64,000 bases of DNA from positions 62,001 through 126,000 of the forward strand of contig NZ_SMGK01000007.1 in the NCBI RefSeq assembly GCF_004339725.1. Direction: 5' to 3'. Positions 1-64,000 of this stretch are shown one piece after another; within the stretch, counting starts at the first letter, position 1; every line of letters begins with the position of its first letter. Under the pieces are notes generated by a model that did no database searches, was not told the DNA's origin, and saw only the letters and a program-made list of their open reading frames with translations. Both the position numbers and the translations under genes were made by a program. The stretch comes from Acidipila rosea (GTDB lineage Bacteria > Acidobacteriota > Terriglobia > Terriglobales > Acidobacteriaceae).

Positions 1-65
1 GATGCAGTGTAGCCGAATCGAGCTTGTGTACAGAAATGTCAGAAGTCCCGGGAAGGACGTGAGCA

Positions 66-97
66 GAAAGGAGTCTGCCGAACGGGCGGCACACTCC
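66..97 (-). terminator. Rho-independent terminator of the arg operon
   Basis: Read on the minus strand, this is a stem of about 10 bp with one G.G mismatch (GGAGT, then TGCCG, closing on CGGCA and ACTCC) and a 6-nt loop, followed directly by TTTC. It lies 5 nt past the argA stop, where the eight-gene minus-strand operon should end. Confidence 0.7.
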
Positions 98-101
98 TTC
101 G

Positions 102-623
102 CTATCCCGTAAGTCTAACCAACTGCTCCGCCTCGATCCTGGGGCCCAGGATCGAGACTTTTGGTACCAGACCACGGGCCATGGCGACTTCGTCGCAGCG
201 ATAGAGCCGCGGACAGTTCTGGCAGTCCTTGTAGATCTTGTCTGGCAGTGCGACCTTGTCTTCCACCACACGAAAACCATAGCGAAAAAAGAAGTCGGGA
301 ATGCGGGTGAAGAGACAAACGCACCCGACACCGTGATCGTCGGCCTCTTCAAGCAGAGCGTTCAGCAACTTTGCGCCGGCGCCCTGACCTTTCGCCTCCG
401 GCTTAACCACTATGGAGCGCACTTCTGCAAGGTGCGGCCCGTAGAGGTGAAGCGCGCCGCAGCCAAGAAATACTCCCGAATCTGACTCGGCTACCGTGAA
501 GTCGCGGATGTTCTCGCATATCTCCGCGAATACCCGCCGCAGCAGCGTGCCATCATGCGAGAGGCTATTTACCAGTTCATAGATGTTAGTCGCATCCTGG
601 AGTCGAGCCTTACGTACCAGCAT
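102..623 (-). CDS. argA: Short GNAT-type N-acetylglutamate synthase (ArgA)
   Basis: Makes N-acetylglutamate from glutamate and acetyl-CoA, the first step of arginine synthesis, in the cytoplasm. At 173 residues it is a single GNAT domain. The acetyl-CoA loop reads VVKPEAKGQGAGAKLL (about residues 72-87) and is followed by a region with FFFRYGFRVVE, typical of the short ArgA form (COG1246) that lacks the amino-acid-kinase domain of E. coli ArgA. A C-terminal Cys-containing patch (KDCQNCPRLYRCDE) is also usual for this form. It is the last gene of the arg operon, and its ATG overlaps the end of argH by 14 nt. The family call is firm; the acetyl acceptor is inferred from the operon. Confidence 0.85.
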   Translation of the reverse strand: MLVRKARLQDATNIYELVNSLSHDGTLLRRVFAEICENIRDFTVAESDSGVFLGCGALHLYGPHLAEVRSIVVKPEAKGQGAGAKLLNALLEEADDHGVGCVCLFTRIPDFFFRYGFRVVEDKVALPDKIYKDCQNCPRLYRCDEVAMARGLVPKVSILGPRIEAEQLVRLTG

Positions 624-2076
624 GGGCAGCCTCCGGTGTGCCTATATCTGGTAAACCCAGATCGACTTTGCCGCGTGCATTGACGAGTTCGCTGATGCGC
701 TGCTCGGCGGAGCGTAAACCTTCCGCTACGCGCCTGCGTGCTGTGCCGCCGATGACGTCATGGCAGTCAAGAGTTGCTTCAAGTGAGATCGCGGTGAAGA
801 AGTCCGTGTCAAACTCCGTCCCGAACTGCTGGAGTTCTTCAAGGGCGAGGCCGTCAAGTTCACACCCTTTATCGAGTGCATAGCGGACTGCATTGCCTAT
901 TTTCTCGTGTGCCTTGCGAAAGGGAACTCCCTTATGGACGAGATAGGTGGCTGCGGCCATCGCATTGAGAAAGCCACTTTGACTTGCAGATTTCATGCGA
1001 TCAGTTCTCAAGATAAGCGCGTGCGTAAACTTTGCCAGCAGGAAGAGCATCTGGTGCGTGACGAGCGTTGCCTGAAAGACGGGCTCCTGCGTCTCCTGCA
1101 TATCTTTATTGTAGGCAAGCGGCAGTCCCTTGAGGAGCAAGGTGACGGTCTCCGCCGAACCATGAATGCGTCCCACCTTGGCTCGAACCAACTCCGTCAG
1201 GTCCGGATTCTTCTTCTGCGGCATAGCGCTTGAGCCCGTGGAATATGCCTCCGGCAGATCGACGAAGCCGAACTCGGCGCTCGCATACAGGGTGATCTCT
1301 TCGGCGAAGCGGCTTGCGTGCAGTGCAATCTGGGTGAGCGCCTGCAGATATTCAAGCAGAAAATCGCGATCACTGGTCGCATCCATGCTGTTGGAGGTGG
1401 GCGCTGCGAATCCCAGCGCCTGTGCGGTAATACTGCGGTCGAGAGCAAGAGTCGCGCCAGCAACAGCGCCTGAGCCCAGCGGGCAAAAATTAAGCCGTCG
1501 GGTTACATCCTCCAGCCGCGATGCGTCCCTTAGCAACATCTCTACATAGGCGAGCAGCCAATGCGAGACCAGCACCGGCTCGGCTCTCTGCAGGTGTGTG
1601 TAGGATGGCATCACCGCGTCGCCCGCGACCTTGGCCTGGTTGAGCAGCATCTGTGCCCAGGCTCCGAGGTGCGCTTGCAACATCTGCGCTCGTGAGCGCA
1701 CAAAAAGGCGCAGGTCAGTCGCGATCTGCTCATTACGACTCCGGCCCGTGTGGAGTTTGAAGCCGAGATCGCCGACCGTGGCGACCAATTGCAACTCGAC
1801 GAAGTGATGGATATCCTCCGCTTCTGAATTGCTGACCACCCACTGCGGTCCTGAGCCATCAGGTGCATGAAAGCGCGCCGCGATCAGATCGAGGGCATTG
1901 TGTATCTTTTCGCGCTCCTCTGCGTTAAGTATCCCGGCTGCTTCGAGTGCCAGAGCGTGCGCTTTACTGGCAGCTGTCTCCTCAGAGAGTAGCTGCCAAT
2001 CGAACTGAAGTGAACGCTGCCAGTGGTCAAAGAGCGGGTCGAGTGGGTCGCGAAAACGACCTGACCACATCTTCAC
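610..2076 (-). CDS. argH: Argininosuccinate lyase
   Basis: Splits argininosuccinate into arginine and fumarate, the final arginine step. It is 488 residues, slightly longer than the usual 455-470. Three superfamily signatures are present: HTGRSRNEQ (109-117), TSYTHLQRAEP-like with the catalytic His at 161, and the fumarate-lyase signature GSSAMPQKKNPD (281-292) with the catalytic serine loop. The start is taken as GTG at 2076 because it overlaps the argG stop (GTGA) and sits 7 nt after AGAGG; an in-frame ATG follows two codons later at 2070. The coupling to argG suggests the last two enzymes are made together. Confidence 0.96.
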   Translation of the reverse strand: MKMWSGRFRDPLDPLFDHWQRSLQFDWQLLSEETAASKAHALALEAAGILNAEEREKIHNALDLIAARFHAPDGSGPQWVVSNSEAEDIHHFVELQLVATVGDLGFKLHTGRSRNEQIATDLRLFVRSRAQMLQAHLGAWAQMLLNQAKVAGDAVMPSYTHLQRAEPVLVSHWLLAYVEMLLRDASRLEDVTRRLNFCPLGSGAVAGATLALDRSITAQALGFAAPTSNSMDATSDRDFLLEYLQALTQIALHASRFAEEITLYASAEFGFVDLPEAYSTGSSAMPQKKNPDLTELVRAKVGRIHGSAETVTLLLKGLPLAYNKDMQETQEPVFQATLVTHQMLFLLAKFTHALILRTDRMKSASQSGFLNAMAAATYLVHKGVPFRKAHEKIGNAVRYALDKGCELDGLALEELQQFGTEFDTDFFTAISLEATLDCHDVIGGTARRRVAEGLRSAEQRISELVNARGKVDLGLPDIGTPEAAHAGT

Positions 2077-3287
2077 TTTACGGCCTCTTTCTGCTTCTGC
2101 AGCAACCGGGCGCGGGTGCGTGCAGGCAGGCCGAGAATCTGAATGAAACCCTTGGCATCCTTCTGATCGTAGCTGTCGCCCATAGTGAACGAGCTGAGGT
2201 CGTTGGAGTAGAGCGAGAAGTCGCTTGTCCTGCCCTTAATGCCGATGTTCCCTTTATAGAGCGAGAGTGTAACCGTTCCGGTTACATTCTGCTGCGTGTT
2301 TTCGACAAAAGCATCCAGAGCTTCCCGCATAGGGGTAAACCAGAGGCCGTTGTAGACAATATCCGCATAGCGCAGCGCGACGTGCTGCTTATAGTGCGAT
2401 ACTTCGCGATCGAGAGTAAGCGCCTCGAGTTCGCGGTGTGCGGCGACGATCAGAGTTCCGCCCGGGGTCTCATAGCAGCCGCGCGATTTCATCCCGACGA
2501 AGCGATTCTCTACGAGGTCGATGCGCCCGATCGCATTGCGCGCGCCGATTTCGTTCAGCAGTTCAACCAGTTGCACCGGTTCGAGCTTCATGCCTCCAAC
2601 AGAGACAGGAACGCCGTGTTCAAAACCGATTACTACTGTCTCTTCGCGATCAGGAGCTTCCTGAGGGCTGCGCGTCATGGTCCATGTGGTTGCGAGCGGT
2701 GCGTTATTCGCGTCCTCGAGTTCACCACCTTCGTGGCTCACATGCCAGAGGTTGCGATCGCGGGAGTGGATCTTTTCCCTGCTTGCAGTGACCGAGATTC
2801 CGTGTGCCTCTGCATAGTCAAGGCAGTCTTCCCGTGACTTTAGCGTCCACTCGCGCCATGGGGCGATCACCTTGAGTTCAGGAGCGAGGGCCTGGTACGC
2901 ATGTTCAAAGCGAACCTGGTCATTTCCTTTGCCTGTGCAGCCATGAGCCACTGCCTCGGCACCCTCTTCGAGCGCTACCTCTACCTGGTGCTTCGCGATC
3001 ACAGGTCGAGCAATGGAGGTCCCAAGCAGATATTTGTTCTCGTATACAGCGCCAGCTTTGACGGTAGGGAAGACGAAGTCGCGTACAAACTCATCGCGCA
3101 GATCGCGCACCACGACCTGCTTGGCGCCAGTTTTGTAAGCTTTCTCGACGACGGCGTCGAGTTCTTCTCCCTGACCTACGTCCGCGACCATGGCAATCAC
3201 GTCAAGGCCATAGTTTTCATTGAGCCACGGAATGATGATCGATGTATCGAGACCGCCGGAATATGCAAGAACAACTTTCTTCGACAT
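2073..3287 (-). CDS. argG: Argininosuccinate synthase
   Basis: Joins citrulline and aspartate using ATP to form argininosuccinate. It is 404 residues, standard for the family. The N-terminal P-loop of the N-type ATP pyrophosphatases, AYSGGLDTS, is at residues 8-16, and the ATP/citrulline-binding AHGCTGKGNDQVRFE segment lies near residue 113. ATG is preceded by AGGAG with 7-nt spacing. It lies 39 bp after argF, the only non-overlapping junction in the operon, but no promoter or terminator is evident in that gap. Confidence 0.97.
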   Translation of the reverse strand: MSKKVVLAYSGGLDTSIIIPWLNENYGLDVIAMVADVGQGEELDAVVEKAYKTGAKQVVVRDLRDEFVRDFVFPTVKAGAVYENKYLLGTSIARPVIAKHQVEVALEEGAEAVAHGCTGKGNDQVRFEHAYQALAPELKVIAPWREWTLKSREDCLDYAEAHGISVTASREKIHSRDRNLWHVSHEGGELEDANNAPLATTWTMTRSPQEAPDREETVVIGFEHGVPVSVGGMKLEPVQLVELLNEIGARNAIGRIDLVENRFVGMKSRGCYETPGGTLIVAAHRELEALTLDREVSHYKQHVALRYADIVYNGLWFTPMREALDAFVENTQQNVTGTVTLSLYKGNIGIKGRTSDFSLYSNDLSSFTMGDSYDQKDAKGFIQILGLPARTRARLLQKQKEAVK

Positions 3288-3326
3288 GAAACAACTCCTG
3301 AATAGCTGAGAATCGGTTATTAGAAA

Positions 3327-4325
3327 TTAAGCGTGCGTCGGACTTTTCTTGAGGGAGGCGCCACCAAGCAGCATCAGCATCAGTGCCTTTTGCGCGTGCA
3401 TGCGATTCTCGGCCTGTTCGAAAACTACCGACTGCGGACCATCGAGCACTGCGTCGGTCACCTCGGCATTGCGGTGTGCGGGCAGGCAGTGCATGAAGAC
3501 AGCAGATGGCGAGGCGTGTGCCATTAGTGTCTCGTTGACCTGGTAGGGCTTGAAGATGGGGGCGCGCTTGGTCGCTTCGTGCTCAAAACCCATGCTGGTG
3601 CAGACATCTGTGTAGACTGCATCGGCCCCAGCCACTGCAGCGACCGGGTCATTGACCAGCGTGATGTGGCTGCCGGTTTCATTGCCGATGGCGCGTGCCT
3701 GAGCCACGATATCTGCTTTGGGTGCATAGTTCTTCGGCGTTCCGACGGTGAAGTGCATGCCAAGCTGGGCGGCGGTCAACATCAAGGAATGGCATACATT
3801 ATTCCCATCCCCGACATAGGTAAAGTGAAGTCCCTTCACATTTCCAAAACGTTCCTGCACCGTCATGCAGTCTGCCAGGGCCTGACACGGGTGCTCAAGA
3901 TCGCTAAGAGCATTAATTACCGGGATGCTGGCGTATTGCGCCATTTCAGTAATGGTTTCATGCGCGTAGGTGCGTAGGACGAGTACCGAACTCCAGCGCT
4001 CAAGGTTGCGCGCCATGTCTGCCAGCGACTCACGCTCGCCAAGCGGGGACTGGGTCTGATCTACAAAAATTGCGTTGCCGCCGAGCGTGTTGATCGCTGT
4101 CTCGAAGGTGAGACGGGTGCGCAACGAGGCCTTCTCAAAAAACATCACCATCTGCTTGGCGTCAAGCGCATGACGGTATGCTGCCGGGTTTGCCTTGACC
4201 GCATGGGCGAGTTCAAGGATAGCCGCGGTTTCAGCGCTGGTGAGATCTGCGATGGAACAGAGATCGCGACCTGTAAGTGAATCGGCAGGGGAGATATCGT
4301 TCAGGACGTATGCCTTGCTAGCCAA
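3327..4325 (-). CDS. argF: Ornithine carbamoyltransferase (TTG start)
   Basis: Transfers the carbamoyl group to ornithine to give citrulline. It is 332 residues from the proposed TTG. The carbamoyl-phosphate site reads FFEKASLRTR (the usual STRTR has Leu here). HPCQALAD, DVCTSMG and HCLPAHR are all present. The intact SMG loop and HCLPAHR favour ornithine over N-acetylornithine as substrate. An upstream in-frame ATG at 4394 would add 23 residues lying entirely inside argD. TTG at 4323-4325 is preferred because GGAGG is 8 nt upstream and the overlap with the argD stop then shrinks to 8 nt. The start is inferred; the function is firm. Confidence 0.93.
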   Translation of the reverse strand: MASKAYVLNDISPADSLTGRDLCSIADLTSAETAAILELAHAVKANPAAYRHALDAKQMVMFFEKASLRTRLTFETAINTLGGNAIFVDQTQSPLGERESLADMARNLERWSSVLVLRTYAHETITEMAQYASIPVINALSDLEHPCQALADCMTVQERFGNVKGLHFTYVGDGNNVCHSLMLTAAQLGMHFTVGTPKNYAPKADIVAQARAIGNETGSHITLVNDPVAAVAGADAVYTDVCTSMGFEHEATKRAPIFKPYQVNETLMAHASPSAVFMHCLPAHRNAEVTDAVLDGPQSVVFEQAENRMHAQKALMLMLLGGASLKKSPTHA

Positions 4326-5565
4326 TGGTGTGTCCTCCAGGTGTGTGAGAGTGGCCAGCAGTTTGTGCAGGTCCTGACTCGGTAAGAATCTCATTCAGCG
4401 CTGCGACAGCTTCGTCTACATGCGCAGTAGTAAGGATGAACGGCGGCAGGAAGCGCAGCACCGTCTCGCTGGTGCGGTTGATGAGTATGCGACGTTTCAT
4501 CATCTCTGCAGCTGCGTGTTTTGCCAATTCTGCAGATTCGAGTTCGATAGCAAGCATCAGCCCTTTGCCGCGAACCTCCGTAATGGCAGGGTGGTTCGTC
4601 TGCAACTGCTCAAGCGCGTTATGGAAATATGCCCCGGTTGTGGTTACATGCTCCAGCAGTTGTCCACGCTCGATGGTGTCAATAACAGCAAGGGCCACAG
4701 CACAGCTGAGAGGGCCACCGCCAAACGTAGTGCCATGCATCCCAGGATGGATGGCTGCCGCCGCTTCCTCCGTGCAGAGCATCGCGCCTAACGGCAATCC
4801 GCCTGCGAGGGGTTTCGCGATGGTAGTGACATCGGGCTGGATTCCATAGTGCTGATAAGCAAACCACTTGCCTGTGCGGCCCAGGCCAGCTTGTATCTCA
4901 TCGGCAACGAGCAGTGCACCGGTGGATCGGGTGAGCTCGCGCGCGGCCTGCATGAACTCTTGCGAGACTGGACGAATTCCGCCTTCACCCTGGATTGCTT
5001 CAATAAGAACAGCGCAGACTTCGGTTGAGAATTTCGCTTTCAGATCCGCGATATCGTCAAAGCGAACGAATTCAACCCCGGGCATAACGGGCGCGAAGGG
5101 TTCACGGTATTTTTCTTTGTGGGTGGTTGCAACCGAGCCCATCGTGCGTCCGTGAAAGCTATGTTCGAGCGCAAGAAACTTTGTGCCGAGGCCCTTTGTC
5201 CGTGCGTAGGCACGCGCGAGCTTCAGCGCTGCTTCCCACGCTTCCGTTCCGGAATTAGAGAAGAAAGCGCGATCCATTCCACTCATCTCGGTCAGACGCA
5301 TGGCGAGCTCGGCCTGCCCCTCGTGGAAGTAGAGGTTGGAGATATGAATCAGCTTGCGCGACTGGTCGGCGATAGCCTGTTCAATGGCAGGATGTCCGTA
5401 GCCGAGGGCATTGACGCCGATGCCGCTGAGCAGGTCAAGATAACGATTGCCACTCTCATCAATCAGATGTACGCCCTCTCCGCGCACGAATAGCACAGGA
5501 TTGCGTTCATAAGTCGAGAGCAGCAGCTTCGACTCTGCGGCGCGAATGGTATCGAGTTTCGTCAT
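4318..5565 (-). CDS. argD: Acetylornithine aminotransferase
   Basis: PLP-dependent class III aminotransferase that converts N-acetylglutamate semialdehyde to N-acetylornithine with glutamate as donor. It is 415 residues. Characteristic segments are [15 protein letters not shown] (PLP phosphate region), [25 protein letters not shown] and [14 protein letters not shown] with the Schiff-base lysine. The start ATG at 5565 overlaps the argB stop as ATGA and has GGAGG 10 nt upstream. The reading frame stays open for another 94 codons upstream, but that stretch lies inside argB and does not resemble the family. Such enzymes often also serve lysine synthesis. Confidence 0.95.
4334..4338 (-). promoter_or_regulatory. 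Ribosome binding site deciding the argF start
   Basis: GGAGG on the minus strand, 8 nt before the TTG at 4325 and inside the last codons of argD. The upstream ATG at 4394 has no comparable site, so this motif is the main reason for choosing TTG. Confidence 0.65.
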
Positions 5566-6344
5566 GCGACGAGCACCTCCGTTCCTTGAATCACTTTCGA
5601 ATTGCAGAGGTCGGGCAGCAGTGCGGCTGCATCGGCCGGTAGAATGCGCACGCGTTTGACGCCATGCAGCAACGCCTCGCGGCACGCACTGAGCTTGGGC
5701 AGCATGCCGCCACTGATGACTGCATCTTTTGTCAGTCCAGCGATTTGCGTGACGCTTAGCCAGCGCATCACTTCTCCGTCTGCACCACGGACTCCCGGTA
5801 CATCGGTCAGAAAGACCAGTGCGTCCGCCTTGCAGCAGGTAGCACATGCCGCGGCCATTTCATCAGCATTGATGTTGTAGTACTCGCCGTCAAAGCCAAG
5901 CGCGAGGCTGGACAGCACAGGTACAGAGCCCATTTGCCAGATTGCGTGAAGCCAGCGAGGGTCCGATGAAACGATCTCTCCGACAAATCCAAGGTCAGGT
6001 GCAGTGCGCTTCTTGCGCGCGCGAAAGACCAGTCCATCGCCGCCAGACAGCCCTACGGCAGACTGGCCATGCGAGCCAAGTGCGCCAACCAGGAATTTAT
6101 TTACCTGGCCGCCCAGCACCATCAGTGCCGTATCGCGCGTCTCGGCGTCGGTGATCCGCAAGCCACCGACAAATTCGCTGACCTTGCCGAGCTGCTTCAG
6201 CGTTCTTGTCAGCTGCACGCCTCCGCCATGCACCACAGCCACCTGGTTGCCGTTCTTAACCATCTCGGCAATTGCCTTTGCGCAGCTATGAAGCAGTGCG
6301 GGATTTTCGAGGGTCGCTCCTCCGAGCTTGACGACAAATTTCAT
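5562..6344 (-). CDS. argB: Acetylglutamate kinase
   Basis: Phosphorylates N-acetylglutamate. It is an amino-acid-kinase-fold protein of 260 residues. The N-terminal KLGGATLENP glycine loop, VVHGGGVQLTRTL and the C-terminal ISGGMLPKLSACREAL substrate/ATP segment are all visible. The start ATG at 6344 overlaps the argC stop (ATGA) and follows GGAGG at good spacing; the eight in-frame codons upstream lie inside argC. I did not see an obvious N-terminal helix extension of the kind linked to arginine-inhibited kinases, so feedback control may act elsewhere; this last point is inference. Confidence 0.94.
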   Translation of the reverse strand: MKFVVKLGGATLENPALLHSCAKAIAEMVKNGNQVAVVHGGGVQLTRTLKQLGKVSEFVGGLRITDAETRDTALMVLGGQVNKFLVGALGSHGQSAVGLSGGDGLVFRARKKRTAPDLGFVGEIVSSDPRWLHAIWQMGSVPVLSSLALGFDGEYYNINADEMAAACATCCKADALVFLTDVPGVRGADGEVMRWLSVTQIAGLTKDAVISGGMLPKLSACREALLHGVKRVRILPADAAALLPDLCNSKVIQGTEVLVA

Positions 6345-7393
6345 TCGAGCCCCTCCGATTCCTTCCATCCTTCGCTTACATTCAGGTTCTGCACCGCCTG
6401 GCCGGCAGCGCCTTTGAGCAAATTATCGAGGCAGGAAACGATCACGCATCGTCGCCCGTCCTGCGCCAGCTGAAAGCCGATATCGCAGTAGTTCGTTCGC
6501 ACAGAGTGCTGTATCTGTGGCAGCTCGCCCCGCGCGTAGAGACGCACCATAGGACTAGATGCATAGAACTCCCCGAAGATCTTCGCGACGCTTTCCGGCG
6601 TCTGTGCCTGGCGGAAAGATACATAAATTGTCGACAGAATTCCCCGCGGTATCGGCAGCAGATGCGGTGTGAAGATGATCTGCTCTGATGCGATGCCCAG
6701 CTGTTCCAGCAGCTCGCCTGTGTGCCTGTGGCCGAAGACAGCGTACGCTGATAAATTGTCTGCCGCGTACATGAAGTGAGTCTTCGCCGTCGGAGCTTTG
6801 CCGGCTCCGGATACGCCGGATTTGGAATCGCAGACGATGCCGCGTTCCAGGTCAACCAGCCCTGCGGAGGTTAAAGGCTTGAGGGCCAGGATGGCTGATG
6901 TTGCATAGCAGCCTGGATTGGCAATTAATTGCGCATCGCGAATCGCTTCGCGGTGCAGCTCGGGCATTCCATAGACGCTCTTTGCCTGAACCTCCGCCGC
7001 GAGAGCTGAGTCCTGATCGGCGAATTTATACACGGCGCGGTTGCCTTCATCGTTGAGCCGCCACGCACCACTTAAATCGATAACGCGGATGCCCTGAGCC
7101 AACGCCTGGGGCGCCCACTCGCGGGACTGCTCATGCGGGGTTGCGAGGAAGAGAACCTCAATACCGCTGGATTGCAGCAACTCCCACGAAAACGGCTCAA
7201 TTTGCAGCGATGCGGATCCGGTGCTGTCGCGCAGTTGCGGGTGTAACGCTGTAAGGCGGGCCGGCTCTCTGCCAAGAAAGAGGGGCCTCGTTCCCGCAAG
7301 GCGCGGATGATGCAAAAGCAGCCTTGCCAGTTCTGCGCCTGCGTAGCCTGTCACTCCCATGAGCGCAATGTGTGGTGTCTTTTTCATCTTCAA
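6341..7393 (-). CDS. argC: N-acetyl-gamma-glutamyl-phosphate reductase
   Basis: NADPH-dependent reduction of N-acetylglutamyl phosphate to the semialdehyde. It is 350 residues. It has an N-terminal Rossmann motif, GVTGYAGAELARLL, and the catalytic-cysteine segment NPGCYATSAILAL. The start is ambiguous. TTG at 7393 overlaps the argR stop as TTGA and has AAGAG 8 nt upstream; ATG at 7387, two codons later, is about 16 nt from that site. I use the TTG. Confidence 0.93.
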   Translation of the reverse strand: MKMKKTPHIALMGVTGYAGAELARLLLHHPRLAGTRPLFLGREPARLTALHPQLRDSTGSASLQIEPFSWELLQSSGIEVLFLATPHEQSREWAPQALAQGIRVIDLSGAWRLNDEGNRAVYKFADQDSALAAEVQAKSVYGMPELHREAIRDAQLIANPGCYATSAILALKPLTSAGLVDLERGIVCDSKSGVSGAGKAPTAKTHFMYAADNLSAYAVFGHRHTGELLEQLGIASEQIIFTPHLLPIPRGILSTIYVSFRQAQTPESVAKIFGEFYASSPMVRLYARGELPQIQHSVRTNYCDIGFQLAQDGRRCVIVSCLDNLLKGAAGQAVQNLNVSEGWKESEGLE

Positions 7394-7839
7394 CCAATCA
7401 TCTCTTCAAGGCGGTCGCGCAATTGCGCTGCCTGCTTCTGGTCAGGGCAAATAATCAGTACCGTGTCATCACCGGCGATGGTGCCGACTACCTCCGGCAG
7501 ATCTTCGTGATCCATGGCTGCTGCAACGGGCTGTGCCCCTCCGAGAGTTGTGATCAGTACGAGCTGGTTCTGCGCCTGCTTCACCTTAAGGCCAAAGCCG
7601 CTGAGCACTTCGGCAAGGGTGGGCTGATCGTCATCTTCCTCATCCCGGCCATTGCCGTTGGGGAGAGCATACCCATTTGGGCCTTTATACAGGCGGAGCT
7701 CGTGAATATCGCGGGAGAGCGTCGCCTGAGTCACATCGAAACCGCGGCGGATCAACTTGCGGCGCAGCTCATCCTGACTGGTTACAGCAATTGTTGCCAC
7801 CAGGTTGCGAATTGCGCTGTGCCGTTCTGTCTTGCTCAT
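7390..7839 (-). CDS. argR: Arginine repressor
   Basis: Arginine-responsive hexameric transcription regulator, 149 residues. The N-terminal winged helix contains TSQDELRRKLIRRGFDVTQATLSRDIHEL (read as two adjoining parts around residues 20-48), the classic ArgR DNA-binding region. The C-terminal domain ends with GTIAGDDTVLIICPD, the arginine-binding/oligomerisation motif. An acidic linker (GRDEEDDDQP) joins them. The start MSKTERHS at 7839 is chosen because the longer frame would begin inside the promoter/operator DNA. As first gene of its own operon behind two ARG boxes, it is very likely autoregulated. Confidence 0.93.
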   Translation of the reverse strand: MSKTERHSAIRNLVATIAVTSQDELRRKLIRRGFDVTQATLSRDIHELRLYKGPNGYALPNGNGRDEEDDDQPTLAEVLSGFGLKVKQAQNQLVLITTLGGAQPVAAAMDHEDLPEVVGTIAGDDTVLIICPDQKQAAQLRDRLEEMIG

Positions 7840-7888
7840 CTCTTGAACTCTATAAGCCAGAAAAACGCGGCCTGGAGGCCGCGCCCTC

Positions 7889-7906
7889 AATGCATAAAAA
7901 TACAAT
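7889..7906. promoter_or_regulatory. ARG box 1 (ArgR operator)
   Basis: The 18-bp site AATGCATAAAAATACAAT matches the core pattern TGnAT-wwww-ATnCA of the known ArgR operator at every constrained position. It overlaps the expected transcription start of the arg operon. Confidence 0.8.
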
Positions 7907-7908
7907 AC

Positions 7909-7926
7909 AATGTATAAATATGCAGA
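7909..7926. promoter_or_regulatory. ARG box 2 (ArgR operator)
   Basis: The 18-bp site AATGTATAAATATGCAGA fits the same TGnAT-wwww-ATnCA pattern. It lies 2 bp from box 1, so the centres are 20 bp apart (about two helical turns), as expected for one ArgR hexamer. It covers the -10 element of the operon promoter. Confidence 0.8.
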
Positions 7927-7939
7927 GCGCATTTGTCAA
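7911..7939 (-). promoter_or_regulatory. Promoter of the argR operon
   Basis: On the minus strand the -35 TTGACA (7934-7939) is perfect, the spacer is exactly 17 bp, and the -10 is TATACA (7911-7916). Initiation would fall near 7904, about 65 nt before the argR ATG. The -10 is inside ARG box 2, so ArgR binding should block RNA polymerase. Confidence 0.8.
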
Positions 7940-8021
7940 CTTCCGGGAGCGCTCAAAAATTTCTTGCCATCTCACATTAATTTTTCGCCGCAGTTGCCGG
8001 CGTTGAGGAATATAGTTAGTC

Positions 8022-11000
8022 ATGGGCCGCATAACTTTTTCTAATTCGCCGGTTTCTCCGGCTTGCGATCGTGTCTCTCAAAGCACCCCTGCGGGGAGCT
8101 CTTCACGCCATACTCTTATTGACCCGCGATTTGAACATGACTCCTGCGGTGTAGGGTTTGTTGCGACGCTTGAAAACAAGCCATCCCATGACATCTTGGC
8201 CAAGGCGCTAACGGCGCTGGCACGGCTGGAGCATCGCGGCGCGGTTGCCGCGGACGGCAAATCGAGCGACGGAATTGGAATCAGCACTGCCATTCCCCGC
8301 GAGCTGCTCCTTTCTTCTGCGGAAATTACGCTTGAAGACGAAAAGCCGCTGGCAGTCGGCGTGGTGTTTTTTCCGGTCGGAACCGGCAGTGAAGCCGCAC
8401 AGCATGAGCTCGAGCGGGCGCTGGAGGCGCAGGCTCTTGAGGTGCTCGCATGGCGCGAAGTCCCTACGCGAACGGAGATACTCGGCGAGCTGGCGCTGGC
8501 CACACTGCCGGAGATCCGCCATGTGCTGATCACGACCCAGGATAGTGCAAAACTTGAGCGGCGCCTTTATCTCGCGCGCAAGCAGTTTGAGCGCAGCGGG
8601 GCAGCGGGCTATGTATGTTCGCTTTCGTCGCGGACCATGGTTTACAAGGCCATGTGCGCAGGCCGCTTGCTGGCGGATTTCTATCCTGATCTTGCTGATC
8701 CTCGGTTTATTACTCCCTATGCTGTCTTCCACCAGCGTTATGCGACGAATGTTGCGCCTTCCTGGGATCGGGCCCAGCCCTTCCGGTTGCTGGCCCACAA
8801 CGGAGAAATCAATACCGTATGGGGCAATCGTGCCCGGATGGACGCCCGCGCAGCAACGCTTCCCGAAGAACTGAAGCCTGTCTTCACGCCGGATGGCTCA
8901 GACTCCACTAGTCTGGATGAAACACTGGAGCTGCTCTCCCATAATGGCCGTACCATTGCCGAGGCCGTGCGCATGCTGCTGCCTCCCGCACAGGATCGGC
9001 GGCAGTCCGCATTTTTCTCATACAACGAAGATTGCATTGAGCCATGGGATGGGCCTGCGGCGCTGGCTTTCACCGACGGACGGTTGATCGGCGCTGCACT
9101 GGACAGGAATGGTCTGCGGCCCTGTCGCTTCTTCGTGACAGAGGACAGGCTTGTAGTCGTCGGCTCTGAAGCCGGGCTGGTTGACCTGGACCCGGAAAAG
9201 GTAGTGCACAGTGGACGGCTCGGTCCTGGGCAAATGCTCGTAGCCGATCTGATCGATCATGTGCTCTATGAGAATGACGAACTTCTGGAGATTTTCGATA
9301 AGGCTGCCCCGCAGTATGAGGCTTTGCTGGAAGACACGACTCTCGATCCTTCCACTCCGGTTGAGTCCCTTGATTCGGCTGAGTTGATGAGGCTCCAGCT
9401 TGGCTTCGGCTACAGCCGCGAAGACGTAAAAATGATTCTGCAGCCGATGGCCGCCGATGGCAAAGACGCAGTCTGGTCAATGGGCGATGACACTCCGCTC
9501 GCGCCTCTCGCCCGCACGCCTCGTCCGGTGTATGCCTACTTCCGCCAGCGCTTCGCCCAGGTTACGAATCCACCCATTGATTCTCTCCGCGAGGCGTGCG
9601 TGATTCAGCTTCATACGCGCCTAGGTCCTTGGCCACATATCCTCGACAAACGGGCTCACCTGCCGGGCCTCTCTCTCTCTTCGCCGCTGCTGTCTCTCGG
9701 CCAGATGGAGGCGCTGCGCACCCGGCATCATGGCCTCATCGACAATCTGCCACTGGCTGTTCTTGAGTGTGTTTTCAATCCAGCATGCACTCTCGAAACG
9801 GCGCTCACCGATCTTGCTGCCAAGGCGATCGAACTCGTTCGTGGTGGAGCGGCTATTCTGCTGCTGACGGATCGCGTCTGTGGCCCGCAGGCTATCCCCG
9901 TGCCGATGGCTCTGGCGATCGGGGCAGTGCACCAGGCACTGATCCGCGCAGGCGAACGCACACGTGCCGGTCTTGCCGTGGAAGCCGGCGACTGCCGCGA
10001 TCTGCACCACGCAGCCGTGCTGCTCGGTATGGGCGCGGGCGCTGTATGTCCCTGGCTTGCGCTCGAAACGGCGCGCAGTATAAATCCAGAGTCAGGGGAA
10101 GCAAACCTGCTGCACGCCTTTGACGCGGGTCTCGCAAAGATCATGTCAAAGATGGGCATTTCGGCCGTGGACAGCTACCGTAGCGCCCATCTCTTTGACT
10201 CGATCGGTCTGAGCGAGCAGGTGATAGACCGGTGCTTCTACGGCACACCTGCCCCTCTGGGCGGAGTAGGCTTCGCTGAGCTGGAGATCGGTGTCCGTGA
10301 AACCTGGCTCGGCAGTCAGGGGAATGGTGATGCACCTCAGGCGCCGGGCGGCCAGGTGGCATCGGTCGCTGTGGCTAAAGATCTGCCCGACTATGGATGG
10401 GTACGCTTTCGCAAGGCAGACAAAGCCGAACCGCACTCCTGGCAGCCGCAGACGGTAAGGATGCTGCAGACTGTTGTCGGCACGGCCCGTGGCGCTGCGG
10501 TCGCAGCAGCCGTCACAGAGCCCGGACAGGCATGGGCAGCCTTCAGCACGCAGGCTACAGAGAAGCAGCCAGCCACGCTGCGGGATCTGCTCGAGTTCAG
10601 ACCGGCAGGGGCGCCGCTGGCGCTGGAACAGGTTGAGCCTGCTGAGGATATTTATCCGCGCTATATCGCAAGCGCTATGTCGTTGGGGTCGCTGAGCCCG
10701 GAAGCACATCAGACGATTACTGCAGCGATGAACATGCTGGGCGCCCGCTCAAACACAGGGGAGGGAGGCGAGGATCCGGCGGTCTATGATCCCAACGGTG
10801 AGCTGATGCTCAACGGCTCACTCGTGCCCGCTAAGCTGCTCAATAACAAGATCAAGCAGGTCGCCTCGGGAAGATTTGGCGTTACCGCCGCCTATCTAAT
10901 GAATGCTGAGGAGATCGAGATCAAAGTCGCGCAGGGCTCCAAGCCTGGCGAAGGTGGTCAGCTCCCCGGTCACAAGGTGACTGAGTTGATCGCGCGTCTA

Positions 11001-12524
11001 CGCCACTCCCAGCCTGGTGTTTCTCTCATCAGCCCGCCGCCACACCACGATATCTACTCCATCGAGGACCTGGCCCAGCTCATCCACGACTTGAAGCGGG
11101 TAAACCCCAAGGCTGCTATCGGAGTAAAGCTCGTCTCAGAGTGCGGAGTGGGAACGGTTGCTGCCGGCGTGGCTAAGGCCTATGCCGACTACATCGTAAT
11201 CGCAGGGCATAATGGCGGTACGGGTGCTTCGCCGCTGTCCAGTATTAAATATGCGGGAAACCCGTGGGAGATCGGCCTGGCTGAAGCTCAGCAGGTGCTC
11301 CTGGCCAACGGCCTGCGCGGAAGGGTCCGTCTGCGCACTGACGGTGGACTGCGAACTGCCCGTGACATTCTCTTCGCCGCGATGCTTGGTGCGGATGAAT
11401 TCGCTTTTGGTACATCGGTACTCGTAGCCCTGGGCTGCGACATGGCGCGGCAATGTCACCTGAATACGTGCCCGACTGGGATTGCGACACAGCGACCTGA
11501 TCTTCGAGCGAAATTCCGCGGCAGGCCTGAACATGTTGTCAAGTTCTTTGAGGAACTGACGCGTGACCTGCAGGCGCTGCTGGCTAAGCTGGGTCTTTCA
11601 TCTCTTAATGCTGCGATCGGCCGTACTGATCTGCTTGAGCAGCTACGCCATGAAGGAGGTCTCGATCTGAAGCCGCTACTGGCGGCGCCGACCAAGGGGG
11701 AAATCCGCTGGCAGGGAAGGCGCAATGCCCGACCGTATGAGCACGCACCGATGGATGACGCGTGGGTCAACGCGGCTCTGGCGGCTTATAAGGCAGGTAA
11801 GCCTTTCGAGCTCTCAAGCCCTGTTACCAACGAAGATCGCACCCTCGGCGCACGGCTTGCTGGGGAACTGGCGATGTTGCAGGCTCGCGGCATTAAATCG
11901 GACGCTACCTTGACTTTTCGGCTCACCGGCGTTGCCGGTCAGTCTTTCGGCGCGTTCGCCACTCAAGGCATGAAGCTCGTTCTCGAGGGGTTAGCGAATG
12001 ACTTCGTCGGCAAGGGTCTTTGCGGCGGCGAACTTATCCTGCGTGGCCAGGGCCGTGCGGCTCTCGAAAGCGAGCAGCACGTCATTCTCGGTAACGTAGC
12101 ACTTTACGGTGCAACGAGCGGCGCGCTCTACGCTGCGGGCCGGGCGGGGGAACGCTTTGCGGTTCGTAACTCAGGTGCGCTCGCGATTGTCGAAGGTATC
12201 GGTGACCACGGCTGCGAATATATGACCGGGGGGCTTGCGGTTGTCCTAGGGCCAACCGGCATGAACTTTGGAGCAGGCATGACAGGAGGTCTTGCCTGGG
12301 TCTTTGATCATGACGGGCACTTCATGCAGCGGGAGCGCTATCATACCGGCTTCTTGATGCCCGAGCGGTATGCTGATCTCGACGACGAAGCCCGGCAGAG
12401 TATCCGCGAACTGGTTATGCTTCATGCTGAAAAGACAGCCAGTACACGCGCCCGCTGGCTTCTTGCAGAATGGGACACGCTGGCGCAGCAGTTCATTCGT
12501 CTGACTCCCAAGCCGCAGTCTTAA
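8022..12524 (+). CDS. gltB: Glutamate synthase large subunit
   Basis: Makes two glutamates from glutamine and 2-oxoglutarate. It is 1500 residues, the full alpha-subunit length. The N-terminal type II amidotransferase begins at Cys42 (HDSCGVGFVA), so a 41-residue propeptide is expected to be cleaved. The central FMN/TIM-barrel domain holds the [3Fe-4S] cysteines C1139, C1145 and C1150 (CDMARQCHLNTCPTG), followed by the C-terminal GXGXG beta-helix. No gltD lies next to it, so the electron donor (NADPH via a distant GltD, or ferredoxin) cannot be read here. It is divergent from argR and shares the 182-bp region with the ARG boxes; glutamate is the arginine precursor. Confidence 0.95.
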   Translation: MGRITFSNSPVSPACDRVSQSTPAGSSSRHTLIDPRFEHDSCGVGFVATLENKPSHDILAKALTALARLEHRGAVAADGKSSDGIGISTAIPRELLLSSAEITLEDEKPLAVGVVFFPVGTGSEAAQHELERALEAQALEVLAWREVPTRTEILGELALATLPEIRHVLITTQDSAKLERRLYLARKQFERSGAAGYVCSLSSRTMVYKAMCAGRLLADFYPDLADPRFITPYAVFHQRYATNVAPSWDRAQPFRLLAHNGEINTVWGNRARMDARAATLPEELKPVFTPDGSDSTSLDETLELLSHNGRTIAEAVRMLLPPAQDRRQSAFFSYNEDCIEPWDGPAALAFTDGRLIGAALDRNGLRPCRFFVTEDRLVVVGSEAGLVDLDPEKVVHSGRLGPGQMLVADLIDHVLYENDELLEIFDKAAPQYEALLEDTTLDPSTPVESLDSAELMRLQLGFGYSREDVKMILQPMAADGKDAVWSMGDDTPLAPLARTPRPVYAYFRQRFAQVTNPPIDSLREACVIQLHTRLGPWPHILDKRAHLPGLSLSSPLLSLGQMEALRTRHHGLIDNLPLAVLECVFNPACTLETALTDLAAKAIELVRGGAAILLLTDRVCGPQAIPVPMALAIGAVHQALIRAGERTRAGLAVEAGDCRDLHHAAVLLGMGAGAVCPWLALETARSINPESGEANLLHAFDAGLAKIMSKMGISAVDSYRSAHLFDSIGLSEQVIDRCFYGTPAPLGGVGFAELEIGVRETWLGSQGNGDAPQAPGGQVASVAVAKDLPDYGWVRFRKADKAEPHSWQPQTVRMLQTVVGTARGAAVAAAVTEPGQAWAAFSTQATEKQPATLRDLLEFRPAGAPLALEQVEPAEDIYPRYIASAMSLGSLSPEAHQTITAAMNMLGARSNTGEGGEDPAVYDPNGELMLNGSLVPAKLLNNKIKQVASGRFGVTAAYLMNAEEIEIKVAQGSKPGEGGQLPGHKVTELIARLRHSQPGVSLISPPPHHDIYSIEDLAQLIHDLKRVNPKAAIGVKLVSECGVGTVAAGVAKAYADYIVIAGHNGGTGASPLSSIKYAGNPWEIGLAEAQQVLLANGLRGRVRLRTDGGLRTARDILFAAMLGADEFAFGTSVLVALGCDMARQCHLNTCPTGIATQRPDLRAKFRGRPEHVVKFFEELTRDLQALLAKLGLSSLNAAIGRTDLLEQLRHEGGLDLKPLLAAPTKGEIRWQGRRNARPYEHAPMDDAWVNAALAAYKAGKPFELSSPVTNEDRTLGARLAGELAMLQARGIKSDATLTFRLTGVAGQSFGAFATQGMKLVLEGLANDFVGKGLCGGELILRGQGRAALESEQHVILGNVALYGATSGALYAAGRAGERFAVRNSGALAIVEGIGDHGCEYMTGGLAVVLGPTGMNFGAGMTGGLAWVFDHDGHFMQRERYHTGFLMPERYADLDDEARQSIRELVMLHAEKTASTRARWLLAEWDTLAQQFIRLTPKPQS

Positions 12525-12545
12525 ACAAGCCAGGCTGCTTTTATC

Positions 12546-12576
12546 GGGGCGCTTTGAGCTTTCGCTCAGGGCGCCC
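12546..12576. terminator. Strong hairpin after gltB
   Basis: An inverted repeat of about 13 bp (with G.T pairs, TTTC loop) lies 22 nt after the gltB stop. There is no T-run after it, so it may be a processing or weak termination signal. Confidence 0.35.
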
Positions 12577-12688
12577 ATCGTTGTCATTGCTCCTACTTTC
12601 TCCAGGATTGAGGGGCTATTCTTCTGCTGCTAAAAATTGAATTGATCTTTCTCCCCCATTAGCAACTCTGCCGTACACTTCTTGTTGA

Positions 12689-14518
<1,830 letters not shown>

Positions 14519-14708
14519 CCTTCGACCGCAGAGGACTCCCTGGCCGGACCGGTCAATTTTTCTCTGCAATACATGATCGCCGAGGGGCAAGTGCCTCTCC
14601 CAGAGTGGGAAGAAGGCTAGACCGGCTGCTATACTCGTAAGGTTGTGACAGCCGGATTGCACTCGACTGTCCTTGCACCCAACTCAACGCACAAGCTCCG
14701 AGGTTTTT

Positions 14709-15458
14709 ATGTCCGGCCATTCAAAATGGGCGACAATTAAGCACAAAAAGGGCGCGCTCGACGCCAAGCGCGGCAAGACTTTCACCCGTCTGATTAAAGA
14801 AATAACGATTGCCTCGCGCCAGGGCGGGGGCGATCCTGACGCAAATCCGCGGCTCCGTACTGCAATCGCCGCGGCAAAGGCAGAGAATATGCCTGCGGAT
14901 AACATCAAGCGCGCCATCCAGCGCGGCACTGGCGAGCTGCCCGGCGCAACCTATGAGGAGATTTCCTTTGAGGGCTATGGCCCAGGCGGAGTAGCAGTGA
15001 TTGTTGAGGCAACGACAGACAATCGCAACCGTGCGGTGAGCGAGATTCGCCATACGTTCTCAAAGAATGGGGGCAATCTTGGCGAGCCGAACTCTGTACG
15101 CTTCATGTTCTCCAAAAAAGGAATCATCGCTATTCCTAAAGAGCAGGCTGATGAAGAGAAGCTGATGAATATTGTGCTCGAGGCCGGCGGCGACGATCTG
15201 AACGACGAAGGCGACACGTGGGAGATCATCACCGAACCCAGCGCGTATGAGGCTGTTGCCCAAGCCGTTCGTGATGCGAAGATCGAGACCACGATGTCAG
15301 AGATCACGATGGTGGCGTCTACTTACACGAAGCTTGAGGGCGCGACAGCAAACCAGATGATCCGCCTGCTCGAAGCGCTTGAAGACAACGATGACGTGCA
15401 GAATGTCTATTCGAATTTCGATATGGACGCTACACAGATGGAAGAAGTTGCTGGCTGA
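14709..15458 (+). CDS. yebC: YebC/PmpR family protein
   Basis: Conserved YebC family protein of 249 residues, beginning with the diagnostic MSGHSKWATIKHKKGALD and including NMPADNIKRAIQRGTGE. Family members are described as DNA-binding regulators or as ribosome-associated factors that relieve stalling at proline runs; which role applies here cannot be told from sequence. The start is set at 14709, after GAGG, because the conserved MSGHSKW begins there; 12 in-frame codons upstream are not conserved. The usual neighbours ruvC, ruvA and ruvB are absent. Confidence 0.95.
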   Translation: MSGHSKWATIKHKKGALDAKRGKTFTRLIKEITIASRQGGGDPDANPRLRTAIAAAKAENMPADNIKRAIQRGTGELPGATYEEISFEGYGPGGVAVIVEATTDNRNRAVSEIRHTFSKNGGNLGEPNSVRFMFSKKGIIAIPKEQADEEKLMNIVLEAGGDDLNDEGDTWEIITEPSAYEAVAQAVRDAKIETTMSEITMVASTYTKLEGATANQMIRLLEALEDNDDVQNVYSNFDMDATQMEEVAG

Positions 15459-15481
15459 TTTAGCCGATTTGGCAGAGACAG

Positions 15482-15503
15482 GGCCGCCGCCGGCGGCCTT
15501 TTT
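15482..15503 (+). terminator. Rho-independent terminator after yebC
   Basis: A GC-only stem (GGCCGCC paired with GGCGGCC, 3-nt loop, 15482-15498) is followed immediately by TTTTT, 23 nt after the yebC stop. Confidence 0.85.
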
Positions 15504-15545
15504 CTCGCGTCTAACTAGTTATCCCATCGCTCCGGAAAAGGATTC

Positions 15546-16277
15546 ATGCTGCCAGGTAAACTCGCGACCCTCTGCTCTCTTCTCGCTTCGGCGATGCTCT
15601 CGCTTCCCGCAACCGCACAGACCTTTCAGAAACCTGCTCCAGGAAATGACAAGCCAGCATCCGCGATGCTTGCAACCGATCCGTGGGAGATTGGTGCATT
15701 TTTCCAAGGGGGCGTAGGTATAGGGAGCGACCGATCGGATTTTCGCTTCACCAGTGCGGGCGTACGCGTAGGAAAGGTGATTACGGATCAGCATCTTCGT
15801 GGACCTTTACGCGGCCAGTTTGAATATGCAGGAGAGCTGATGCCATATTGGCAGGCATTCACCCCCGCGCCACACACCCAGGTCATCACTACCACAAACA
15901 ACGGAACTACGGAGTACACCTATGCTCCGGTGGGCGGCGGCACTTACTCCGGTCTCAGCATCACGCCGATCATTCTGCGATGGAACCTCCAGACCACAGC
16001 GCGCTTTGCTCCGTGGATCCAGGGAGCGGGTGGTCTGATCTGGACCAATCATAAGTTTCCGCCCGACTTCATGGTGCAGCATGGTCAGCCGGGAGGCACG
16101 AGCGTCTTCAACTTTACTCCGCAGTTCGGAGTGGGATTTCATTACTTCATCAAAGACCGCCGCTCGATTGATTTTGCGGCTAATGCAATTCATATCTCCA
16201 GCGCCAGCCTTGGCGACCACAACCCGGGCGTGAATGCCAGTGTGCAGTTTCAAATTGGGTACACCTGGTGGAAGTAG
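15546..16277 (+). CDS. PagL-like acyloxyacyl hydrolase (outer membrane)
   Basis: Likely an eight-stranded outer-membrane barrel of the lipid A 3-O-deacylase (PagL) family. It is 243 residues with a signal peptide ending near ATAQT (about residue 25). The C-terminal part reads NAIHISSASLGDHNPGVN, resembling the PagL active-site strand with its His-x-Ser pair, and the protein ends in an aromatic barrel terminus, GYTWWK. In PagL a catalytic Glu lies 14 residues after the His; here that position is Asn, so activity is uncertain. It could instead be a non-enzymatic barrel protein. It has its own ATG 48 bp after the yebC terminator. Confidence 0.6.
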   Translation: MLPGKLATLCSLLASAMLSLPATAQTFQKPAPGNDKPASAMLATDPWEIGAFFQGGVGIGSDRSDFRFTSAGVRVGKVITDQHLRGPLRGQFEYAGELMPYWQAFTPAPHTQVITTTNNGTTEYTYAPVGGGTYSGLSITPIILRWNLQTTARFAPWIQGAGGLIWTNHKFPPDFMVQHGQPGGTSVFNFTPQFGVGFHYFIKDRRSIDFAANAIHISSASLGDHNPGVNASVQFQIGYTWWK

Positions 16278-16363
16278 ATGCTGGAGGCTCCTCTAGTCGT
16301 TTCAGCACAAAAGAAATGCAGCCATGAATGGGCACTGGCAGTAGACTTTCCAGAATGAGCGTC

Positions 16364-17299
16364 ATGTCTGAACCGCTGATAGAGTGTGTCCCAAACTTTT
16401 CCGAGGGCTTGGACCGCGGCAAGATTGAATCGATCATTGCTGCCATGAAGATAGACGGCGTGCGTCTGCTGGATTATTCGCTGGATCCAGACCACAACCG
16501 TTCCGTGGTTACTCTTGCAGGGGCTCCGGGTGTTGTAGTCGAGGCAGCGGTACGCGCTGCCGGCCGGGCCGCAGAGCTTATAGACCTCACGGCGCAGCAA
16601 GGCGCTCATCCTCGCATCGGCGCTGCAGACGTAATCCCATTTGTGCCGATCAGCGGGATTTCTCTCGAACAATGTGCGCTGCTGGCCAGGCAGGCCGGGC
16701 AGGAAATTTGGAAACGCTACGGCATACCGGTGTACTTCTACGAGGCGGCGGCGGCTCGCCCCGATCGGGCACTCCTGGAAGAGGTGCGACGTGGCCAGTT
16801 TGAGGGGCTGCGCGATGCGGTCGCCAAAGACGTCACCCGGCGGCCAGACGTTGGAGGACCCATGCTGCATCCTACCGCTGGAGCATCTGCCGTAGGGGCC
16901 AGGCGCTTCCTTATTGCGTACAACATTTATCTGGATTCGGCAGACGTCACGGCGGCGCGGGCGATCGCCCGCGAAATTCGGGCATCCGGCGGCGGCCTTT
17001 CAGGCGTAAAAGCTATGGGAGTTTTTGTTCAGGGACTGGCGCAGATTTCCATGAACATCACGGATTTTCGCAAGACCTCAGTCGGGGCAGTTTATGACGC
17101 GGTAAAGCGTTGCGCGGCCCGATTCAAGGCCTCTCCTGTGCGCGGGGAACTCATCGGCCTGCTTCCAGAGGCTGCTTATGAGCGGAACAGCGAGTGGGTG
17201 CGTCAATTGCATGAGTTTGATCCAGAGGAAAAACTGCTTGAGCGTAAGCTGGAACATCCGCTCGCATGGCCTGAACGTATTACCAGCGCAACAGTCTAA
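16364..17299 (+). CDS. Glutamate formimidoyltransferase
   Basis: Moves the formimino group of formiminoglutamate (from histidine breakdown) to tetrahydrofolate. It is 311 residues and covers the N-terminal and middle domains of FTCD without the cyclodeaminase part. It begins with LIECVPNFSEG and has LDYSLDPDHNRSVVTLAG with the catalytic His, then HPRIGAADVIPFVP. The start at 16364 is chosen for similarity to the family; ATGs at 16355 and 16328 are in frame but add non-conserved residues. No other histidine-degradation gene is in the window, so its pathway partners must be elsewhere. Confidence 0.87.
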   Translation: MSEPLIECVPNFSEGLDRGKIESIIAAMKIDGVRLLDYSLDPDHNRSVVTLAGAPGVVVEAAVRAAGRAAELIDLTAQQGAHPRIGAADVIPFVPISGISLEQCALLARQAGQEIWKRYGIPVYFYEAAAARPDRALLEEVRRGQFEGLRDAVAKDVTRRPDVGGPMLHPTAGASAVGARRFLIAYNIYLDSADVTAARAIAREIRASGGGLSGVKAMGVFVQGLAQISMNITDFRKTSVGAVYDAVKRCAARFKASPVRGELIGLLPEAAYERNSEWVRQLHEFDPEEKLLERKLEHPLAWPERITSATV

Positions 17300-17354
17300 G
17301 ATAGAGAAAGCACGCTGGTGGATTACGCTGGATGTCTGCCTTTTGAAAAACACG

Positions 17355-18335
17355 ATGAAAACAAACCATATGATCTCGAAATACTGCTTCCGTTTCGCGC
17401 TGGCCGTTTCTCTGGGCTGCATGTCTGCCGGCTCCCTGCAGGCTGCTCAACTAGCTAACGATGCGCGTGCTGCCATTCCAAGGGAAGTACAGCAATTGAT
17501 CTCCGTTGATTATCGCGCCATGCAGAACTCTCAGGCAGCGATGGATTTGAAGTCGCGGGTATTGCCTCCGGAACTGAAGCAACTGGAGACAGCGCTTAGG
17601 CAGTCCGGACTGAATGATACCAATGATGTAGATGAGTTAGCCTTTGCATCGTTCCGTACGCCGGGAAGCTCAAACCCAGACGACATTCGTATCATCGGCC
17701 TCGCCCAGGGTGAGTTCTCTCTGCCTGATATTCTGGCGAACTTCAGAAAGCACAAGATTAAGCCGACTCTGTTGCGGGCTAACAAGATTTACACAATGGG
17801 AAACAGCGGGATGCTGGTCAGCTTTCTGAATCCGACAACAATGGTTTTCGGGAGCAAGGATGCTCTCACCGCTGCTCTAGATGCGCGGGACGGCCTGCGG
17901 CCCAGTTTCCTGGCTAATGAGGCTGCGGTGCAGCAGATGGAAGCGGTCGACTCCGAGCCAGTGTGGAGCATTCTTGATCAGAAGGGGACGCAGACCATGA
18001 TGCGGAGTGTCATGGGAGAAGCGGCTCAGCTTAGTGATTTCGATACGGTTAAGAAGCGGTTGCTTAGCTCTCGTTACACTATGAACTTCCAGAACGGCGT
18101 CAAGTTCAGCCTTGATGTTATTACTCCTGATACTTTTACTGCGGCCACCATGTCATCGCTGATGAATGCAGCAGCCATGTACAAAAAAATGAGCGGAACT
18201 CCAATCGAGCAGCAGGCTATCGACAACACCAAAATTGACTCGAGCGCCGGCATTCTTGAAGTGCGGTATGCCTCTTCAGACAATCAGTTTTCCACGTTAT
18301 TGCACTCGTCACTTTTTCAGACGGTGGTCCACTAG
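17355..18335 (+). CDS. Secreted protein of unknown function
   Basis: 326 residues with a clear signal peptide (hydrophobic run to about GSLQAAQL, residue 26), so it should be exported. I do not recognise a domain. The body is a mixed alpha/beta globular sequence with no membrane segments after the signal, no Cys pairs and no obvious catalytic motif. The frame stays open upstream into the formimidoyltransferase gene, but the ATG at 17355 puts the signal peptide at the N-terminus. It is convergent with the diguanylate cyclase gene, 30 bp away. The low-complexity-free sequence and normal codon use argue that it is real. Confidence 0.65.
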   Translation: MKTNHMISKYCFRFALAVSLGCMSAGSLQAAQLANDARAAIPREVQQLISVDYRAMQNSQAAMDLKSRVLPPELKQLETALRQSGLNDTNDVDELAFASFRTPGSSNPDDIRIIGLAQGEFSLPDILANFRKHKIKPTLLRANKIYTMGNSGMLVSFLNPTTMVFGSKDALTAALDARDGLRPSFLANEAAVQQMEAVDSEPVWSILDQKGTQTMMRSVMGEAAQLSDFDTVKKRLLSSRYTMNFQNGVKFSLDVITPDTFTAATMSSLMNAAAMYKKMSGTPIEQQAIDNTKIDSSAGILEVRYASSDNQFSTLLHSSLFQTVVH

Positions 18336-18365
18336 CGAGCTGTGGCGCAATGCACCGGATGGTGC

Positions 18366-20243
18366 TTAGTCACTGACTGAAAGAGGTTCTGGGCCGGAGG
18401 ACATGGCCGCGATCTCAACCCGGTTACGGCCGGATCTCTTGGCTGCATAGAGAGCGCTATCTGCGGCTTCGATAATCTGGATGACGGATGATCCGCGCTG
18501 GGGAGTCACTGTGGCGCAGCCTGCACTTACGGTCACTATGCCAGTGTCATTTCCTTCATGACGTAGCGCGCGCTTCTCAACAGCCGCACGCAGTTGCTCG
18601 GCGAGTTCAAATGCTCCCTGGCCGTTTGTCGCGGGCAACACGATCGCAAATTCTTCGCCACCGAAGCGAGCGACGAGATCCGCCGGTCGTCTCACCACGT
18701 CTAGGGCCGCCTCGGCGATCTGTTTCAGGCAGCTATCCCCGCGTATGTGGCCATAGAGGTCGTTGTAGGCCTTAAAGTGATCGACGTCGAGCAATATCAG
18801 AGAAAGCGGCAGTCGTGTACGTATGGACCGCCGCCATTCAATAGTCAGTACCTCGTCCAGGCGGCGGCGGTTGGCGATGCCGGTAAGTCCGTCCACCGTA
18901 GCCAACGCTTCGAGTGCAAGATAGGCGCTCTGCAGATCCTCCTCAGATGATTTCCGAGTGGTAATATCGCGCGAGACATTTACGAATCCTATGATTTCGC
19001 CGGTTTTTGGGTCGGGATAGGGACTCAGGTTTGCTTCAAGCCAAGTGTAGTTGCCATCCTTGCGCCGCATGCGATAAGAAACTTCCTTCACGACCGCGCC
19101 GCGCGCGATGGCGGCCAGTTGGCTTCGCATCATGGGCACATCTTCCGGATGCCCCAGCTGTTCGTAGGTGTTGCCGAGCAGCTCCTCGGGTGTCCAGCCT
19201 AGGATGTCCACGCAGGCTGGAGAGACATACTTCCTTGTGCCGTCGAGCAGCCCCATGATGATGATGTCTCGCGAGTGCTCAGCAATCAGCCGATAGCGTG
19301 CCTCGCTTTCGAGCGCCAGCTGTTCCAGGCGCCGCCGCTCTGCAAGGACCATGGCCAGCACCGCAACGGAAAAAATACATGCGGCCAGAAAGAGTTGAAA
19401 AACCCACATCGCGGGAATCGGAGACCCCGGACGGATCAGCATAAGCGGGCCGTGTCCGAGAGAAGTAAAGGCACTTCCGAGGATGGCTATGAGTACGACG
19501 CCGATCACCCCGCCAGCGAATCCGAGATAGGTGACAGTTAACAGCAGTGCAGGAAAGTCTAGGAAAAACAGCGGAAGAGAACTCTGGCTGAAGATCAGAC
19601 AGGAAAATAGCGCGGTCGTTAGAAGCAGAAGTAAGGTATTAGACAGTTGACGACGCCCAAACGGCATGGCGATGTCGCCAGTGGTCAGGCCAACCACCAG
19701 TGGAACGACGATACCGAGGCCGAGTGCGCCCGTGAAAAACCAGCTAAAGGTGTAGTTCCAGGAGAATGTATGCAGAAGCAGGTATTGAGCTACGGAGACC
19801 AACGCTGCGGATGCGGCCGACGGAAGTAATGCTCCAAAGCCGATCAGCGTCAGCAGCCGGCCCAGCCCGATCGGTGGGGGAGCGAAATCAAGGATTCGTC
19901 CAATCAGGTAGGCCGCCAGTGCAACCTCCACTATGTCCGCACTGACATGACAAATTCCTTGAAGCAAGGGATAGTGAAGCAGCCATCGTGCCGCCAGTGA
20001 GCCGGCAAAACCGGAGGTCAGAAAAAGTGTCCATTTCCTTGTGCCCGCGATCAGGATGATGGCGGTGAGGAACCCATTCGTCCACCACAGAGGATACAAG
20101 TCGTGATTACTGCCCGCCAGGGCAAGATTGGCTGTAGCAACGATTCCAATTACCAGGCTTAGTCCAAGAAAGGAGGCAACTCCGCGCATCAGAGCAGATT
20201 GTAGAAATTTCCTCCTGCGCATTCCCTTTGAACTCCAGACCAT
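18366..20243 (-). CDS. Diguanylate cyclase: MASE1-PAS-GGDEF
   Basis: Inner-membrane enzyme making cyclic di-GMP from two GTP. It is 625 residues. About eight hydrophobic segments in residues 15-310 form a MASE1-type sensor, a PAS domain with PAC motif (GFVNVSRDITTRK) covers about 315-430, and a GGDEF domain covers about 445-615. The active-site loop is GGEEF (528-532), which is competent. A product-inhibition I-site RPAD lies five residues before it, so feedback control is expected. The signal sensed is unknown. The REC-PAS protein at 20702-21502 is nearby on the same strand and could be in the same signalling pathway. Confidence 0.92.
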   Translation of the reverse strand: MVWSSKGMRRRKFLQSALMRGVASFLGLSLVIGIVATANLALAGSNHDLYPLWWTNGFLTAIILIAGTRKWTLFLTSGFAGSLAARWLLHYPLLQGICHVSADIVEVALAAYLIGRILDFAPPPIGLGRLLTLIGFGALLPSAASAALVSVAQYLLLHTFSWNYTFSWFFTGALGLGIVVPLVVGLTTGDIAMPFGRRQLSNTLLLLLTTALFSCLIFSQSSLPLFFLDFPALLLTVTYLGFAGGVIGVVLIAILGSAFTSLGHGPLMLIRPGSPIPAMWVFQLFLAACIFSVAVLAMVLAERRRLEQLALESEARYRLIAEHSRDIIIMGLLDGTRKYVSPACVDILGWTPEELLGNTYEQLGHPEDVPMMRSQLAAIARGAVVKEVSYRMRRKDGNYTWLEANLSPYPDPKTGEIIGFVNVSRDITTRKSSEEDLQSAYLALEALATVDGLTGIANRRRLDEVLTIEWRRSIRTRLPLSLILLDVDHFKAYNDLYGHIRGDSCLKQIAEAALDVVRRPADLVARFGGEEFAIVLPATNGQGAFELAEQLRAAVEKRALRHEGNDTGIVTVSAGCATVTPQRGSSVIQIIEAADSALYAAKRSGRNRVEIAAMSSGPEPLSVSD

Positions 20244-20339
20244 ATTGAAAATAAAAGATTTATCGCGGGGGAAAATACAGGCAAAACTTACCTATCTGAT
20301 TTGAACGAAGAACATCTAAATCGGGACGTCTTAAGCGTA

Positions 20340-20705
20340 CTACTGCATAGACAGGTGCGTCTGCCAAGTCGTTTTATCGGCAGGACCAATTAGTACCGTT
20401 AAAGTTCCCTGTTGCCCTGAGTCAAGCGACGGTCCGGAAACCTTATGAACGTGGCCAGTAGCGTCTGTGAAAGTGAGACTGACCGGTCCTGCACCTTGTA
20501 CCTTAAAACGATACGAGTAAGCGGCCCCGGCTGCAAGAGAATCGACTCCGAAGCTTGCACTTGGGTAATCCATCTCGAGGAGCTGGAGCGCAGAGCCGCT
20601 ATGGTTTTCTATTTTTACGCTTATAAAGGGTGAACGACACCCTGAGCAGATCAGGGTAAATACCACGAGGGAGAGTAATGACAGTCGTTCGAGTTGTTGC
20701 TTCAT
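20340..20705 (-). CDS. Small putative lipoprotein, unknown function
   Basis: 121 residues with an N-terminal hydrophobic segment ending in CSGC (Cys23), an acceptable but not ideal lipobox. The rest is beta-rich with no known motif. Its ATG overlaps the stop of the upstream REC-PAS gene as ATGA, so the two are translationally coupled, which suggests a shared process, for instance an envelope component of a signalling pathway. That link is inference. Confidence 0.6.
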   Translation of the reverse strand: MKQQLERLSLLSLVVFTLICSGCRSPFISVKIENHSGSALQLLEMDYPSASFGVDSLAAGAAYSYRFKVQGAGPVSLTFTDATGHVHKVSGPSLDSGQQGTLTVLIGPADKTTWQTHLSMQ

Positions 20706-21502
20706 ATTCCTGACTTGCGCTGCAGTATTCGCGCGGTAAGCACCACGCCTGTTTCGTTATTATGCAGCGTAATCGGGAAAGCTAAAACATTCCACACCCA
20801 CTCCTCCCCTTTGCGGGGCAGGTTGAGCAGGCCACGATAAGTCCGATCGATATATGTTTCGCGGGTTGCTGCCACGGTACGCAAGATTTCCCGCCAGTCA
20901 TCGGCCAGTTCAGGCATCTCTACAAACATGTTTCGCCCTGGAAACCACTCGCGAGGACGCTCCAGGAGCCGCGCACAGGATTCATTCACGTAATGCCAGT
21001 CTCCATCCCCGTTCAATATTTCGAGCACCACATCCTCGCCCATCGCCATGTTGATTCTTGAGTAGAAAAAATCCCGGGCGTCGACCACCACCGGCTTACC
21101 TCGGCGTTTGGCCTCAAAGGAGCGTAATGCCGTTACAAGGTCATCAATCGAACTGTACCCTTTCAGCAGATGCATATCTTCGGGACCGCCGAAACGGCGT
21201 TCAAGGGTAGCCGATAGGATGATGATCGGCACCTCCGGATGCTGGCGGCGCAATTTGGCTGCTACTTCCGTACCGAATTTTCCTGCACCGAGATGATAGT
21301 CGAGCACTGCGATATCGATCTGATCAAGTAATGCCTCGGCTTCTTCAACGGTGGTGGCCGTTTCCGTAAGGTAGCCCCATTTACGGAGAATGGTCGACCG
21401 GAGCAATAGGTTCTCCGGATGATCGTCAAGCAGCAGTACGCGAACAGGTTCTGCGACCACCTGTAAACCGCCACTTCCGTTTGGTTCGTTTTTATCGATC
21501 AT
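20702..21502 (-). CDS. Response regulator with C-terminal PAS domain
   Basis: 266 residues. The N-terminal receiver domain has the acidic pair D26-D27, phospho-acceptor D68 (VLDYHLG), S97 and K114, all in the expected places. A PAS-like region (about 145-255) contains the LEILNGDGDWHYVNES and PRKGEEWVWNVLAFPI segments. There is no DNA-binding, GGDEF, EAL or kinase output domain, so output is probably by protein-protein contact. No histidine kinase is adjacent. It overlaps the lipoprotein gene by 4 nt. Confidence 0.8.
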   Translation of the reverse strand: MIDKNEPNGSGGLQVVAEPVRVLLLDDHPENLLLRSTILRKWGYLTETATTVEEAEALLDQIDIAVLDYHLGAGKFGTEVAAKLRRQHPEVPIIILSATLERRFGGPEDMHLLKGYSSIDDLVTALRSFEAKRRGKPVVVDARDFFYSRINMAMGEDVVLEILNGDGDWHYVNESCARLLERPREWFPGRNMFVEMPELADDWREILRTVAATRETYIDRTYRGLLNLPRKGEEWVWNVLAFPITLHNNETGVVLTARILQRKSGI

Positions 21503-21554
21503 GTGCTTGTTTGGATGCTACCTTCTTTAAGATTCGATGTAACGGCCTGACCGA

Positions 21555-22553
21555 CTAAGTTTGAGGCTTTCGGCGGATCTGCCTGAGAAGCTCAGGCAGG
21601 CGGTTAAAGACAGCAGAAGACTTCAGCCACTGCCGGTTATCAATGGCCGGATAGCCACTCACCACTTTGCCCGCCTCAACATCGTTGGCAATTCCCGACT
21701 GGGCAGTGGCAATGACGCCATCTCCTATGGTGCAATGACCAGCAACCCCCACTTGCCCCGTCAGGATCACATTTCGACCCACGCGAGTTGAGCCCGCAAG
21801 CCCAACTTGCGCACATAGCAAAGTGTTTTCCCCGACGCTTGATCCGTGGCCGACCTGCACAAGGTTATCGATCTTCGCACCGCGCCCGATGCGCGTTTCC
21901 CCAATACTTGCGCGATCAATGCAGGCGTTGGCCTGCACCTCGACCTCGTCGTCGAGAATCGCTGGGCCAGATTGGGTGATCTTATGCCAATTTCCTGTCG
22001 CGTCTTTCGCAAAGCCGAAGCCATCCGAGCCGACTACCGCGCCGTTTTGGAGGATCACATGATCGCCAAGCCTGCATTTTTCCCGCACAACTGAGTGAGT
22101 ATGTGCAAAAAAGAAATTACCGATTGCTACATCGGGATAGATCACTACATGGGGAAGGATCGTCGCATGGTCCCCAATGCTTACCCCGCGTCCAATCACC
22201 ACGTAAGCCCCGATGTGCGCACTGTGTCCAAGTTTGGCGGAGTCATCGATGACCGCAGTAGGGTGAATGCCCGGCTCGTACACTGGCGGTGGATTGAAAA
22301 GTTCAATAGCTTTGGCAAATGACAGGTAGGGGTTGGAGGACCTTAATGTTGCCGTTGCCAGTGCAGGGAAATCAGGATTTACAAGGATGGCGCCTGCGGC
22401 CGTCGTATGGGCAAGTGATGCATACTTGGGATTCGCGACAAAGGTCAGGTCGTTTGCTGTAGCCTCTTCAATTCCAGCCACCGCTGTAATCTCAGTCTCT
22501 CCGTCTCCGTTCAGCGTGGCTCCCAGGCGGTCCGCCAACTCCTTCAACTTCAT
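21555..22553 (-). CDS. lpxD: UDP-3-O-acylglucosamine N-acyltransferase
   Basis: Third step of lipid A synthesis: transfers a hydroxyacyl chain from ACP to the amino group of UDP-3-O-acylglucosamine. It is 332 residues. The N-terminal uridine-binding domain (MKLKELADRLGATLNGDGE) is followed by a left-handed beta-helix of hexapeptide repeats from about residue 100 (SAHIGAYVVIGRGVSIGDH) to 300. The catalytic-His region is probably NLVQVGHGSSVGE. Outer-membrane lipid A fits the PagL-like gene elsewhere in the window. Its ATG overlaps the stop of the upstream unknown gene (ATGA). No lpxA, lpxC or fabZ is adjacent. Confidence 0.93.
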   Translation of the reverse strand: MKLKELADRLGATLNGDGETEITAVAGIEEATANDLTFVANPKYASLAHTTAAGAILVNPDFPALATATLRSSNPYLSFAKAIELFNPPPVYEPGIHPTAVIDDSAKLGHSAHIGAYVVIGRGVSIGDHATILPHVVIYPDVAIGNFFFAHTHSVVREKCRLGDHVILQNGAVVGSDGFGFAKDATGNWHKITQSGPAILDDEVEVQANACIDRASIGETRIGRGAKIDNLVQVGHGSSVGENTLLCAQVGLAGSTRVGRNVILTGQVGVAGHCTIGDGVIATAQSGIANDVEAGKVVSGYPAIDNRQWLKSSAVFNRLPELLRQIRRKPQT

Positions 22554-23092
22554 AGCGACGATTGTATCTTGCCGAGACCTGAATGTTCGTCCGGAAACAA
22601 TTGTTCTTGAGACGGTAGTAGAGGAGGCATCTTTGCAGCGCCTGCCCCAGCACGTTGACTGCTTCCTAAGAGGGCAACTACTTCAAAAGCTGTGATCGAG
22701 CTCCGCGGTATCCAGATTCGCTGCGTGTTGCTGCGCAGGTCGGGAGGAGTCAGGAAAATGCCAGGCGGCGTCACCAAGGTTAGATCATTCTCAGCAAGCC
22801 CTTCGACTACATCTCCATCTTTAAGCGTAAGGCGAAGCCACAAGCCTCGGCCGCGTGGTCGTCCAGCAAAGCTTTTTCGCAGGAGGCGCTCCGGGTTTTC
22901 TATCTCTCCGGAATTGAAGTCACGCACAAAACAAAGCCACTTAAGCTGCGCATAAAAGACCGGAAGGATCTTGCCGTCCAGACTCAGTACTTCCAACTGG
23001 TCCCCGTCTGCCCAGAGGCTACTGGAGAGATATCCGGCGAGCCATTCCTGATTTAGCATCCGCGCGACGATTTTTTTCCTGGAGGTAGGCAT
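22550..23092 (-). CDS. Conserved-looking unknown gene upstream of lpxD
   Basis: 180 residues, no signal peptide, cytoplasmic. It starts with a basic stretch, has a beta-rich middle (LWLRLTLKDGDVVEGLAENDL, split by a glycine turn) and a Pro-rich C-terminus. I do not recognise the family. The ATGA overlap with lpxD means the two are co-translated, which supports a real gene possibly tied to envelope work. Just upstream of its ATG is a perfect 34-bp tandem repeat that includes the only AAAGAG-like ribosome site. Confidence 0.65.
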   Translation of the reverse strand: MPTSRKKIVARMLNQEWLAGYLSSSLWADGDQLEVLSLDGKILPVFYAQLKWLCFVRDFNSGEIENPERLLRKSFAGRPRGRGLWLRLTLKDGDVVEGLAENDLTLVTPPGIFLTPPDLRSNTQRIWIPRSSITAFEVVALLGSSQRAGAGAAKMPPLLPSQEQLFPDEHSGLGKIQSSL

Positions 23093-23098
23093 AACAAC

Positions 23099-23166
23099 TC
23101 TTTATGCCAGATTGTCGCACGGCTATCCGACTTCTTTATGCCAGATTGTCGCACGGCTATCCGACT
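23099..23166. repeat. Perfect 34-bp tandem duplication
   Basis: Two identical adjacent 34-bp units, 23099-23132 and 23133-23166. They begin 6 bp upstream of the ATG at 23092 and so form the leader of the minus-strand gene. Each unit ends (minus strand) in CATAAAGA, so any ribosome site or promoter part it carries is doubled. Confidence 0.95.
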
Positions 23167-23334
23167 GAAGCCGCGGAAATAGTGCAAGGCGGGGTAGCCC
23201 ATGACTGGAAAGATGTGTTAAAGTACTGCTTTGTGTAACCTCTAGGATGATCCATAAGCTATTCATTTTCAGAGGCTTAGATTGGGATCAGCTGAACGGT
23301 TTCAAGACCGCTTCTGCAGACTGGCAAGGCATGC

Positions 23335-25251
23335 ATGCCCGACTATATTTACCTTCTCGAGAACCGGCTTTCTCCCGCCCAGCGTAACGCATTACAACTT
23401 GTGCGTGACATCGCTCGGGACGCCTCGATGACCGTTTTCCTTGCCGGAGGAGCTGTCCGCGATCTGACAAGCGGCTCTTCGGTTCGCGATCTTGATTTCA
23501 CGGTTCAAGGAAACGCCCTCAAGCTATTGAAAAAGCTCGAGAAAAGTGGCGTTGTGTTGCTTGGAGAGCATGAGCCTTCAAGGAGTATGTCTCTCTGGTT
23601 TCCAGGCAGCGTACGAGTAGAGGTGTCAACTGCCCGGCGCGAAGAATATCCAAAGCCTGGCAAGCCGATTTATCACTGGGCGACTATTCACGAAGACCTG
23701 CGCCGGCGTGATTTCACAGCCAATGCGATGGCCCTCTCGCTGAATGAAAGCTCCTATGGCCTATTGCTCGATCCTTTAAACGGGGTCGCAGATATTGAGG
23801 CAAGGTTGTTGCGCCTCGCCAGCAACTATGGCTTCCTGGAGGATCCTTCGCGACTGGTTCGCGCATGGCGACTTCACCATAGGCTTGGGTGGGAACTGGA
23901 GGAGCGGACCCTCGTACGTTACCAGAACGCGAAGGAAGAGGGAGTCATCTCGGCAATTCCTCATTATCTGCTCGGAGTGGAGATTGAAGCCATTGCCCAC
24001 GAGGAAGATGCACTTGGCGCCTTGAAAGCTTTGGAAGCCGAGGGCTGGATGAAACATCTGGATCCTGCCTGGATCTCAGCTAAGGCAGACAGCACCGGAT
24101 TGGCGGCACTGCACCGCACACTTACGCAATTACAAATTCAAGGTGTGTATCCTGACCCATCGGCAGCACAGATGGAACTCCTGACGGCCAAGATGCAGCC
24201 CAAAGAGCTTGCAGGTCTGAAAAAGCTTTTCCCAAACCCCGGCTTCGTGGCGCAATGGGAGAGCCTGGAATCTGATGCGAAAGAGTTTGCCAGAGTGCTG
24301 AGTGGCAAGGATGCTGCCAGCCCCTCGGCTACATGGAAGCTGCTTACCTCCTATCAGGCTGAGCCAGTGTTGTGGCTTGCCTTTAGCAGCAAGTCGGCTC
24401 CGGTTCAGACTAAGTTCAATAACTTTTTCAATGTCTGGCCCGATGCAAAGCAGAGGGTTCCTCTCGCCCTGCTTCTGGAGATGAGAATCACGCCAGAATT
24501 GCCTGGCTATGATGACCTTCTGCAGGAAATCTTCTTTCACCTGATTGATGGGCAACTGCAGACGGAAGAAGAAATGCGCGCATTTCTTGAGCCATATTCG
24601 CCTCCTGCGCCGCCCGCACCCGTCAACGTACGGAAGACTCGCGGCCGTCGTGCTGAGCGCGTACGGATCGAAGAAGAGCTTGAGGAAGAGACAGATCTTC
24701 ATGAGGATGCGGAGTTGGCCGCTGAGAGCGAAGACGATATGGATGAAGAGCGGCCAGAAGCCGACGATGCGCCTCCTCCACCAAAGCCAGCTCTAAAGTC
24801 AGTGCTTCCTGGGGAAAAGACCACTGCGGATGGCGGCAAGAAAGCCTCATCTTCGACATCGAAGAAGGGATCTCTCCAGCCAGCCGGAATTGTAGAGGCA
24901 GCTACTTCGAAACAGAGTCAAGCTGCGCCAAAGCCAGCAGGCAAGGGGAAAGCTGCGAAAGCCGTTCCAGCTCCCAAAGAGGAGGCGAAGCCTAAGCAGG
25001 CTACGCCTGCCCAGTCCCAAAAGGTAGCCAAGTCTACGCCCGCGAAAGCGATACAAAAACAAGTCAAGCCCGTGCCGAAAAAAGTCGTTGCCGCGAAGCC
25101 GGCTCCAGCAAAGAAGCAGGCTGGCAAAGCAGTCCCGAAGAAAATTGCTTCTAAAGCTACCCCCAAGTCAGCTCCATCCAAAGCAGCAGCGAAGTCAAAG
25201 CCCGAGCCCAAGGCACATGGAAAGAAAGTGGCGGCGAAGAAGAAGCACTGA
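23335..25251 (+). CDS. tRNA nucleotidyltransferase/poly(A) polymerase with Lys-Ala-Pro tail
   Basis: 638 residues. The N-terminal class II nucleotidyltransferase domain (about 1-260) has LAGGAVRDL, the metal-binding RDLDF (DxD), RRRDFTANAMA and EDPSRLVRAWR, typical of CCA-adding enzymes and PcnB-type poly(A) polymerases. A helical region follows to about 420. Residues from about 425 are acidic first (EEELEEETDLHEDAE) and then become a long basic tail rich in KPAPAKK/AAKAVPK-type repeats, like histone H1 or other nucleic-acid-binding tails. Such a tail is not part of the usual enzyme of about 420-480 residues. CCA-adding versus poly(A) activity cannot be decided by eye; the tRNA-Glu gene next door encodes its own CCA. 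Confidence 0.8.
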   Translation: MPDYIYLLENRLSPAQRNALQLVRDIARDASMTVFLAGGAVRDLTSGSSVRDLDFTVQGNALKLLKKLEKSGVVLLGEHEPSRSMSLWFPGSVRVEVSTARREEYPKPGKPIYHWATIHEDLRRRDFTANAMALSLNESSYGLLLDPLNGVADIEARLLRLASNYGFLEDPSRLVRAWRLHHRLGWELEERTLVRYQNAKEEGVISAIPHYLLGVEIEAIAHEEDALGALKALEAEGWMKHLDPAWISAKADSTGLAALHRTLTQLQIQGVYPDPSAAQMELLTAKMQPKELAGLKKLFPNPGFVAQWESLESDAKEFARVLSGKDAASPSATWKLLTSYQAEPVLWLAFSSKSAPVQTKFNNFFNVWPDAKQRVPLALLLEMRITPELPGYDDLLQEIFFHLIDGQLQTEEEMRAFLEPYSPPAPPAPVNVRKTRGRRAERVRIEEELEEETDLHEDAELAAESEDDMDEERPEADDAPPPPKPALKSVLPGEKTTADGGKKASSSTSKKGSLQPAGIVEAATSKQSQAAPKPAGKGKAAKAVPAPKEEAKPKQATPAQSQKVAKSTPAKAIQKQVKPVPKKVVAAKPAPAKKQAGKAVPKKIASKATPKSAPSKAAAKSKPEPKAHGKKVAAKKKH

Positions 25252-25377
25252 GAGGGATAAAAGGAAGGTCTACAGCATCTCTTTGCCCCAAGGAGAAGGC
25301 GAGCTGAACGGGCGCGAAGATGCGGTCAATATCTGTTATATTCATTAAGTCAGCACACCTCAGAAGCAGTTCTTCAA

Positions 25378-25454
<77 letters not shown>

Positions 25455-25685
25455 AGCAGTTTAAAGAGCAGTAATTGCAAGCTGCTAGGAAGTTACCCGT
25501 TAGTGTGGCAGTGTGCTGAAGAGTTAGTCCAGCTATTTGCTGTTGACTGCCGGCATCTGTATCAATATCCATACTCAATTGAAAAATGGTCGCCATCAGA
25601 ACTGATGAAACATACAGTCTGCGCGTATCCTAGTGTCCTGTGGCTCAATTGCCGTTGCGCCGAATTCATCTCAGAGGTCAGGCTT

Positions 25686-26123
25686 ATGCCAGTCATTCGT
25701 AATTGTGCTCATTGTGGCCAAAAGAATCGCATTCCGGCTAAGCATCTTGCAGACACTGGCCGTTGCGGTTCCTGCAAGGCCGCAATTGAGCCGCTCTCGG
25801 AGCCGATTGCCGCAGACGTGCCCCTGTTCGATGAAGTTGTGCAGAACGCGTCAGTGCCGGTTCTTGTGGACTTTTGGGCTGAGTGGTGCGGGCCTTGTCG
25901 CATGGCAGCTCCCGAAGTTACGCGAACCGCTGCAGAGATGGCTGGAAGGGCGATTGTGCTCAAAGTTGATACCGAACAGCATCCCCAGCTGGCGGCGCGC
26001 TTCAACGTGCGGGGAATCCCTAACTTCGCCGTCTTTCATCAAGGACGTAAGGTTGTGCAGCAGGCCGGCCTGGTCGATCATACCCAGATGGAGCAATGGA
26101 TCCGGCAGGCAGCTCAGTCATAG
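25686..26123 (+). CDS. trxC: Thioredoxin 2 (zinc-ribbon type)
   Basis: Cytoplasmic disulfide reductase. It is 145 residues. The N-terminal zinc ribbon has Cys7/Cys10 (CAHC) and Cys27/Cys30 (CGSC), diagnostic for TrxC, and the thioredoxin fold has the active site WCGPC (67-71) and the cis-Pro loop RGIPNFAVF. The start ATG at 25686 follows AGAGG. The frame continues open upstream but would run back into the tRNA-Glu region, so the longer version is rejected. TrxC is linked to oxidative stress in E. coli; no regulator site is seen here. Confidence 0.93.
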   Translation: MPVIRNCAHCGQKNRIPAKHLADTGRCGSCKAAIEPLSEPIAADVPLFDEVVQNASVPVLVDFWAEWCGPCRMAAPEVTRTAAEMAGRAIVLKVDTEQHPQLAARFNVRGIPNFAVFHQGRKVVQQAGLVDHTQMEQWIRQAAQS

Positions 26124-26181
26124 CCTGACCAACGAGTGCAAGGATTACTGATAGTATCTTTCACGCTTAAGCTCCGAAGAC

Positions 26182-27570
26182 CTAAGCCTTCGGAGCGGCG
26201 CTGAAGATTTCAATGAGCCGGTCGGCGATAACCTTATCTTCGCCTTCTTTGAGCTGCCAGACGGCAAAGCCAAAGGTCGTCGGATCGGCTAATTCGCTTT
26301 TACGGCTGGGGCGACGTTCAGCCGCAGGCTCATCCGGATTGCGTCCCCGCATACCACCCACGCCAGCGCCCATGCTCCCGATTCCCATCGGACGCGTGTC
26401 AGCGAGCTGTTGCATAACCTCCGGCCCGGTTATCCGCAGCTTGGACGGGTCGATATGCCAGCTATAGTAAGGGGTCACGTTCCCCAGTGCTTCCGGGTTA
26501 AACTGCCGCGGGAGCGCCGCCACTCCAAATTCCTTCACCGCATCCGTGATAACTTGTGCGCGCTCATCATACATCCGTAGAGTATCGGCGTAGTCCTGAT
26601 TGACGAAGATCTCTAGAGCTTTAAGAAGGCCGAAAATCGTCTCTTTGCCTACCTTGCAGCAGCGGCCGATTCGATCTTCCTGCGGGCTCATATTAAGCAA
26701 CGAATAACGGATAAGCTCTTCCTTGCCAATCAGGATGCCGGATGCCTGCGGTCCGCAGATATCCTTGCCACCGCTAAAGGTTACGAGGTCGAAGCCGATT
26801 TCAGGGTACTTCCAGAGCCGCTCGACTGGTGGCACATCTGCCGACGCATCGTTGAAGGTGTAGAGATTATGTGCCTTTGCGATAGCTACGGTTTCCGGAC
26901 CGCTAACCTTTCCTTTGTCCGACAGAATGTTCGTGAAGTGGATGGCTACCGTCCTAGGGTTGATAGCGGCAATCATCTCTTCGCGTGTCTCGACCTCTAC
27001 TAGCTTTGCGCCCGTCTGGCGAATCTGGTGATCAAACGGATATCGATGGCTTTTCTGGATGATCACTTCATTTCGGGGAAAATTGCTGACATCGGGAATA
27101 GCGCGCATGCGTGGCTCCAAGTCTTCCGTCATCATGCCCGCGTACCCAACCACCAATGCCGCAGCTGCGCCGCCCGTCACCAGACCAGTGTAGCCAACGG
27201 GGGATTTACATAGCTTGGCAATAAACTTTCCTGCGGCAATTTCCAGTTCATCGATCAAGACGAAGTGCTCATTGCCCCGCCGGATCAACTCCATAACCTC
27301 CGGCTTCATCACTGATCCACCCATGACGGTAATCGTGCCATTGATGTTGATGAGGGGCGTTATTCCAAGCTCGGCATAGATATCGCCGGTTGAGCCCAGG
27401 CCGGTTGTAATGGGTACGATCGGATTGCCATCGACAGAGGAAGCAGGCAACTTGGGCTTTTTGGCAAAGAGCCCCGAGGCGTTCAACCTGGCAGGGGCAA
27501 GCAGACTGCCGCTCGCAGCCCCTAGCGCAGATAGGAATGAGCGTCGGTTCCAGCCGGACTTCATGTTCAT
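26182..27570 (-). CDS. Tat-exported SelA-like PLP enzyme
   Basis: 462 residues. The N-terminus NRRSFLSALGAASG is a twin-arginine signal, so the folded holoenzyme should be exported. The mature part belongs to the SelA/DgaE-like branch of fold-type I PLP enzymes: LININGTITVMGGS at the start, TGLVTGGAAAALVVGYAGM phosphate loop (about 128-146), D241 (FNDASAD) and the Schiff-base K269 in FSGGKDICGPQAS. It is not true selenocysteine synthase: no selB, selC or selD is near and Tat export is incompatible with tRNA work. Cytoplasmic DgaE-like relatives eliminate ammonia or water from amino sugars or acids. It lies 29 bp after an exported RidA gene, its probable operon partner. Substrate unknown. Confidence 0.82.
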   Translation of the reverse strand: MNMKSGWNRRSFLSALGAASGSLLAPARLNASGLFAKKPKLPASSVDGNPIVPITTGLGSTGDIYAELGITPLININGTITVMGGSVMKPEVMELIRRGNEHFVLIDELEIAAGKFIAKLCKSPVGYTGLVTGGAAAALVVGYAGMMTEDLEPRMRAIPDVSNFPRNEVIIQKSHRYPFDHQIRQTGAKLVEVETREEMIAAINPRTVAIHFTNILSDKGKVSGPETVAIAKAHNLYTFNDASADVPPVERLWKYPEIGFDLVTFSGGKDICGPQASGILIGKEELIRYSLLNMSPQEDRIGRCCKVGKETIFGLLKALEIFVNQDYADTLRMYDERAQVITDAVKEFGVAALPRQFNPEALGNVTPYYSWHIDPSKLRITGPEVMQQLADTRPMGIGSMGAGVGGMRGRNPDEPAAERRPSRKSELADPTTFGFAVWQLKEGEDKVIADRLIEIFSAAPKA

Positions 27571-27599
27571 GCGTAACTCCTTGCAATATCTTTGACGAA

Positions 27600-28157
27600 C
27601 TATTCACCAACGGGCGACGGCGATTGAGCGACTACCCGGGCACTGCCGACGATTTCTATCAATGAGTCGCCGGGGATCCATTCAAGAGCCATGCAAGCGC
27701 GGGAAGGAGCCCGGCCCGGGCTGAAGTATGTCCCGTAGATCTTGTTAAGCGCGTCATACTGTACCTTGTGGGCATCGAACCTTGCCCTGCCGGTAGGCAT
27801 AGGGATGTTGTCTGCGAGAGGCAGGCAAAGAAAGACCTCCAGATGGATGATGCTGTCCATGGTGCAGCCTGCACTTTCAATTGACTTTTTAAGCGCCTCC
27901 ATGGTGCGGGTGACATGCTTCTCAAATGGATCAGTTACGAGCACATGATCCTCTTTGGAGTAGCCGTCATTCGAGCCTGTGCCAGAGAAGTAGTAGATGT
28001 CATTGTGTATATGTTTGTTACTGCTGGCGCGATGAGTTCTTTCTTGCATGGGTACACCAGCAGGAGCCTGCTGCGAGAATAGACGTGGGGCACCGGCTAT
28101 GGCAGCCGTCATTGCTGCTATTTTGCCAAAGAAACTCCGTCGAGTGTCTATCTGCAC
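27600..28157 (-). CDS. Tat-exported RidA-family protein
   Basis: 185 residues from a GTG start with GGAGGAG 7 nt upstream. The N-terminus has DTRRSFFGKIAAM, a twin-arginine signal, followed by a RidA/YjgF fold of about 135 residues. The strand RAPSRACMALEWIPGDSLIEI keeps the Arg that binds the carboxylate in active RidA proteins. RidA hydrolyses imine/enamine intermediates left by PLP enzymes to 2-keto acids. Lying directly upstream of an exported PLP enzyme, it probably processes that product outside the cytoplasm. RidA proteins are normally cytoplasmic, so export is notable. Function by context is inference. Confidence 0.8.
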   Translation of the reverse strand: MQIDTRRSFFGKIAAMTAAIAGAPRLFSQQAPAGVPMQERTHRASSNKHIHNDIYYFSGTGSNDGYSKEDHVLVTDPFEKHVTRTMEALKKSIESAGCTMDSIIHLEVFLCLPLADNIPMPTGRARFDAHKVQYDALNKIYGTYFSPGRAPSRACMALEWIPGDSLIEIVGSARVVAQSPSPVGE

Positions 28158-28426
28158 AAATGGTCTCCTCCACCTTCATCTGGCTCTTGCCCCACTATGT
28201 GGCTATGCTTTATCAACGTGGATGCTGAGGGCCTTCAGGTGTCGAACTGCTGAAATCGTACAACCTTATAGAGCGTTATACATGGCTTAGGTAGGCGAAG
28301 TTCAAGCACTGATCGCTAACGATGTGCGAATATTGGTCCCGATACCACAATGCGGACCTTGTACCCGTTAGTACGATTGTGAAAGACCATAGGTGCACGG
28401 GAAGAACGAGCGGTGCTTTATTTCGC

Positions 28427-28441
28427 CAGAACGTGGAAACG
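28427..28441 (+). promoter_or_regulatory. Candidate regulon motif, copy A
   Basis: CAGAACGTGGAAACG differs at one base from CAGAATGTGGAAACG at 39782-39796, upstream of the TonB receptor. The binding protein is unknown. Confidence 0.4.
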
Positions 28442-28556
28442 AGTCTTGAATCTGTCGTCATAGTGAGGGCAGGGTATTCGACAGCCAATCTCGCTGCGAT
28501 ATTCCATGCTCAAAAACATCCGACATACTGCACCTGGCCGATATTTCTTTAGCAGA

Positions 28557-28568
28557 ACTTTCCACATT
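28557..28568 (-). promoter_or_regulatory. Candidate regulon motif, copy B
   Basis: On the minus strand AATGTGGAAAGT shares its first ten bases with the site at 39785-39794. It lies about 100 bp before the glycosidase start. Confidence 0.35.
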
Positions 28569-28665
28569 AGAAGTGGGGCTTGTTATCGTGCTTGTCATGG
28601 AAGGTCGCCAGCTTTTAGGGATCCTCAACTGAAGCGACGCGGCATTTGAAGTTTGGAGGTTGTCA

Positions 28666-30852
28666 ATGAAAGTTGCACTCTATCTGCTGTTGCGCGCTAC
28701 ATTTCTCCTGTTCTTCTTTGCCTCATCTGTCGTCAATAGTTTCGCGTCTCCTCGCCAAAGCGCAAAAGCAGGTTTGAAGGATAAAGCAAGCTTGATTACG
28801 TTGCAGTCAAGTCTTGTCACCATCGAATACCACCAACAAACCGGAATGATGGATATTCTGTGGAGTGATGGTCATAAGCTTCTTGGCATTTCCAGTGGCG
28901 CACAACTATCGAATGGGTCGACTATTTCTACGACCATGTACCCTGCCCATACTCTCCTGCAGACGAATCAGGGAGTGGAGGGTAGCTCCGTCTCTGCAGC
29001 CTTAACTGGACGTGAGTACACCGTCCGCAGCACAGGGCCGGGACTTCCAGCCTTTCTGCAGCATATCTGGATTTATAACGACAAGCCCTTCATTGCGATT
29101 GAGGCTGAACTTGGTGCTGATGCGAGCGCAATCGGCACCAGGCACTTTGATGTGGTCGAGTTTCATGGCGCGAATGCAGTGCAGATTCACGCGGCCGCGA
29201 GACTACGACTTTTACACGTACCTTTCGACAACGACATGTGGTTCCGCTACATCAGTTGGCCGATTGCAGAGATGAAGACGGCGGGAAAGTATTCGAGCAG
29301 CGAAGTAACTGCAATTTACGATAATGTCAGCCGAGAAGGACTCATCCTGGGATCTATCACCCACGACACTTGGAAGACTGCAATCGATGCCCATGCCGCA
29401 AATGGTGAACTGGCGGACTTGGATGTATATGGGGGCATCTCATCTCCAACAGGCGTGCGTACGGACACGCATGACACGGTCCCGCATGGGATTGTGCATG
29501 GTTCAAGGGTTATTTCTCCCCGCATCTTTATCGGCTCCTATTCGGACTGGCGAAATGGTTTGGAAGCCTATGGTGCAGCAAATGCCGCCATCCGACCACC
29601 GCTGGTGTGGCCAGCGGGTGCGCCCGTGGGCTGGAATAGCTGGGCGGCGTATGCCGAAAAGATTAATTATGACCGCTACCTGGGATCAGCTGCATTCGTG
29701 CACAACTCGCTTGTGCCACAAGGATTTGGACGGAATAAGGTGGTCTACATCAACCTGGATGCTTTCTGGTCAAATCTTGACGCAGTGCAGCTCGCAGATG
29801 CGGTGAGAACCATTAAAGCAATGCATATATCCGATGGTACTCAGTTTGAGCCTGGAATCTATTGGACGCCTTTCGCCTATTGGTCTGACAATCTGGATGC
29901 TTGTGTCGAAGGCACCGGAATGAAGTATCGATATCGTGACATCATGCTCAAAGCGCCTGATGGAAGCTTTCTTCCCAAGGTCGACGGTGGGCGCCCGCTC
30001 GACCCGTCTTCGCCTGGGACGAAGGCGCGGACAATCTACTTCATCAAAGAGTTTCAGGCGCTGGGGTTCCAATATTTGAAGCTGGACTTTCTTTCGCACG
30101 GTGCTCTCGAAGGGGTCCATGCGGACCCGGCCATCCAGACTGGGATACAGGCTTTCAACGAGGGTATGCAACAGATTGTCGATGAGGCAGGGAATCGCAT
30201 GTTCTTGAGTCTCTCGATTGCACCACTCTTCCCCTCAGGTTACGGCCACGCGCGCCGCCTTTCGTGTGACACCAAAGGACACATGAGCGGTGGTGATCAG
30301 AGCACTGAGTACATGCTGAACTCACTCACTTATGGGTGGTGGACGGCTGGCTCTCTGTACATCGCTGACCCGGATCACGTTGTCCTCGGCGAGAAAGCTG
30401 ATCATGGAGCGCGAAGCGTAACAGAAGGGAAAAGTCGTCTGCTCTCAGCGATCATCAGTGGTGGCATGATCTTGGACAGCAGTCGCCTGGCAGATGATCC
30501 ACAGGGCAGGCAACTAGCTGCGCAGGTCTATAACGCTCGCGATCTCTTCCAGGTTGCCAATGAGCAAAAGGTATTTCGCCCAGTTGAAGGCGATACCGGT
30601 GATCGCGCCGCCTCGGCGTTTGTGCGGCCCTTCAAAGGAGGATTCTATCTGGCCCTTTTCAATTACGATGAACTGCAGCCTCAGACCATTACGGTGCCAC
30701 TCGCGCGTATTGATCCGGCGCTCGCAACTGCCACCGCAGTATCCGTGATCGAGGTTGAGACGGGTAGGAAGTTGCCGGAAGCGCATGGCACAGTCTCGAT
30801 ACAGCTTATGCCCGCGGAGTCGAAACTCGTCGCATTGCGTCGACAGCAATAG
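28666..30852 (+). CDS. Secreted clan GH-D glycosidase (GH27/GH36-like, melibiase type)
   Basis: 728 residues with an N-terminal signal peptide (hydrophobic to about FASSVVNSFAS, residue 29). The N-terminal half is beta-rich (about 40-300). A TIM barrel follows, with GWNSWAAY, VVYINLDAFW, and YLKLDFLSHG carrying the probable nucleophile Asp, then a C-terminal beta domain. These are features of the clan that contains alpha-galactosidases and also beta-L-arabinopyranosidases (GH27). With two GH127-type enzymes nearby, an L-arabinose or galactose linkage in a plant glycan is plausible. The start ATG at 28666 has GGAGG six bases upstream; an earlier in-frame TTG at 28660 is less likely. The family is fairly sure, the substrate is not. 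Confidence 0.75.
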   Translation: MKVALYLLLRATFLLFFFASSVVNSFASPRQSAKAGLKDKASLITLQSSLVTIEYHQQTGMMDILWSDGHKLLGISSGAQLSNGSTISTTMYPAHTLLQTNQGVEGSSVSAALTGREYTVRSTGPGLPAFLQHIWIYNDKPFIAIEAELGADASAIGTRHFDVVEFHGANAVQIHAAARLRLLHVPFDNDMWFRYISWPIAEMKTAGKYSSSEVTAIYDNVSREGLILGSITHDTWKTAIDAHAANGELADLDVYGGISSPTGVRTDTHDTVPHGIVHGSRVISPRIFIGSYSDWRNGLEAYGAANAAIRPPLVWPAGAPVGWNSWAAYAEKINYDRYLGSAAFVHNSLVPQGFGRNKVVYINLDAFWSNLDAVQLADAVRTIKAMHISDGTQFEPGIYWTPFAYWSDNLDACVEGTGMKYRYRDIMLKAPDGSFLPKVDGGRPLDPSSPGTKARTIYFIKEFQALGFQYLKLDFLSHGALEGVHADPAIQTGIQAFNEGMQQIVDEAGNRMFLSLSIAPLFPSGYGHARRLSCDTKGHMSGGDQSTEYMLNSLTYGWWTAGSLYIADPDHVVLGEKADHGARSVTEGKSRLLSAIISGGMILDSSRLADDPQGRQLAAQVYNARDLFQVANEQKVFRPVEGDTGDRAASAFVRPFKGGFYLALFNYDELQPQTITVPLARIDPALATATAVSVIEVETGRKLPEAHGTVSIQLMPAESKLVALRRQQ

Positions 30853-30901
30853 CTTCGATCCGGACATGCAGCAATACTTCGCATCGCTGAAAGGAGAACG
30901 C

Positions 30902-31834
30902 ATGTATAGAGTTATGTCGGCTCTACTGGTTTGCCTTGCGGCCGTCACGCCTGCCTTTTCGCAAGTAAAGACCACGAAGCAGCAAATCATGTTCTACACC
31001 TCAGGATGGAAGGGACCGCGTTTTCAGGACGGTCGTCCGAAGATCCCAGATGATCTACTCAAGCGCGCCCTGGACGTCTCCATCGAAGATGTGTGGGACT
31101 ACCTTCACGAACGCGGATACAAGTGCCAATTCGAAGCCGGTTGGCAGGCTCTCCATATTGCCAGGCCGTTTGCGGGCCGAGCCCTGACGTCTCAGTACAT
31201 GCCTATGCGGCCAGATATGGCTCAAGCTATCGCGATCGAAGGCAAAGCAGAGGGGCGCCTGGGCGATACCAATAGTTGGCCTATTAACGAATTACAGCCG
31301 GGAGATGTTTATGTTGCGGATGGTTTCGGAAAAATAGTTGAAGGCACACTGATTGGTTCTAACCTGGGTAGCGGAATCGCTGCACATACACGCGCAGGAT
31401 TTATCTTTGACGCCGGTATCCGCGACCAGGAGGAGAACCGGAAGATACCTGATTTGAATGGATTCTATCGGGGCTATGACCCTTCTGCCTGGGCTGACAT
31501 GATATTGACCTCTATCAACTCGCCGGTCCGCATTGGACGAGCGATTGTGTTGCCCGGAGATCTGGTTTTGGCGAAGACTGATGGGGTAATCTTTATCCCC
31601 GCAATTTTGGCTGAAGACGCGATCAGTTCAGCTGAGTTCACGAATCTTCAGGATGCCTTCAACTTTCAGTTGAACCGTGCTGGCGAGAACGGAGCTGAAT
31701 TTGAAGGTGGATGGACAGCCCGAAAGTATGACGCTTTCGCCAAGTGGATTGATGCTCACCCAGAGAAGTTGAAGATGCCGAAGGCTGAATTCGATACACT
31801 CCTTGCAAAGAAGCAACACGAGAAAGCAGACTGA
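30902..31834 (+). CDS. Secreted RraA-family protein (aldolase/decarboxylase-like)
   Basis: 310 residues from an ATG with AAGGAGAA upstream, 49 bp after the glycosidase, so co-transcribed. A Sec signal peptide ends near TPAFSQ (about residue 20). The RraA/HMG-aldolase fold (about 60-260) shows the substrate/metal loop GSNLGSGIAAHTRAGFIFDAGIRD, given here in two parts, with the conserved Arg-Asp, and PGDLVLAKTDGVIFIP. Enzymatic relatives cleave 4-hydroxy-4-methyl-2-oxoglutarate or decarboxylate oxaloacetate; the RNase E inhibitor RraA is a specialised cytoplasmic member and cannot be the role of an exported protein. Together with the exported PLP and RidA proteins it could act on a 2-keto acid outside the cytoplasm. 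Confidence 0.78.
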   Translation: MYRVMSALLVCLAAVTPAFSQVKTTKQQIMFYTSGWKGPRFQDGRPKIPDDLLKRALDVSIEDVWDYLHERGYKCQFEAGWQALHIARPFAGRALTSQYMPMRPDMAQAIAIEGKAEGRLGDTNSWPINELQPGDVYVADGFGKIVEGTLIGSNLGSGIAAHTRAGFIFDAGIRDQEENRKIPDLNGFYRGYDPSAWADMILTSINSPVRIGRAIVLPGDLVLAKTDGVIFIPAILAEDAISSAEFTNLQDAFNFQLNRAGENGAEFEGGWTARKYDAFAKWIDAHPEKLKMPKAEFDTLLAKKQHEKAD

Positions 31835-31891
31835 TCTGATTTCGGTGAGGGGCGCAGTGCTTCACCCGCGGACCAGCTACTCGTGAGTAAA

Positions 31892-31926
31892 GTGCCAGGG
31901 CAGGCTGAATGGGCCTGCCCTGGCAC
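31892..31926. terminator. Perfect 14-bp hairpin between convergent genes
   Basis: GTGCCAGGGCAGGC pairs exactly with GCCTGCCCTGGCAC around a 7-nt loop. On the minus strand it is followed by TTTAC, so it may end the GH127 transcript; on the plus strand no T-run follows. It lies between the RraA and GH127 stops. Confidence 0.5.
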
Positions 31927-32014
31927 CATAGCGCAATCAGAAATCTGGCCGCTTGTCCGGCGGCTGATGCTGGTTTGAGCATGAGCCTGTCGTACGATTC
32001 TTCCTCTACATAAT

Positions 32015-34096
32015 TCAGACTTCTGCGGCTGCAGCGGCAGGTATCCAGACTTGCATGGAAGTAGGCTCACGGTTGTTCCATGCGTAATAGGGAATCATTT
32101 TGAGTGATGTAGGAGCGCATCCCGCAGTCGTACGGTCCAGCTCCGGCTGGTAAAGACTATCTGGCTGAGCGGCAGGCATGAGCACCCCCGGATGAGAAAG
32201 AACAACAACACCATCGAGGAGTTGTGCGTCGTAGTGCATCTCAGTCGCCGGGGAAAGACGGGCAGCATATAGCGGGAACTGGGCAGGATCATGACCAGCA
32301 GGCTGATCCATCTGTTCCATGCAGTAAACAATGGGGCCCCGTTGCAGCGCGATGCGTCCTGTGTCATCTGCAACAGCCGGATTTGCATGGATCACCTGAG
32401 GCTCCATGTCAAATATCAGTTGAATCATGTCATTAGGCTTCCAGCGGCGCCGCAATGCAAGGTAATGCCCTGCTACCACACCTTCCACGGACGATCCATT
32501 TACTTTGACGCGGGAGTGCTTTGACCAGCCAGGGATTCTAACGAAGACTGTGAAGATCTCAGAAGCTTGCGGAGTCACTGTAATAGCTACCTCTCCGTCC
32601 CAGGGATACTCTGTCTTTTGCGTCAGACGCAGAGGTGTCCCGCTGGCAAGATGCCAGTTCATCTCGGAGTTGTCATAAAGGTGGACATAAACTCCCTCCT
32701 CAGATGTTCCATACATATAGCCAGGAAGGGAAGCAAGTGTCCTTTCCAGGTTGGGCGGACAGCATGTGGTGTCATACCAGGGATTTCGGATCTTGTCTCC
32801 TGTCGAGGAATCGTAAGCTAGCGGATTGCGATAGCAGTAGAGCTTTCCATTAAGGGACATGCCGGAGTTTATACCGTTGTAGAGGGCGCGCTCGATTACA
32901 TCCGTGTGTCGCGCATCTCCTGTGGCAGCGAGCATTCGCCAGTTCCACATCATGTTTCCGATGGCCGCGCAGCTTTCTCCATAAGCACGAGCATTCGGTA
33001 GCTCATAAGGATTGCCGAAGGATTCCCCTTCGCTGCGAGCGCCGACCCCGCCCGTGATGTACATCTGGTCTGTGATCAGATCGGTCCAGAGTGTATTGAG
33101 AGTGTGCAGATAAGCTGGATCGCCGGTTTCCAGATAGTAATCTGTGGCGCCACAGCAGGCGTACATGGCGCGAACGGCATGGCCTTCAAGTTTGGTACGC
33201 GAGGTAAACGGTATTCCACAGAACATGTAAACAATTTGGCTGGGTTTGAGCGGAATACGGCTGTCACCCTGCAAAATATAGCCCGCCAGATCAAGATATT
33301 TGCGATTGCCGGTAGTGCGATAGAGTTCGATCAGCGACATCTCGATTTCAGGATGGCCGGCAACAATGGGTTTCTGGTTTACGCCGGGTCCATAGTTAGG
33401 CAGTAAGAAGTTATCTACGAATCGTATGCCTGCATCAAGCAGGGTAGGGTCACCTGTAGCCCGGTAGTATGCGATAGATCCTTGAAGTAGATGCCCGATG
33501 TTGTAGAGTTCATGGCCGCGCTCCTGTGTGAGAGGAAGCATGCGCTCTGCAGCGCGATCGCCCACATAGTAAGTGTTCAGATAGCCGCTTGGCTCTTGCG
33601 CGGCAACTATCTCGCTGATCATTTTGGCAACTGTCTCACGCAAGGCAGGTTGGTCGCTACTTTGCAGGACGAAGCCTACTGCCTCCGTCCACTTATAGAT
33701 ATCCGAGTCGGAGTAAACGGGGCCTTGCTGCGGCTTGCTGGACTTGTCCTCAAGCCGAAGAAAGTTATCCATACGTCCATGCGCAAGGAGTTCGTCGTGC
33801 ATGCTGGGAATGCTGCTTTCAACGTTGGTTGTACGTCGCTTCGACCAGAAGCCATCTGTAATGACGACTGCGCGAATCGGCACAGTCTTCACCTTTGCAT
33901 GAGGAGAGTTAGAAAGATCAATAATTCCTTCGTCTCGCCACCGATTGGCAGACAGGCGCGCATCAGCGGCATAGGCTCCAGTCTGCACAGGTTGAGCGGC
34001 AAAGGAACTAGCGGGCATCAGCGCGGTAGCTGCGGTAACGCTGGCTGCCCGGGAGAGAAAGGTTCGGCGGCTCATCTTTGTGCGGATAGTTCTCAT
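32015..34096 (-). CDS. Tat-exported GH127 beta-L-arabinofuranosidase-like enzyme
   Basis: 693 residues. MSRRTFLSRAASVTAATALM is a twin-arginine signal (Met at residue 7 of the chosen start). The long helical barrel matches the GH127/DUF1680 family: Glu374 and Cys376 (GESC) and the pair Cys445-Cys446 (TTCCPPN) correspond to the zinc/catalytic cysteine centre of the characterised Bifidobacterium enzyme HypBA1, where Cys is the nucleophile. The start at 34096 follows AGGAGA; an earlier codon at 34120 is possible. Expected product is L-arabinose from beta-1,2-arabinofuranosides. It follows the second GH127-type gene by 105 bp and forms an operon with it. Confidence 0.88.
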   Translation of the reverse strand: MRTIRTKMSRRTFLSRAASVTAATALMPASSFAAQPVQTGAYAADARLSANRWRDEGIIDLSNSPHAKVKTVPIRAVVITDGFWSKRRTTNVESSIPSMHDELLAHGRMDNFLRLEDKSSKPQQGPVYSDSDIYKWTEAVGFVLQSSDQPALRETVAKMISEIVAAQEPSGYLNTYYVGDRAAERMLPLTQERGHELYNIGHLLQGSIAYYRATGDPTLLDAGIRFVDNFLLPNYGPGVNQKPIVAGHPEIEMSLIELYRTTGNRKYLDLAGYILQGDSRIPLKPSQIVYMFCGIPFTSRTKLEGHAVRAMYACCGATDYYLETGDPAYLHTLNTLWTDLITDQMYITGGVGARSEGESFGNPYELPNARAYGESCAAIGNMMWNWRMLAATGDARHTDVIERALYNGINSGMSLNGKLYCYRNPLAYDSSTGDKIRNPWYDTTCCPPNLERTLASLPGYMYGTSEEGVYVHLYDNSEMNWHLASGTPLRLTQKTEYPWDGEVAITVTPQASEIFTVFVRIPGWSKHSRVKVNGSSVEGVVAGHYLALRRRWKPNDMIQLIFDMEPQVIHANPAVADDTGRIALQRGPIVYCMEQMDQPAGHDPAQFPLYAARLSPATEMHYDAQLLDGVVVLSHPGVLMPAAQPDSLYQPELDRTTAGCAPTSLKMIPYYAWNNREPTSMQVWIPAAAAAEV

Positions 34097-34201
34097 GGCA
34101 TCTCCTGGGCGAGCAGGCACAACTAATGGCCGCCGCCCTCATTCCTTGGATTTATATCGCTCTGCATTCAGTCACTTGAGTTTCATTAAGCAGGAGAAGG
34201 A

Positions 34202-36046
34202 TCAGCTCTCCAACTCTTGATAGAGTCGATACTTTTCGTTCCGGATGGTAGGAAAGCTCACCATCCTAACCTCTTTGGAGGAAGAATTCACCCGCCATTC
34301 TTTCGACCCGTTTGAAATCTGTCGGGCCGACATCAATTGCTGGCGTGTGAAGCTTCCCGGTGTATCCCCGATTGCGAAGAGCGTTAGCGGGCCTTGCATC
34401 AATGCGACAACCCGGGGATGCTGTGGATCAACTGCCTCCAATTGAAGTGGCATATTTAAGGTTAGTTCTACTCGATCTCCATTTCTCCACTCCTGCTGGA
34501 GTGTGGCCCAGGTGCCCGGGATCAATTGCACATTAGAGCGCCGTCCATTGACCGCCACTGTGCTTCCAGGTCCTGCCCATGCAGGAATTCGAAGACGGAT
34601 TGCAAACTGTTCCGGGCGGTCCATTTTTACCTCTAAACTTGTCTCAGGAAGATAGGGATAGTTCGTCTGTTGTACGAGACTTACCCTTGCTCCACCCTGG
34701 CGCCATGTAACACGTGAAGGAACATAGAGGTTTACATAGACTCCATCCCCGTCGTGAAAGTAAGAACTGATGCCATAGTCGGCGGTGATCTGAGGAAAAG
34801 TACCCGAACAGCATGGCCACTTATCCGGGTGAAAGAACTTGGACCCGGAATTGTTGTAGTCCGAGTAATAGAAGCTATGGCCGTCAGGCTGAATGGGCCT
34901 GGCACCAAGAATCGTGTTATAGAGCACCTTCTCCATGCTGTCGCCATATCTGCTATCTCCGGTCGCCCGCATCAAATAGCGGGCAATCTTGAAGTGGCCA
35001 TAGGCGCCGCAGGGCGTCTCGAAGCTCGCATGCGTCTTGGTGAGGCTTGCTCCCAGATCCCCGCTGCCTGGCGCACGGAAGCTTTCGTCTGGGCCCCATC
35101 CACCGGTAGCAAAACTCTGTGTTGTGCGCACGAAATCGAAACCATTGTGTGCCGCTCGCAGGTACTTCTCGCTGCCCATTACTAACCAGGCTTGCGCAGC
35201 GGAGCTAAGCGCGTTGACATGGCTGTAGGCATGTTCACCTGGGAGTATATTCTGCCCCGCCGCAAGTGGATCGAAATACTTCTGGTCCTGCAGATAGCGA
35301 ATTGCGAGTTGTCGAAAGCGCGTTCCTGCCCCACGCTTATATGCCAGGAATAAATTCTCCGGCAGGGTATAGCTTTCATCCCAGGTGTAGGCAATGTTGG
35401 GATGTGGCCTCGCTGCCATTTCAGGACGTGTTAGGGCACGCTCCGGCAGGAAGGGCAGAACAGCGTCTGTCGCATGATTCAGTACATCAAGTGCATTCGT
35501 TGAGCCGGCAAACTGGTGAGCATCGATGAGTCCGCAGTTAGTCTTGTCAAAGGTATATGCCGGCAGGCAATACCCGACATAGAATTTCCTGCTAACTGTG
35601 GGAGCAAAACCTTCGACGAGCCTCTGTACCTTCTGCTGGGTTGGCTTGTCACCAGTGATTGCATAGGCGCGTGCCAGCCCTGAGAGGTATTGGCCGAAGC
35701 TATGTCCGGGTATATAGCCCGTCATATTATGGGGCGGGTCGAAAACCTTTGAATAGGAATACCAGCCACCCATGTCTTCGCCCGGAGCCGCAAGCCCGGC
35801 ACTCTGGCGAAAGGGTTTGAGGAGTGCATCCTCGCTCAGGTTCATGAAAAATGCATGATTGGTGTTGAACTGATCGAGCATTGGGCCGTCTAGCAATTGC
35901 ACGTCACTATAGGAGAACTGAGAAAGTTTTGTTCGGGGTGGTTGCGGCGCCTGCTGGCTGAAGAGGGGCCCCTGCCGCGAGACGGCTTGCAGTGCCGCCG
36001 CTGTGGCGCTCGCCTTGAGAAATGTTCTGCGTGAGAAATACGTCAT
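34202..36046 (-). CDS. Second Tat-exported GH127-superfamily (DUF1680) enzyme
   Basis: 614 residues. The signal FSRRTFLKAS fits the SRRxFLK Tat consensus exactly. The (alpha/alpha)6 barrel carries Glu343 and Cys346 (ETPC) and Cys412-Cys413 (WPCCSGTF). The Glu-Cys spacing is two residues rather than one as in the neighbouring GH127, so it is a different subgroup, perhaps closer to GH146, and its linkage specificity may differ. The start ATG at 36046 follows AGGAG; the frame upstream of it is open for 62 codons but shows no signal peptide. The two enzymes probably act on successive bonds of one glycan. Confidence 0.8.
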   Translation of the reverse strand: MTYFSRRTFLKASATAAALQAVSRQGPLFSQQAPQPPRTKLSQFSYSDVQLLDGPMLDQFNTNHAFFMNLSEDALLKPFRQSAGLAAPGEDMGGWYSYSKVFDPPHNMTGYIPGHSFGQYLSGLARAYAITGDKPTQQKVQRLVEGFAPTVSRKFYVGYCLPAYTFDKTNCGLIDAHQFAGSTNALDVLNHATDAVLPFLPERALTRPEMAARPHPNIAYTWDESYTLPENLFLAYKRGAGTRFRQLAIRYLQDQKYFDPLAAGQNILPGEHAYSHVNALSSAAQAWLVMGSEKYLRAAHNGFDFVRTTQSFATGGWGPDESFRAPGSGDLGASLTKTHASFETPCGAYGHFKIARYLMRATGDSRYGDSMEKVLYNTILGARPIQPDGHSFYYSDYNNSGSKFFHPDKWPCCSGTFPQITADYGISSYFHDGDGVYVNLYVPSRVTWRQGGARVSLVQQTNYPYLPETSLEVKMDRPEQFAIRLRIPAWAGPGSTVAVNGRRSNVQLIPGTWATLQQEWRNGDRVELTLNMPLQLEAVDPQHPRVVALMQGPLTLFAIGDTPGSFTRQQLMSARQISNGSKEWRVNSSSKEVRMVSFPTIRNEKYRLYQELES

Positions 36047-36190
36047 AACGCTCCTGCAATGTTGGACGGATGCAGCCGCCCGAGTGGGGTATTTACCGAC
36101 TGGAAGCAGGCGTCGATGGTGCTGCCTGTAAGAGGTGCTTCGCACGTACCTGGGTTCTGCCTTCGTAACTGTGTGGTGACGGCAAGATAG

Positions 36191-36205
36191 CTGAATGTGG
36201 CAACC
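36191..36205 (+). promoter_or_regulatory. Candidate regulon motif, weak copy C
   Basis: CTGAATGTGGCAACC matches the receptor-upstream site CAGAATGTGGAAACG at 12 of 15 bases, about 145 bp before the GH127 start. Confidence 0.3.
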
Positions 36206-36320
36206 AGATGTTGAGCAGACTTCGCCAAGCACGCAGAAGTGAGCGGCGAGACTGGTTCTACGTATTTGTCTTGATGATCCATTACCGAGTATTTGGATTC
36301 CGCTCTAGAAGCATCGTGAA

Positions 36321-36343
36321 CGCGCTGGCCTTAAGCCAGCGCG
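36321..36343. terminator. Hairpin after the TonB receptor gene
   Basis: CGCGCTGGC and GCCAGCGCG form a perfect 9-bp stem around CTTAA, 55 nt past the receptor stop. There is no clear U-tract on the minus strand. Confidence 0.45.
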
Positions 36344-36397
36344 CTCGTCGAATTTACTCTGCATGATAGGCATACTCCGTCTATTGACGGAGCTTCA

Positions 36398-39300
36398 TTA
36401 GAAGACCAAATTAGCTCCCAGTTGTATAAAGCGTGGTGGTAGTTGTCCGGTTGCCTTGCCGAAGTTAGAATCCGGTAGATTGGAATCCATGTTCGTCAGA
36501 TTCGGCCTGTTGAACAGGTTGTAGAACTCAAAGCGAAGTTGCATTGCCAGTCCCGCATGGAGAGTGGTGTTTTTCAAGAGGGCAGCGTCCCACTCCTGGA
36601 AATTGGGCTGACGGAAGCTGTTGAAGCTTTCGTTTCCTTCAGTGCCAAACGCAGGCTGTGGGAAGTTGCTCGGTGTAAAAACCCCATTCAGATATGCGTG
36701 GCGACTTGTGCCGTAATGATAGCTACTGACATTGGGGAAGTCATAGTTATCGCCGTCGGCATTATAGTCGCCGCTGCCCGGAGCATAACCTACATATTTG
36801 CCCGTACCATCTGTGAGTGGTTGGAAAGGTGCGTTTGTGTACACATTAAAGGGGTTTCCACTTTGAAGGATTGCGGTCCCGCTAATAACCCAACCACTTC
36901 CTACTCGGCCTACAAGCCCCAGTCCCTGATTGACATCGGGCACTTGATAGTTCCATGCAAGTGAGAAGCGGTTAGGGACATCCCAGTTGGAGGGCCCATA
37001 CCACTGATGTGGATTGATGTAGCTGGGATAAACCTGCGTATCATCTTTCGAGACAGAGTGAGTGTAGGACGCGTTAAAGAATGCGCGTGAGAATCTGCCC
37101 TGAAGTGAGAGGATCAGAGCATCGTAATTCGATACCCGGTCATTGCGTGTATATTGCACCTGGCCGAAGTTTGGGTTAAGACGTTGAGGAATCGGGCTGT
37201 TGTGAATGATTAAATCGCCCGGCAACTCATTAATGTCCTGTCCGTAACTTACGTTGAAAACCTGACCTCCGCCGGAGAGCAGATTTTGTCCGTTAGACCC
37301 TGTGTAGGCAATTCCGGCTACATAGTGTGAACCGATTTCGTGGTCTAGTTCAGCAGAATATGTGTATGTAACTGGGGACACCAGGTTCGGATCGATACCG
37401 CCAATTGTAAATTGCAGTCCTGTGATTCCGCCTGCAGCATTGAGTTGGCGTGCCGGGAGGGTTGGATAGGGAAAATTGTAGGGCTTGCTGTTGCTTGTTC
37501 CGAAGCCAAAAATTGGGGCGGGAGTCTGGCCGCCATAGAAAGTGGGGAAGATGTTTCCGGGAGGATTGCCTCGGAATTCTTCCTGAAGGTTGGCCAACGT
37601 CGGCCAGTTGTGGAAGATTCCTGCTCCACCTTTCACTACCCATTTGCCATCGCCGGACACGTCCCAGGCTACGCCGGCGCGCGGACTGAACACATCTGTA
37701 ATAGCTCGGTTGAGGGCGTGTGTATGGCGAACGACGATGCCATTCGCAATCTGCTGCTGCTCTGTCTGTCCGGGGCCGAAGAAGAAATTGCCAAATGCCG
37801 TACTGGCGCTGCGGGAGTACGGATTGCCATAATCATCCCACCTCAATCCGTAATTCACGTTCACACGCGAATTTACTTTCCAGTTGTCTTCGATGAATGC
37901 TCCACTTGTAGTTCCGGCGGCGTTCCAGCTGTACTGAGACTTCTGCCCGGTTAGAGGATCATAGGCTACATTTGTCTCCGTATAGACATTGTCAGTAGCA
38001 AGTGCCAGCAGATTATTGAATTGGAAGTTTGGTTGATCGTATGGGCCGTCAAAGACCTCTACATCGTCTGCAAACAGGCCTTCATATCCGACTCTGATGT
38101 CATGTGAGCCGATGACATGTGTAAGCACATCGCGCCAGTGGTAGTTGTGCTGAATAAAGTCGCCCTGTGCGAAGCCATCGCCAAATCCAGAACTGAGGCC
38201 TGTTACGTTAACCACGGGAACCGTGAAGAGTCCGGTGGCGGGCTGAATGCCTTCGACCCGCATGCCCGCGAAGGCTGCTTCGTTGATTGTATTCGGGCTG
38301 AAGGTATGTGTTTCGTTGACCTGCAGCGCATATTGATAAAAGTTATTGGTCGATAGGAATGCAGTGCGTGCGTTGGGGTTGTTATTGCTAAGTGTAGTTC
38401 GGTAGAAGGTGCCGTAGAGACGGTCTCTGCTGAAGTCCTTGTCGAGGCGAATACTGTATTGCATGCCATTGCGATAGGCGGTGTCAGAGTAATTTGCCGA
38501 GTCGATCATTGCAGTCGAGCACGGGAGGTTGAATGTTGATGCTGTTCCGCATATAGGTGAACCGCTGGTGTTGACAGGGTAGAGGCTCGCGGCTGTAGCG
38601 GCCACAGTCACATCCGCAACTTTACTGACGGGATAGCTGGTAAGAATCTTGGTGCCAACTGTGTCGGGAAAGGCCGTAGCAGCAAATTGCGTAAATGCCT
38701 GGTCTTCGAAGGTGATGCTTTCGGTCACAGCATTTGATGCTCGCAACGGCTCTATGGAGAAGAAGAAGAATCCCCAGTTGTGATGAGGAACAATTGGGCC
38801 CCCGATGGTTCCCGACATGTTATTGCTGTGAAACGGTGGATATTTGTGCGTGAATTCAGTTCCCGCCGTGAGCTGTTGGTTTGTGAAATAGTCGCTTATG
38901 TTTCCGTGATAGTGGTCTGTTCCCGACTTGGTCGTCATCGTCATCTGGACGGAGCTGGCGCGTCCATAGTCGACGCTGTAAGTGTTCGTCTGGATGCTGG
39001 TTTCCTGAATCGAGTCCGGATTAGGTGTGAGATTGAGAACACCTGGACGGATTGAGCTGGTGACATCAAGTCCGTCGATGATGTACATGTTGCCCACGGC
39101 GCCCTGGCCATTGGCACTTGCGTCTACCTGGGTTTCTGTTGAGTAATTGTCTCGCCCCGACCCAGGGCTGCCGTTCGATGTGATACCGGTGCCGGTAACA
39201 CCGGGCGCGAGCGTAACTAGAGAGACCATGCTGCGACCGGCTAGAGGCAAGGTCGAGAGTGTTTGCGTCGATAGCGTCTCCTGAATGCGGGTATCCGCTG

Positions 39301-39694
39301 TGTCGAGTACTGGAGATTGTGTCGTGACCTCTACTGTTTGCGCCTGGCTGCCGATGGATAACTTGACGGGAATGTCGAGGATCTGATTGGTCTGCAAAAT
39401 GACCGGAGTCACGGAGTTTGCGAAGCCCGCGGCGGATGCATTGAGATGATAGTTGCCCGGCGCAAGACTCACAAACCGATATAGGCCTGTGGCATCCGAG
39501 GTTGTGGACCGTTGTTCGCCTGTAGCATCGTTAGCGAGAGTCAGTTTGGCATTTGGAATAGAGGCGCCGCTGGGGTCCTGCACGGTGCCAGTGAGCGAGC
39601 CACTGAACTGTGCGAACGATGGCTGTGTCAATGCCAGACACAGAGCCATCAAAATGCCAAAGGTGTATGTGATTGATCTGATGTTGCCTCTCAT
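36398..39694 (-). CDS. TonB-dependent receptor with N-terminal CnaB-like domain
   Basis: 1098-residue outer-membrane receptor. The signal peptide ends near TQPSFAQ (about residue 29). A carboxypeptidase-regulatory/CnaB-like beta domain follows (GSLTGTVQDPSGASIPNAK, about 30-115), then a plug with MYIIDGLDVT, then a beta barrel to the C-terminal LGANLVF, ending in aromatic Phe. This architecture is characteristic of the oversized acidobacterial receptors and is SusC-like in use, but no SusD homologue is adjacent. The start at 39694 follows AAGGAGACTTG; 44 upstream in-frame codons lack a signal peptide. It sits upstream of the GH127 operon and probably imports the oligosaccharides released at the surface. 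Confidence 0.92.
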   Translation of the reverse strand: MRGNIRSITYTFGILMALCLALTQPSFAQFSGSLTGTVQDPSGASIPNAKLTLANDATGEQRSTTSDATGLYRFVSLAPGNYHLNASAAGFANSVTPVILQTNQILDIPVKLSIGSQAQTVEVTTQSPVLDTADTRIQETLSTQTLSTLPLAGRSMVSLVTLAPGVTGTGITSNGSPGSGRDNYSTETQVDASANGQGAVGNMYIIDGLDVTSSIRPGVLNLTPNPDSIQETSIQTNTYSVDYGRASSVQMTMTTKSGTDHYHGNISDYFTNQQLTAGTEFTHKYPPFHSNNMSGTIGGPIVPHHNWGFFFFSIEPLRASNAVTESITFEDQAFTQFAATAFPDTVGTKILTSYPVSKVADVTVAATAASLYPVNTSGSPICGTASTFNLPCSTAMIDSANYSDTAYRNGMQYSIRLDKDFSRDRLYGTFYRTTLSNNNPNARTAFLSTNNFYQYALQVNETHTFSPNTINEAAFAGMRVEGIQPATGLFTVPVVNVTGLSSGFGDGFAQGDFIQHNYHWRDVLTHVIGSHDIRVGYEGLFADDVEVFDGPYDQPNFQFNNLLALATDNVYTETNVAYDPLTGQKSQYSWNAAGTTSGAFIEDNWKVNSRVNVNYGLRWDDYGNPYSRSASTAFGNFFFGPGQTEQQQIANGIVVRHTHALNRAITDVFSPRAGVAWDVSGDGKWVVKGGAGIFHNWPTLANLQEEFRGNPPGNIFPTFYGGQTPAPIFGFGTSNSKPYNFPYPTLPARQLNAAGGITGLQFTIGGIDPNLVSPVTYTYSAELDHEIGSHYVAGIAYTGSNGQNLLSGGGQVFNVSYGQDINELPGDLIIHNSPIPQRLNPNFGQVQYTRNDRVSNYDALILSLQGRFSRAFFNASYTHSVSKDDTQVYPSYINPHQWYGPSNWDVPNRFSLAWNYQVPDVNQGLGLVGRVGSGWVISGTAILQSGNPFNVYTNAPFQPLTDGTGKYVGYAPGSGDYNADGDNYDFPNVSSYHYGTSRHAYLNGVFTPSNFPQPAFGTEGNESFNSFRQPNFQEWDAALLKNTTLHAGLAMQLRFEFYNLFNRPNLTNMDSNLPDSNFGKATGQLPPRFIQLGANLVF

Positions 39695-39747
39695 ACAGCA
39701 AGTCTCCTTGAAAAGGTCACGGCAAAGGATCATTTCCGAATCGCGTG

Positions 39748-39761
39748 AGAGAACGTTTTCC
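39748..39761. promoter_or_regulatory. LacI-type operator-like palindrome
   Basis: AGAGAACGTTTTCC is a near-palindrome with a central CG, the general form of LacI-family operators. It is in the receptor leader, about 40 bp from a related half-site at the -10. No LacI regulator is in the window. Confidence 0.35.
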
Positions 39762-39781
39762 AGTGCGCGAAATACATGATC

Positions 39782-39796
39782 CAGAATGTGGAAACG
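39782..39796 (+). promoter_or_regulatory. Candidate regulon motif, copy D
   Basis: CAGAATGTGGAAACG, nearly identical to 28427-28441. It touches the putative -10 of the receptor promoter. Confidence 0.4.
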
Positions 39797-39826
39797 TTGA
39801 TACATTCGAGCGAGGAGAGCTGTCAA
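39797..39826 (-). promoter_or_regulatory. Candidate promoter of the TonB receptor
   Basis: Minus strand: perfect -35 TTGACA (39821-39826), 18-bp spacer and -10 TATCAA (39797-39802). It would give a leader of about 95 nt. Confidence 0.5.
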
Positions 39827-39985
39827 GCATATTTTTTGTAGAAGGCAAAGTAGTGCTCTAAATGTGGGATATGTCAGCTTTTGAGCAAACGATTGCTCTA
39901 CTTCGCCATCGATAGCAGCGAAATGGTGAGCGGATCACCATTTATAGTTCGCCTCGAGGAGGATACTATTGCAGCCGGGGCCTGG

Positions 39986-41743
39986 ATGAGGTTTTTAGCT
40001 GTTGCATTGGACTACGACGGCACTATCGCGAAGAGTGATGTGCTTGATGCTGAAGTAAGGCAGGCAATAGCGTCCCTTCGCGCCCAAAATATTGTGATCG
40101 TCATAGTGACGGGACGGATTCTCTCAGAGTTGGAGAGGGTGGCAGGCGACCTTCAGTTCGTTGACGCCGTCGTCGCGGAGAATGGCGCCGTAATCTACGT
40201 TCCCGAGAGCGGCTATTCTAAGCTTCTTGGGGAACCGCCTTCAGCGCTTCTGCTGAACGCGCTTCGGCTTGAGGGTGTTGCCTTCAAGTCGGGACAGTCG
40301 ATTATTGAAGCAGACGCTAAGGATGCTCCACTTTTGCTGGAGAAGCTGCGGGTACTCGAGCTACCTCTGGCGCTCATCTTCAACAGAGGACGAGTCATGG
40401 TTCTGGGCCAGGCTATCAGTAAGGCGACCGGTCTGCGGGAGATGTTCAAGATCCTCCGCCTATCTCCGCACAATGCGGTAGCTATTGGTGATGCCGAAAA
40501 CGACCATGAATTGCTCCGCTCCTGCGAAATTGGAACTGCCGTGGCGTGGGGCAGCCCTGTGCTGATGGCTACAGCTGACTATGTGCTTCCTGGAAAGGGT
40601 CCAGAAGCGGTTGCAGATTATCTATTGACCTTAGCTTCCAGTCACCAGATTCCGACTTCGCTTAAGACCCGCCGCAGCTTGCTGCTTGGATATACGGATG
40701 CAGGAGATCCGTTTACGCTCGCTGTCAGAGGCCGTACTGTGTTAGTTGCCGGAGATACGAAGTCCGGCAAATCATGGGCGGCTGGTCTGCTTTGCGAACA
40801 ATTAATTCTTTTTGGGTACTCTTTGCTGATCGTTGACCCAGAGGGCGACTACACTTCGCTGGAAGCTCTTCCCGGCGTTATCGTATTTGGAGGGGAGGAC
40901 CCACTGCCACGTCCTCGTGACCTGTTGCGAGCCTTGCGCCATGGCGATGTTAGCGTAGTGATTGATCTGTCCCATACTCCACAGCATTTACGTTTGGAAT
41001 ATGTACGAAATCTCCTTCCCTCTATTGCAACGTTAAGACACTACACCGGCTTGCCCCATCGCATCGTTGTAGATGAAGCGCACTATTTTCTGCATGACGA
41101 GGGTTCAAAGGGCTTGCTTGACCTGGATGCGCGTTCTTATATCCTCGTAAGCTATAGAGCTTCCAAGCTCCATCCAAGCATTCTGGCCAATGTAGAGGCG
41201 GTCATCGTAACTCGGGAGTCCGATCCGGCAGAGATCGCTACTCTCCGAAATATCTGTGGCGCTCAGACGGGCAGGATGAGCGAGGCGGACTGGATGCACA
41301 TGTTTGCCGGCATGGCCATAGGTGAGGCAGCGGCGTTGCCTATCACGTTGGAGTCGGAGGGTGAGGTGACCCGAATACATCTGGCTCCCCGCCTGACTCC
41401 CCATGTTCGCCATGTGGCGAAATATATAGATATTCCTGTCTCGGAAGGGAATCAATTTGTTTTCTGGAGATATGGCCAGATGTCGGACGAACGCGCACGG
41501 TCTCTTCGTCAACTAGTCTCAGTCCTTGAGACATGGCCTGCCTCGGCGCTTGCAGATCATCTGAAAAGAAACGATCTCTCGCGATGGATTGCGGATGTTT
41601 TTGGAGACTACCCGCTCGCGAAAACTATTGAAAAGATTGAGAATGCGTCTCGTTCAGGAACGCCCAACGATGTGTCGTCCGATATGATCGAGGCCATCCG
41701 GACACGCTACGACTTCGTCGATCCACTTTCTGATCTTCATTGA
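39986..41743 (+). CDS. HAD-IIB phosphatase fused to a HerA-like P-loop ATPase
   Basis: 585 residues. The N-terminal Cof-type HAD domain (about 1-225) has motif I DYDGT (D9, D11), motif II VTGR and motif IV GDAENDHELL, so phosphatase residues are intact. The C-terminal domain (about 240-440) has Walker A GDTKSGKS (256-263), a Walker B-like LLIVDPEGD and DEAH (363-366), resembling HerA/VirB4-type ATPases. The two activities in one chain are unusual. The start at 39986 puts DYDGT at residue 9 as in the family; frames begin earlier (39881, 39923) without better support. It is divergent from the TonB receptor. Function unknown; perhaps a nucleotide or sugar phosphate switch controlling an ATPase. 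Confidence 0.75.
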   Translation: MRFLAVALDYDGTIAKSDVLDAEVRQAIASLRAQNIVIVIVTGRILSELERVAGDLQFVDAVVAENGAVIYVPESGYSKLLGEPPSALLLNALRLEGVAFKSGQSIIEADAKDAPLLLEKLRVLELPLALIFNRGRVMVLGQAISKATGLREMFKILRLSPHNAVAIGDAENDHELLRSCEIGTAVAWGSPVLMATADYVLPGKGPEAVADYLLTLASSHQIPTSLKTRRSLLLGYTDAGDPFTLAVRGRTVLVAGDTKSGKSWAAGLLCEQLILFGYSLLIVDPEGDYTSLEALPGVIVFGGEDPLPRPRDLLRALRHGDVSVVIDLSHTPQHLRLEYVRNLLPSIATLRHYTGLPHRIVVDEAHYFLHDEGSKGLLDLDARSYILVSYRASKLHPSILANVEAVIVTRESDPAEIATLRNICGAQTGRMSEADWMHMFAGMAIGEAAALPITLESEGEVTRIHLAPRLTPHVRHVAKYIDIPVSEGNQFVFWRYGQMSDERARSLRQLVSVLETWPASALADHLKRNDLSRWIADVFGDYPLAKTIEKIENASRSGTPNDVSSDMIEAIRTRYDFVDPLSDLH

Positions 41744-41776
41744 AAAAGACGCAACCAGGAAGAGCTTCCTGGTTGC
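41744..41776. terminator. Bidirectional terminator between convergent genes
   Basis: GCAACCAGGAAG pairs with CTTCCTGGTTGC (11-12 bp, 41751-41776). On the minus strand it is followed by GTCTTTTTC, a good U-tract for the sugar dehydrogenase gene; on the plus strand the tail is weaker. Confidence 0.75.
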
Positions 41777-41806
41777 GCCGTGGATTTTCTAACTTAGACA
41801 GCCGCG

Positions 41807-43471
41807 CTACTGGCCCGTGTAGGAGACGCGCCAGATAGAGTTGGAGCCGTCGTCTGTGACCAGCAGTGAGCCATCAGGCGCAGTGGTGACGCCTACTGGC
41901 CGACCCCAGGCATCGCCGCTGGGGAGCACAAAGCCAGTGAGGAAGTCCTCGTATTCGCCTGTGGCGTGTCCGGTCTGATGCAGCGGGACACGAATGACCT
42001 CGTAGCCGGACCGAACTGCCCGGTTCCAGGAGCCATGTTCAGCTGCAAAAATATCTCCGTCATACTCCTTCGGAAATTGTTTGCCGTTGTAGAAGGTCAT
42101 CTCCAGGGAGGCGTTATGCGGCTGCAGCAGTACGTCGGGCACAATAGCCTTGTCCCTCAGTTCCGGATGTTTGCCCGCGAGCCTGGGATCCTGATGTGCA
42201 CCCATATACCACCACGGCCAGCCATAGAAGCCGCCCGGCTCTACATGGGTTATGTAGTCAGGAACAAGGTTGTCACCCAGTGCATCGCGCTCATTAACTG
42301 AGCACCACAGTTGGCCCGTCTGCGGATTGACTGCCAACCCGACAGGATTACGGATGCCATATGCATACACCTTCATGTCGGAACCGTCCGGATTGAACTC
42401 CAGAATGTTGGCACGATTCTTTTCTGCGGGGTGTGTATCCGGATCATCGACGTTAGAGCCTGAGCCGACAGCAACGAACATTTTTTTGCCATCAGGAGAA
42501 AACTGAACGTCACGTGTCCAGTGCCCGCGGCCGCCGGGTAGATCCGCCAGGTGCTGTGCTGCCCCACTCGCTTGCAGATCCCCGTTTTTGTAAGGAAAAC
42601 GAACTACAGAGTCTGTATTTCCTACATAGACCCACTGCGGATTCGGGCCCGCAGGGTAAAAGGCAATACCGAAGGGCTTGTTCAGACCGGTGGCAAAGAC
42701 GCTGGTCATCTTCGGCTTTCCGTCAGGAGTAATTCCGCGGAAAATCATGATCTGACCTTTTGTGCTTTCAGCGACGAAGAAGTCGCCATTCGGAGCAGTA
42801 CGAATGAGCCTGGGAGCATCGAGGTTGCTGGCATAGAGCTCCACCTTGAAACCTTTGGGAGCCTGCGGCCATACATTGTCGGGGCGAGGAACGATCTGGG
42901 GGCCGTTGCCTGCCGATTGGGTCGCATACGGCGCAGGGAGGTCTTGCACTGTGACTTTGTGAACCGTCCCGGGCTTTTCAAATCGAAAATCCGTGAAGGG
43001 GGCTTTTGGGGGAGGTGCGTTGAGTGTTCCAGTGCTTGCCGGTGCGCTTTGGCTGGCGGGAGCAAGCTGGGCTCCGCCAGGACTACCTAAAGTCTTCAAA
43101 TAGGTGATGATCTGCCAGCGCTGCTCGGCTGGCAGGCTTGCCCACGACGGCATCCCGTTTGCAAGGTCGCCGCGGGTTATGTACCAAAAGATCTCACCAG
43201 GCTTTGCGGTCTGTGTTGCTCCGTGAGCGAGCGCAACGATATTACCTGTCCCCTGAGCATTCTGACCATGGCAGGCTGCGCATCTTTGCCCGAAAACTTT
43301 CTGGCCTGCCTCTGCATTCTGCTGGCCGGTGAAGGGGTTTTCCTGGCCGGCAGCCGAAGCCGGGGCATTATGAAAAGTTTGCGATTGGGCGGGTATCGAT
43401 ACAGATAACGCAAAGACAGTGAGAGCAGAACTAACGATGGAGCGTGTTAAGTTGAATTTTCCCGGTTTCAA
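41807..43471 (-). CDS. Periplasmic cytochrome c-PQQ-type sugar (sorbosone) dehydrogenase
   Basis: 554 residues from a TTG start. A signal peptide (ALTVFALSVSIPAQS) is followed by a cytochrome c domain with haem motif CAACH (64-68) and a likely axial Met in NGMPSW. The C-terminal beta-propeller (about 200-554) is of the soluble glucose/sorbosone dehydrogenase type: GFKVELYASNLDAPR, GIRNPVGLAVNP, EHGSWNR. It probably oxidises a sugar or aldose with PQQ and passes electrons to its own haem. TTG at 43471 is chosen because GGGAGA lies 5 nt upstream and the signal peptide then starts properly; an upstream frame adds 51 unlikely residues. The terminator at 41744-41776 follows. Confidence 0.85.
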   Translation of the reverse strand: MKPGKFNLTRSIVSSALTVFALSVSIPAQSQTFHNAPASAAGQENPFTGQQNAEAGQKVFGQRCAACHGQNAQGTGNIVALAHGATQTAKPGEIFWYITRGDLANGMPSWASLPAEQRWQIITYLKTLGSPGGAQLAPASQSAPASTGTLNAPPPKAPFTDFRFEKPGTVHKVTVQDLPAPYATQSAGNGPQIVPRPDNVWPQAPKGFKVELYASNLDAPRLIRTAPNGDFFVAESTKGQIMIFRGITPDGKPKMTSVFATGLNKPFGIAFYPAGPNPQWVYVGNTDSVVRFPYKNGDLQASGAAQHLADLPGGRGHWTRDVQFSPDGKKMFVAVGSGSNVDDPDTHPAEKNRANILEFNPDGSDMKVYAYGIRNPVGLAVNPQTGQLWCSVNERDALGDNLVPDYITHVEPGGFYGWPWWYMGAHQDPRLAGKHPELRDKAIVPDVLLQPHNASLEMTFYNGKQFPKEYDGDIFAAEHGSWNRAVRSGYEVIRVPLHQTGHATGEYEDFLTGFVLPSGDAWGRPVGVTTAPDGSLLVTDDGSNSIWRVSYTGQ

Positions 43472-43692
43472 GTGTTTCTCCCTGCATCCAGATATGTCTT
43501 TCGGTGGCCACTCGTTGCGGCTAATTATATAGAGGTCAGGCAATCGTCGCGTTATGCTCCTGCAGATGGTAGGAGTGCCTTGCGACGAAACTGATTTCTG
43601 CTGCCTGGACAGTACGATACGCATAAACCCAATCGGTTAAGACTATGAACCTTTCATCTCTCACCTGACCGGCAAATCCATACAATCCAGTC

Positions 43693-44640
43693 ATGCGCAC
43701 TGTACTCATCACCGGGCCGCCACCAGTACAGATTCTCGACATCACCGGACCGCTTGAAGTGTTTTCGCAGGCGCCTGGTTACGAGATTATTCTCGCGAGC
43801 CCGGATGAACATGGCCTCCTGCTTACGAGCAGAGGCCTCTCCCTCACTGGCGCGAAATCTCTTCAATATCTCGACTCACCCATCGATACTCTCCTGGTCG
43901 CGGGTGGTCCTGGGGCTGAAGGCGGCCACTATGATGACCTTTTCCTCGAGTGGCTGCGTGACGCCGCTGACAGATCAAGGCGGATAGCATCCATCTGCAC
44001 TGGGGCTTTCCCGCTGGCTGCGGCAGGCCTGCTTGATGGGAAGAAGGCAGTCACCCATTGGGAGTTCTGCGATCGGCTTGCGCGTGAATTTCCCAAAGTA
44101 CTCGTTACTCCTGATCCTATCTACATACGCGATGGAGCTGTTTACACGTCAGCAGGAATTACCGCCGGTCTGGATCTGGCCCTCGCTCTGGTGGAGGAGG
44201 ATCACGGACACAAAATAGCACTTGATATCGCCCGTAAACTGGTGATGTTCCTTGTTCGCCCGGGTGGACAGGCACAATTCAGTCATATGCTCTCCCATCA
44301 GGCTGTCACGTCGCAGCCACTTCGTGAGCTGCAGGTGTGGATGATGGAGCATCTCCGCGACAACCTCACCGTGGAGCGTCTGGCTGAGCATATCGGGATG
44401 AGTCCTCGTCACTTCACCCGAACCTGTTTGCGAGAGACAAAGATGAATCCAGGCCAGTTTGTGGATCGTTTACGTGTCGAGGCAGCCCAGCAAATGATCG
44501 ACAGCTCTGACATGGGACTGAAAGAGATAGCGGACGCGTGCGGATTCCAGAATGCGGATGCAATGCGGCGTACCTTTCTCCGTATCCTTGGTGTGACAGC
44601 GGGTGATTACAGCCGTCGTTTCAACCGTAAATTTAGATAA
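43693..44640 (+). CDS. GlxA-type AraC-family transcription regulator
   Basis: 315 residues. The N-terminal DJ-1/PfpI-like domain (about 1-185) has the nucleophile-elbow Cys102 in SICTGAFPLAA. The C-terminal AraC HTH (about 210-313) has two helix-turn-helices, ending in GLKEIADACGFQNADAMRRTF. Such GlxA-type regulators respond to small metabolites. It is transcribed divergently from the PQQ dehydrogenase, 222 bp away, so that gene is a plausible target; this is inferred only from position. Confidence 0.88.
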   Translation: MRTVLITGPPPVQILDITGPLEVFSQAPGYEIILASPDEHGLLLTSRGLSLTGAKSLQYLDSPIDTLLVAGGPGAEGGHYDDLFLEWLRDAADRSRRIASICTGAFPLAAAGLLDGKKAVTHWEFCDRLAREFPKVLVTPDPIYIRDGAVYTSAGITAGLDLALALVEEDHGHKIALDIARKLVMFLVRPGGQAQFSHMLSHQAVTSQPLRELQVWMMEHLRDNLTVERLAEHIGMSPRHFTRTCLRETKMNPGQFVDRLRVEAAQQMIDSSDMGLKEIADACGFQNADAMRRTFLRILGVTAGDYSRRFNRKFR

Positions 44641-44750
44641 TCCCGCCGTGTGATCTATGGAAGGTGTCCATTCACAAGTGAAATACCGCCCGCCAATGAG
44701 ATGCTCAGCTGGCCTCCAGTGAAGTCAGCTGAATCAGCCCTGAAGGTTTA

Positions 44751-45398
44751 TCAGGCATTTGAGTTCGCAAATGGCGAATTCGCGATCAGATCGCAGAAGT
44801 TTGGACTTTTGTAGCCAGAAATGAACCGTTCGCATACGTCAGCCTTGACCGTGCCCCACGTAGAAGCTGGTTTGTGTGCGAAGCCCCCGAAGAATGCCTT
44901 TACGATCCCGGCTTTGAAGTCGATGCGTGGGTATGCGGCGACGACCTCCTCGCGAACATCGGAGGGAAAAACATCGAAACCATCCCCAAGCACATCGAGC
45001 CCTACACCGGAGAACAGCAGTGCAACTTCCGGTTCCATATATTGCGTCACGCCCGGTGTGGTATGCAGCGCAATCGCTCGCCACGCGACCTGAATCTGGT
45101 TCTCAGGGATCTTGTGGATCGCCAGAAATTGGCGTGCGGCATTTGCACCGTCGACCTCGAAGCGTTCGTCCGAACTCGAAAATGATTCGCTAAGACCAAG
45201 GTCATGAAATGCAGCACTGACGTAGAGCAATTCGGGATCAAATTGTAATTTGGCCTGGCGGCCCTGTTCCGCTGCGAAGAGGTACACACGCATGGAGTGG
45301 TTGAAGATCAAGTCCGTCGCATGTTCACGAAGGATCTCTGTTGCTTCTTTGGCAAGTCTGGTGTCTGGGATGGCGGTGGTGGTATGAGTAGTAGTCAC
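44751..45398 (-). CDS. HD-domain hydrolase (cyanamide hydratase-like)
   Basis: 215 residues from a GTG start with AAGGAG 8 nt upstream. The metal-binding HD fold is clear: H34 in FNHSMRVYLF, H65-D66 in AAFHDLG, and a later His in IALHTT. This arrangement (with the F-N-H-S-M start) resembles the fungal cyanamide hydratase/HD group. It could act on nitriles or on a phosphorylated nucleotide; the sequence alone does not decide. It is convergent with the GlxA regulator, and divergent to the alditol oxidase gene (231 bp). Confidence 0.75.
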   Translation of the reverse strand: MTTTHTTTAIPDTRLAKEATEILREHATDLIFNHSMRVYLFAAEQGRQAKLQFDPELLYVSAAFHDLGLSESFSSSDERFEVDGANAARQFLAIHKIPENQIQVAWRAIALHTTPGVTQYMEPEVALLFSGVGLDVLGDGFDVFPSDVREEVVAAYPRIDFKAGIVKAFFGGFAHKPASTWGTVKADVCERFISGYKSPNFCDLIANSPFANSNA

Positions 45399-45628
45399 GT
45401 CCGTATCTCCTTGGAGTTAATGCTGGATAAGAGAAACGTTAGGCCTGCGGTGGCCATGGCGCCACGACATGAATGCAGCAATTTAGGACACGATCGGGTT
45501 CCAGAGGTCGGGCATACTTCGATATCCAGTAATCAGCGCCAACAGGGAACAAATGGAAAATTTCTTCCAGCAGCCTTGTGCGGTTGATTCGCTGCTGTAG
45601 ATTCAGTATGAGCAACAAAGAGGGGAAC

Positions 45629-46990
45629 ATGGATAAGAGGCAGTTTCTAAAAGGATCGGGAGCGGTGCTCGCGGGAACCGCTCTTGCTGGTTTTGCTTCC
45701 GCAGACGTCTCTGTTGCAGCAACCACAGCAGACCCGCGGACGAATTGGGCAGGGAACTACACCTACCGGGCCGCTCATTTAGATCAGCCATCAGGCGCGT
45801 CCGAGGTTCAGCAGTTGGTGAAGACGTTGCCGCGTGCCAAGGCCCTTGGGGCACGCCACTCGTTTAACGATATCGCCGATACGACAGGTGACCAGATATC
45901 CCTCAAGCAGCTTGAAACAATGACGCTGAACAGGGAAGCTCGTACAGTGACCGTTGGCGCGGGCGTGACCTACGGCAAGTTGGCTCCGTGGCTGGATGCA
46001 CAGGGATTTGCGGTGCATAACCTCGCATCTTTGCCGCACATTTCAATTGTGGGCGGCTGCGCTACCGCGAGTCATGGGTCTGGTATTCACAATGGCAATC
46101 TGGCGACGATCGTCACCGCGATGGAGTTCATTGACGGAAGCGGCAGGCTTGTCACGCTGACCCGCGCGGGCAACCCTGATCAGTTTGCCGGAGCGGTTGT
46201 TGGGCTCGGAGCACTCGGTGTTATCACCTCGATCACGCTCAAAGTGATTCCCACCTTTCAAATTGCACAGGTTGTCTATGAAAATCTCTCCTTTGACCAG
46301 CTGGAGCATAACCTCGATGCCATCTTCGCCTCAGGCTACAGCGTAAGCCTCTTCACTGACTGGCAGAAACATCGTGCAACCCAGGTCTGGTTGAAGCAAA
46401 CGACCTCAGGTGCCTCTGTCGCACCTCTCCCTCCGCTGTTTTACGGAGCAACGCTTCAGAAGACAAAGCTGCATCCACTCGCTGGCCACTCTCCGGAGAA
46501 CTGCACCGAGCAACAAGGAATTCCGGGCCCCTGGTATGATCGCCTTCCGCATTTCCGGATGAACTTCATTCCATCCAGCGGGGCAGAGCTCCAGACCGAA
46601 TACTTCGTTCCGCGTGATCACGCGTACCGGGCTATCCTCGCCGTCGAAGAGTTGCGCGACCATATTTCCCCGCATCTGCTTATCTCCGAACTCCGGACCA
46701 TCGCTGCTGACGATCTCTGGATGAGCATGGCCTATCAACGCGATTCCATGGCGATTCACTTTACATGGAAGCCCGAGGAGAGCGCGGTCAAACAGGTTCT
46801 GCCGCTTATTGAGGAGAAGCTAGCGCCCTTCAATGCACGCCCTCACTGGGCTAAGCTATTTACCACTCCGAAAGGGCGGCTGGAGAAGCTCTATCCGAGG
46901 TATGCCGACTTTCAAGGCCTTGCCAGCAACTATGATCCTGCAGGCCGTTTCCGCAACAGGTTCCTTGAAAGGAATATCTATCGCACGTGA
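45629..46990 (+). CDS. Exported FAD-dependent alditol/aldonolactone oxidase-like
   Basis: 453 residues, start at 45629 after GAGGGGAAC. The N-terminus DKRQFLKGSGA is a Tat-like signal in which KR replaces RR. The VAO-type FAD domain has GARHSF with H77, the likely covalent-flavin residue, and HISIVGGCATASHGSG; the C-terminal ALO domain ends in ASNYDPAGRFRN. Close relatives are alditol/xylitol oxidases and aldonolactone oxidases. Acting on a sugar alcohol or lactone in the periplasm would suit the sugar dehydrogenase 2 kb away. Substrate unknown. Confidence 0.82.
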   Translation: MDKRQFLKGSGAVLAGTALAGFASADVSVAATTADPRTNWAGNYTYRAAHLDQPSGASEVQQLVKTLPRAKALGARHSFNDIADTTGDQISLKQLETMTLNREARTVTVGAGVTYGKLAPWLDAQGFAVHNLASLPHISIVGGCATASHGSGIHNGNLATIVTAMEFIDGSGRLVTLTRAGNPDQFAGAVVGLGALGVITSITLKVIPTFQIAQVVYENLSFDQLEHNLDAIFASGYSVSLFTDWQKHRATQVWLKQTTSGASVAPLPPLFYGATLQKTKLHPLAGHSPENCTEQQGIPGPWYDRLPHFRMNFIPSSGAELQTEYFVPRDHAYRAILAVEELRDHISPHLLISELRTIAADDLWMSMAYQRDSMAIHFTWKPEESAVKQVLPLIEEKLAPFNARPHWAKLFTTPKGRLEKLYPRYADFQGLASNYDPAGRFRNRFLERNIYRT

Positions 46991-47046
46991 GTGGTAGGGG
47001 CTTTAAGGGGGCGTACTGAAGAAAGGAAGGGTGCGAATCGTGACAT

Positions 47047-47120
47047 TGGTTGCCCCCCAGGGATTCGAACCCCGATAGGCTGCTCCAGAGGCAGCTGTCC
47101 TACCATTGAACGAGGGGGCA
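47047..47120 (-). tRNA. tRNA-Gln (anticodon CTG)
   Basis: Cloverleaf on the minus strand: acceptor TGCCCCC/GGGGGCA with a U1-A72 pair, anticodon stem GCTGC/GCAGC and loop CTCTGGA (CTG), T loop TTCGAAT, discriminator A and encoded CCA at 47047-47049. It lies between the flavoprotein and the ABC permease genes. Confidence 0.95.
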
Positions 47121-47177
47121 ATACCGATTTGCCGCTTCTTCATAGTAAAAGCGAAGTCGTTTCCGGTCAACACGTGC

Positions 47178-49751
47178 CTACTCTTCGCGCAACACTTCAA
47201 GGGGTTTTTGCCCCAGCATGCGAAAGCTTGCCGCCCATCCTGCGGCGGTTGCGAGAATGGCCGTTCCGAGCACAGCAGCGACGCTTCCCACCCAGGAGTA
47301 ATGGAATGGAACATCCATTTTATGAAGTAGTATCCGGCTGAGAAGATTTGCAAACACTGCACCCACAGCGCCCGCGAGCACTCCCAGTACCATAAATTCG
47401 ACACTGAAGACAGCAGCGATCCGGTTCCGTGTTGCTCCGAGTGTCTTGAGGACAACCACTTCACGGATGCGCCGGTAGCGGGTGCTTGCGATGCTTGACG
47501 CTAGGATGACTGCTCCGGAGAGAATCGAAAAGCCTGCCAGGAAACGGATGACAACGGTGATTTGATGGACAAGTCCCTGCAACGTTTCAAGGATGTCAGC
47601 GATGTTAATGACTGTGACGGTGGGGAATGTATCAAAAACAGCTCGCTGCACTGCCCCTATCCGCATCGGATCAACGTGAATGGCCGCATACCAGATTGTC
47701 GGCAGTCCTTCGAGCGCCTTGGATGGAAGGATAAATTCGCTGCGCTCCCATACGTGCTGGCCATCGGTGTTGTAGATGGCTGAGATATGGGTGCGAATAA
47801 TCCTCTCTCCAGCGTAGAAGACAAGCTCAGAGCCGGGATGCAGCTTAAGTCTTTTCGCAACCCGGTCCGCAATGGCGATTCCGTCAGGATTGCCGGCGGC
47901 AAACCATTTGCCGGCGATTATTTTTACTCCCGGCGGCTGCGCGTCTGACCATGTGAGCGAGAGCGACCGCAGCAGTCGCTTGGGGTAGTTCTTGACCTTC
48001 AGATCTTCTGTCTTGACCCCATCGATGGAATCTACCCGGGCGGACACGATCGGCAGAGCCTCCATCTTTCCCTGCACGCCGGCCTGCCCGGATAGTAATT
48101 TCTTTAACCCTGGTAGCTCTGTTGAGCTGATATCGATGAGGAACACGTTGGGAATTTTAGGGTCGGCGGTGAGGCGCATGTCGTGCACGACTGCCCGCTG
48201 CATCAGGAAGACACTGAGAATCAGCATCACGCCAGTGCCCAGGGCTGCCAGCACAGCAGCGGACTGGTTGCCTGGGCGGTAGAGGTTCGCAAGCCCGTGG
48301 CGTACCGCAGAGTTGAGGTGTAGACGGGTGCGGTCAAGAAACGCGTGCAGCACACGCAGCGTTGCCGACGCCAACGCCAGCACGAAGACAAGCAGTGTAC
48401 AGAGTGCGGCCGCAAACCATTTGCCCACAACCATAGAGTCCGACAGTGCTGCGGCGATACCGCCCAGTGCGGCGACGATCACGATAATTGAGAGCCACTC
48501 GGCCTTGTTTGTCCGTAGACGCCCTATCATCGTGCGCGTGCCATCGCCGCCCGACTCTATCGTCCGTCGGAGCACAACGCTGGGGCGCACATGCCGGATA
48601 TCCAATAGCGGTGGCAGACAGAAGAGCAGGGTTGTGAGAACGCCCGTGCCAAAGGCCGCAGAGATCGATCGCCAGGGAATCGTAAGCGGTGGACGCAGCG
48701 GGAGGAGCTTTCCCAGAAGCGAGGGAAAGATCCATTCGACGCCAAGACCCATGATGACGCCAAGCAAAGCACCTAGGGATCCAAGCAGAAGCGTCTGTAG
48801 CAAATAAATCCGCAGGATGCCTGAAGAGCGCGCTCCTATCGACTTCATGATTGCCAACACCTCGATTCGCTGCTGCAGGTGCGAGCGCATGGCCATTGCA
48901 ACGCCAATAGCCCCGAGCACCATGGCAACCAGGCAGATAAGGCTTAGCAGGCTGGTTGAGCGATTCAGGCCTTCGGTGAGCGCAGGGCTGGTCTCGCGGA
49001 AATCGGACACCTGCGCGTCGGGCAGGATTTTCTCTATTTTCGCGCGTATCGAGGCTATCTCCGCCTTATTTGGTGGAAGCTCGAATAAATACCGCTCAGT
49101 GGCACGGCTCTCCGGCTGCAGAAGTCCGGTCTCTTCGACTGCACGTCGTGTCATCATCACGCGCGGTCCCAGGCCAATGCCCGCGGTCATTCGGTCGGGT
49201 TCTCGCAGTAGAACCGCGGCAATGCGGAAGTGTTGGCCCCCGATCTTCAGCGAGTCTCCGATCCGAACCCGCAGGCGCACGAGCAGATTGTCGTCCACGA
49301 CGACGGTGTTGTCGGTCAGTGCATTGGTGAAGGGCTGTGTCGGATCGAGCTGAACCGTGCCATAGAAAGGATATTCAGCGGGGTCGACCACCTTGAGTGA
49401 GACGAGCAGCGGCACCGGATCTCCTTCGGCCGAGACCATCGACACCATCTCCGTCACTGTCGTCCGCCGAACTCCCTGAACCGCCAGAGCATCAAGCTGC
49501 TGGTTTTGCTGCGGTGTTGTCTGGTGAAACATGCGTGCCGAAAGATCGGCGGCCATGATGCTGCGCGCCTGGTTCAGGAGCGCCTTCTGAAACGATTCGC
49601 TGAAGCCGCGGACGCCGGTCAGTGCCGCAACTCCGATCGCGACCGACAGCACTACAAAAAGGAACTTCGCCCGCGACGCGTGCAACTCGCGTATCGCAAT
49701 CTTTGCGGCGGTTTTCCATGCAAGAGTAGGGGCATTGGTGACGGTGCTCAT
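47178..49751 (-). CDS. ybbP: FtsX-like ABC permease (YbbP type)
   Basis: 857 residues, inner membrane. Two FtsX-like modules: membrane segments near residue 33 and around 270-370, then a second set around 430-500 and 720-850, with a large extracytoplasmic MacB-like domain between the first pair. This is the length and layout of YbbP (about 804 residues in E. coli). It follows the ATPase gene by 2 nt, so they form one unit. The tesA gene is divergent next to them, as in E. coli. Substrate unknown, perhaps lipids or hydrophobic compounds. Confidence 0.88.
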   Translation of the reverse strand: MSTVTNAPTLAWKTAAKIAIRELHASRAKFLFVVLSVAIGVAALTGVRGFSESFQKALLNQARSIMAADLSARMFHQTTPQQNQQLDALAVQGVRRTTVTEMVSMVSAEGDPVPLLVSLKVVDPAEYPFYGTVQLDPTQPFTNALTDNTVVVDDNLLVRLRVRIGDSLKIGGQHFRIAAVLLREPDRMTAGIGLGPRVMMTRRAVEETGLLQPESRATERYLFELPPNKAEIASIRAKIEKILPDAQVSDFRETSPALTEGLNRSTSLLSLICLVAMVLGAIGVAMAMRSHLQQRIEVLAIMKSIGARSSGILRIYLLQTLLLGSLGALLGVIMGLGVEWIFPSLLGKLLPLRPPLTIPWRSISAAFGTGVLTTLLFCLPPLLDIRHVRPSVVLRRTIESGGDGTRTMIGRLRTNKAEWLSIIVIVAALGGIAAALSDSMVVGKWFAAALCTLLVFVLALASATLRVLHAFLDRTRLHLNSAVRHGLANLYRPGNQSAAVLAALGTGVMLILSVFLMQRAVVHDMRLTADPKIPNVFLIDISSTELPGLKKLLSGQAGVQGKMEALPIVSARVDSIDGVKTEDLKVKNYPKRLLRSLSLTWSDAQPPGVKIIAGKWFAAGNPDGIAIADRVAKRLKLHPGSELVFYAGERIIRTHISAIYNTDGQHVWERSEFILPSKALEGLPTIWYAAIHVDPMRIGAVQRAVFDTFPTVTVINIADILETLQGLVHQITVVIRFLAGFSILSGAVILASSIASTRYRRIREVVVLKTLGATRNRIAAVFSVEFMVLGVLAGAVGAVFANLLSRILLHKMDVPFHYSWVGSVAAVLGTAILATAAGWAASFRMLGQKPLEVLREE

Positions 49752-49753
49752 AA

Positions 49754-50437
49754 CTAGACCCGCACCGCTACTTCATCGGCCACAACGCGGCCATCGCGCA
49801 GGATGATGCGCCGGTCTGCACGATCTGCAATCTGAGGGTCGTGGGTCACCAGCACGAGGGTAGTCGTCGCATCACGCTGGCGCTCTGTCAGCAGGTCGAG
49901 CACGTGTTGCCCATTCGTCGAGTCCAGATTTCCGGTGGGCTCGTCTGCCAGGACGAGCGGTGGGTCAAGCACGAAGGCGCGTGCCAGGGCAACCCTCTGC
50001 TGTTCACCGCCGGACATCTGAATCGGATAGTGTTGCAGTCGGTCCTGAAGTCCTACCGAAGTAAGCAGAGCGGTAGCACGCGCTCTGCCATCGCCGCTAC
50101 CGCCGTTCAGTTCATGGGGCAGCATCACGTTTTCAAGAGCAGTCAGGGTTGGAATGAGCTGGTAGGACTGGAAGACGAATCCAATCTTGCGCCCGCGTAC
50201 CTGGGCAAGCTCATCTTCGGGCATGCGGCTGATGTCGGTTCCATCTACGAGCACCTGACCCTCGGTCGGAGTGTCCAGACCGGCAAGCAGCCCCAGCAGG
50301 GTGCTTTTTCCGCTGCCGGAAGAGCCCATGATGGCTACGAACTGGCCCTGGGGCACGATAAAATCGATGCCTTTAAGTATCTCTACCGTCTTGGCGCCAT
50401 TGGTGATGGACTTTTTGAGCCCGCGCACTTCAATCAT
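49754..50437 (-). CDS. ybbA: ABC transporter ATPase (YbbA type)
   Basis: 227 residues, cytoplasmic partner of the permease above. Walker A GSSGSGKST (38-46), signature MSGGEQQRVALARA and Walker B LVLADEPTGNLDS are all intact, and the MacB/LolD type of ATPase is clear. The ATG is at 50437, 30 bp from the divergent GTG of tesA, so both promoters must lie within or beyond a very short shared region. Confidence 0.93.
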   Translation of the reverse strand: MIEVRGLKKSITNGAKTVEILKGIDFIVPQGQFVAIMGSSGSGKSTLLGLLAGLDTPTEGQVLVDGTDISRMPEDELAQVRGRKIGFVFQSYQLIPTLTALENVMLPHELNGGSGDGRARATALLTSVGLQDRLQHYPIQMSGGEQQRVALARAFVLDPPLVLADEPTGNLDSTNGQHVLDLLTERQRDATTTLVLVTHDPQIADRADRRIILRDGRVVADEVAVRV

Positions 50438-50467
50438 TCAATCCCACCCCATTGCTACAATCGACTC

Positions 50468-51088
50468 GTGAATCGCCGCTTCTTCCTTATTGCGCTGCTC
50501 GCCATCTTTTGCTCTGTTCGAGCTTTCCCACAGCGAGGTTTGCCAGTCGTCGCCTGCTTTGGCGACAGTCTTACCGCAGGCTATGGCGCCGCTCCGGGCC
50601 ACTCCTATCCAGACTACCTGCAGCAGGCCCTCAACGCCCGGCACCTTCGCTACCGTGTCGTAAATCTGGGTATTAGCGGTAACACTACAAAAGACGGAGT
50701 GGAGCGGCTGAAAGACGTGACTGGGCTTCATCCTGCTGTTGTTATTGTCGAATTTGGGGGCAATGACGGTTTGCGAGGGCTGCCACTTGCCGATACCCAG
50801 CGGAACCTTGACACGATTGTTTCAACGCTGCAGAGGTCTGGCGCCAAGGTGCTGCTTGCCGGCATCACGCTGCCGCCAAACTACGGCCCTGACTATATCA
50901 AACCTTTCGACAAGATATTTCCCGAGCTGGCGCTGAAATATAAAGTGCCGCTTATGCCGTTCCTGTTGAGGAATGTCTATAAGGTGCCGGGCTGGATGCA
51001 GGCTGACGGAATACACGCTACAGCGCCGGGGAATCGACAGGTCGCACAGGATCTGATGCCGCTGCTTCTCCCCCTTCTGCATAAATAG
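50468..51088 (+). CDS. tesA: TesA-like GDSL arylesterase/lysophospholipase
   Basis: 206 residues from a GTG start; a signal peptide (FFLIALLAIFCSVRAF) sends it to the periplasm. SGNH hydrolase blocks are intact: GDSLTAGYG with Ser34, the GNTT block, GGND, and the C-terminal DGIHATAPGN with catalytic Asp and His. The GTG is chosen because the upstream open frame lies over ybbA on the other strand. Its position divergent from ybbAP is the E. coli arrangement. The enzyme cleaves acyl esters of varied chain length in the family. Confidence 0.9.
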   Translation: MNRRFFLIALLAIFCSVRAFPQRGLPVVACFGDSLTAGYGAAPGHSYPDYLQQALNARHLRYRVVNLGISGNTTKDGVERLKDVTGLHPAVVIVEFGGNDGLRGLPLADTQRNLDTIVSTLQRSGAKVLLAGITLPPNYGPDYIKPFDKIFPELALKYKVPLMPFLLRNVYKVPGWMQADGIHATAPGNRQVAQDLMPLLLPLLHK

Positions 51089-51146
51089 GGCTTGCTTTCG
51101 CAGCGCCCCTGTGACAGTCTGCGACTACTTGTAAGGAGAGACTGAT

Positions 51147-51593
51147 ATGAAGGGTCTATTCGCAACCGCTAACGATATGACGCTGACACTGATGCGTCTG
51201 GTCCTGGGAGTTGTATTCTTCGTGCACGGCGCGCAGTTGACGCTGGGCTGGTTTGGTGGCCATACGCTCATGCAGACGGCGCACGGCTTCGGAATGATGG
51301 GTATACCTCTTCCCTTGGCGCTTATCGCTATACTGGCGCAGTTTCTCGGCGGACTGGGGCTAATCCTGGGCTGTCTCGCCCGAATTGCCGCATTCGGCAT
51401 TGCTATTGACATGCTGGTTGCGATTTTTACCGTTCACATCCATGTTGGTTTCTTCATGAACTGGTTTGGAGTGCAGAAGGGCGAGGGATATGAATATCAC
51501 CTGCTCGTCCTTGCTCTTTGCGTTCTCATTATGGTCAAGGGAGCTGGCGCTTTATCCATCGATCGCGCCCTTGGCTCCAGGAGCAGCAGCTAG
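51147..51593 (+). CDS. DoxX family membrane protein
   Basis: 148 residues with four predicted membrane segments (about 14-32, 50-75, 78-98, 112-132) and the family pattern LMRLVLGVVFFVHGAQ near the N-terminus. DoxX proteins are linked to quinone/oxidative processes or stress, with no fixed enzymatic role. ATG follows AAGGAG. Its stop overlaps that of the convergent GH20 gene by 3 nt. Confidence 0.88.
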   Translation: MKGLFATANDMTLTLMRLVLGVVFFVHGAQLTLGWFGGHTLMQTAHGFGMMGIPLPLALIAILAQFLGGLGLILGCLARIAAFGIAIDMLVAIFTVHIHVGFFMNWFGVQKGEGYEYHLLVLALCVLIMVKGAGALSIDRALGSRSSS

Positions 51594-53656
51594 TCTGGAA
51601 TTCCGATCTCTTGAGGCGGGGGCAGCTTATGGTCGGCTGCCCAGCCTGCCCGGGCCTGGCGTAGTTTCTCTCCTCGTTCAATCCATAGCTGCATAGCGGC
51701 CTCATATTGCGCTATCACATTGTTGAGCCAATACGGCCGATTTTCGAGCAGCCACACGGAAGCGAAGTCATCCTTTAGATACCCATACCCCTCGCGAATG
51801 TCCTGGCAACGTCCATTGACTCCCGAGATGGTCCAAAGATCGCGCGAGACTGCGCTATGCAGCGTGGGATTATTCTGTTCGCGGTAAAGCTGGCGATAGG
51901 TATCGGCTATCTGATCTGCGGTCAGGAACTTGAAGGCAAGGAAGTCCATTCTCCTTGCACCAAGCTCAAGAGCAGCGAGCGCATCCTGCTGACGCAGATC
52001 CGTCCCGTGTCGCGCCTGTGCGAGCAGGGTGATGGCCCGCTCCGCATCGAGCCGCACCTGGGGAATTACGGGCCTGATTTTGTCAGCTATTCGCTGCCCG
52101 TCTTTGCTCCAGGGATCGACCCAGAAGAGCAGGTCGCGGCCATCCTCCAGGCCCGCTTTTGCCAGTGTGAGGTGAGCGTTGATCATCAATTGCTGCGCCT
52201 GATTGATCGCCCCGGTCTGATCTCCGTGAAAAACGAGGCCGTAGGCTTTCTGATATTGCGCAATATCGCTCGTCCCGGACTGCCATGAGGCAGCCGCACC
52301 AAACAAGACACCATACCAGTCCTCGAGGAAAAGCCCTTCGCCGTCATCGTTCCAGATGGTGTCGAGCATGCCGGTACTGCCAGCCTTCTGGCCAGCGGCG
52401 ACGAAGCCCTGAGTGTTCCTGAGCGCAGTGTCAAAGTTGGGGTAGACGCGGTTCCAGTTATTTACGCCCGGCGCGACCCAGGTCTCCATTCCCGCATTGG
52501 TGTAGGGCGAGAGCCACCGGCTGAAATCTGGTTCCGGTTCATAGTGCCAGGCGACGGCAATCATATCCTTTGGCAGATTTTTGACCAGCGGCGGATCGTT
52601 CATGGCGACGTCGCCCCAGAAGAGCAGCCGCCGATGCAGCGGAGCCAGCTCTGCGTGGATACGCGTGAGAAAGTCGATATACACTGCGCCTAGTCCGCGC
52701 TGCTTGACTTCAGAGGCCGTCTGACCCCGGCCGAGTTCGAACGTTTCATCCGCACCGATGTGGAGAAACGGTCCTGGGAACAACATAGCCAACTCGCCGA
52801 AGGTTTGGGTAATCAGGCGCATCGACCCGGGCTGTCCGGGTGCCAGCACGCTGCCCGCCTGTGTCTCGCCAAGATTCGCATACTGCTGCCACTCCAGCCA
52901 GCGATGCAGATGTCCAAAGGCCTCCTGCTCGGGAACGATCGTTACGTGGTAGTGCTTCGCATATTCCACCAACTCCTTCACATCCTGCTGGCTCATGGAG
53001 CCGCCTGGTAGTCCCGGCAGGGGATTTGAGTTGTATTGCAGCGTATTTTCAAAGTAGGGCGAGTAGACGTTCAGCTTGTATGCCGCAAAGGTGCGAATCT
53101 GCTTCTTCTGGAAGTTCAGAGTTGGTACCGGCCCTCGTGAAAGGTCATCGTGAACACCGCGCCACTTCATCGCGGGCCAGTCTTGAATGGTGCAGCCCTT
53201 GAAAATGAGTTCGCTCGACGACCAGCTGATGAGCTGCTTTGCCGTTTGTGCACCGTAGAAAAGTCCCTGGGCCGTATGTCCGATGATGTAGACATGATGC
53301 GGCTCAGTAAAGAGGATGTAGCCCTCCGGCCGCATTGCTGCGTTGATAGCAAGATGATGGTCTTGCAGCAGCTTCTTTCCCCGCGCAGAGGTGTCGCGCA
53401 GCAGCAGGACCTGGACCGCTGTGGCTGAAGTGTGCGCATTGACCCCGCGGCTTGTGAACGCCGAACCGAGGTCTTCCGCTGCAAAGCGATCATCTTCATT
53501 GCCGCCTGGCGCGTCTACATTGACCCCATTAACCAGCGGAAGATCCACGCGGGGAGAATATTCACGTGGTTCGGGAATCAGCGACGGGCGGGCGCTTTGT
53601 GCCAGAGCAGAGACAGAAAAGAGGGCAAATAGGAGAAAGAGAGCGGACGGTTTCAC
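51590..53656 (-). CDS. Secreted GH20 beta-N-acetylhexosaminidase
   Basis: 688 residues from a GTG start, with a signal peptide (LFLLFALFSVSALAQS). A small N-terminal GH20b-type domain (about 25-160) precedes the TIM barrel, and the catalytic pair Asp303-Glu304 lies in HIGADETFELG, the substrate-assisted GH20 motif. It removes terminal GlcNAc or GalNAc. A long helical C-terminal part (about 480-680) is present. Chitin, glycan or peptidoglycan fragments are possible substrates; the NamZ and kinase genes 7-12 kb downstream make wall amino sugars one option. Confidence 0.9.
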   Translation of the reverse strand: MKPSALFLLFALFSVSALAQSARPSLIPEPREYSPRVDLPLVNGVNVDAPGGNEDDRFAAEDLGSAFTSRGVNAHTSATAVQVLLLRDTSARGKKLLQDHHLAINAAMRPEGYILFTEPHHVYIIGHTAQGLFYGAQTAKQLISWSSSELIFKGCTIQDWPAMKWRGVHDDLSRGPVPTLNFQKKQIRTFAAYKLNVYSPYFENTLQYNSNPLPGLPGGSMSQQDVKELVEYAKHYHVTIVPEQEAFGHLHRWLEWQQYANLGETQAGSVLAPGQPGSMRLITQTFGELAMLFPGPFLHIGADETFELGRGQTASEVKQRGLGAVYIDFLTRIHAELAPLHRRLLFWGDVAMNDPPLVKNLPKDMIAVAWHYEPEPDFSRWLSPYTNAGMETWVAPGVNNWNRVYPNFDTALRNTQGFVAAGQKAGSTGMLDTIWNDDGEGLFLEDWYGVLFGAAASWQSGTSDIAQYQKAYGLVFHGDQTGAINQAQQLMINAHLTLAKAGLEDGRDLLFWVDPWSKDGQRIADKIRPVIPQVRLDAERAITLLAQARHGTDLRQQDALAALELGARRMDFLAFKFLTADQIADTYRQLYREQNNPTLHSAVSRDLWTISGVNGRCQDIREGYGYLKDDFASVWLLENRPYWLNNVIAQYEAAMQLWIERGEKLRQARAGWAADHKLPPPQEIGIPD

Positions 53657-53710
53657 CCGTCCATCGTCGTATGATGTCGCTCGATTGTCCAGCCTTAGGG
53701 CTGCCGGGCA

Positions 53711-54301
53711 TCAATTTACGCTCAGATCCCCATCGACATCGACCACAAGAGTATTCCCTTCGACGTTCATGGAGTGGATCTTGAGCTTATCCAGGGTCAG
53801 GGTATAGCCCGTCGCTGCCGCCGAGTGAGCCAGTAGTTGTCGGAGCAGCGTTGCCGCGTCAATCTTCAATGCGGACGGTATCTTCCGGGCGAGGAAGGGC
53901 TTCAGGATGAAGTCCAGTTCGCGGGAACCACTCAGCTTCTCCAGTCGCGCATCTCGAAAGCCAATTGCTTCCCCTTCTGCTACCGGCACGAGGGACACAT
54001 CGACTTCTGGCGAAAGATGAATACCGATACATTCTCCGCCGAGCCTGGTGCCCAGGCGTGCATTGGTGTGTAGGTGAACGAGAACGCGGTCTTGCTGAAA
54101 GGAGATACGCGGCGAATCTGCCGAGACATAACAGGGGGAATGCTGATCCCCGCGCAGGAAGTAGCGCCCGTCATTTGAGGCGAAAAGTTGTGTCTCCAGT
54201 GTTCTCTGCAGGGACGCTGCAGAAAACCTCAGTTCTACCGCATAGCCCTGCCGCGAACCAAAGAACAAAAGAAGGGTGATCAGGAGCCAATTACGCCGCA
54301 T
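53711..54301 (-). CDS. Secreted protein of unknown function
   Basis: 196 residues from the ATG at 54301, which is inside the end of the upstream gene (11-nt overlap); an in-frame start at 54319 would overlap more. An N-terminal hydrophobic stretch (WLLITLLLFFGSRQGYA) is a signal peptide. The body is beta-rich with two cysteines and no recognised motif; it could resemble small lipid-binding envelope proteins (DUF1439-like) but I am not sure. Coupled to the membrane protein upstream. Confidence 0.6.
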   Translation of the reverse strand: MRRNWLLITLLLFFGSRQGYAVELRFSAASLQRTLETQLFASNDGRYFLRGDQHSPCYVSADSPRISFQQDRVLVHLHTNARLGTRLGGECIGIHLSPEVDVSLVPVAEGEAIGFRDARLEKLSGSRELDFILKPFLARKIPSALKIDAATLLRQLLAHSAAATGYTLTLDKLKIHSMNVEGNTLVVDVDGDLSVN

Positions 54302-54812
54302 CGCTGGTTGCCGAGGCACCTTGCTTTCTCATCGCGATCTTTGCACCGACGGAATAACCGATCATCGCCGCCGCGGGCCAGGTGCCGATAAAGCGTCCCT
54401 GTCCCTGAATCATCCCGCTGTCCTGTGTCAGGCTGAAGAAGGTAAACCAGAGCTTTTCAGACGCACCACAGTGAAAACAGGCTCCCGGCGCGGTCGGCAT
54501 ATCGAGGATCCACAATCCCACGATCATGAACCAGATCAGTCCTGCGATCCAGGTAAAGGTAGCGGCATGACTGGGCCACATTCGCGTAAGCAGGAGACCC
54601 GTCAGCATAGGGATAGAGAAGGAAAGTGCCAGAATCAGTGCCGGCGGGATCACCACATCAGGCAGCACTCCTGTCTTGAGCAGGGCCGTCACGGTGAACA
54701 TGAAGGTCGCATATGCCATCAGGCTTAGAACGGCATAGACCAGAAACCAGATAAGCGCGGAAAGCATCGTCGTTCCGTCGGCTTCAATATCCTGCGCTGC
54801 AACTCCACTCAT
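54291..54812 (-). CDS. Small integral membrane protein, unknown function
   Basis: 173 residues with four predicted membrane segments (around 18-42, 54-75, 85-107, 139-158), one HC-GA motif (CFHCGAS) in the loop between the last two. No family recognised. A much longer frame runs upstream on this strand, but that part is the reverse of the DapA-like gene and is not coding. Start ATG at 54812 has AGAGGAAAC about 11 nt upstream. Confidence 0.62.
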   Translation of the reverse strand: MSGVAAQDIEADGTTMLSALIWFLVYAVLSLMAYATFMFTVTALLKTGVLPDVVIPPALILALSFSIPMLTGLLLTRMWPSHAATFTWIAGLIWFMIVGLWILDMPTAPGACFHCGASEKLWFTFFSLTQDSGMIQGQGRFIGTWPAAAMIGYSVGAKIAMRKQGASATSDAA

Positions 54813-54908
54813 TGAACCGTTGTTTCCTCTATGAATAAAAGTAATGCCTCGCAACGCAATTCGCTCTACTGCTTTGGTGGTAGGGCTGCAAAACCGTAGA
54901 ATGAGAGC

Positions 54909-55967
54909 ATGCTGCTCGAAGGCATCTTTTCCGCGATCACTACGCCGTTCTATCCCGACGGTCGGCTTTATTTCCGCAAACTGGAACACAATGTTCTTCG
55001 CTACTCGCGAACACCACTTTCTGGAATGGTGGTGTTGGGATCGACGGGCGAAGCCGTCATGCTCGGGGATGAGGAGACGCGAGAGGTGCTGCGCGTCGCA
55101 AGGGAAACAGCTGCTGCGGATAAGGTCCTGCTGGCTGGCATCGCCCGCGACAGCGTCAGCGAAACCCTGCGACTGGCCGAATTCGCTGCGGAGAAGAACT
55201 ATGACGCAGTTCTGGTGCGTACTCCCAGCTACTACGCCCCCCAGATGCAGCCGCGGGAAATCTTGACCTACTATCGCGCCGTTGCCGATCGCTCCGCCCT
55301 CCCGGTCGTGCTTTATAGCATTCCCAAGTTCACGCACTACGATCTGCCTGTAGAGATCATCGCCGAACTTGCGCAGCATCCGAACATCATTGGCCTCAAG
55401 GATTCGAGCGGGAACGTCGCCCGACTGGCGCAGATTATCGAGGCCACTGCCTCGGGTGTTAAGCGCACCGTCACCGTCACGACTACGTTTACAGCCGTTA
55501 CTGCCAGGATGCTGGCAGAGAAGCATGCTTCGGCGGCGAACTTTATCCCCGCTGACATTCTCGGCACGGATGCCGCCGCTGTTGCCGTTGCGCCTCCTCA
55601 GCCCGCGCTCAAGACCCGGACCAGAGAGGTTGGTTTCCAGGTGCTGAGTGGTTCGGCAGAAAAGCTCAGCCAGTCGCTCGCAGCTGGCTGCAGTGGGGCT
55701 GTTTTGGCCTTCGCCGCCTGCGCCCCCCAAGCTTGCCAGGAAATATTTACGGCCTGGAAGGAAAACGACCCGAAGTTGGCGGGGGAGAAGCAGGAGCGAA
55801 TCATAGCCGCAGCCGCCTTTGTAGCCGGGAAGCTTGGTGTGCCCGGACTGAAGTATGCCTGCGATCTGAACGGCTACTATGGTGGCCGTCCGCGGCTGCC
55901 GCTTCTACCTTTGACGGCAGCCGAGCAGGCCGAGGTAGCGCTGGCGATGGCTGACATCAGAAACTGA
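54909..55967 (+). CDS. DapA-superfamily aldolase/synthase with an insertion
   Basis: 352 residues, versus about 290-300 for the family. TIM barrel with VVLGSTGEAVML, the Schiff-base Lys164 in IIGLKDSSGN, and Tyr near 136 (VVLYSIPKF), all consistent with the dihydrodipicolinate synthase/4-hydroxy-2-oxoglutarate aldolase group. Residues of about 195-235 look like an insertion rich in Ala and Pro (APPQPALKTRTREVG). True DapA is unlikely to be longer by 50 residues. Its substrate is likely a 2-keto acid plus pyruvate. It may be unrelated to the korAB genes 165 bp downstream. Confidence 0.75.
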   Translation: MLLEGIFSAITTPFYPDGRLYFRKLEHNVLRYSRTPLSGMVVLGSTGEAVMLGDEETREVLRVARETAAADKVLLAGIARDSVSETLRLAEFAAEKNYDAVLVRTPSYYAPQMQPREILTYYRAVADRSALPVVLYSIPKFTHYDLPVEIIAELAQHPNIIGLKDSSGNVARLAQIIEATASGVKRTVTVTTTFTAVTARMLAEKHASAANFIPADILGTDAAAVAVAPPQPALKTRTREVGFQVLSGSAEKLSQSLAAGCSGAVLAFAACAPQACQEIFTAWKENDPKLAGEKQERIIAAAAFVAGKLGVPGLKYACDLNGYYGGRPRLPLLPLTAAEQAEVALAMADIRN

Positions 55968-56131
55968 TTGGGACACAGCGGGAACTCCATTCAAAGCAGC
56001 AATCCAGCCTCTTGCTGCTCAATCACGCCGATTGACCTCGAAACGCGCGAAACGCGAGCGTGGCTGTCTATAATAAAGAGTCAGAAAGACCCTGCTCTTT
56101 CCATTCCTAAATTGAAGGGAAACACCGCCAA

Positions 56132-57985
56132 ATGGCGACAGGAGATGTTGCATTGGGCCAATCAGGACCTGATGCACTCGCGCAAGGCGCTTCGACCAAG
56201 CGTATCGTCAACGATTTCAGCATTCAGGTAGCCACGGTCAACGGCTCTGGCTCACAGTCTGCCAACAGTGTCCTGCTCAAGAGCATCTTCGGTATGGGCA
56301 TCCCTGTCAGCGGCAAGAATTTGTTTCCTTCGAACATTGCAGGCTTACCTACCTGGTATACGATTCGCGCCAGCAAGTCTGGCTACGTGGCGCGCAAGAA
56401 AGAGATCGACCTCCTGGTAGCGATGAATGCTGAGACAGCGAAGGATGACATCCTTTCGCTGCCCTCCGGCGCCGTTGCTATCTATGAGGAATCGCTTGAT
56501 CTTAAGCAGTACCGCGACGACGTAATTTGCTATCCGGTTCCTTTTGACAAGCTCACGGCAACTGTTTGCCCTGAGGCGAAGCTGCGAAAGCTTGTCAAGA
56601 ACATGATTTACGTCGGCATCGTGGCCCAGCTGATCAGGATGGACATGAAGGCTGTAGAAGCCGCCTTGCGCCGCCAGTTTGCGAAGAAGCAAAAAGCTGC
56701 AGACCTGAACTGGGGAGCGGTTCAGGCGGGCTACGACTATGCTGCGGCATCCTTCACCAAGCAGGATCCGTACGTGCTGGAACATATGCACGCGACGGAA
56801 GGCAAGATCATTATTGATGGCAATGCCGCTGCCGCACTTGGCGCCATGTTTGCCGGCGTTACGGTTGTCACCTGGTATCCGATCACGCCTTCATCCTCTG
56901 TGGTCGAGCAGTTGATCGACTATCTCAAGAAGTACCGCATTGAGCCCGATGGCAAGGCGAGCTTCGCCGTCGTCCAGGCTGAAGATGAACTTGCCGCTGT
57001 CGGCATGGTATTCGGCGCCGGCTGGGCTGGCGCACGCTCCATGACGGCCACTTCCGGTCCGGGCATCTCCCTCATGGCCGAGTTTGCTGGTCTCGGCTAC
57101 TTTGCGGAATTGCCGGGAGTTATCTTCGACGTGCAGCGCGTGGGGCCATCCACCGGGCTGCCGACACGCACGGCGCAGGCCGATCTGCTCTCCGTTGCCT
57201 ATCTCTCGCACGGCGATACGAAGCACGTTATCCTGCTTCCCGCGAGTGTGAAGGAGTGCTACGAATTTGCAATTGCCGCTTTCGACCTTACCGAGCGCCT
57301 GCAGACTCCCGTCTTTGTGCTTTCGGATCTCGATCTGGGCATGAACAACTGGATGTCCGAGCCCTTCGAATATCCGGAGAAGCCGCTCGATCGCGGCAAG
57401 GTGCTGACTGCCGAGGATCTCAACCGGCTCGGCGGATTCGCGCGCTACCAGGATGTGGACGGCGACGGAATTCCTTACCGCACGCTGCCTGGAACGGATC
57501 ATCCGAAGGCGGCCTACTTCACGCGCGGCAGTGGCCACAACGAGAAGGCTCTCTACACGGAGAAGCCGGATGACTATCAGAACCTGATGGAGCGCCTTTC
57601 GCGCAAATTCGATACGGCCCGGACGCTTGTTCCTGCGCCGGTCGTAGTGCAGACAGGGAAGTCGAAAGTGGGCATCATCGCCTATGGCACCTCCGACTTT
57701 GCAGTCCTTGAGAGTCGCGATCAGCTCAAGAAGGAATACGGTACGGAGATGGATTATCTTCGCATCCGCGCCTTTCCCTTCACCCGCGAAGTGCATGATT
57801 TTGTGGCCTCGCATGACCGGGTTTACGTCGTTGAGCAAAACCGCGATGCGCAGATGCTGAGCCTGCTCAAACTCGATCTGCCTTCCGAAGATGCTGTAAA
57901 ACTGCGCAGCGTGCGCCATTTCAATGGCCTGCCGATCGATGCGCGTTCAGTAACCGATGAACTGCTGCTGCAGGAGGGGATCTAA
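56132..57985 (+). CDS. korA: 2-oxoacid:ferredoxin oxidoreductase, fused gamma-alpha subunit (KorA type)
   Basis: 617 residues. The gamma domain comes first (about 20-200, VATVNGSGSQSANSVLLKSI), followed by the alpha pyrimidine-binding domain with WYPITPSS and GPGISLMAEF, and a C-terminal domain. Works with the TPP-carrying beta subunit encoded directly downstream to oxidise 2-oxoglutarate (or a related acid) to the acyl-CoA, reducing ferredoxin. GAAGGGAAA is about 12 nt before the ATG. A TATAAT (56069-56074) is upstream but lacks a clear -35. Substrate by family resemblance only. Confidence 0.88.
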   Translation: MATGDVALGQSGPDALAQGASTKRIVNDFSIQVATVNGSGSQSANSVLLKSIFGMGIPVSGKNLFPSNIAGLPTWYTIRASKSGYVARKKEIDLLVAMNAETAKDDILSLPSGAVAIYEESLDLKQYRDDVICYPVPFDKLTATVCPEAKLRKLVKNMIYVGIVAQLIRMDMKAVEAALRRQFAKKQKAADLNWGAVQAGYDYAAASFTKQDPYVLEHMHATEGKIIIDGNAAAALGAMFAGVTVVTWYPITPSSSVVEQLIDYLKKYRIEPDGKASFAVVQAEDELAAVGMVFGAGWAGARSMTATSGPGISLMAEFAGLGYFAELPGVIFDVQRVGPSTGLPTRTAQADLLSVAYLSHGDTKHVILLPASVKECYEFAIAAFDLTERLQTPVFVLSDLDLGMNNWMSEPFEYPEKPLDRGKVLTAEDLNRLGGFARYQDVDGDGIPYRTLPGTDHPKAAYFTRGSGHNEKALYTEKPDDYQNLMERLSRKFDTARTLVPAPVVVQTGKSKVGIIAYGTSDFAVLESRDQLKKEYGTEMDYLRIRAFPFTREVHDFVASHDRVYVVEQNRDAQMLSLLKLDLPSEDAVKLRSVRHFNGLPIDARSVTDELLLQEGI

Positions 57986-59032
57986 ATGGCAACCACAACT
58001 GTTCCAACTCCAAACCCCAAGGTAAATCGCCTCGGACTGCCAATTCTCGACTACCGCGGCGGCAAGACGACCCTTTGCGCGGGCTGCGGACATAATGCAA
58101 TTTCTGAGCGTATTATCGATGCGCTCTACGAGATGGGTGTCAAGCCCGAGCGGGTGATGAAGCTCTCCGGCATTGGCTGCTCGTCCAAGAGCCCGGCCTA
58201 TTTTCTGTCGCGCGCGCACAGCTTCAACAGCGTGCACGGACGCATGCCCTCAGTGGCGACCGGGGCATTGCTTGCGAATAAAACGATGATGGGCTTGGGC
58301 GTCTCGGGCGATGGCGATACCGCATCGATTGGTATGGGTCAGTTTGTCCATCTCATGCGTCGCAATCTGCCTCTGATCTACATCATTGAAGACAACGGTG
58401 TTTATGGTCTGACGAAGGGCCAGTTTTCGGCGACTGCTGATCTCGGATCGAAGCTCAAGACCGGTGTCATCAATGACTTGCCCGCAATCGACACCTGCTC
58501 GCTTGCCGTGCAACTTGGTGCGACCTTTGTGGGCCGGTCGTTTTCTGGAGACAAGAAGCAGTTGCTGGCCATGCTGAAGGCAGCCATCTCCCACAAGGGC
58601 ACAGTGATGCTCGACGTTATCTCGCCCTGCGTCACGTTTAACGACCATGAGGGATCCACGAAGAGCTATAAGTACATGCAGGAGCACGAAGAGGCGATCA
58701 CCGAAGTGGGCTTCGTTCCACACTTCGAGGATATCGCCGTCGAGTACGATGCTGGTTCGACCTACGACGTTACTATGCACGATGGTTCGCACCTTCGTCT
58801 GCGCAAGCTGCACGAGAGCTACAATCCCACAGATCGTGTCTCCGCAGTCAAAGCGTTGATGGAGGCGCACGAGCGTGGTGAAGTTTTAACCGGCATATTT
58901 TATGTGGACACGCAGAAGCCGAGTTTTACTGAGATGCTGAACACGGTGGAGGAACCACTTGCTACATTGCCGCAGGAGCGCACACGGCCTTCGAAGCAGG
59001 TGTTGGATGAGGTCATGAACCGTCTGAAATAA
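57986..59032 (+). CDS. korB: 2-oxoacid:ferredoxin oxidoreductase beta subunit (KorB type)
   Basis: 348 residues, starting at the base after the korA stop. TPP-binding motif GVSGDGDTASIGMGQ, the cluster-binding CAGCGHNA near residue 29 and EDNGVYGLTKGQ are present. It carries TPP and part of the iron-sulfur cluster ligands. No separate delta ferredoxin-like subunit is present, so the two-subunit aerobic type is likely. Together with KorA it can replace the lipoate-dependent 2-oxoglutarate dehydrogenase. Confidence 0.92.
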   Translation: MATTTVPTPNPKVNRLGLPILDYRGGKTTLCAGCGHNAISERIIDALYEMGVKPERVMKLSGIGCSSKSPAYFLSRAHSFNSVHGRMPSVATGALLANKTMMGLGVSGDGDTASIGMGQFVHLMRRNLPLIYIIEDNGVYGLTKGQFSATADLGSKLKTGVINDLPAIDTCSLAVQLGATFVGRSFSGDKKQLLAMLKAAISHKGTVMLDVISPCVTFNDHEGSTKSYKYMQEHEEAITEVGFVPHFEDIAVEYDAGSTYDVTMHDGSHLRLRKLHESYNPTDRVSAVKALMEAHERGEVLTGIFYVDTQKPSFTEMLNTVEEPLATLPQERTRPSKQVLDEVMNRLK

Positions 59033-59063
59033 CCCGCCGGAGACGGCCGCGGAGAACAGTTGA

Positions 59064-60542
59064 ATGTCCCTGCATCTGCGGCCAGCAGACATTGCTGTTG
59101 TGCTGGTCTATCTTGTCGGCATTACGCTTTTCGGCATGCATTTTCGCGGGCGCGGCGAGCGTTCCATCAAGACTTATTTCCTCGCTGACCGCAATATTCC
59201 ATGGTGGGCAATCGCTCTCTCAATCGTCGCTGCGGAGACCAGCACGCTGACTATCATCAGCGTGCCTGGTCTTGCTTTTATCGGCGATTTCGGCTTTCTT
59301 CAGCTGGTACTCGGCTACCTGGCCGGACGCATCGTCATCTGCATCCTCTTTCTGCCGCGCTATTTTAGAGGTGAGCTGCTAACAGCCTATCAACTGATCG
59401 GACAGCGGTTTGGCCGAAGGCTTCACCACCTCACCGCCCTGCTCTTCCTCCTCATGCGGGCCGCTGCGGAGGGAGTTCGCGTTTTTGCCGTTGCTATAGT
59501 AGTTGGCGTCGCGCTGGGTACAGGTGACATCACATCTATCGCGATCCTCTCTGCGCTTACCCTGCTCTACACCTTTGAGGGCGGCATGACTGCCGTGATC
59601 TGGACAGACGTGGTGCAGATGTTTGTCTATGTCGCAGGCACAATCATCAGCCTGTGGACTATCAGCCATAAGATCCATGGAGGGTGGCACTCCCTCATCG
59701 GAACCGCCGCCGCAGCGCACAAGTTGACCATCTTCCACTTCAGCTGGTCTCTTACGGAAACTTACACTTTCTGGGGTGGAATCATCGGCGGCTGTTTTCT
59801 GACCATGGCGAGCCACGGTACGGATCAACTGATGGTGCAGCGCCTGCTCACGGCGCGTGGACTGCGCGAGTCACGTCTGGCGTTACTGTCGAGCGGAGTT
59901 GTCATTCTGTTTCAGTTCACGCTTTTCCTTCTGATCGGCGCGGGGCTTTATGTCTACTACGGTCAAATGGGAGGAGCGCCGCACGTCGCTAGTTCAGACC
60001 GGCTTTTTCCGGCCTTCATTGTGCGGGAAATGCCAGTGGGCATAGCCGGATTGATGATTGCAGCTATTCTCGCTGCCTCCATGTCAAACCTGAGTGCAGC
60101 GCTCAATTCTCTTGCATCGACATCAATCGTCGACTTCTACTCACTACGCCATCCCGAGGCAACGGATACTTACAAAGCAAAGCTGTCGCGAATCATGACA
60201 GTGCTTTGGGCCGTCGTCCTGTTTCTCTTGGCGATCCTCTCACGAAGCGGAGGCCACGTACTTGAGATCGGCCTCTCGATCGCCTCAGTACTATGGGGCG
60301 CGATGCTAGGCGTTTTTCTGCTGGGGACACTCACGCAGAGGGCGACGGAGAACGGGACAATCGCCGGCATGCTCGTGGGCTGCGCCTTCAATCTGCTGCT
60401 CTGGTTGCAAACGGGGCCTGTGCACGTGGGGATCACAATCCCAAAGATTTCCTGGACTTGGTATGTCGCCTTCGGTTCGGGAGTTACATTTCTGGTGGGT
60501 TATGCTGCCAGTTGGGCAAAATTGGGATCGCGAGAGGGGTAA
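59064..60542 (+). CDS. Sodium:solute symporter (SSS family)
   Basis: 492 residues with about 13 membrane segments. SSS-family features include TYFLADRNIPWWAIALSIVAAETS near residue 36, read in two pieces, and the long hydrophobic C-terminal half. GGAGAA precedes the ATG. The stop is 5 bp before the TTG of the serine-hydrolase/NamZ gene, so they are translationally coupled; this suggests import of a product of that enzyme, for example MurNAc or a muropeptide, though SSS members also carry sugars and other solutes. Confidence 0.88.
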   Translation: MSLHLRPADIAVVLVYLVGITLFGMHFRGRGERSIKTYFLADRNIPWWAIALSIVAAETSTLTIISVPGLAFIGDFGFLQLVLGYLAGRIVICILFLPRYFRGELLTAYQLIGQRFGRRLHHLTALLFLLMRAAAEGVRVFAVAIVVGVALGTGDITSIAILSALTLLYTFEGGMTAVIWTDVVQMFVYVAGTIISLWTISHKIHGGWHSLIGTAAAAHKLTIFHFSWSLTETYTFWGGIIGGCFLTMASHGTDQLMVQRLLTARGLRESRLALLSSGVVILFQFTLFLLIGAGLYVYYGQMGGAPHVASSDRLFPAFIVREMPVGIAGLMIAAILAASMSNLSAALNSLASTSIVDFYSLRHPEATDTYKAKLSRIMTVLWAVVLFLLAILSRSGGHVLEIGLSIASVLWGAMLGVFLLGTLTQRATENGTIAGMLVGCAFNLLLWLQTGPVHVGITIPKISWTWYVAFGSGVTFLVGYAASWAKLGSREG

Positions 60543-60547
60543 TAGCG

Positions 60548-62935
60548 TTGAGAAGATTCGTTACCGTGATAGGTCTTCTTCTGTTGTTTTGTGGGCTAGA
60601 CTGCTTCGCTGCACAACCTGATTTTGCCAGCATCGATAGGCTTGTCAACGCTGGCATAGCGAATCACAAGCTTCCTGGCGCGGTTGTCATTGTTGGTCAC
60701 AATGGCCACATCGTTTATCGGCGCGCCTACGGTTCGCGGTCACTTATACCTGCTCAGGAGCGGATGACTGCGAACACCATCTTTGACATGGCGTCGCTCA
60801 CCAAGTGTCTCGCTACGGCAACTGCCGTCATGCAACTCTACCAGCAAGGGCGCATCAGTGTTGACGAGCCCGTCGCCCATTACTTGCCGGAGTTCGCACA
60901 GAACGGCAAGCAGAACATCACCGTTCGCAACCTGTTGACGCACTACTCCGGCTTACCGCCGGACCTCCCCCTCACCGAGCCGTGGGAAGGGAAGTCGGAG
61001 GCATATCGCATGGCGTTCGCTATCAAGCCCTCCACGCCGCCCGGCGTACGGTTTGTCTATAGCGATATCAACTTTATTGTGCTGGGCGCACTGGTAGAAA
61101 AGATCACCGGGCAGACGCTTGATGAGTATGCAGCGGAGCACATTTATAAGCCTCTTGGGATGTCACATACCCGGTTTTTGCCGCCGGTAGAGTGGCGCGC
61201 GCTGATAGCTCCCACCCAGTACGAGCAGGGCGATCATGGCACCATGCTGCGGGGGGTGGTTCACGACCCTACCTCACGACGAATGGGGGGAGTTGCGGGG
61301 CATGCTGGTCTCTTCAGCACTGCGGACGACGTATCGCTCTTTGCGCAAGCCCTGCTTGACCGGCTCGCCGGCCGGCCCAGCACCTTTCCGCTATCGCGCG
61401 CCGTTTTGGCCAAGATGGTCATTCCGGAGCAGCCTGCGACAGCTACCGCTCTACGCGGCTTTGGATGGGACATAGATTCGCCCTTTTCGAGCAACCGCGG
61501 CACCATCTTTCCAATTGGCTCCTTCGGACACACGGGTTTCACTGGAACATCACTTTGGATGGATCCAGTCAGCAACACGTATGTAGTGACGCTCGCGAAT
61601 GCAGTACATCCGGACGGCCCAAAAGGGCTGGGTACACTGCGTGGCGATGTTGCGGACTCAGCTGCCATTGCGCTAGGCATCCGCCCCGACGGCGGCAAAC
61701 TTTCAGCGAGACTCACTGGCTATAACGAATCGATCGCAGGCATGCGCCACTGGCTCGCTCGCAACGGTGAGGTTAAAACCGGCATAGACGTACTTGCGTC
61801 CGATGGCTTCGCCGAACTCACCTCTCTCAGTAGAAATCATCCCGGCCAGCTGCGGATCGGGCTCCTTACCAATCAATCTGGAGTGGACTCGTCGGGCCGC
61901 CGGACCATTGATCTCCTTGCACACGCGCCGAACGTCGAATTGAAGACGCTCTTCAGTCCGGAACACGGCATCCATGGCACTCTCGACAGGGAGAATATCG
62001 GCAACTCAAAGGATGAAACGACTGGGATTCCTGTCATTAGCCTTTATGGGGCCACGGATAAGCAACGTCGCCCATCGCTCGATATGCTGCGCCAGTTGGA
62101 TGCTGTCGTTATTGATCTGCAGGATTCGGGTGTCCGCTTCTACACGTATGAAACTGTGATGGACTACTTCCTTGAGGCGGCCTCCCAAACCGGTACCCCG
62201 ATTGTTGTGCTTGATAGGCCCGACCCGCTCAATGGAGCTGTCGTTCAAGGGCCGGTCTCTGATGCCGATGATTTGAGCTATGTCCACTACCTGCCACTGC
62301 CTGTGCGCCATGGCATGACCATGGGTGAGTTAGCTCGTTACTTTGTCCAGCAGCGCGGACTGCATACTCCGCTGAAAGTTGTCGCAATGCAGGGCTGGCA
62401 ACGCGGAGACTGGTATGACTCGACGGCGCTTACGTGGGTGAATCCCTCCCCTAATCTGCGCAATATGAATGAGGCTACGCTTTATCCGGCGCTGGGGCTC
62501 GTTGAATCGACCAACATTTCAGTTGGACGCGGCACGGACACCCCGTTCGAATTGTTGGGCGCTCCCTGGATCAACGGGCGTCTTCTCGCCGCAAAGCTGA
62601 ATGCAGAATTTATCCCTGGCGTGAGGTTTGTCCCTGCTGACTTTACCCCGGCCAAGCCAGCTCCCTACGGCGATGAGCTATGCCATGGCATACAGCTCAT
62701 CGTGACGAATCGCAATGTCCTCGACTCTCCCCGTCTCGGGGTTGAAATAGCAGCCCTGCTCCGGAGGCTCTATCCTGATAAATTTCTACTCAACAAGATG
62801 AAGACACTGCTTGCGAACCGCTCTGTGCTGGAAGAACTGCAAAGAGGGGAGTCAGCCAATACGATCATGGAGCAGGAGCGGCCATCGCTCGAACACTTTC
62901 TAGAACAGCGCCAGCGGGTTCTGCTCTATCCCTGA
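60548..62935 (+). CDS. Serine hydrolase (S12)-NamZ (DUF1343) fusion
   Basis: 795 residues from TTG at 60548, with GAGAGGGG 8 nt upstream and a signal peptide (VTVIGLLLLFCGLDCFAA). Residues about 25-400 are a class C beta-lactamase-like serine hydrolase: SLTK (83-86), YSD and HTG, the equivalents of SxxK, YxN and KTG. Residues about 415-795 are DUF1343, the NamZ (GH171) exo-N-acetylmuramidase family: GLLTNQSGVD, FSPEHGIHG, DLQDSGVRFYTYE, LDRPDPLNG. It is predicted to act on peptidoglycan or its fragments: the first domain on peptide or ester, the second on MurNAc ends. The large frame upstream of the TTG lies within the symporter gene and is rejected. Confidence 0.87.
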   Translation: MRRFVTVIGLLLLFCGLDCFAAQPDFASIDRLVNAGIANHKLPGAVVIVGHNGHIVYRRAYGSRSLIPAQERMTANTIFDMASLTKCLATATAVMQLYQQGRISVDEPVAHYLPEFAQNGKQNITVRNLLTHYSGLPPDLPLTEPWEGKSEAYRMAFAIKPSTPPGVRFVYSDINFIVLGALVEKITGQTLDEYAAEHIYKPLGMSHTRFLPPVEWRALIAPTQYEQGDHGTMLRGVVHDPTSRRMGGVAGHAGLFSTADDVSLFAQALLDRLAGRPSTFPLSRAVLAKMVIPEQPATATALRGFGWDIDSPFSSNRGTIFPIGSFGHTGFTGTSLWMDPVSNTYVVTLANAVHPDGPKGLGTLRGDVADSAAIALGIRPDGGKLSARLTGYNESIAGMRHWLARNGEVKTGIDVLASDGFAELTSLSRNHPGQLRIGLLTNQSGVDSSGRRTIDLLAHAPNVELKTLFSPEHGIHGTLDRENIGNSKDETTGIPVISLYGATDKQRRPSLDMLRQLDAVVIDLQDSGVRFYTYETVMDYFLEAASQTGTPIVVLDRPDPLNGAVVQGPVSDADDLSYVHYLPLPVRHGMTMGELARYFVQQRGLHTPLKVVAMQGWQRGDWYDSTALTWVNPSPNLRNMNEATLYPALGLVESTNISVGRGTDTPFELLGAPWINGRLLAAKLNAEFIPGVRFVPADFTPAKPAPYGDELCHGIQLIVTNRNVLDSPRLGVEIAALLRRLYPDKFLLNKMKTLLANRSVLEELQRGESANTIMEQERPSLEHFLEQRQRVLLYP

Positions 62936-63642
62936 TCGCTCCAGAGCGCATCGCCCCCGAGAAGGCCATCCTGATTTGGCACGATGGTGACATTCGGCGG
63001 GAGATTGAAGGAAATTTCCTTCGAGTTTCCGCCGCCGACATACAGGTGATCCCAGTTAAAGGTCGCCAGCGTCTGTGCAATTGCTTTCTCAAGCAGGTGG
63101 TTCCAGCGTTTCTTGCCGTGCTTTTTGAGGCCTGCACGTCCTAAGAACTGCTCATAGGTCTTCCCCTTTTGCCAGGGGTGATGTCCGAGTTCCAGCCCTG
63201 GGCAGAGTCGCCCGTTGGTGAAAAGCGCTGAACCAAGGCCGGTTCCCAGGGTCAGCACCAGCTCGACGCCGTGCTTCTTGATAGCCCCAAAGCCCTGTAC
63301 AGCTGCATCGTTTGCAACCCTCACCGGCTTCTTCCACCGGCGTTCCAGTTCCTTTTCCAGGGGATATTCAATCCACTTCGGATTCAAATTGGCCGCTGTA
63401 TGAACTACACCCTGCTTGATAACACCGGGAAAGCCCACGGAAACTCGATCGAAGTGGGGCATCTGCTTACTCAGGCGTGTCAGCCTTTGCAGGATTCGAC
63501 CAGGAGTTGGATGTTCAGGTGTTTCTATCCGCAGCCGCTCGGAAATTGGCTTGCCGTCGGGTCCTAATGCCATCATCTTCAGCCCCGATCCACCGATATC
63601 AATCGCGAGAGTGACGGGTCCGCGTGTTTTGCTCTTCTTCAA
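62926..63642 (-). CDS. ppgK: ROK-family polyphosphate-glucokinase-like kinase
   Basis: 238 residues from TTG at 63642, with AAGGAG 8 nt upstream; this start overlaps the upstream gene stop as TTGA. Phosphate-binding DIGGSGLK (15-22), VTLGTGLGSALF-like LGTGLGSALFTN and LGHHPW fit the short ROK kinases that include polyphosphate/ATP glucokinase. The sugar could be glucose or, considering its neighbour, an amino sugar. It is convergent with the NamZ gene (10-nt overlap). Confidence 0.82.
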   Translation of the reverse strand: MKKSKTRGPVTLAIDIGGSGLKMMALGPDGKPISERLRIETPEHPTPGRILQRLTRLSKQMPHFDRVSVGFPGVIKQGVVHTAANLNPKWIEYPLEKELERRWKKPVRVANDAAVQGFGAIKKHGVELVLTLGTGLGSALFTNGRLCPGLELGHHPWQKGKTYEQFLGRAGLKKHGKKRWNHLLEKAIAQTLATFNWDHLYVGGGNSKEISFNLPPNVTIVPNQDGLLGGDALWSDQG

Positions 63643-64000
63643 ATCTGTTCTCCTTGTTCTTCAGCCTGCTCCAGCAGAAACTCAAGTACGGTGGGGAGGA
63701 TCTGTCCTACACCGTCAGAAGTATCGACGCGCAAGGCGGGCCGAACGATAGGCTCAAACTCAGATTTGATGCGCAAATAGAGAGAGATGTTCCGGTCGTG
63801 TGCGGGATGCTTGCTGGCGTTGAGAGCCAGCCGTTGCCTCGCAACTGCCTCGCTGCATTCGAGCACAATGATTGCCCAGCGTGCGCCAACCTTTTTTGCT
63901 GCCGCGATCACTTGTTCGATCTGCGCCGCGCGTGAAAAGGTGCGCCCGTCGAAAATGATGTATTGCGGCTGCTGGTGGGTGACGAGATACTCTGCGGCGC
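63639..64000 (-). CDS. P-loop kinase-like ATPase, 5' end beyond the window
   Basis: Only the C-terminal part (about 119 residues) is inside the window; the reading frame is open to the edge at 64000 and the Walker A is missing here. The visible part contains IIFDGRTFSRAAQIEQV and CSEAVARQRLALNA, which look like the mid and LID-like region of small AAA_33/adenylate-kinase-like P-loop kinases. It overlaps the start of the ROK kinase gene by 4 nt, so both are co-translated. Function unclear. Confidence 0.6.
   Translation of the reverse strand, partial: AAEYLVTHQQPQYIIFDGRTFSRAAQIEQVIAAAKKVGARWAIIVLECSEAVARQRLALNASKHPAHDRNISLYLRIKSEFEPIVRPALRVDTSDGVGQILPTVLEFLLEQAEEQGEQI

Follow-up and report, generated by a model that had tools for sequence, protein, structure and literature searches.

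The window analyzed here, a 64,000-nucleotide stretch of the genome of the soil bacterium Acidipila rosea, contains two divergent gene units and their flanking genes (Table 1). The first unit comprises RidA and SelA1, which are co-directional with RidA upstream and a gap of 29 bp, forming one operon. In the second unit, on the strand opposite to SelA1-RidA, RraA lies 49 bp after the glycosidase ORF. The original prediction placed three exported enzyme families at this locus, and their ORFs, the Tat signals of SelA1 and RidA, and the Sec signal of RraA were confirmed. The signal peptides of the three proteins were called from motif, hydrophobicity, and conservation.

Table 1. Features of the locus (positions in the window)
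Feature	Position	Strand	Description
SelA1	26182-27570	(-)	462 aa, Tat-exported DgaE/SelA-like fold-type I PLP enzyme
RidA	27600-28157	(-)	Tat-exported, enamine/imine deaminase family, GTG start
Intergenic region	28158-28665	.	508 bp between the divergent RidA-SelA1 and glycosidase-RraA units
Glycosidase	28666-30852	(+)	Secreted, GH36-like (clan GH-D), flanking
RraA	30902-31834	(+)	Sec-exported RraA/HMG-aldolase family enzyme
GH127 enzyme	32015-34120	(-)	Tat, nearest the aceric acid hydrolase model
Second GH127-type enzyme	34202-36232	(-)	Tat, flanking
TonB-dependent outer-membrane receptor	36398-39826	(-)	Same family as the receptor at 6757-9999 of cluster L058

The N-terminal sequence of SelA1, MNMKSGWNRRSFLSALGAASGSLLAP, contains the Tat motif. 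The twin arginine R9-R10 was invariant in 35 of 35 aligned SelA homologues, so the export of SelA1 is conserved and cannot be put down to a misplaced start site. The Schiff-base lysine K269 and the PLP aspartate D241 were also invariant in the family alignment. Together with K269, a match to Pfam SelA (30.8 bits, cut-off 22.8) and the fold of 7lc0, the closest structure (TM 0.86), place SelA1 in the SelA/DgaE-like fold-type I PLP superfamily. It scored 142 bits against the DgaE-family model TIGR01437, under the cut-off of 385, and 101.9 bits against the DgaE equivalog, far under the 600-bit cut-off. A selenocysteine synthase role was rejected, with 30.0 bits against TIGR00474 (cut-off 267.9). 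SelA1 is proposed to be an extracytoplasmic 2-amino-2-deoxy-aldonate ammonia-lyase. Its clade was sister to SelA of operons such as L212, L053, and L209 (44-sequence clade, support 1.0), and the A. rosea genome has only two DgaE-like genes.

The second-closest structure to SelA1 was Cap15 (8t7j; TM 0.85 by target, phmmer E 3e-17), an O2-dependent PLP enzyme. As O2 is available in the periplasm of an aerobe, SelA1 might instead be an O2-dependent PLP oxidase/decarboxylase like Cap15, with RidA merely guarding against reactive by-products. We regard this as quite improbable, since 7lc0 is closer in both sequence (phmmer E 2e-23) and structure, the KdgK and Eda genes beside the sister-clade genes point to a 2-keto-3-deoxy acid, which an oxidation would not yield, and RidA coupling is typical of eliminations.

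The GTG start of RidA has a good Shine-Dalgarno sequence and is followed by a Tat N-terminus (MQIDTRRSFFGKIAAMTAAIAG). The PF01042 domain (45.5 bits, cut-off 27.3) and the invariant catalytic R153, which we take to correspond to Arg105 in E. coli, assign the protein to the RidA/YjgF superfamily, and the catalytic E168 was likewise present and invariant in the family alignment. The window RidA has diverged, carries an insertion around residues 111-129, and missed the cut-off of the subfamily model TIGR00004 (36.5 bits, cut-off 106.25). Among the five RidA genes of the genome, only the two adjoining DgaE-like genes carry Tat signals. Of 21 other SelA1 loci, 14 had a RidA orthologue immediately upstream of the gene, and in the remaining seven no orthologous RidA adjoined the SelA1 orthologue.

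Although the RraA ORF opens at 30755, translation likely starts from the ATG at 30902, which has the Shine-Dalgarno stretch GAAAGGAG ahead of it and gives the Sec signal MYRVMSALLVCLAAVTPAFSQ. The match to PF03737 (57.9 bits, cut-off 24.5) and the invariant catalytic pair R174-D175 in the family alignment indicate membership in the RraA-like/HMG aldolase superfamily. The LigK aldolase model TIGR02798 was missed (47.3 bits, cut-off 304.5), and regulation of RNase E was rejected with 19.1 bits against NF006875 (cut-off 136). RraA is possibly a 2-keto-3-deoxy acid aldolase or dehydratase/decarboxylase. With K269/D241 of SelA1, R153/E168 of RidA, and R174-D175 of RraA intact, none of the three active sites is degenerate.

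The original prediction also drew the flanking enzymes into the route, with GH127 enzymes releasing L-arabinose and hydroxyproline or other hydroxy-amino acids supplied from arabinosylated plant glycoproteins by these enzymes and the glycosidase. The genes are indeed flanked by GH127 and GH36-like enzymes, but neither was linked to SelA1 in other genomes and no hydroxyproline genes were seen, so that we consider this source hardly plausible; a part of these enzymes in the route is unsupported. The glycosidase was present in 9 of 396 genomes of the phylum and absent from all other SelA1-bearing genomes examined, and a single conserved glycosidase-RraA-SelA module was rejected because the glycosidase is rare and unlinked elsewhere. 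Although it was described as a secreted glycosidase, it showed only a weak resemblance to GH36 α-galactosidases in the PDB (E 2e-4), no family was matched in the Pfam or PHROGs searches, and the nearest structures to its poor AF2 model (pLDDT 58.7), GH36 galactosaminidases, serve only as a lead. The release of L-arabinose is not established because the best model for the GH127 enzyme at 32015-34120 was an aceric acid hydrolase, with a score under the cut-off. No GH127 homologue was found in the neighborhoods of SelA orthologues in other genomes. The TonB-dependent receptor is possibly the importer for the neighboring glycan locus.

The three families also recur elsewhere. Among 22 related genomes, 23 of 48 RraA genes had a DgaE-like gene no more than 6.5 kb away, with 0.38 expected, an association far beyond chance. 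When all RraA subtypes were counted, 21 of the 22 genomes had RraA beside a DgaE-like gene, and 10 of 22 SelA1 genes had a further DgaE-like gene at a distance of up to 21 kb. The A. rosea genome itself has a paralogous cluster (L058) with all three exported families, containing Eda (186 against TIGR01182, cut-off 156), a KDG-kinase-like PfkB, IclR, RraA, MFS, TonB, SelA, Tat-RidA, and a deacetylase (422 against NF006689, cut-off 371). The deacetylase is of the cog3964 type, and its family is related to dihydroorotase/hydantoinase-type amidohydrolases. The window locus has no deacetylase, MFS, KdgK, or Eda gene; in A. rosea these are encoded on a different contig.

The conserved cluster comprises lactonase, BBE oxidase, MFS, TonB, RraA, SelA-A, RidA, SelA-B, and deacetylase, with RidA, RraA, and deacetylase all present in 17 of 18 loci. 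The sister-clade operons L212, L053, and L209 are of the RraA-IclR-PQQ-RidA-SelA-MFS-KdgK-Eda type, and a KDG kinase accompanies the deaminase gene in L058 and in these three operons, outside the window. Similar sets of exported SelA, RidA, and deacetylase were found in Bacteroidota, where 2-keto-3-deoxygalactonokinase and KDPG aldolase adjoin SelA and the deacetylase in one locus (L249). The Tat and Sec signals were conserved across the clusters, and GH20, GH92, GH29, GH35, and GH3 enzymes were encoded beside SelA1 orthologues. The original prediction would fall if the three genes did not co-occur in other genomes, and it clearly withstood this check.

Membership of the window RraA in the SelA1-RidA route is uncertain because just two of the 19 genes of its subtype adjoined a DgaE-like gene, which rules out a linkage to SelA as tight as that of its paralogues. 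SelA1 and RidA may be the sole unit, with the window RraA brought next to them by rearrangement and belonging to the glycosidase unit or to another route based on sugar-acid dehydratases, and we give this explanation a considerable chance, although clearly below even. It agrees with the 17 cases unlinked to SelA, with the position of RraA 49 bp from the glycosidase on the same strand, and with window-type RraA genes flanked by Tat-exported dehydratases of the UxuA type and an MFS transporter (L186) or located beside a Tat-exported enolase-superfamily enzyme (L201). It is harder to reconcile with L034, which retains an 82% RraA orthologue by SelA1 in the presence of another RidA, with L123 of a distant family, in which an RraA of the window subtype (44%) is grouped with SelA, RidA, and deacetylase, and with the RraA of any subtype beside a DgaE-like gene in nearly every related genome. 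The A. rosea genome has only two RraA genes, each about 5 kb or less from a DgaE-like gene.

The gene neighborhoods suggest that exported enzymes strip nitrogen from oxidized amino sugars outside the cytoplasm, and SelA1 and RidA probably form one enzymatic unit working there on an amino sugar acid. We infer the substrate and every reaction from the families and their neighbors. The likeliest substrate is a 2-amino-2-deoxy sugar acid because the sister-clade operons hold RraA, PQQ dehydrogenase, RidA, MFS, KdgK, and Eda, and the product is most likely KDG or another 2-keto-3-deoxy acid. The original prediction had offered an amino sugar or a hydroxy-amino acid; the former is favored because the cluster-associated genes encode sugar oxidases, lactonases, deacetylase, KDG or 2-keto-3-deoxygalactonate kinase, and KDPG aldolase, whereas hydroxyproline and 3-hydroxy-amino acids are unsupported.

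SelA1 would cross the membrane folded and with PLP bound via Tat. Its substrate, from which it would eliminate ammonia, would be a 2-amino-2-deoxy sugar acid without a phosphate group, either D-glucosaminate or one of its stereoisomers. The exported RidA would then hydrolyze or tautomerize the released enamine/imine, so that a 2-keto-3-deoxy aldonate (for example, KDG) is formed. In the paralogous cluster, the substrate would be made by sugar C1 oxidation, lactone hydrolysis, and the cog3964-type deacetylase, and the product may be imported by the MFS carrier and passed to KDG kinase and KDPG aldolase. The same 2-keto-3-deoxy acid is probably also the substrate of the exported RraA, which would split it as an aldolase or dehydrate/decarboxylate it. 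Should KDG be imported and phosphorylated, an RraA aldolase in the periplasm would be in competition with that use, which counts against the scheme. The predicted sequence of PLP lyase, enamine/imine, RidA, and 2-keto acid fits the neighboring genes, but its RraA step is doubtful at this locus.

A different substrate would be N-acyl D-serine/D-threonine-type hydroxy-amino acids, degraded by the exported deacetylase and SelA-like enzymes, with RidA acting on the enamine and RraA decarboxylating or cleaving a small keto acid. The amidohydrolase kinship of the deacetylase and the LigK-type aldolase/oxaloacetate decarboxylase among the relatives of RraA would suit such a route, and in the ong pathway, OngC accepts D-serine and D-threonine for deamination as well (PMC9537276). 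However, sugar oxidases, lactonases, PQQ dehydrogenases, and KdgK/DgoK/Eda recur without an evident amino acid role, and the glycoside hydrolases beside SelA1 orthologues also speak against it, making this route unlikely. For the amino sugar reading in its full form, Acidobacteriota and Bacteroidota would share an oxidative, phosphorylation-free extracytoplasmic pathway comprising oxidation at C1, hydrolysis of the lactone, deacetylation, PLP-dependent elimination of ammonia assisted by a dedicated exported RidA, and cleavage of the 2-keto-3-deoxy acid by RraA, with the ammonia freed outside the cytoplasm. It would have an origin separate from that of the cytoplasmic ong pathway, the deacetylases and PLP enzymes of the two routes being non-homologous, and we put this complete reading somewhat below an even chance.

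Outside the cytoplasm and without phosphorylation, the SelA1 route would be the counterpart of DgaE and of the cytoplasmic ong pathway. DgaE (7lc0) is the closest fold and sequence match, and the same elimination is proposed for SelA1, but DgaE is cytoplasmic and acts on a phosphorylated substrate after PTS uptake, whereas SelA1 is exported, probably uses an unphosphorylated substrate, and is far under the DgaE equivalog cut-off. The amidohydrolase and PLP enzyme pair of the EF_0837/EF_0838/EF_0839-type clusters (TIGR03583, TIGR01437; structure 2ics), which encode an amidohydrolase, a SelA-related enzyme, and an aldolase, recurs here. The EF-type proteins are cytoplasmic, while here the pair is exported and RidA and RraA are added.

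In the ong pathway of Pseudoalteromonas prydzensis ACAM 620, GlcNAc1A is converted via GlcN1A to KDG, with an essential RidA of unexplained role (PMC9537276). Both systems have TonB receptors, a deacetylase, a PLP deaminase yielding a 2-keto-3-deoxy acid without prior phosphorylation, RidA, and KDG kinase, and a RidA gene accompanied the PLP deaminase gene in the window and in 14 of 21 orthologous loci. However, OngB, OngC, and KdgK are cytoplasmic (PMC9537276), while the key enzymes here carry Tat or Sec signals. OngC is of fold-type III and OngB is D-aminoacylase-like, whereas SelA1 is a fold-type I DgaE/SelA-like enzyme (nearest 7lc0, SelA) and the deacetylase here is cog3964-like, with RraA added. 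FlDet of Flavobacterium, an RraA-family KDGR dehydratase/decarboxylase acting on 2-keto-3-deoxy-D-glucarate, also uses a 2-keto-3-deoxy sugar acid, but its substrate is an aldarate from alginate, without a PLP lyase link (PMC8563752). The Natrarchaeobius chitinase clusters, with a DgaE-like enzyme, a RutC-family protein, and glucose dehydrogenase, offer a similar amino-sugar context for DgaE-like and RidA-family genes, but they are archaeal, and their authors propose a phosphorylated intermediate and take RutC as a repressor (PMC12343721). The view that no equivalent had been described must be qualified, since the cytoplasmic ong pathway performs equivalent deacetylation and deamination (PMC9537276). 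A literature search covering the exported combination, cog3964, and EF_0837 found nothing on such a combination.

PLP enzymes and RidA are known from textbooks as proteins of the cytoplasm, and the deamination of amino sugar acids is described so far only inside cells, by unrelated enzymes. If our reading is true, an exported PLP-lyase/RidA pair conserved in at least two phyla would place PLP catabolic chemistry and reactive enamines outside the cytoplasm, with cofactor loading of the exported enzyme achieved via Tat. It would provide a testable function for many exported proteins of soil bacteria annotated as "SelA-like" or "RidA family" and a possible role for the RidA of the ong pathway, and would constitute a candidate route by which soil bacteria gain carbon and nitrogen from amino sugars with kinase-free first steps.

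All three genes, which encode the DgaE/SelA-like PLP enzyme SelA1, its operon partner RidA, and a member of the RraA/HMG-aldolase family, were found intact in the window. SelA1 and RidA form one transcription unit with a gap of 29 bp, and RraA lies on the opposite strand, 49 bp downstream of the ORF of a secreted glycosidase. Twin-arginine motifs were present at the N-termini of SelA1 (WNRRSFL) and RidA (TRRSFFG), and RraA starts with a Sec-type signal, with signal peptides called by motif, hydrophobicity, and conservation only. Both SelA twin arginines were invariant in an alignment of 35 homologs, as were D241 and K269, the lysine that forms the Schiff base. The catalytic residues of RidA, Arg R153 and Glu E168, were kept in 16/16 aligned sequences, and the Arg-Asp pair R174-D175 of RraA in 14/14. 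The predicted export and the active sites are thus traits conserved across homologs, and the exported gene cluster of the original prediction was confirmed. The AF2 model of SelA1 was confident (pLDDT 84.6), and the profile score of the protein did not reach the curated cut-off for DgaE.

Positions of the three genes in the window and their family assignments
Gene	Position	Strand	Family evidence
SelA1	26182-27570	minus	Pfam SelA above cut-off
RidA	27600-28157	minus	Pfam Ribonuc_L-PSP above cut-off
RraA	30902 (likely start ATG) to 31834	plus	Pfam RraA-like above cut-off

Among 22 related genomes with a SelA1 ortholog, 23 of the 48 RraA genes had a DgaE-like gene within 6.5 kb, compared with a random-placement expectation of 0.38, and an orthologous RidA was directly upstream of the SelA1 ortholog (66-83% identity) in 14 of 21 fetched loci. 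Therefore, the co-occurrence in other genomes on which the proposal of an extracytoplasmic PLP lyase-RidA-RraA pathway had been staked holds. SelA1 is adjoined by a different RidA in L034 and by a partial match in L046. Acidipila rosea itself has exactly two DgaE-like and exactly two RraA-family genes, and each of the latter has a DgaE-like gene at a distance of about 5 kb or less. Tat signals are limited to two of its five RidA proteins, both adjoining DgaE-like genes, with none on the other three.

Inspection of 20-kb neighborhoods revealed that the system also exists in a second and more extensive form. At L058 in A. rosea (contig C3), the KDPG aldolase Eda, a PfkB kinase resembling the KDG kinase KdgK, and an IclR regulator lie on one strand, and RraA, an MFS transporter, a TonB receptor, SelA, Tat-RidA, a deacetylase, and a TonB receptor follow in that order on the other. 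The Eda homolog exceeded the curated TIGR01182 cut-off (186 vs 156), and the deacetylase was the only gene of the genome above that of NF006689 (422 vs 371); the models nearest to the kinase were KDG/KDGal kinases, with scores below the equivalog cut-offs. The Terriglobales consensus cluster comprises a 7-bladed lactonase, a BBE-type FAD oxidase, MFS, TonB receptor, RraA, SelA-A (about 430 aa), RidA, SelA-B (about 540 aa), and the deacetylase, with RidA, RraA, and the deacetylase each found within 8 kb at 17 of 18 loci. Another DgaE-like gene lies within 21 kb of SelA1 in 10 of 22 genomes, and in L045, L047, L049, and L052 SelA1-RidA sits inside the consensus cluster, adjoining a second deacetylase and 7-bladed lactonases. 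SelA-B is a tandem second SelA-like enzyme, whose paralogs (e.g., L059 10104-11717, L061 10727-12355) have a C-terminal extension of ~100 residues conserved across families. The structures nearest to the cluster deacetylase were 2ogj and 2ics, whose amidohydrolase group includes acetyl-(R)-mandelate/N-acetyl-D-acid hydrolases, a possible lead to its function.

SelA, RidA, and the deacetylase, sometimes with RraA, also occur together in distant acidobacterial families (L107-L109, L123-L126). A scan of named genomes yielded 80 best loci, spread over Acidobacteriota, Bacteroidota (Dyadobacter, Spirosoma, Larkinella, Niastella, and others), Balneolaceae, and one Planctomycetota MAG; 78 had a Tat-type motif on SelA, and, with many contigs being short, RidA was within 8 kb in 37 and the deacetylase in 33. 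Niastella has a row of RidA-SelA-deacetylase-RraA-transporter, and the genes next to SelA and the deacetylase in L249 (Chitinophagaceae) encode a KDPG aldolase and a 2-keto-3-deoxygalactonokinase (PF05035, 205 bits). An acidobacterial-type SelA locus was also seen in a MAG titled 'Arcobacter sp.' (L219, DYJN01000011.1), which is probably mislabeled or contaminated. In Dyadobacter and Spirosoma, a glucose/sorbosone-dehydrogenase-type protein with a cytochrome c domain lies between the deacetylase and RidA; an exported fusion of the same two domains is encoded at 41807-43624 of the window, and a Tat-exported FAD-linked sugar-lactone oxidase (ALO family) at 45578-46990. Two further window genes were noted by eye: an unusual fusion of a HAD-type hydrolase domain and a HerA/DUF87-looking P-loop ATPase domain (39881-41743), and a tRNA nucleotidyltransferase/poly(A) polymerase-like gene with a long Lys/Ala/Pro-rich low-complexity tail (23335-25251).

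The window RraA is of another subtype (about 310 aa, ~20% identity to the consensus-cluster RraA), a lower-scoring class in which 2 of 19 genes, those of the window and of G073 (L034), lie near a DgaE-like gene. At L186 (genome G051, 5495-10261), a window-type RraA and an MFS carrier are flanked on either side by a Tat-exported member of the D-mannonate dehydratase family (PF03786), whose known reaction yields KDG, a set that may form an exported sugar-acid dehydratase route to KDG. A relative at L201 has a Tat-exported enzyme of the enolase superfamily on one side and a GH127 on the other. Because of these neighbors, the substrate of the window RraA is likely a 2-keto-3-deoxy acid; whether it serves SelA1 at this locus is uncertain. 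RraA-family enzymes can take 2-keto-3-deoxy sugar acids, judging by FlDet, which converts 2-keto-3-deoxy-D-glucarate to alpha-ketoglutaric semialdehyde (PMC8563752). Homologs of the window glycosidase were rare (9/396 genomes), none was found together with SelA1 outside the window genome, and no GH127 linkage to SelA1 was found in other genomes. The original interpretation was partly right: the exported, linked enzymes stood, and the glycosidase and GH127, unlinked to SelA1 elsewhere, were treated as neighbors rather than parts of the route. The top structural match of the GH36-like enzyme at 28666-30852, from a low-confidence model, was a Flavonifractor alpha-galactosaminidase, a lead only toward galactosamine glycans.

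In a tree of 199 SelA homologs, the SelA1 clade was nested with support 1.0 in a 44-sequence clade, other members of which lie in operons such as RraA-IclR-PQQ dehydrogenase-RidA-SelA-MFS with KdgK-Eda nearby (L212, L053), RidA-SelA-MFS-KdgK-Eda (L209), and RraA-RidA-SelA-MFS (L211). Because 2-keto-3-deoxy-sugar-acid kinases and aldolases as well as sugar oxidases and lactonases adjoin, the gene neighborhoods point to a 2-keto-3-deoxy aldonate as the product of SelA1 and a 2-amino-2-deoxy aldonate as its substrate; KdgK suggests gluco and the 2-keto-3-deoxygalactonate kinase DgoK galacto stereochemistry. We infer every reaction of the resulting scheme, in which an aldose amino sugar would be oxidized at C1, the lactone opened, and the N-acyl group removed, whereupon SelA1 would eliminate ammonia in a PLP-dependent step and RidA would hydrolyze or tautomerize the released enamine/imine. 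Import through the MFS carrier would then lead to phosphorylation of the keto acid; alternatively, RraA would process it. Genes for deacetylation and uptake are located elsewhere in the A. rosea genome, outside the window, and Tat export would suit a folded, PLP-loaded enzyme.

Of the systems described so far, the one nearest to the predicted exported SelA-RidA set, and sharing its logic, is the cytoplasmic ong pathway for oxidized N-acetylglucosamine (GlcNAc1A) in Pseudoalteromonas, in which OngB deacetylates GlcNAc1A, the PLP enzyme OngC deaminates the product to KDG, KdgK phosphorylates it, and the RidA protein OngD is essential, with its role unknown (PMC9537276). However, OngC is a fold-type III and OngB a D-aminoacylase-like enzyme, both predicted to be cytoplasmic, whereas the present set uses fold-type I PLP and cog3964-like enzymes predicted to be exported. 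No account of an exported version was found in the literature searched, which mostly lacked subscription journals. A further hint comes from archaea, in which a chitinase cluster contains genes for a DgaE-like enzyme, a RutC-family protein, and a glucose dehydrogenase (PMC12343721). GH20, GH92, GH29, GH35, GH3, and GH39 enzymes adjoin SelA1 orthologs, GH20 lies directly downstream of SelA1-RidA in L033, and the window encodes an exported GH20-family protein (51590-53656); these glycoside hydrolases would loosely fit N-acetylhexosamine-containing glycans.
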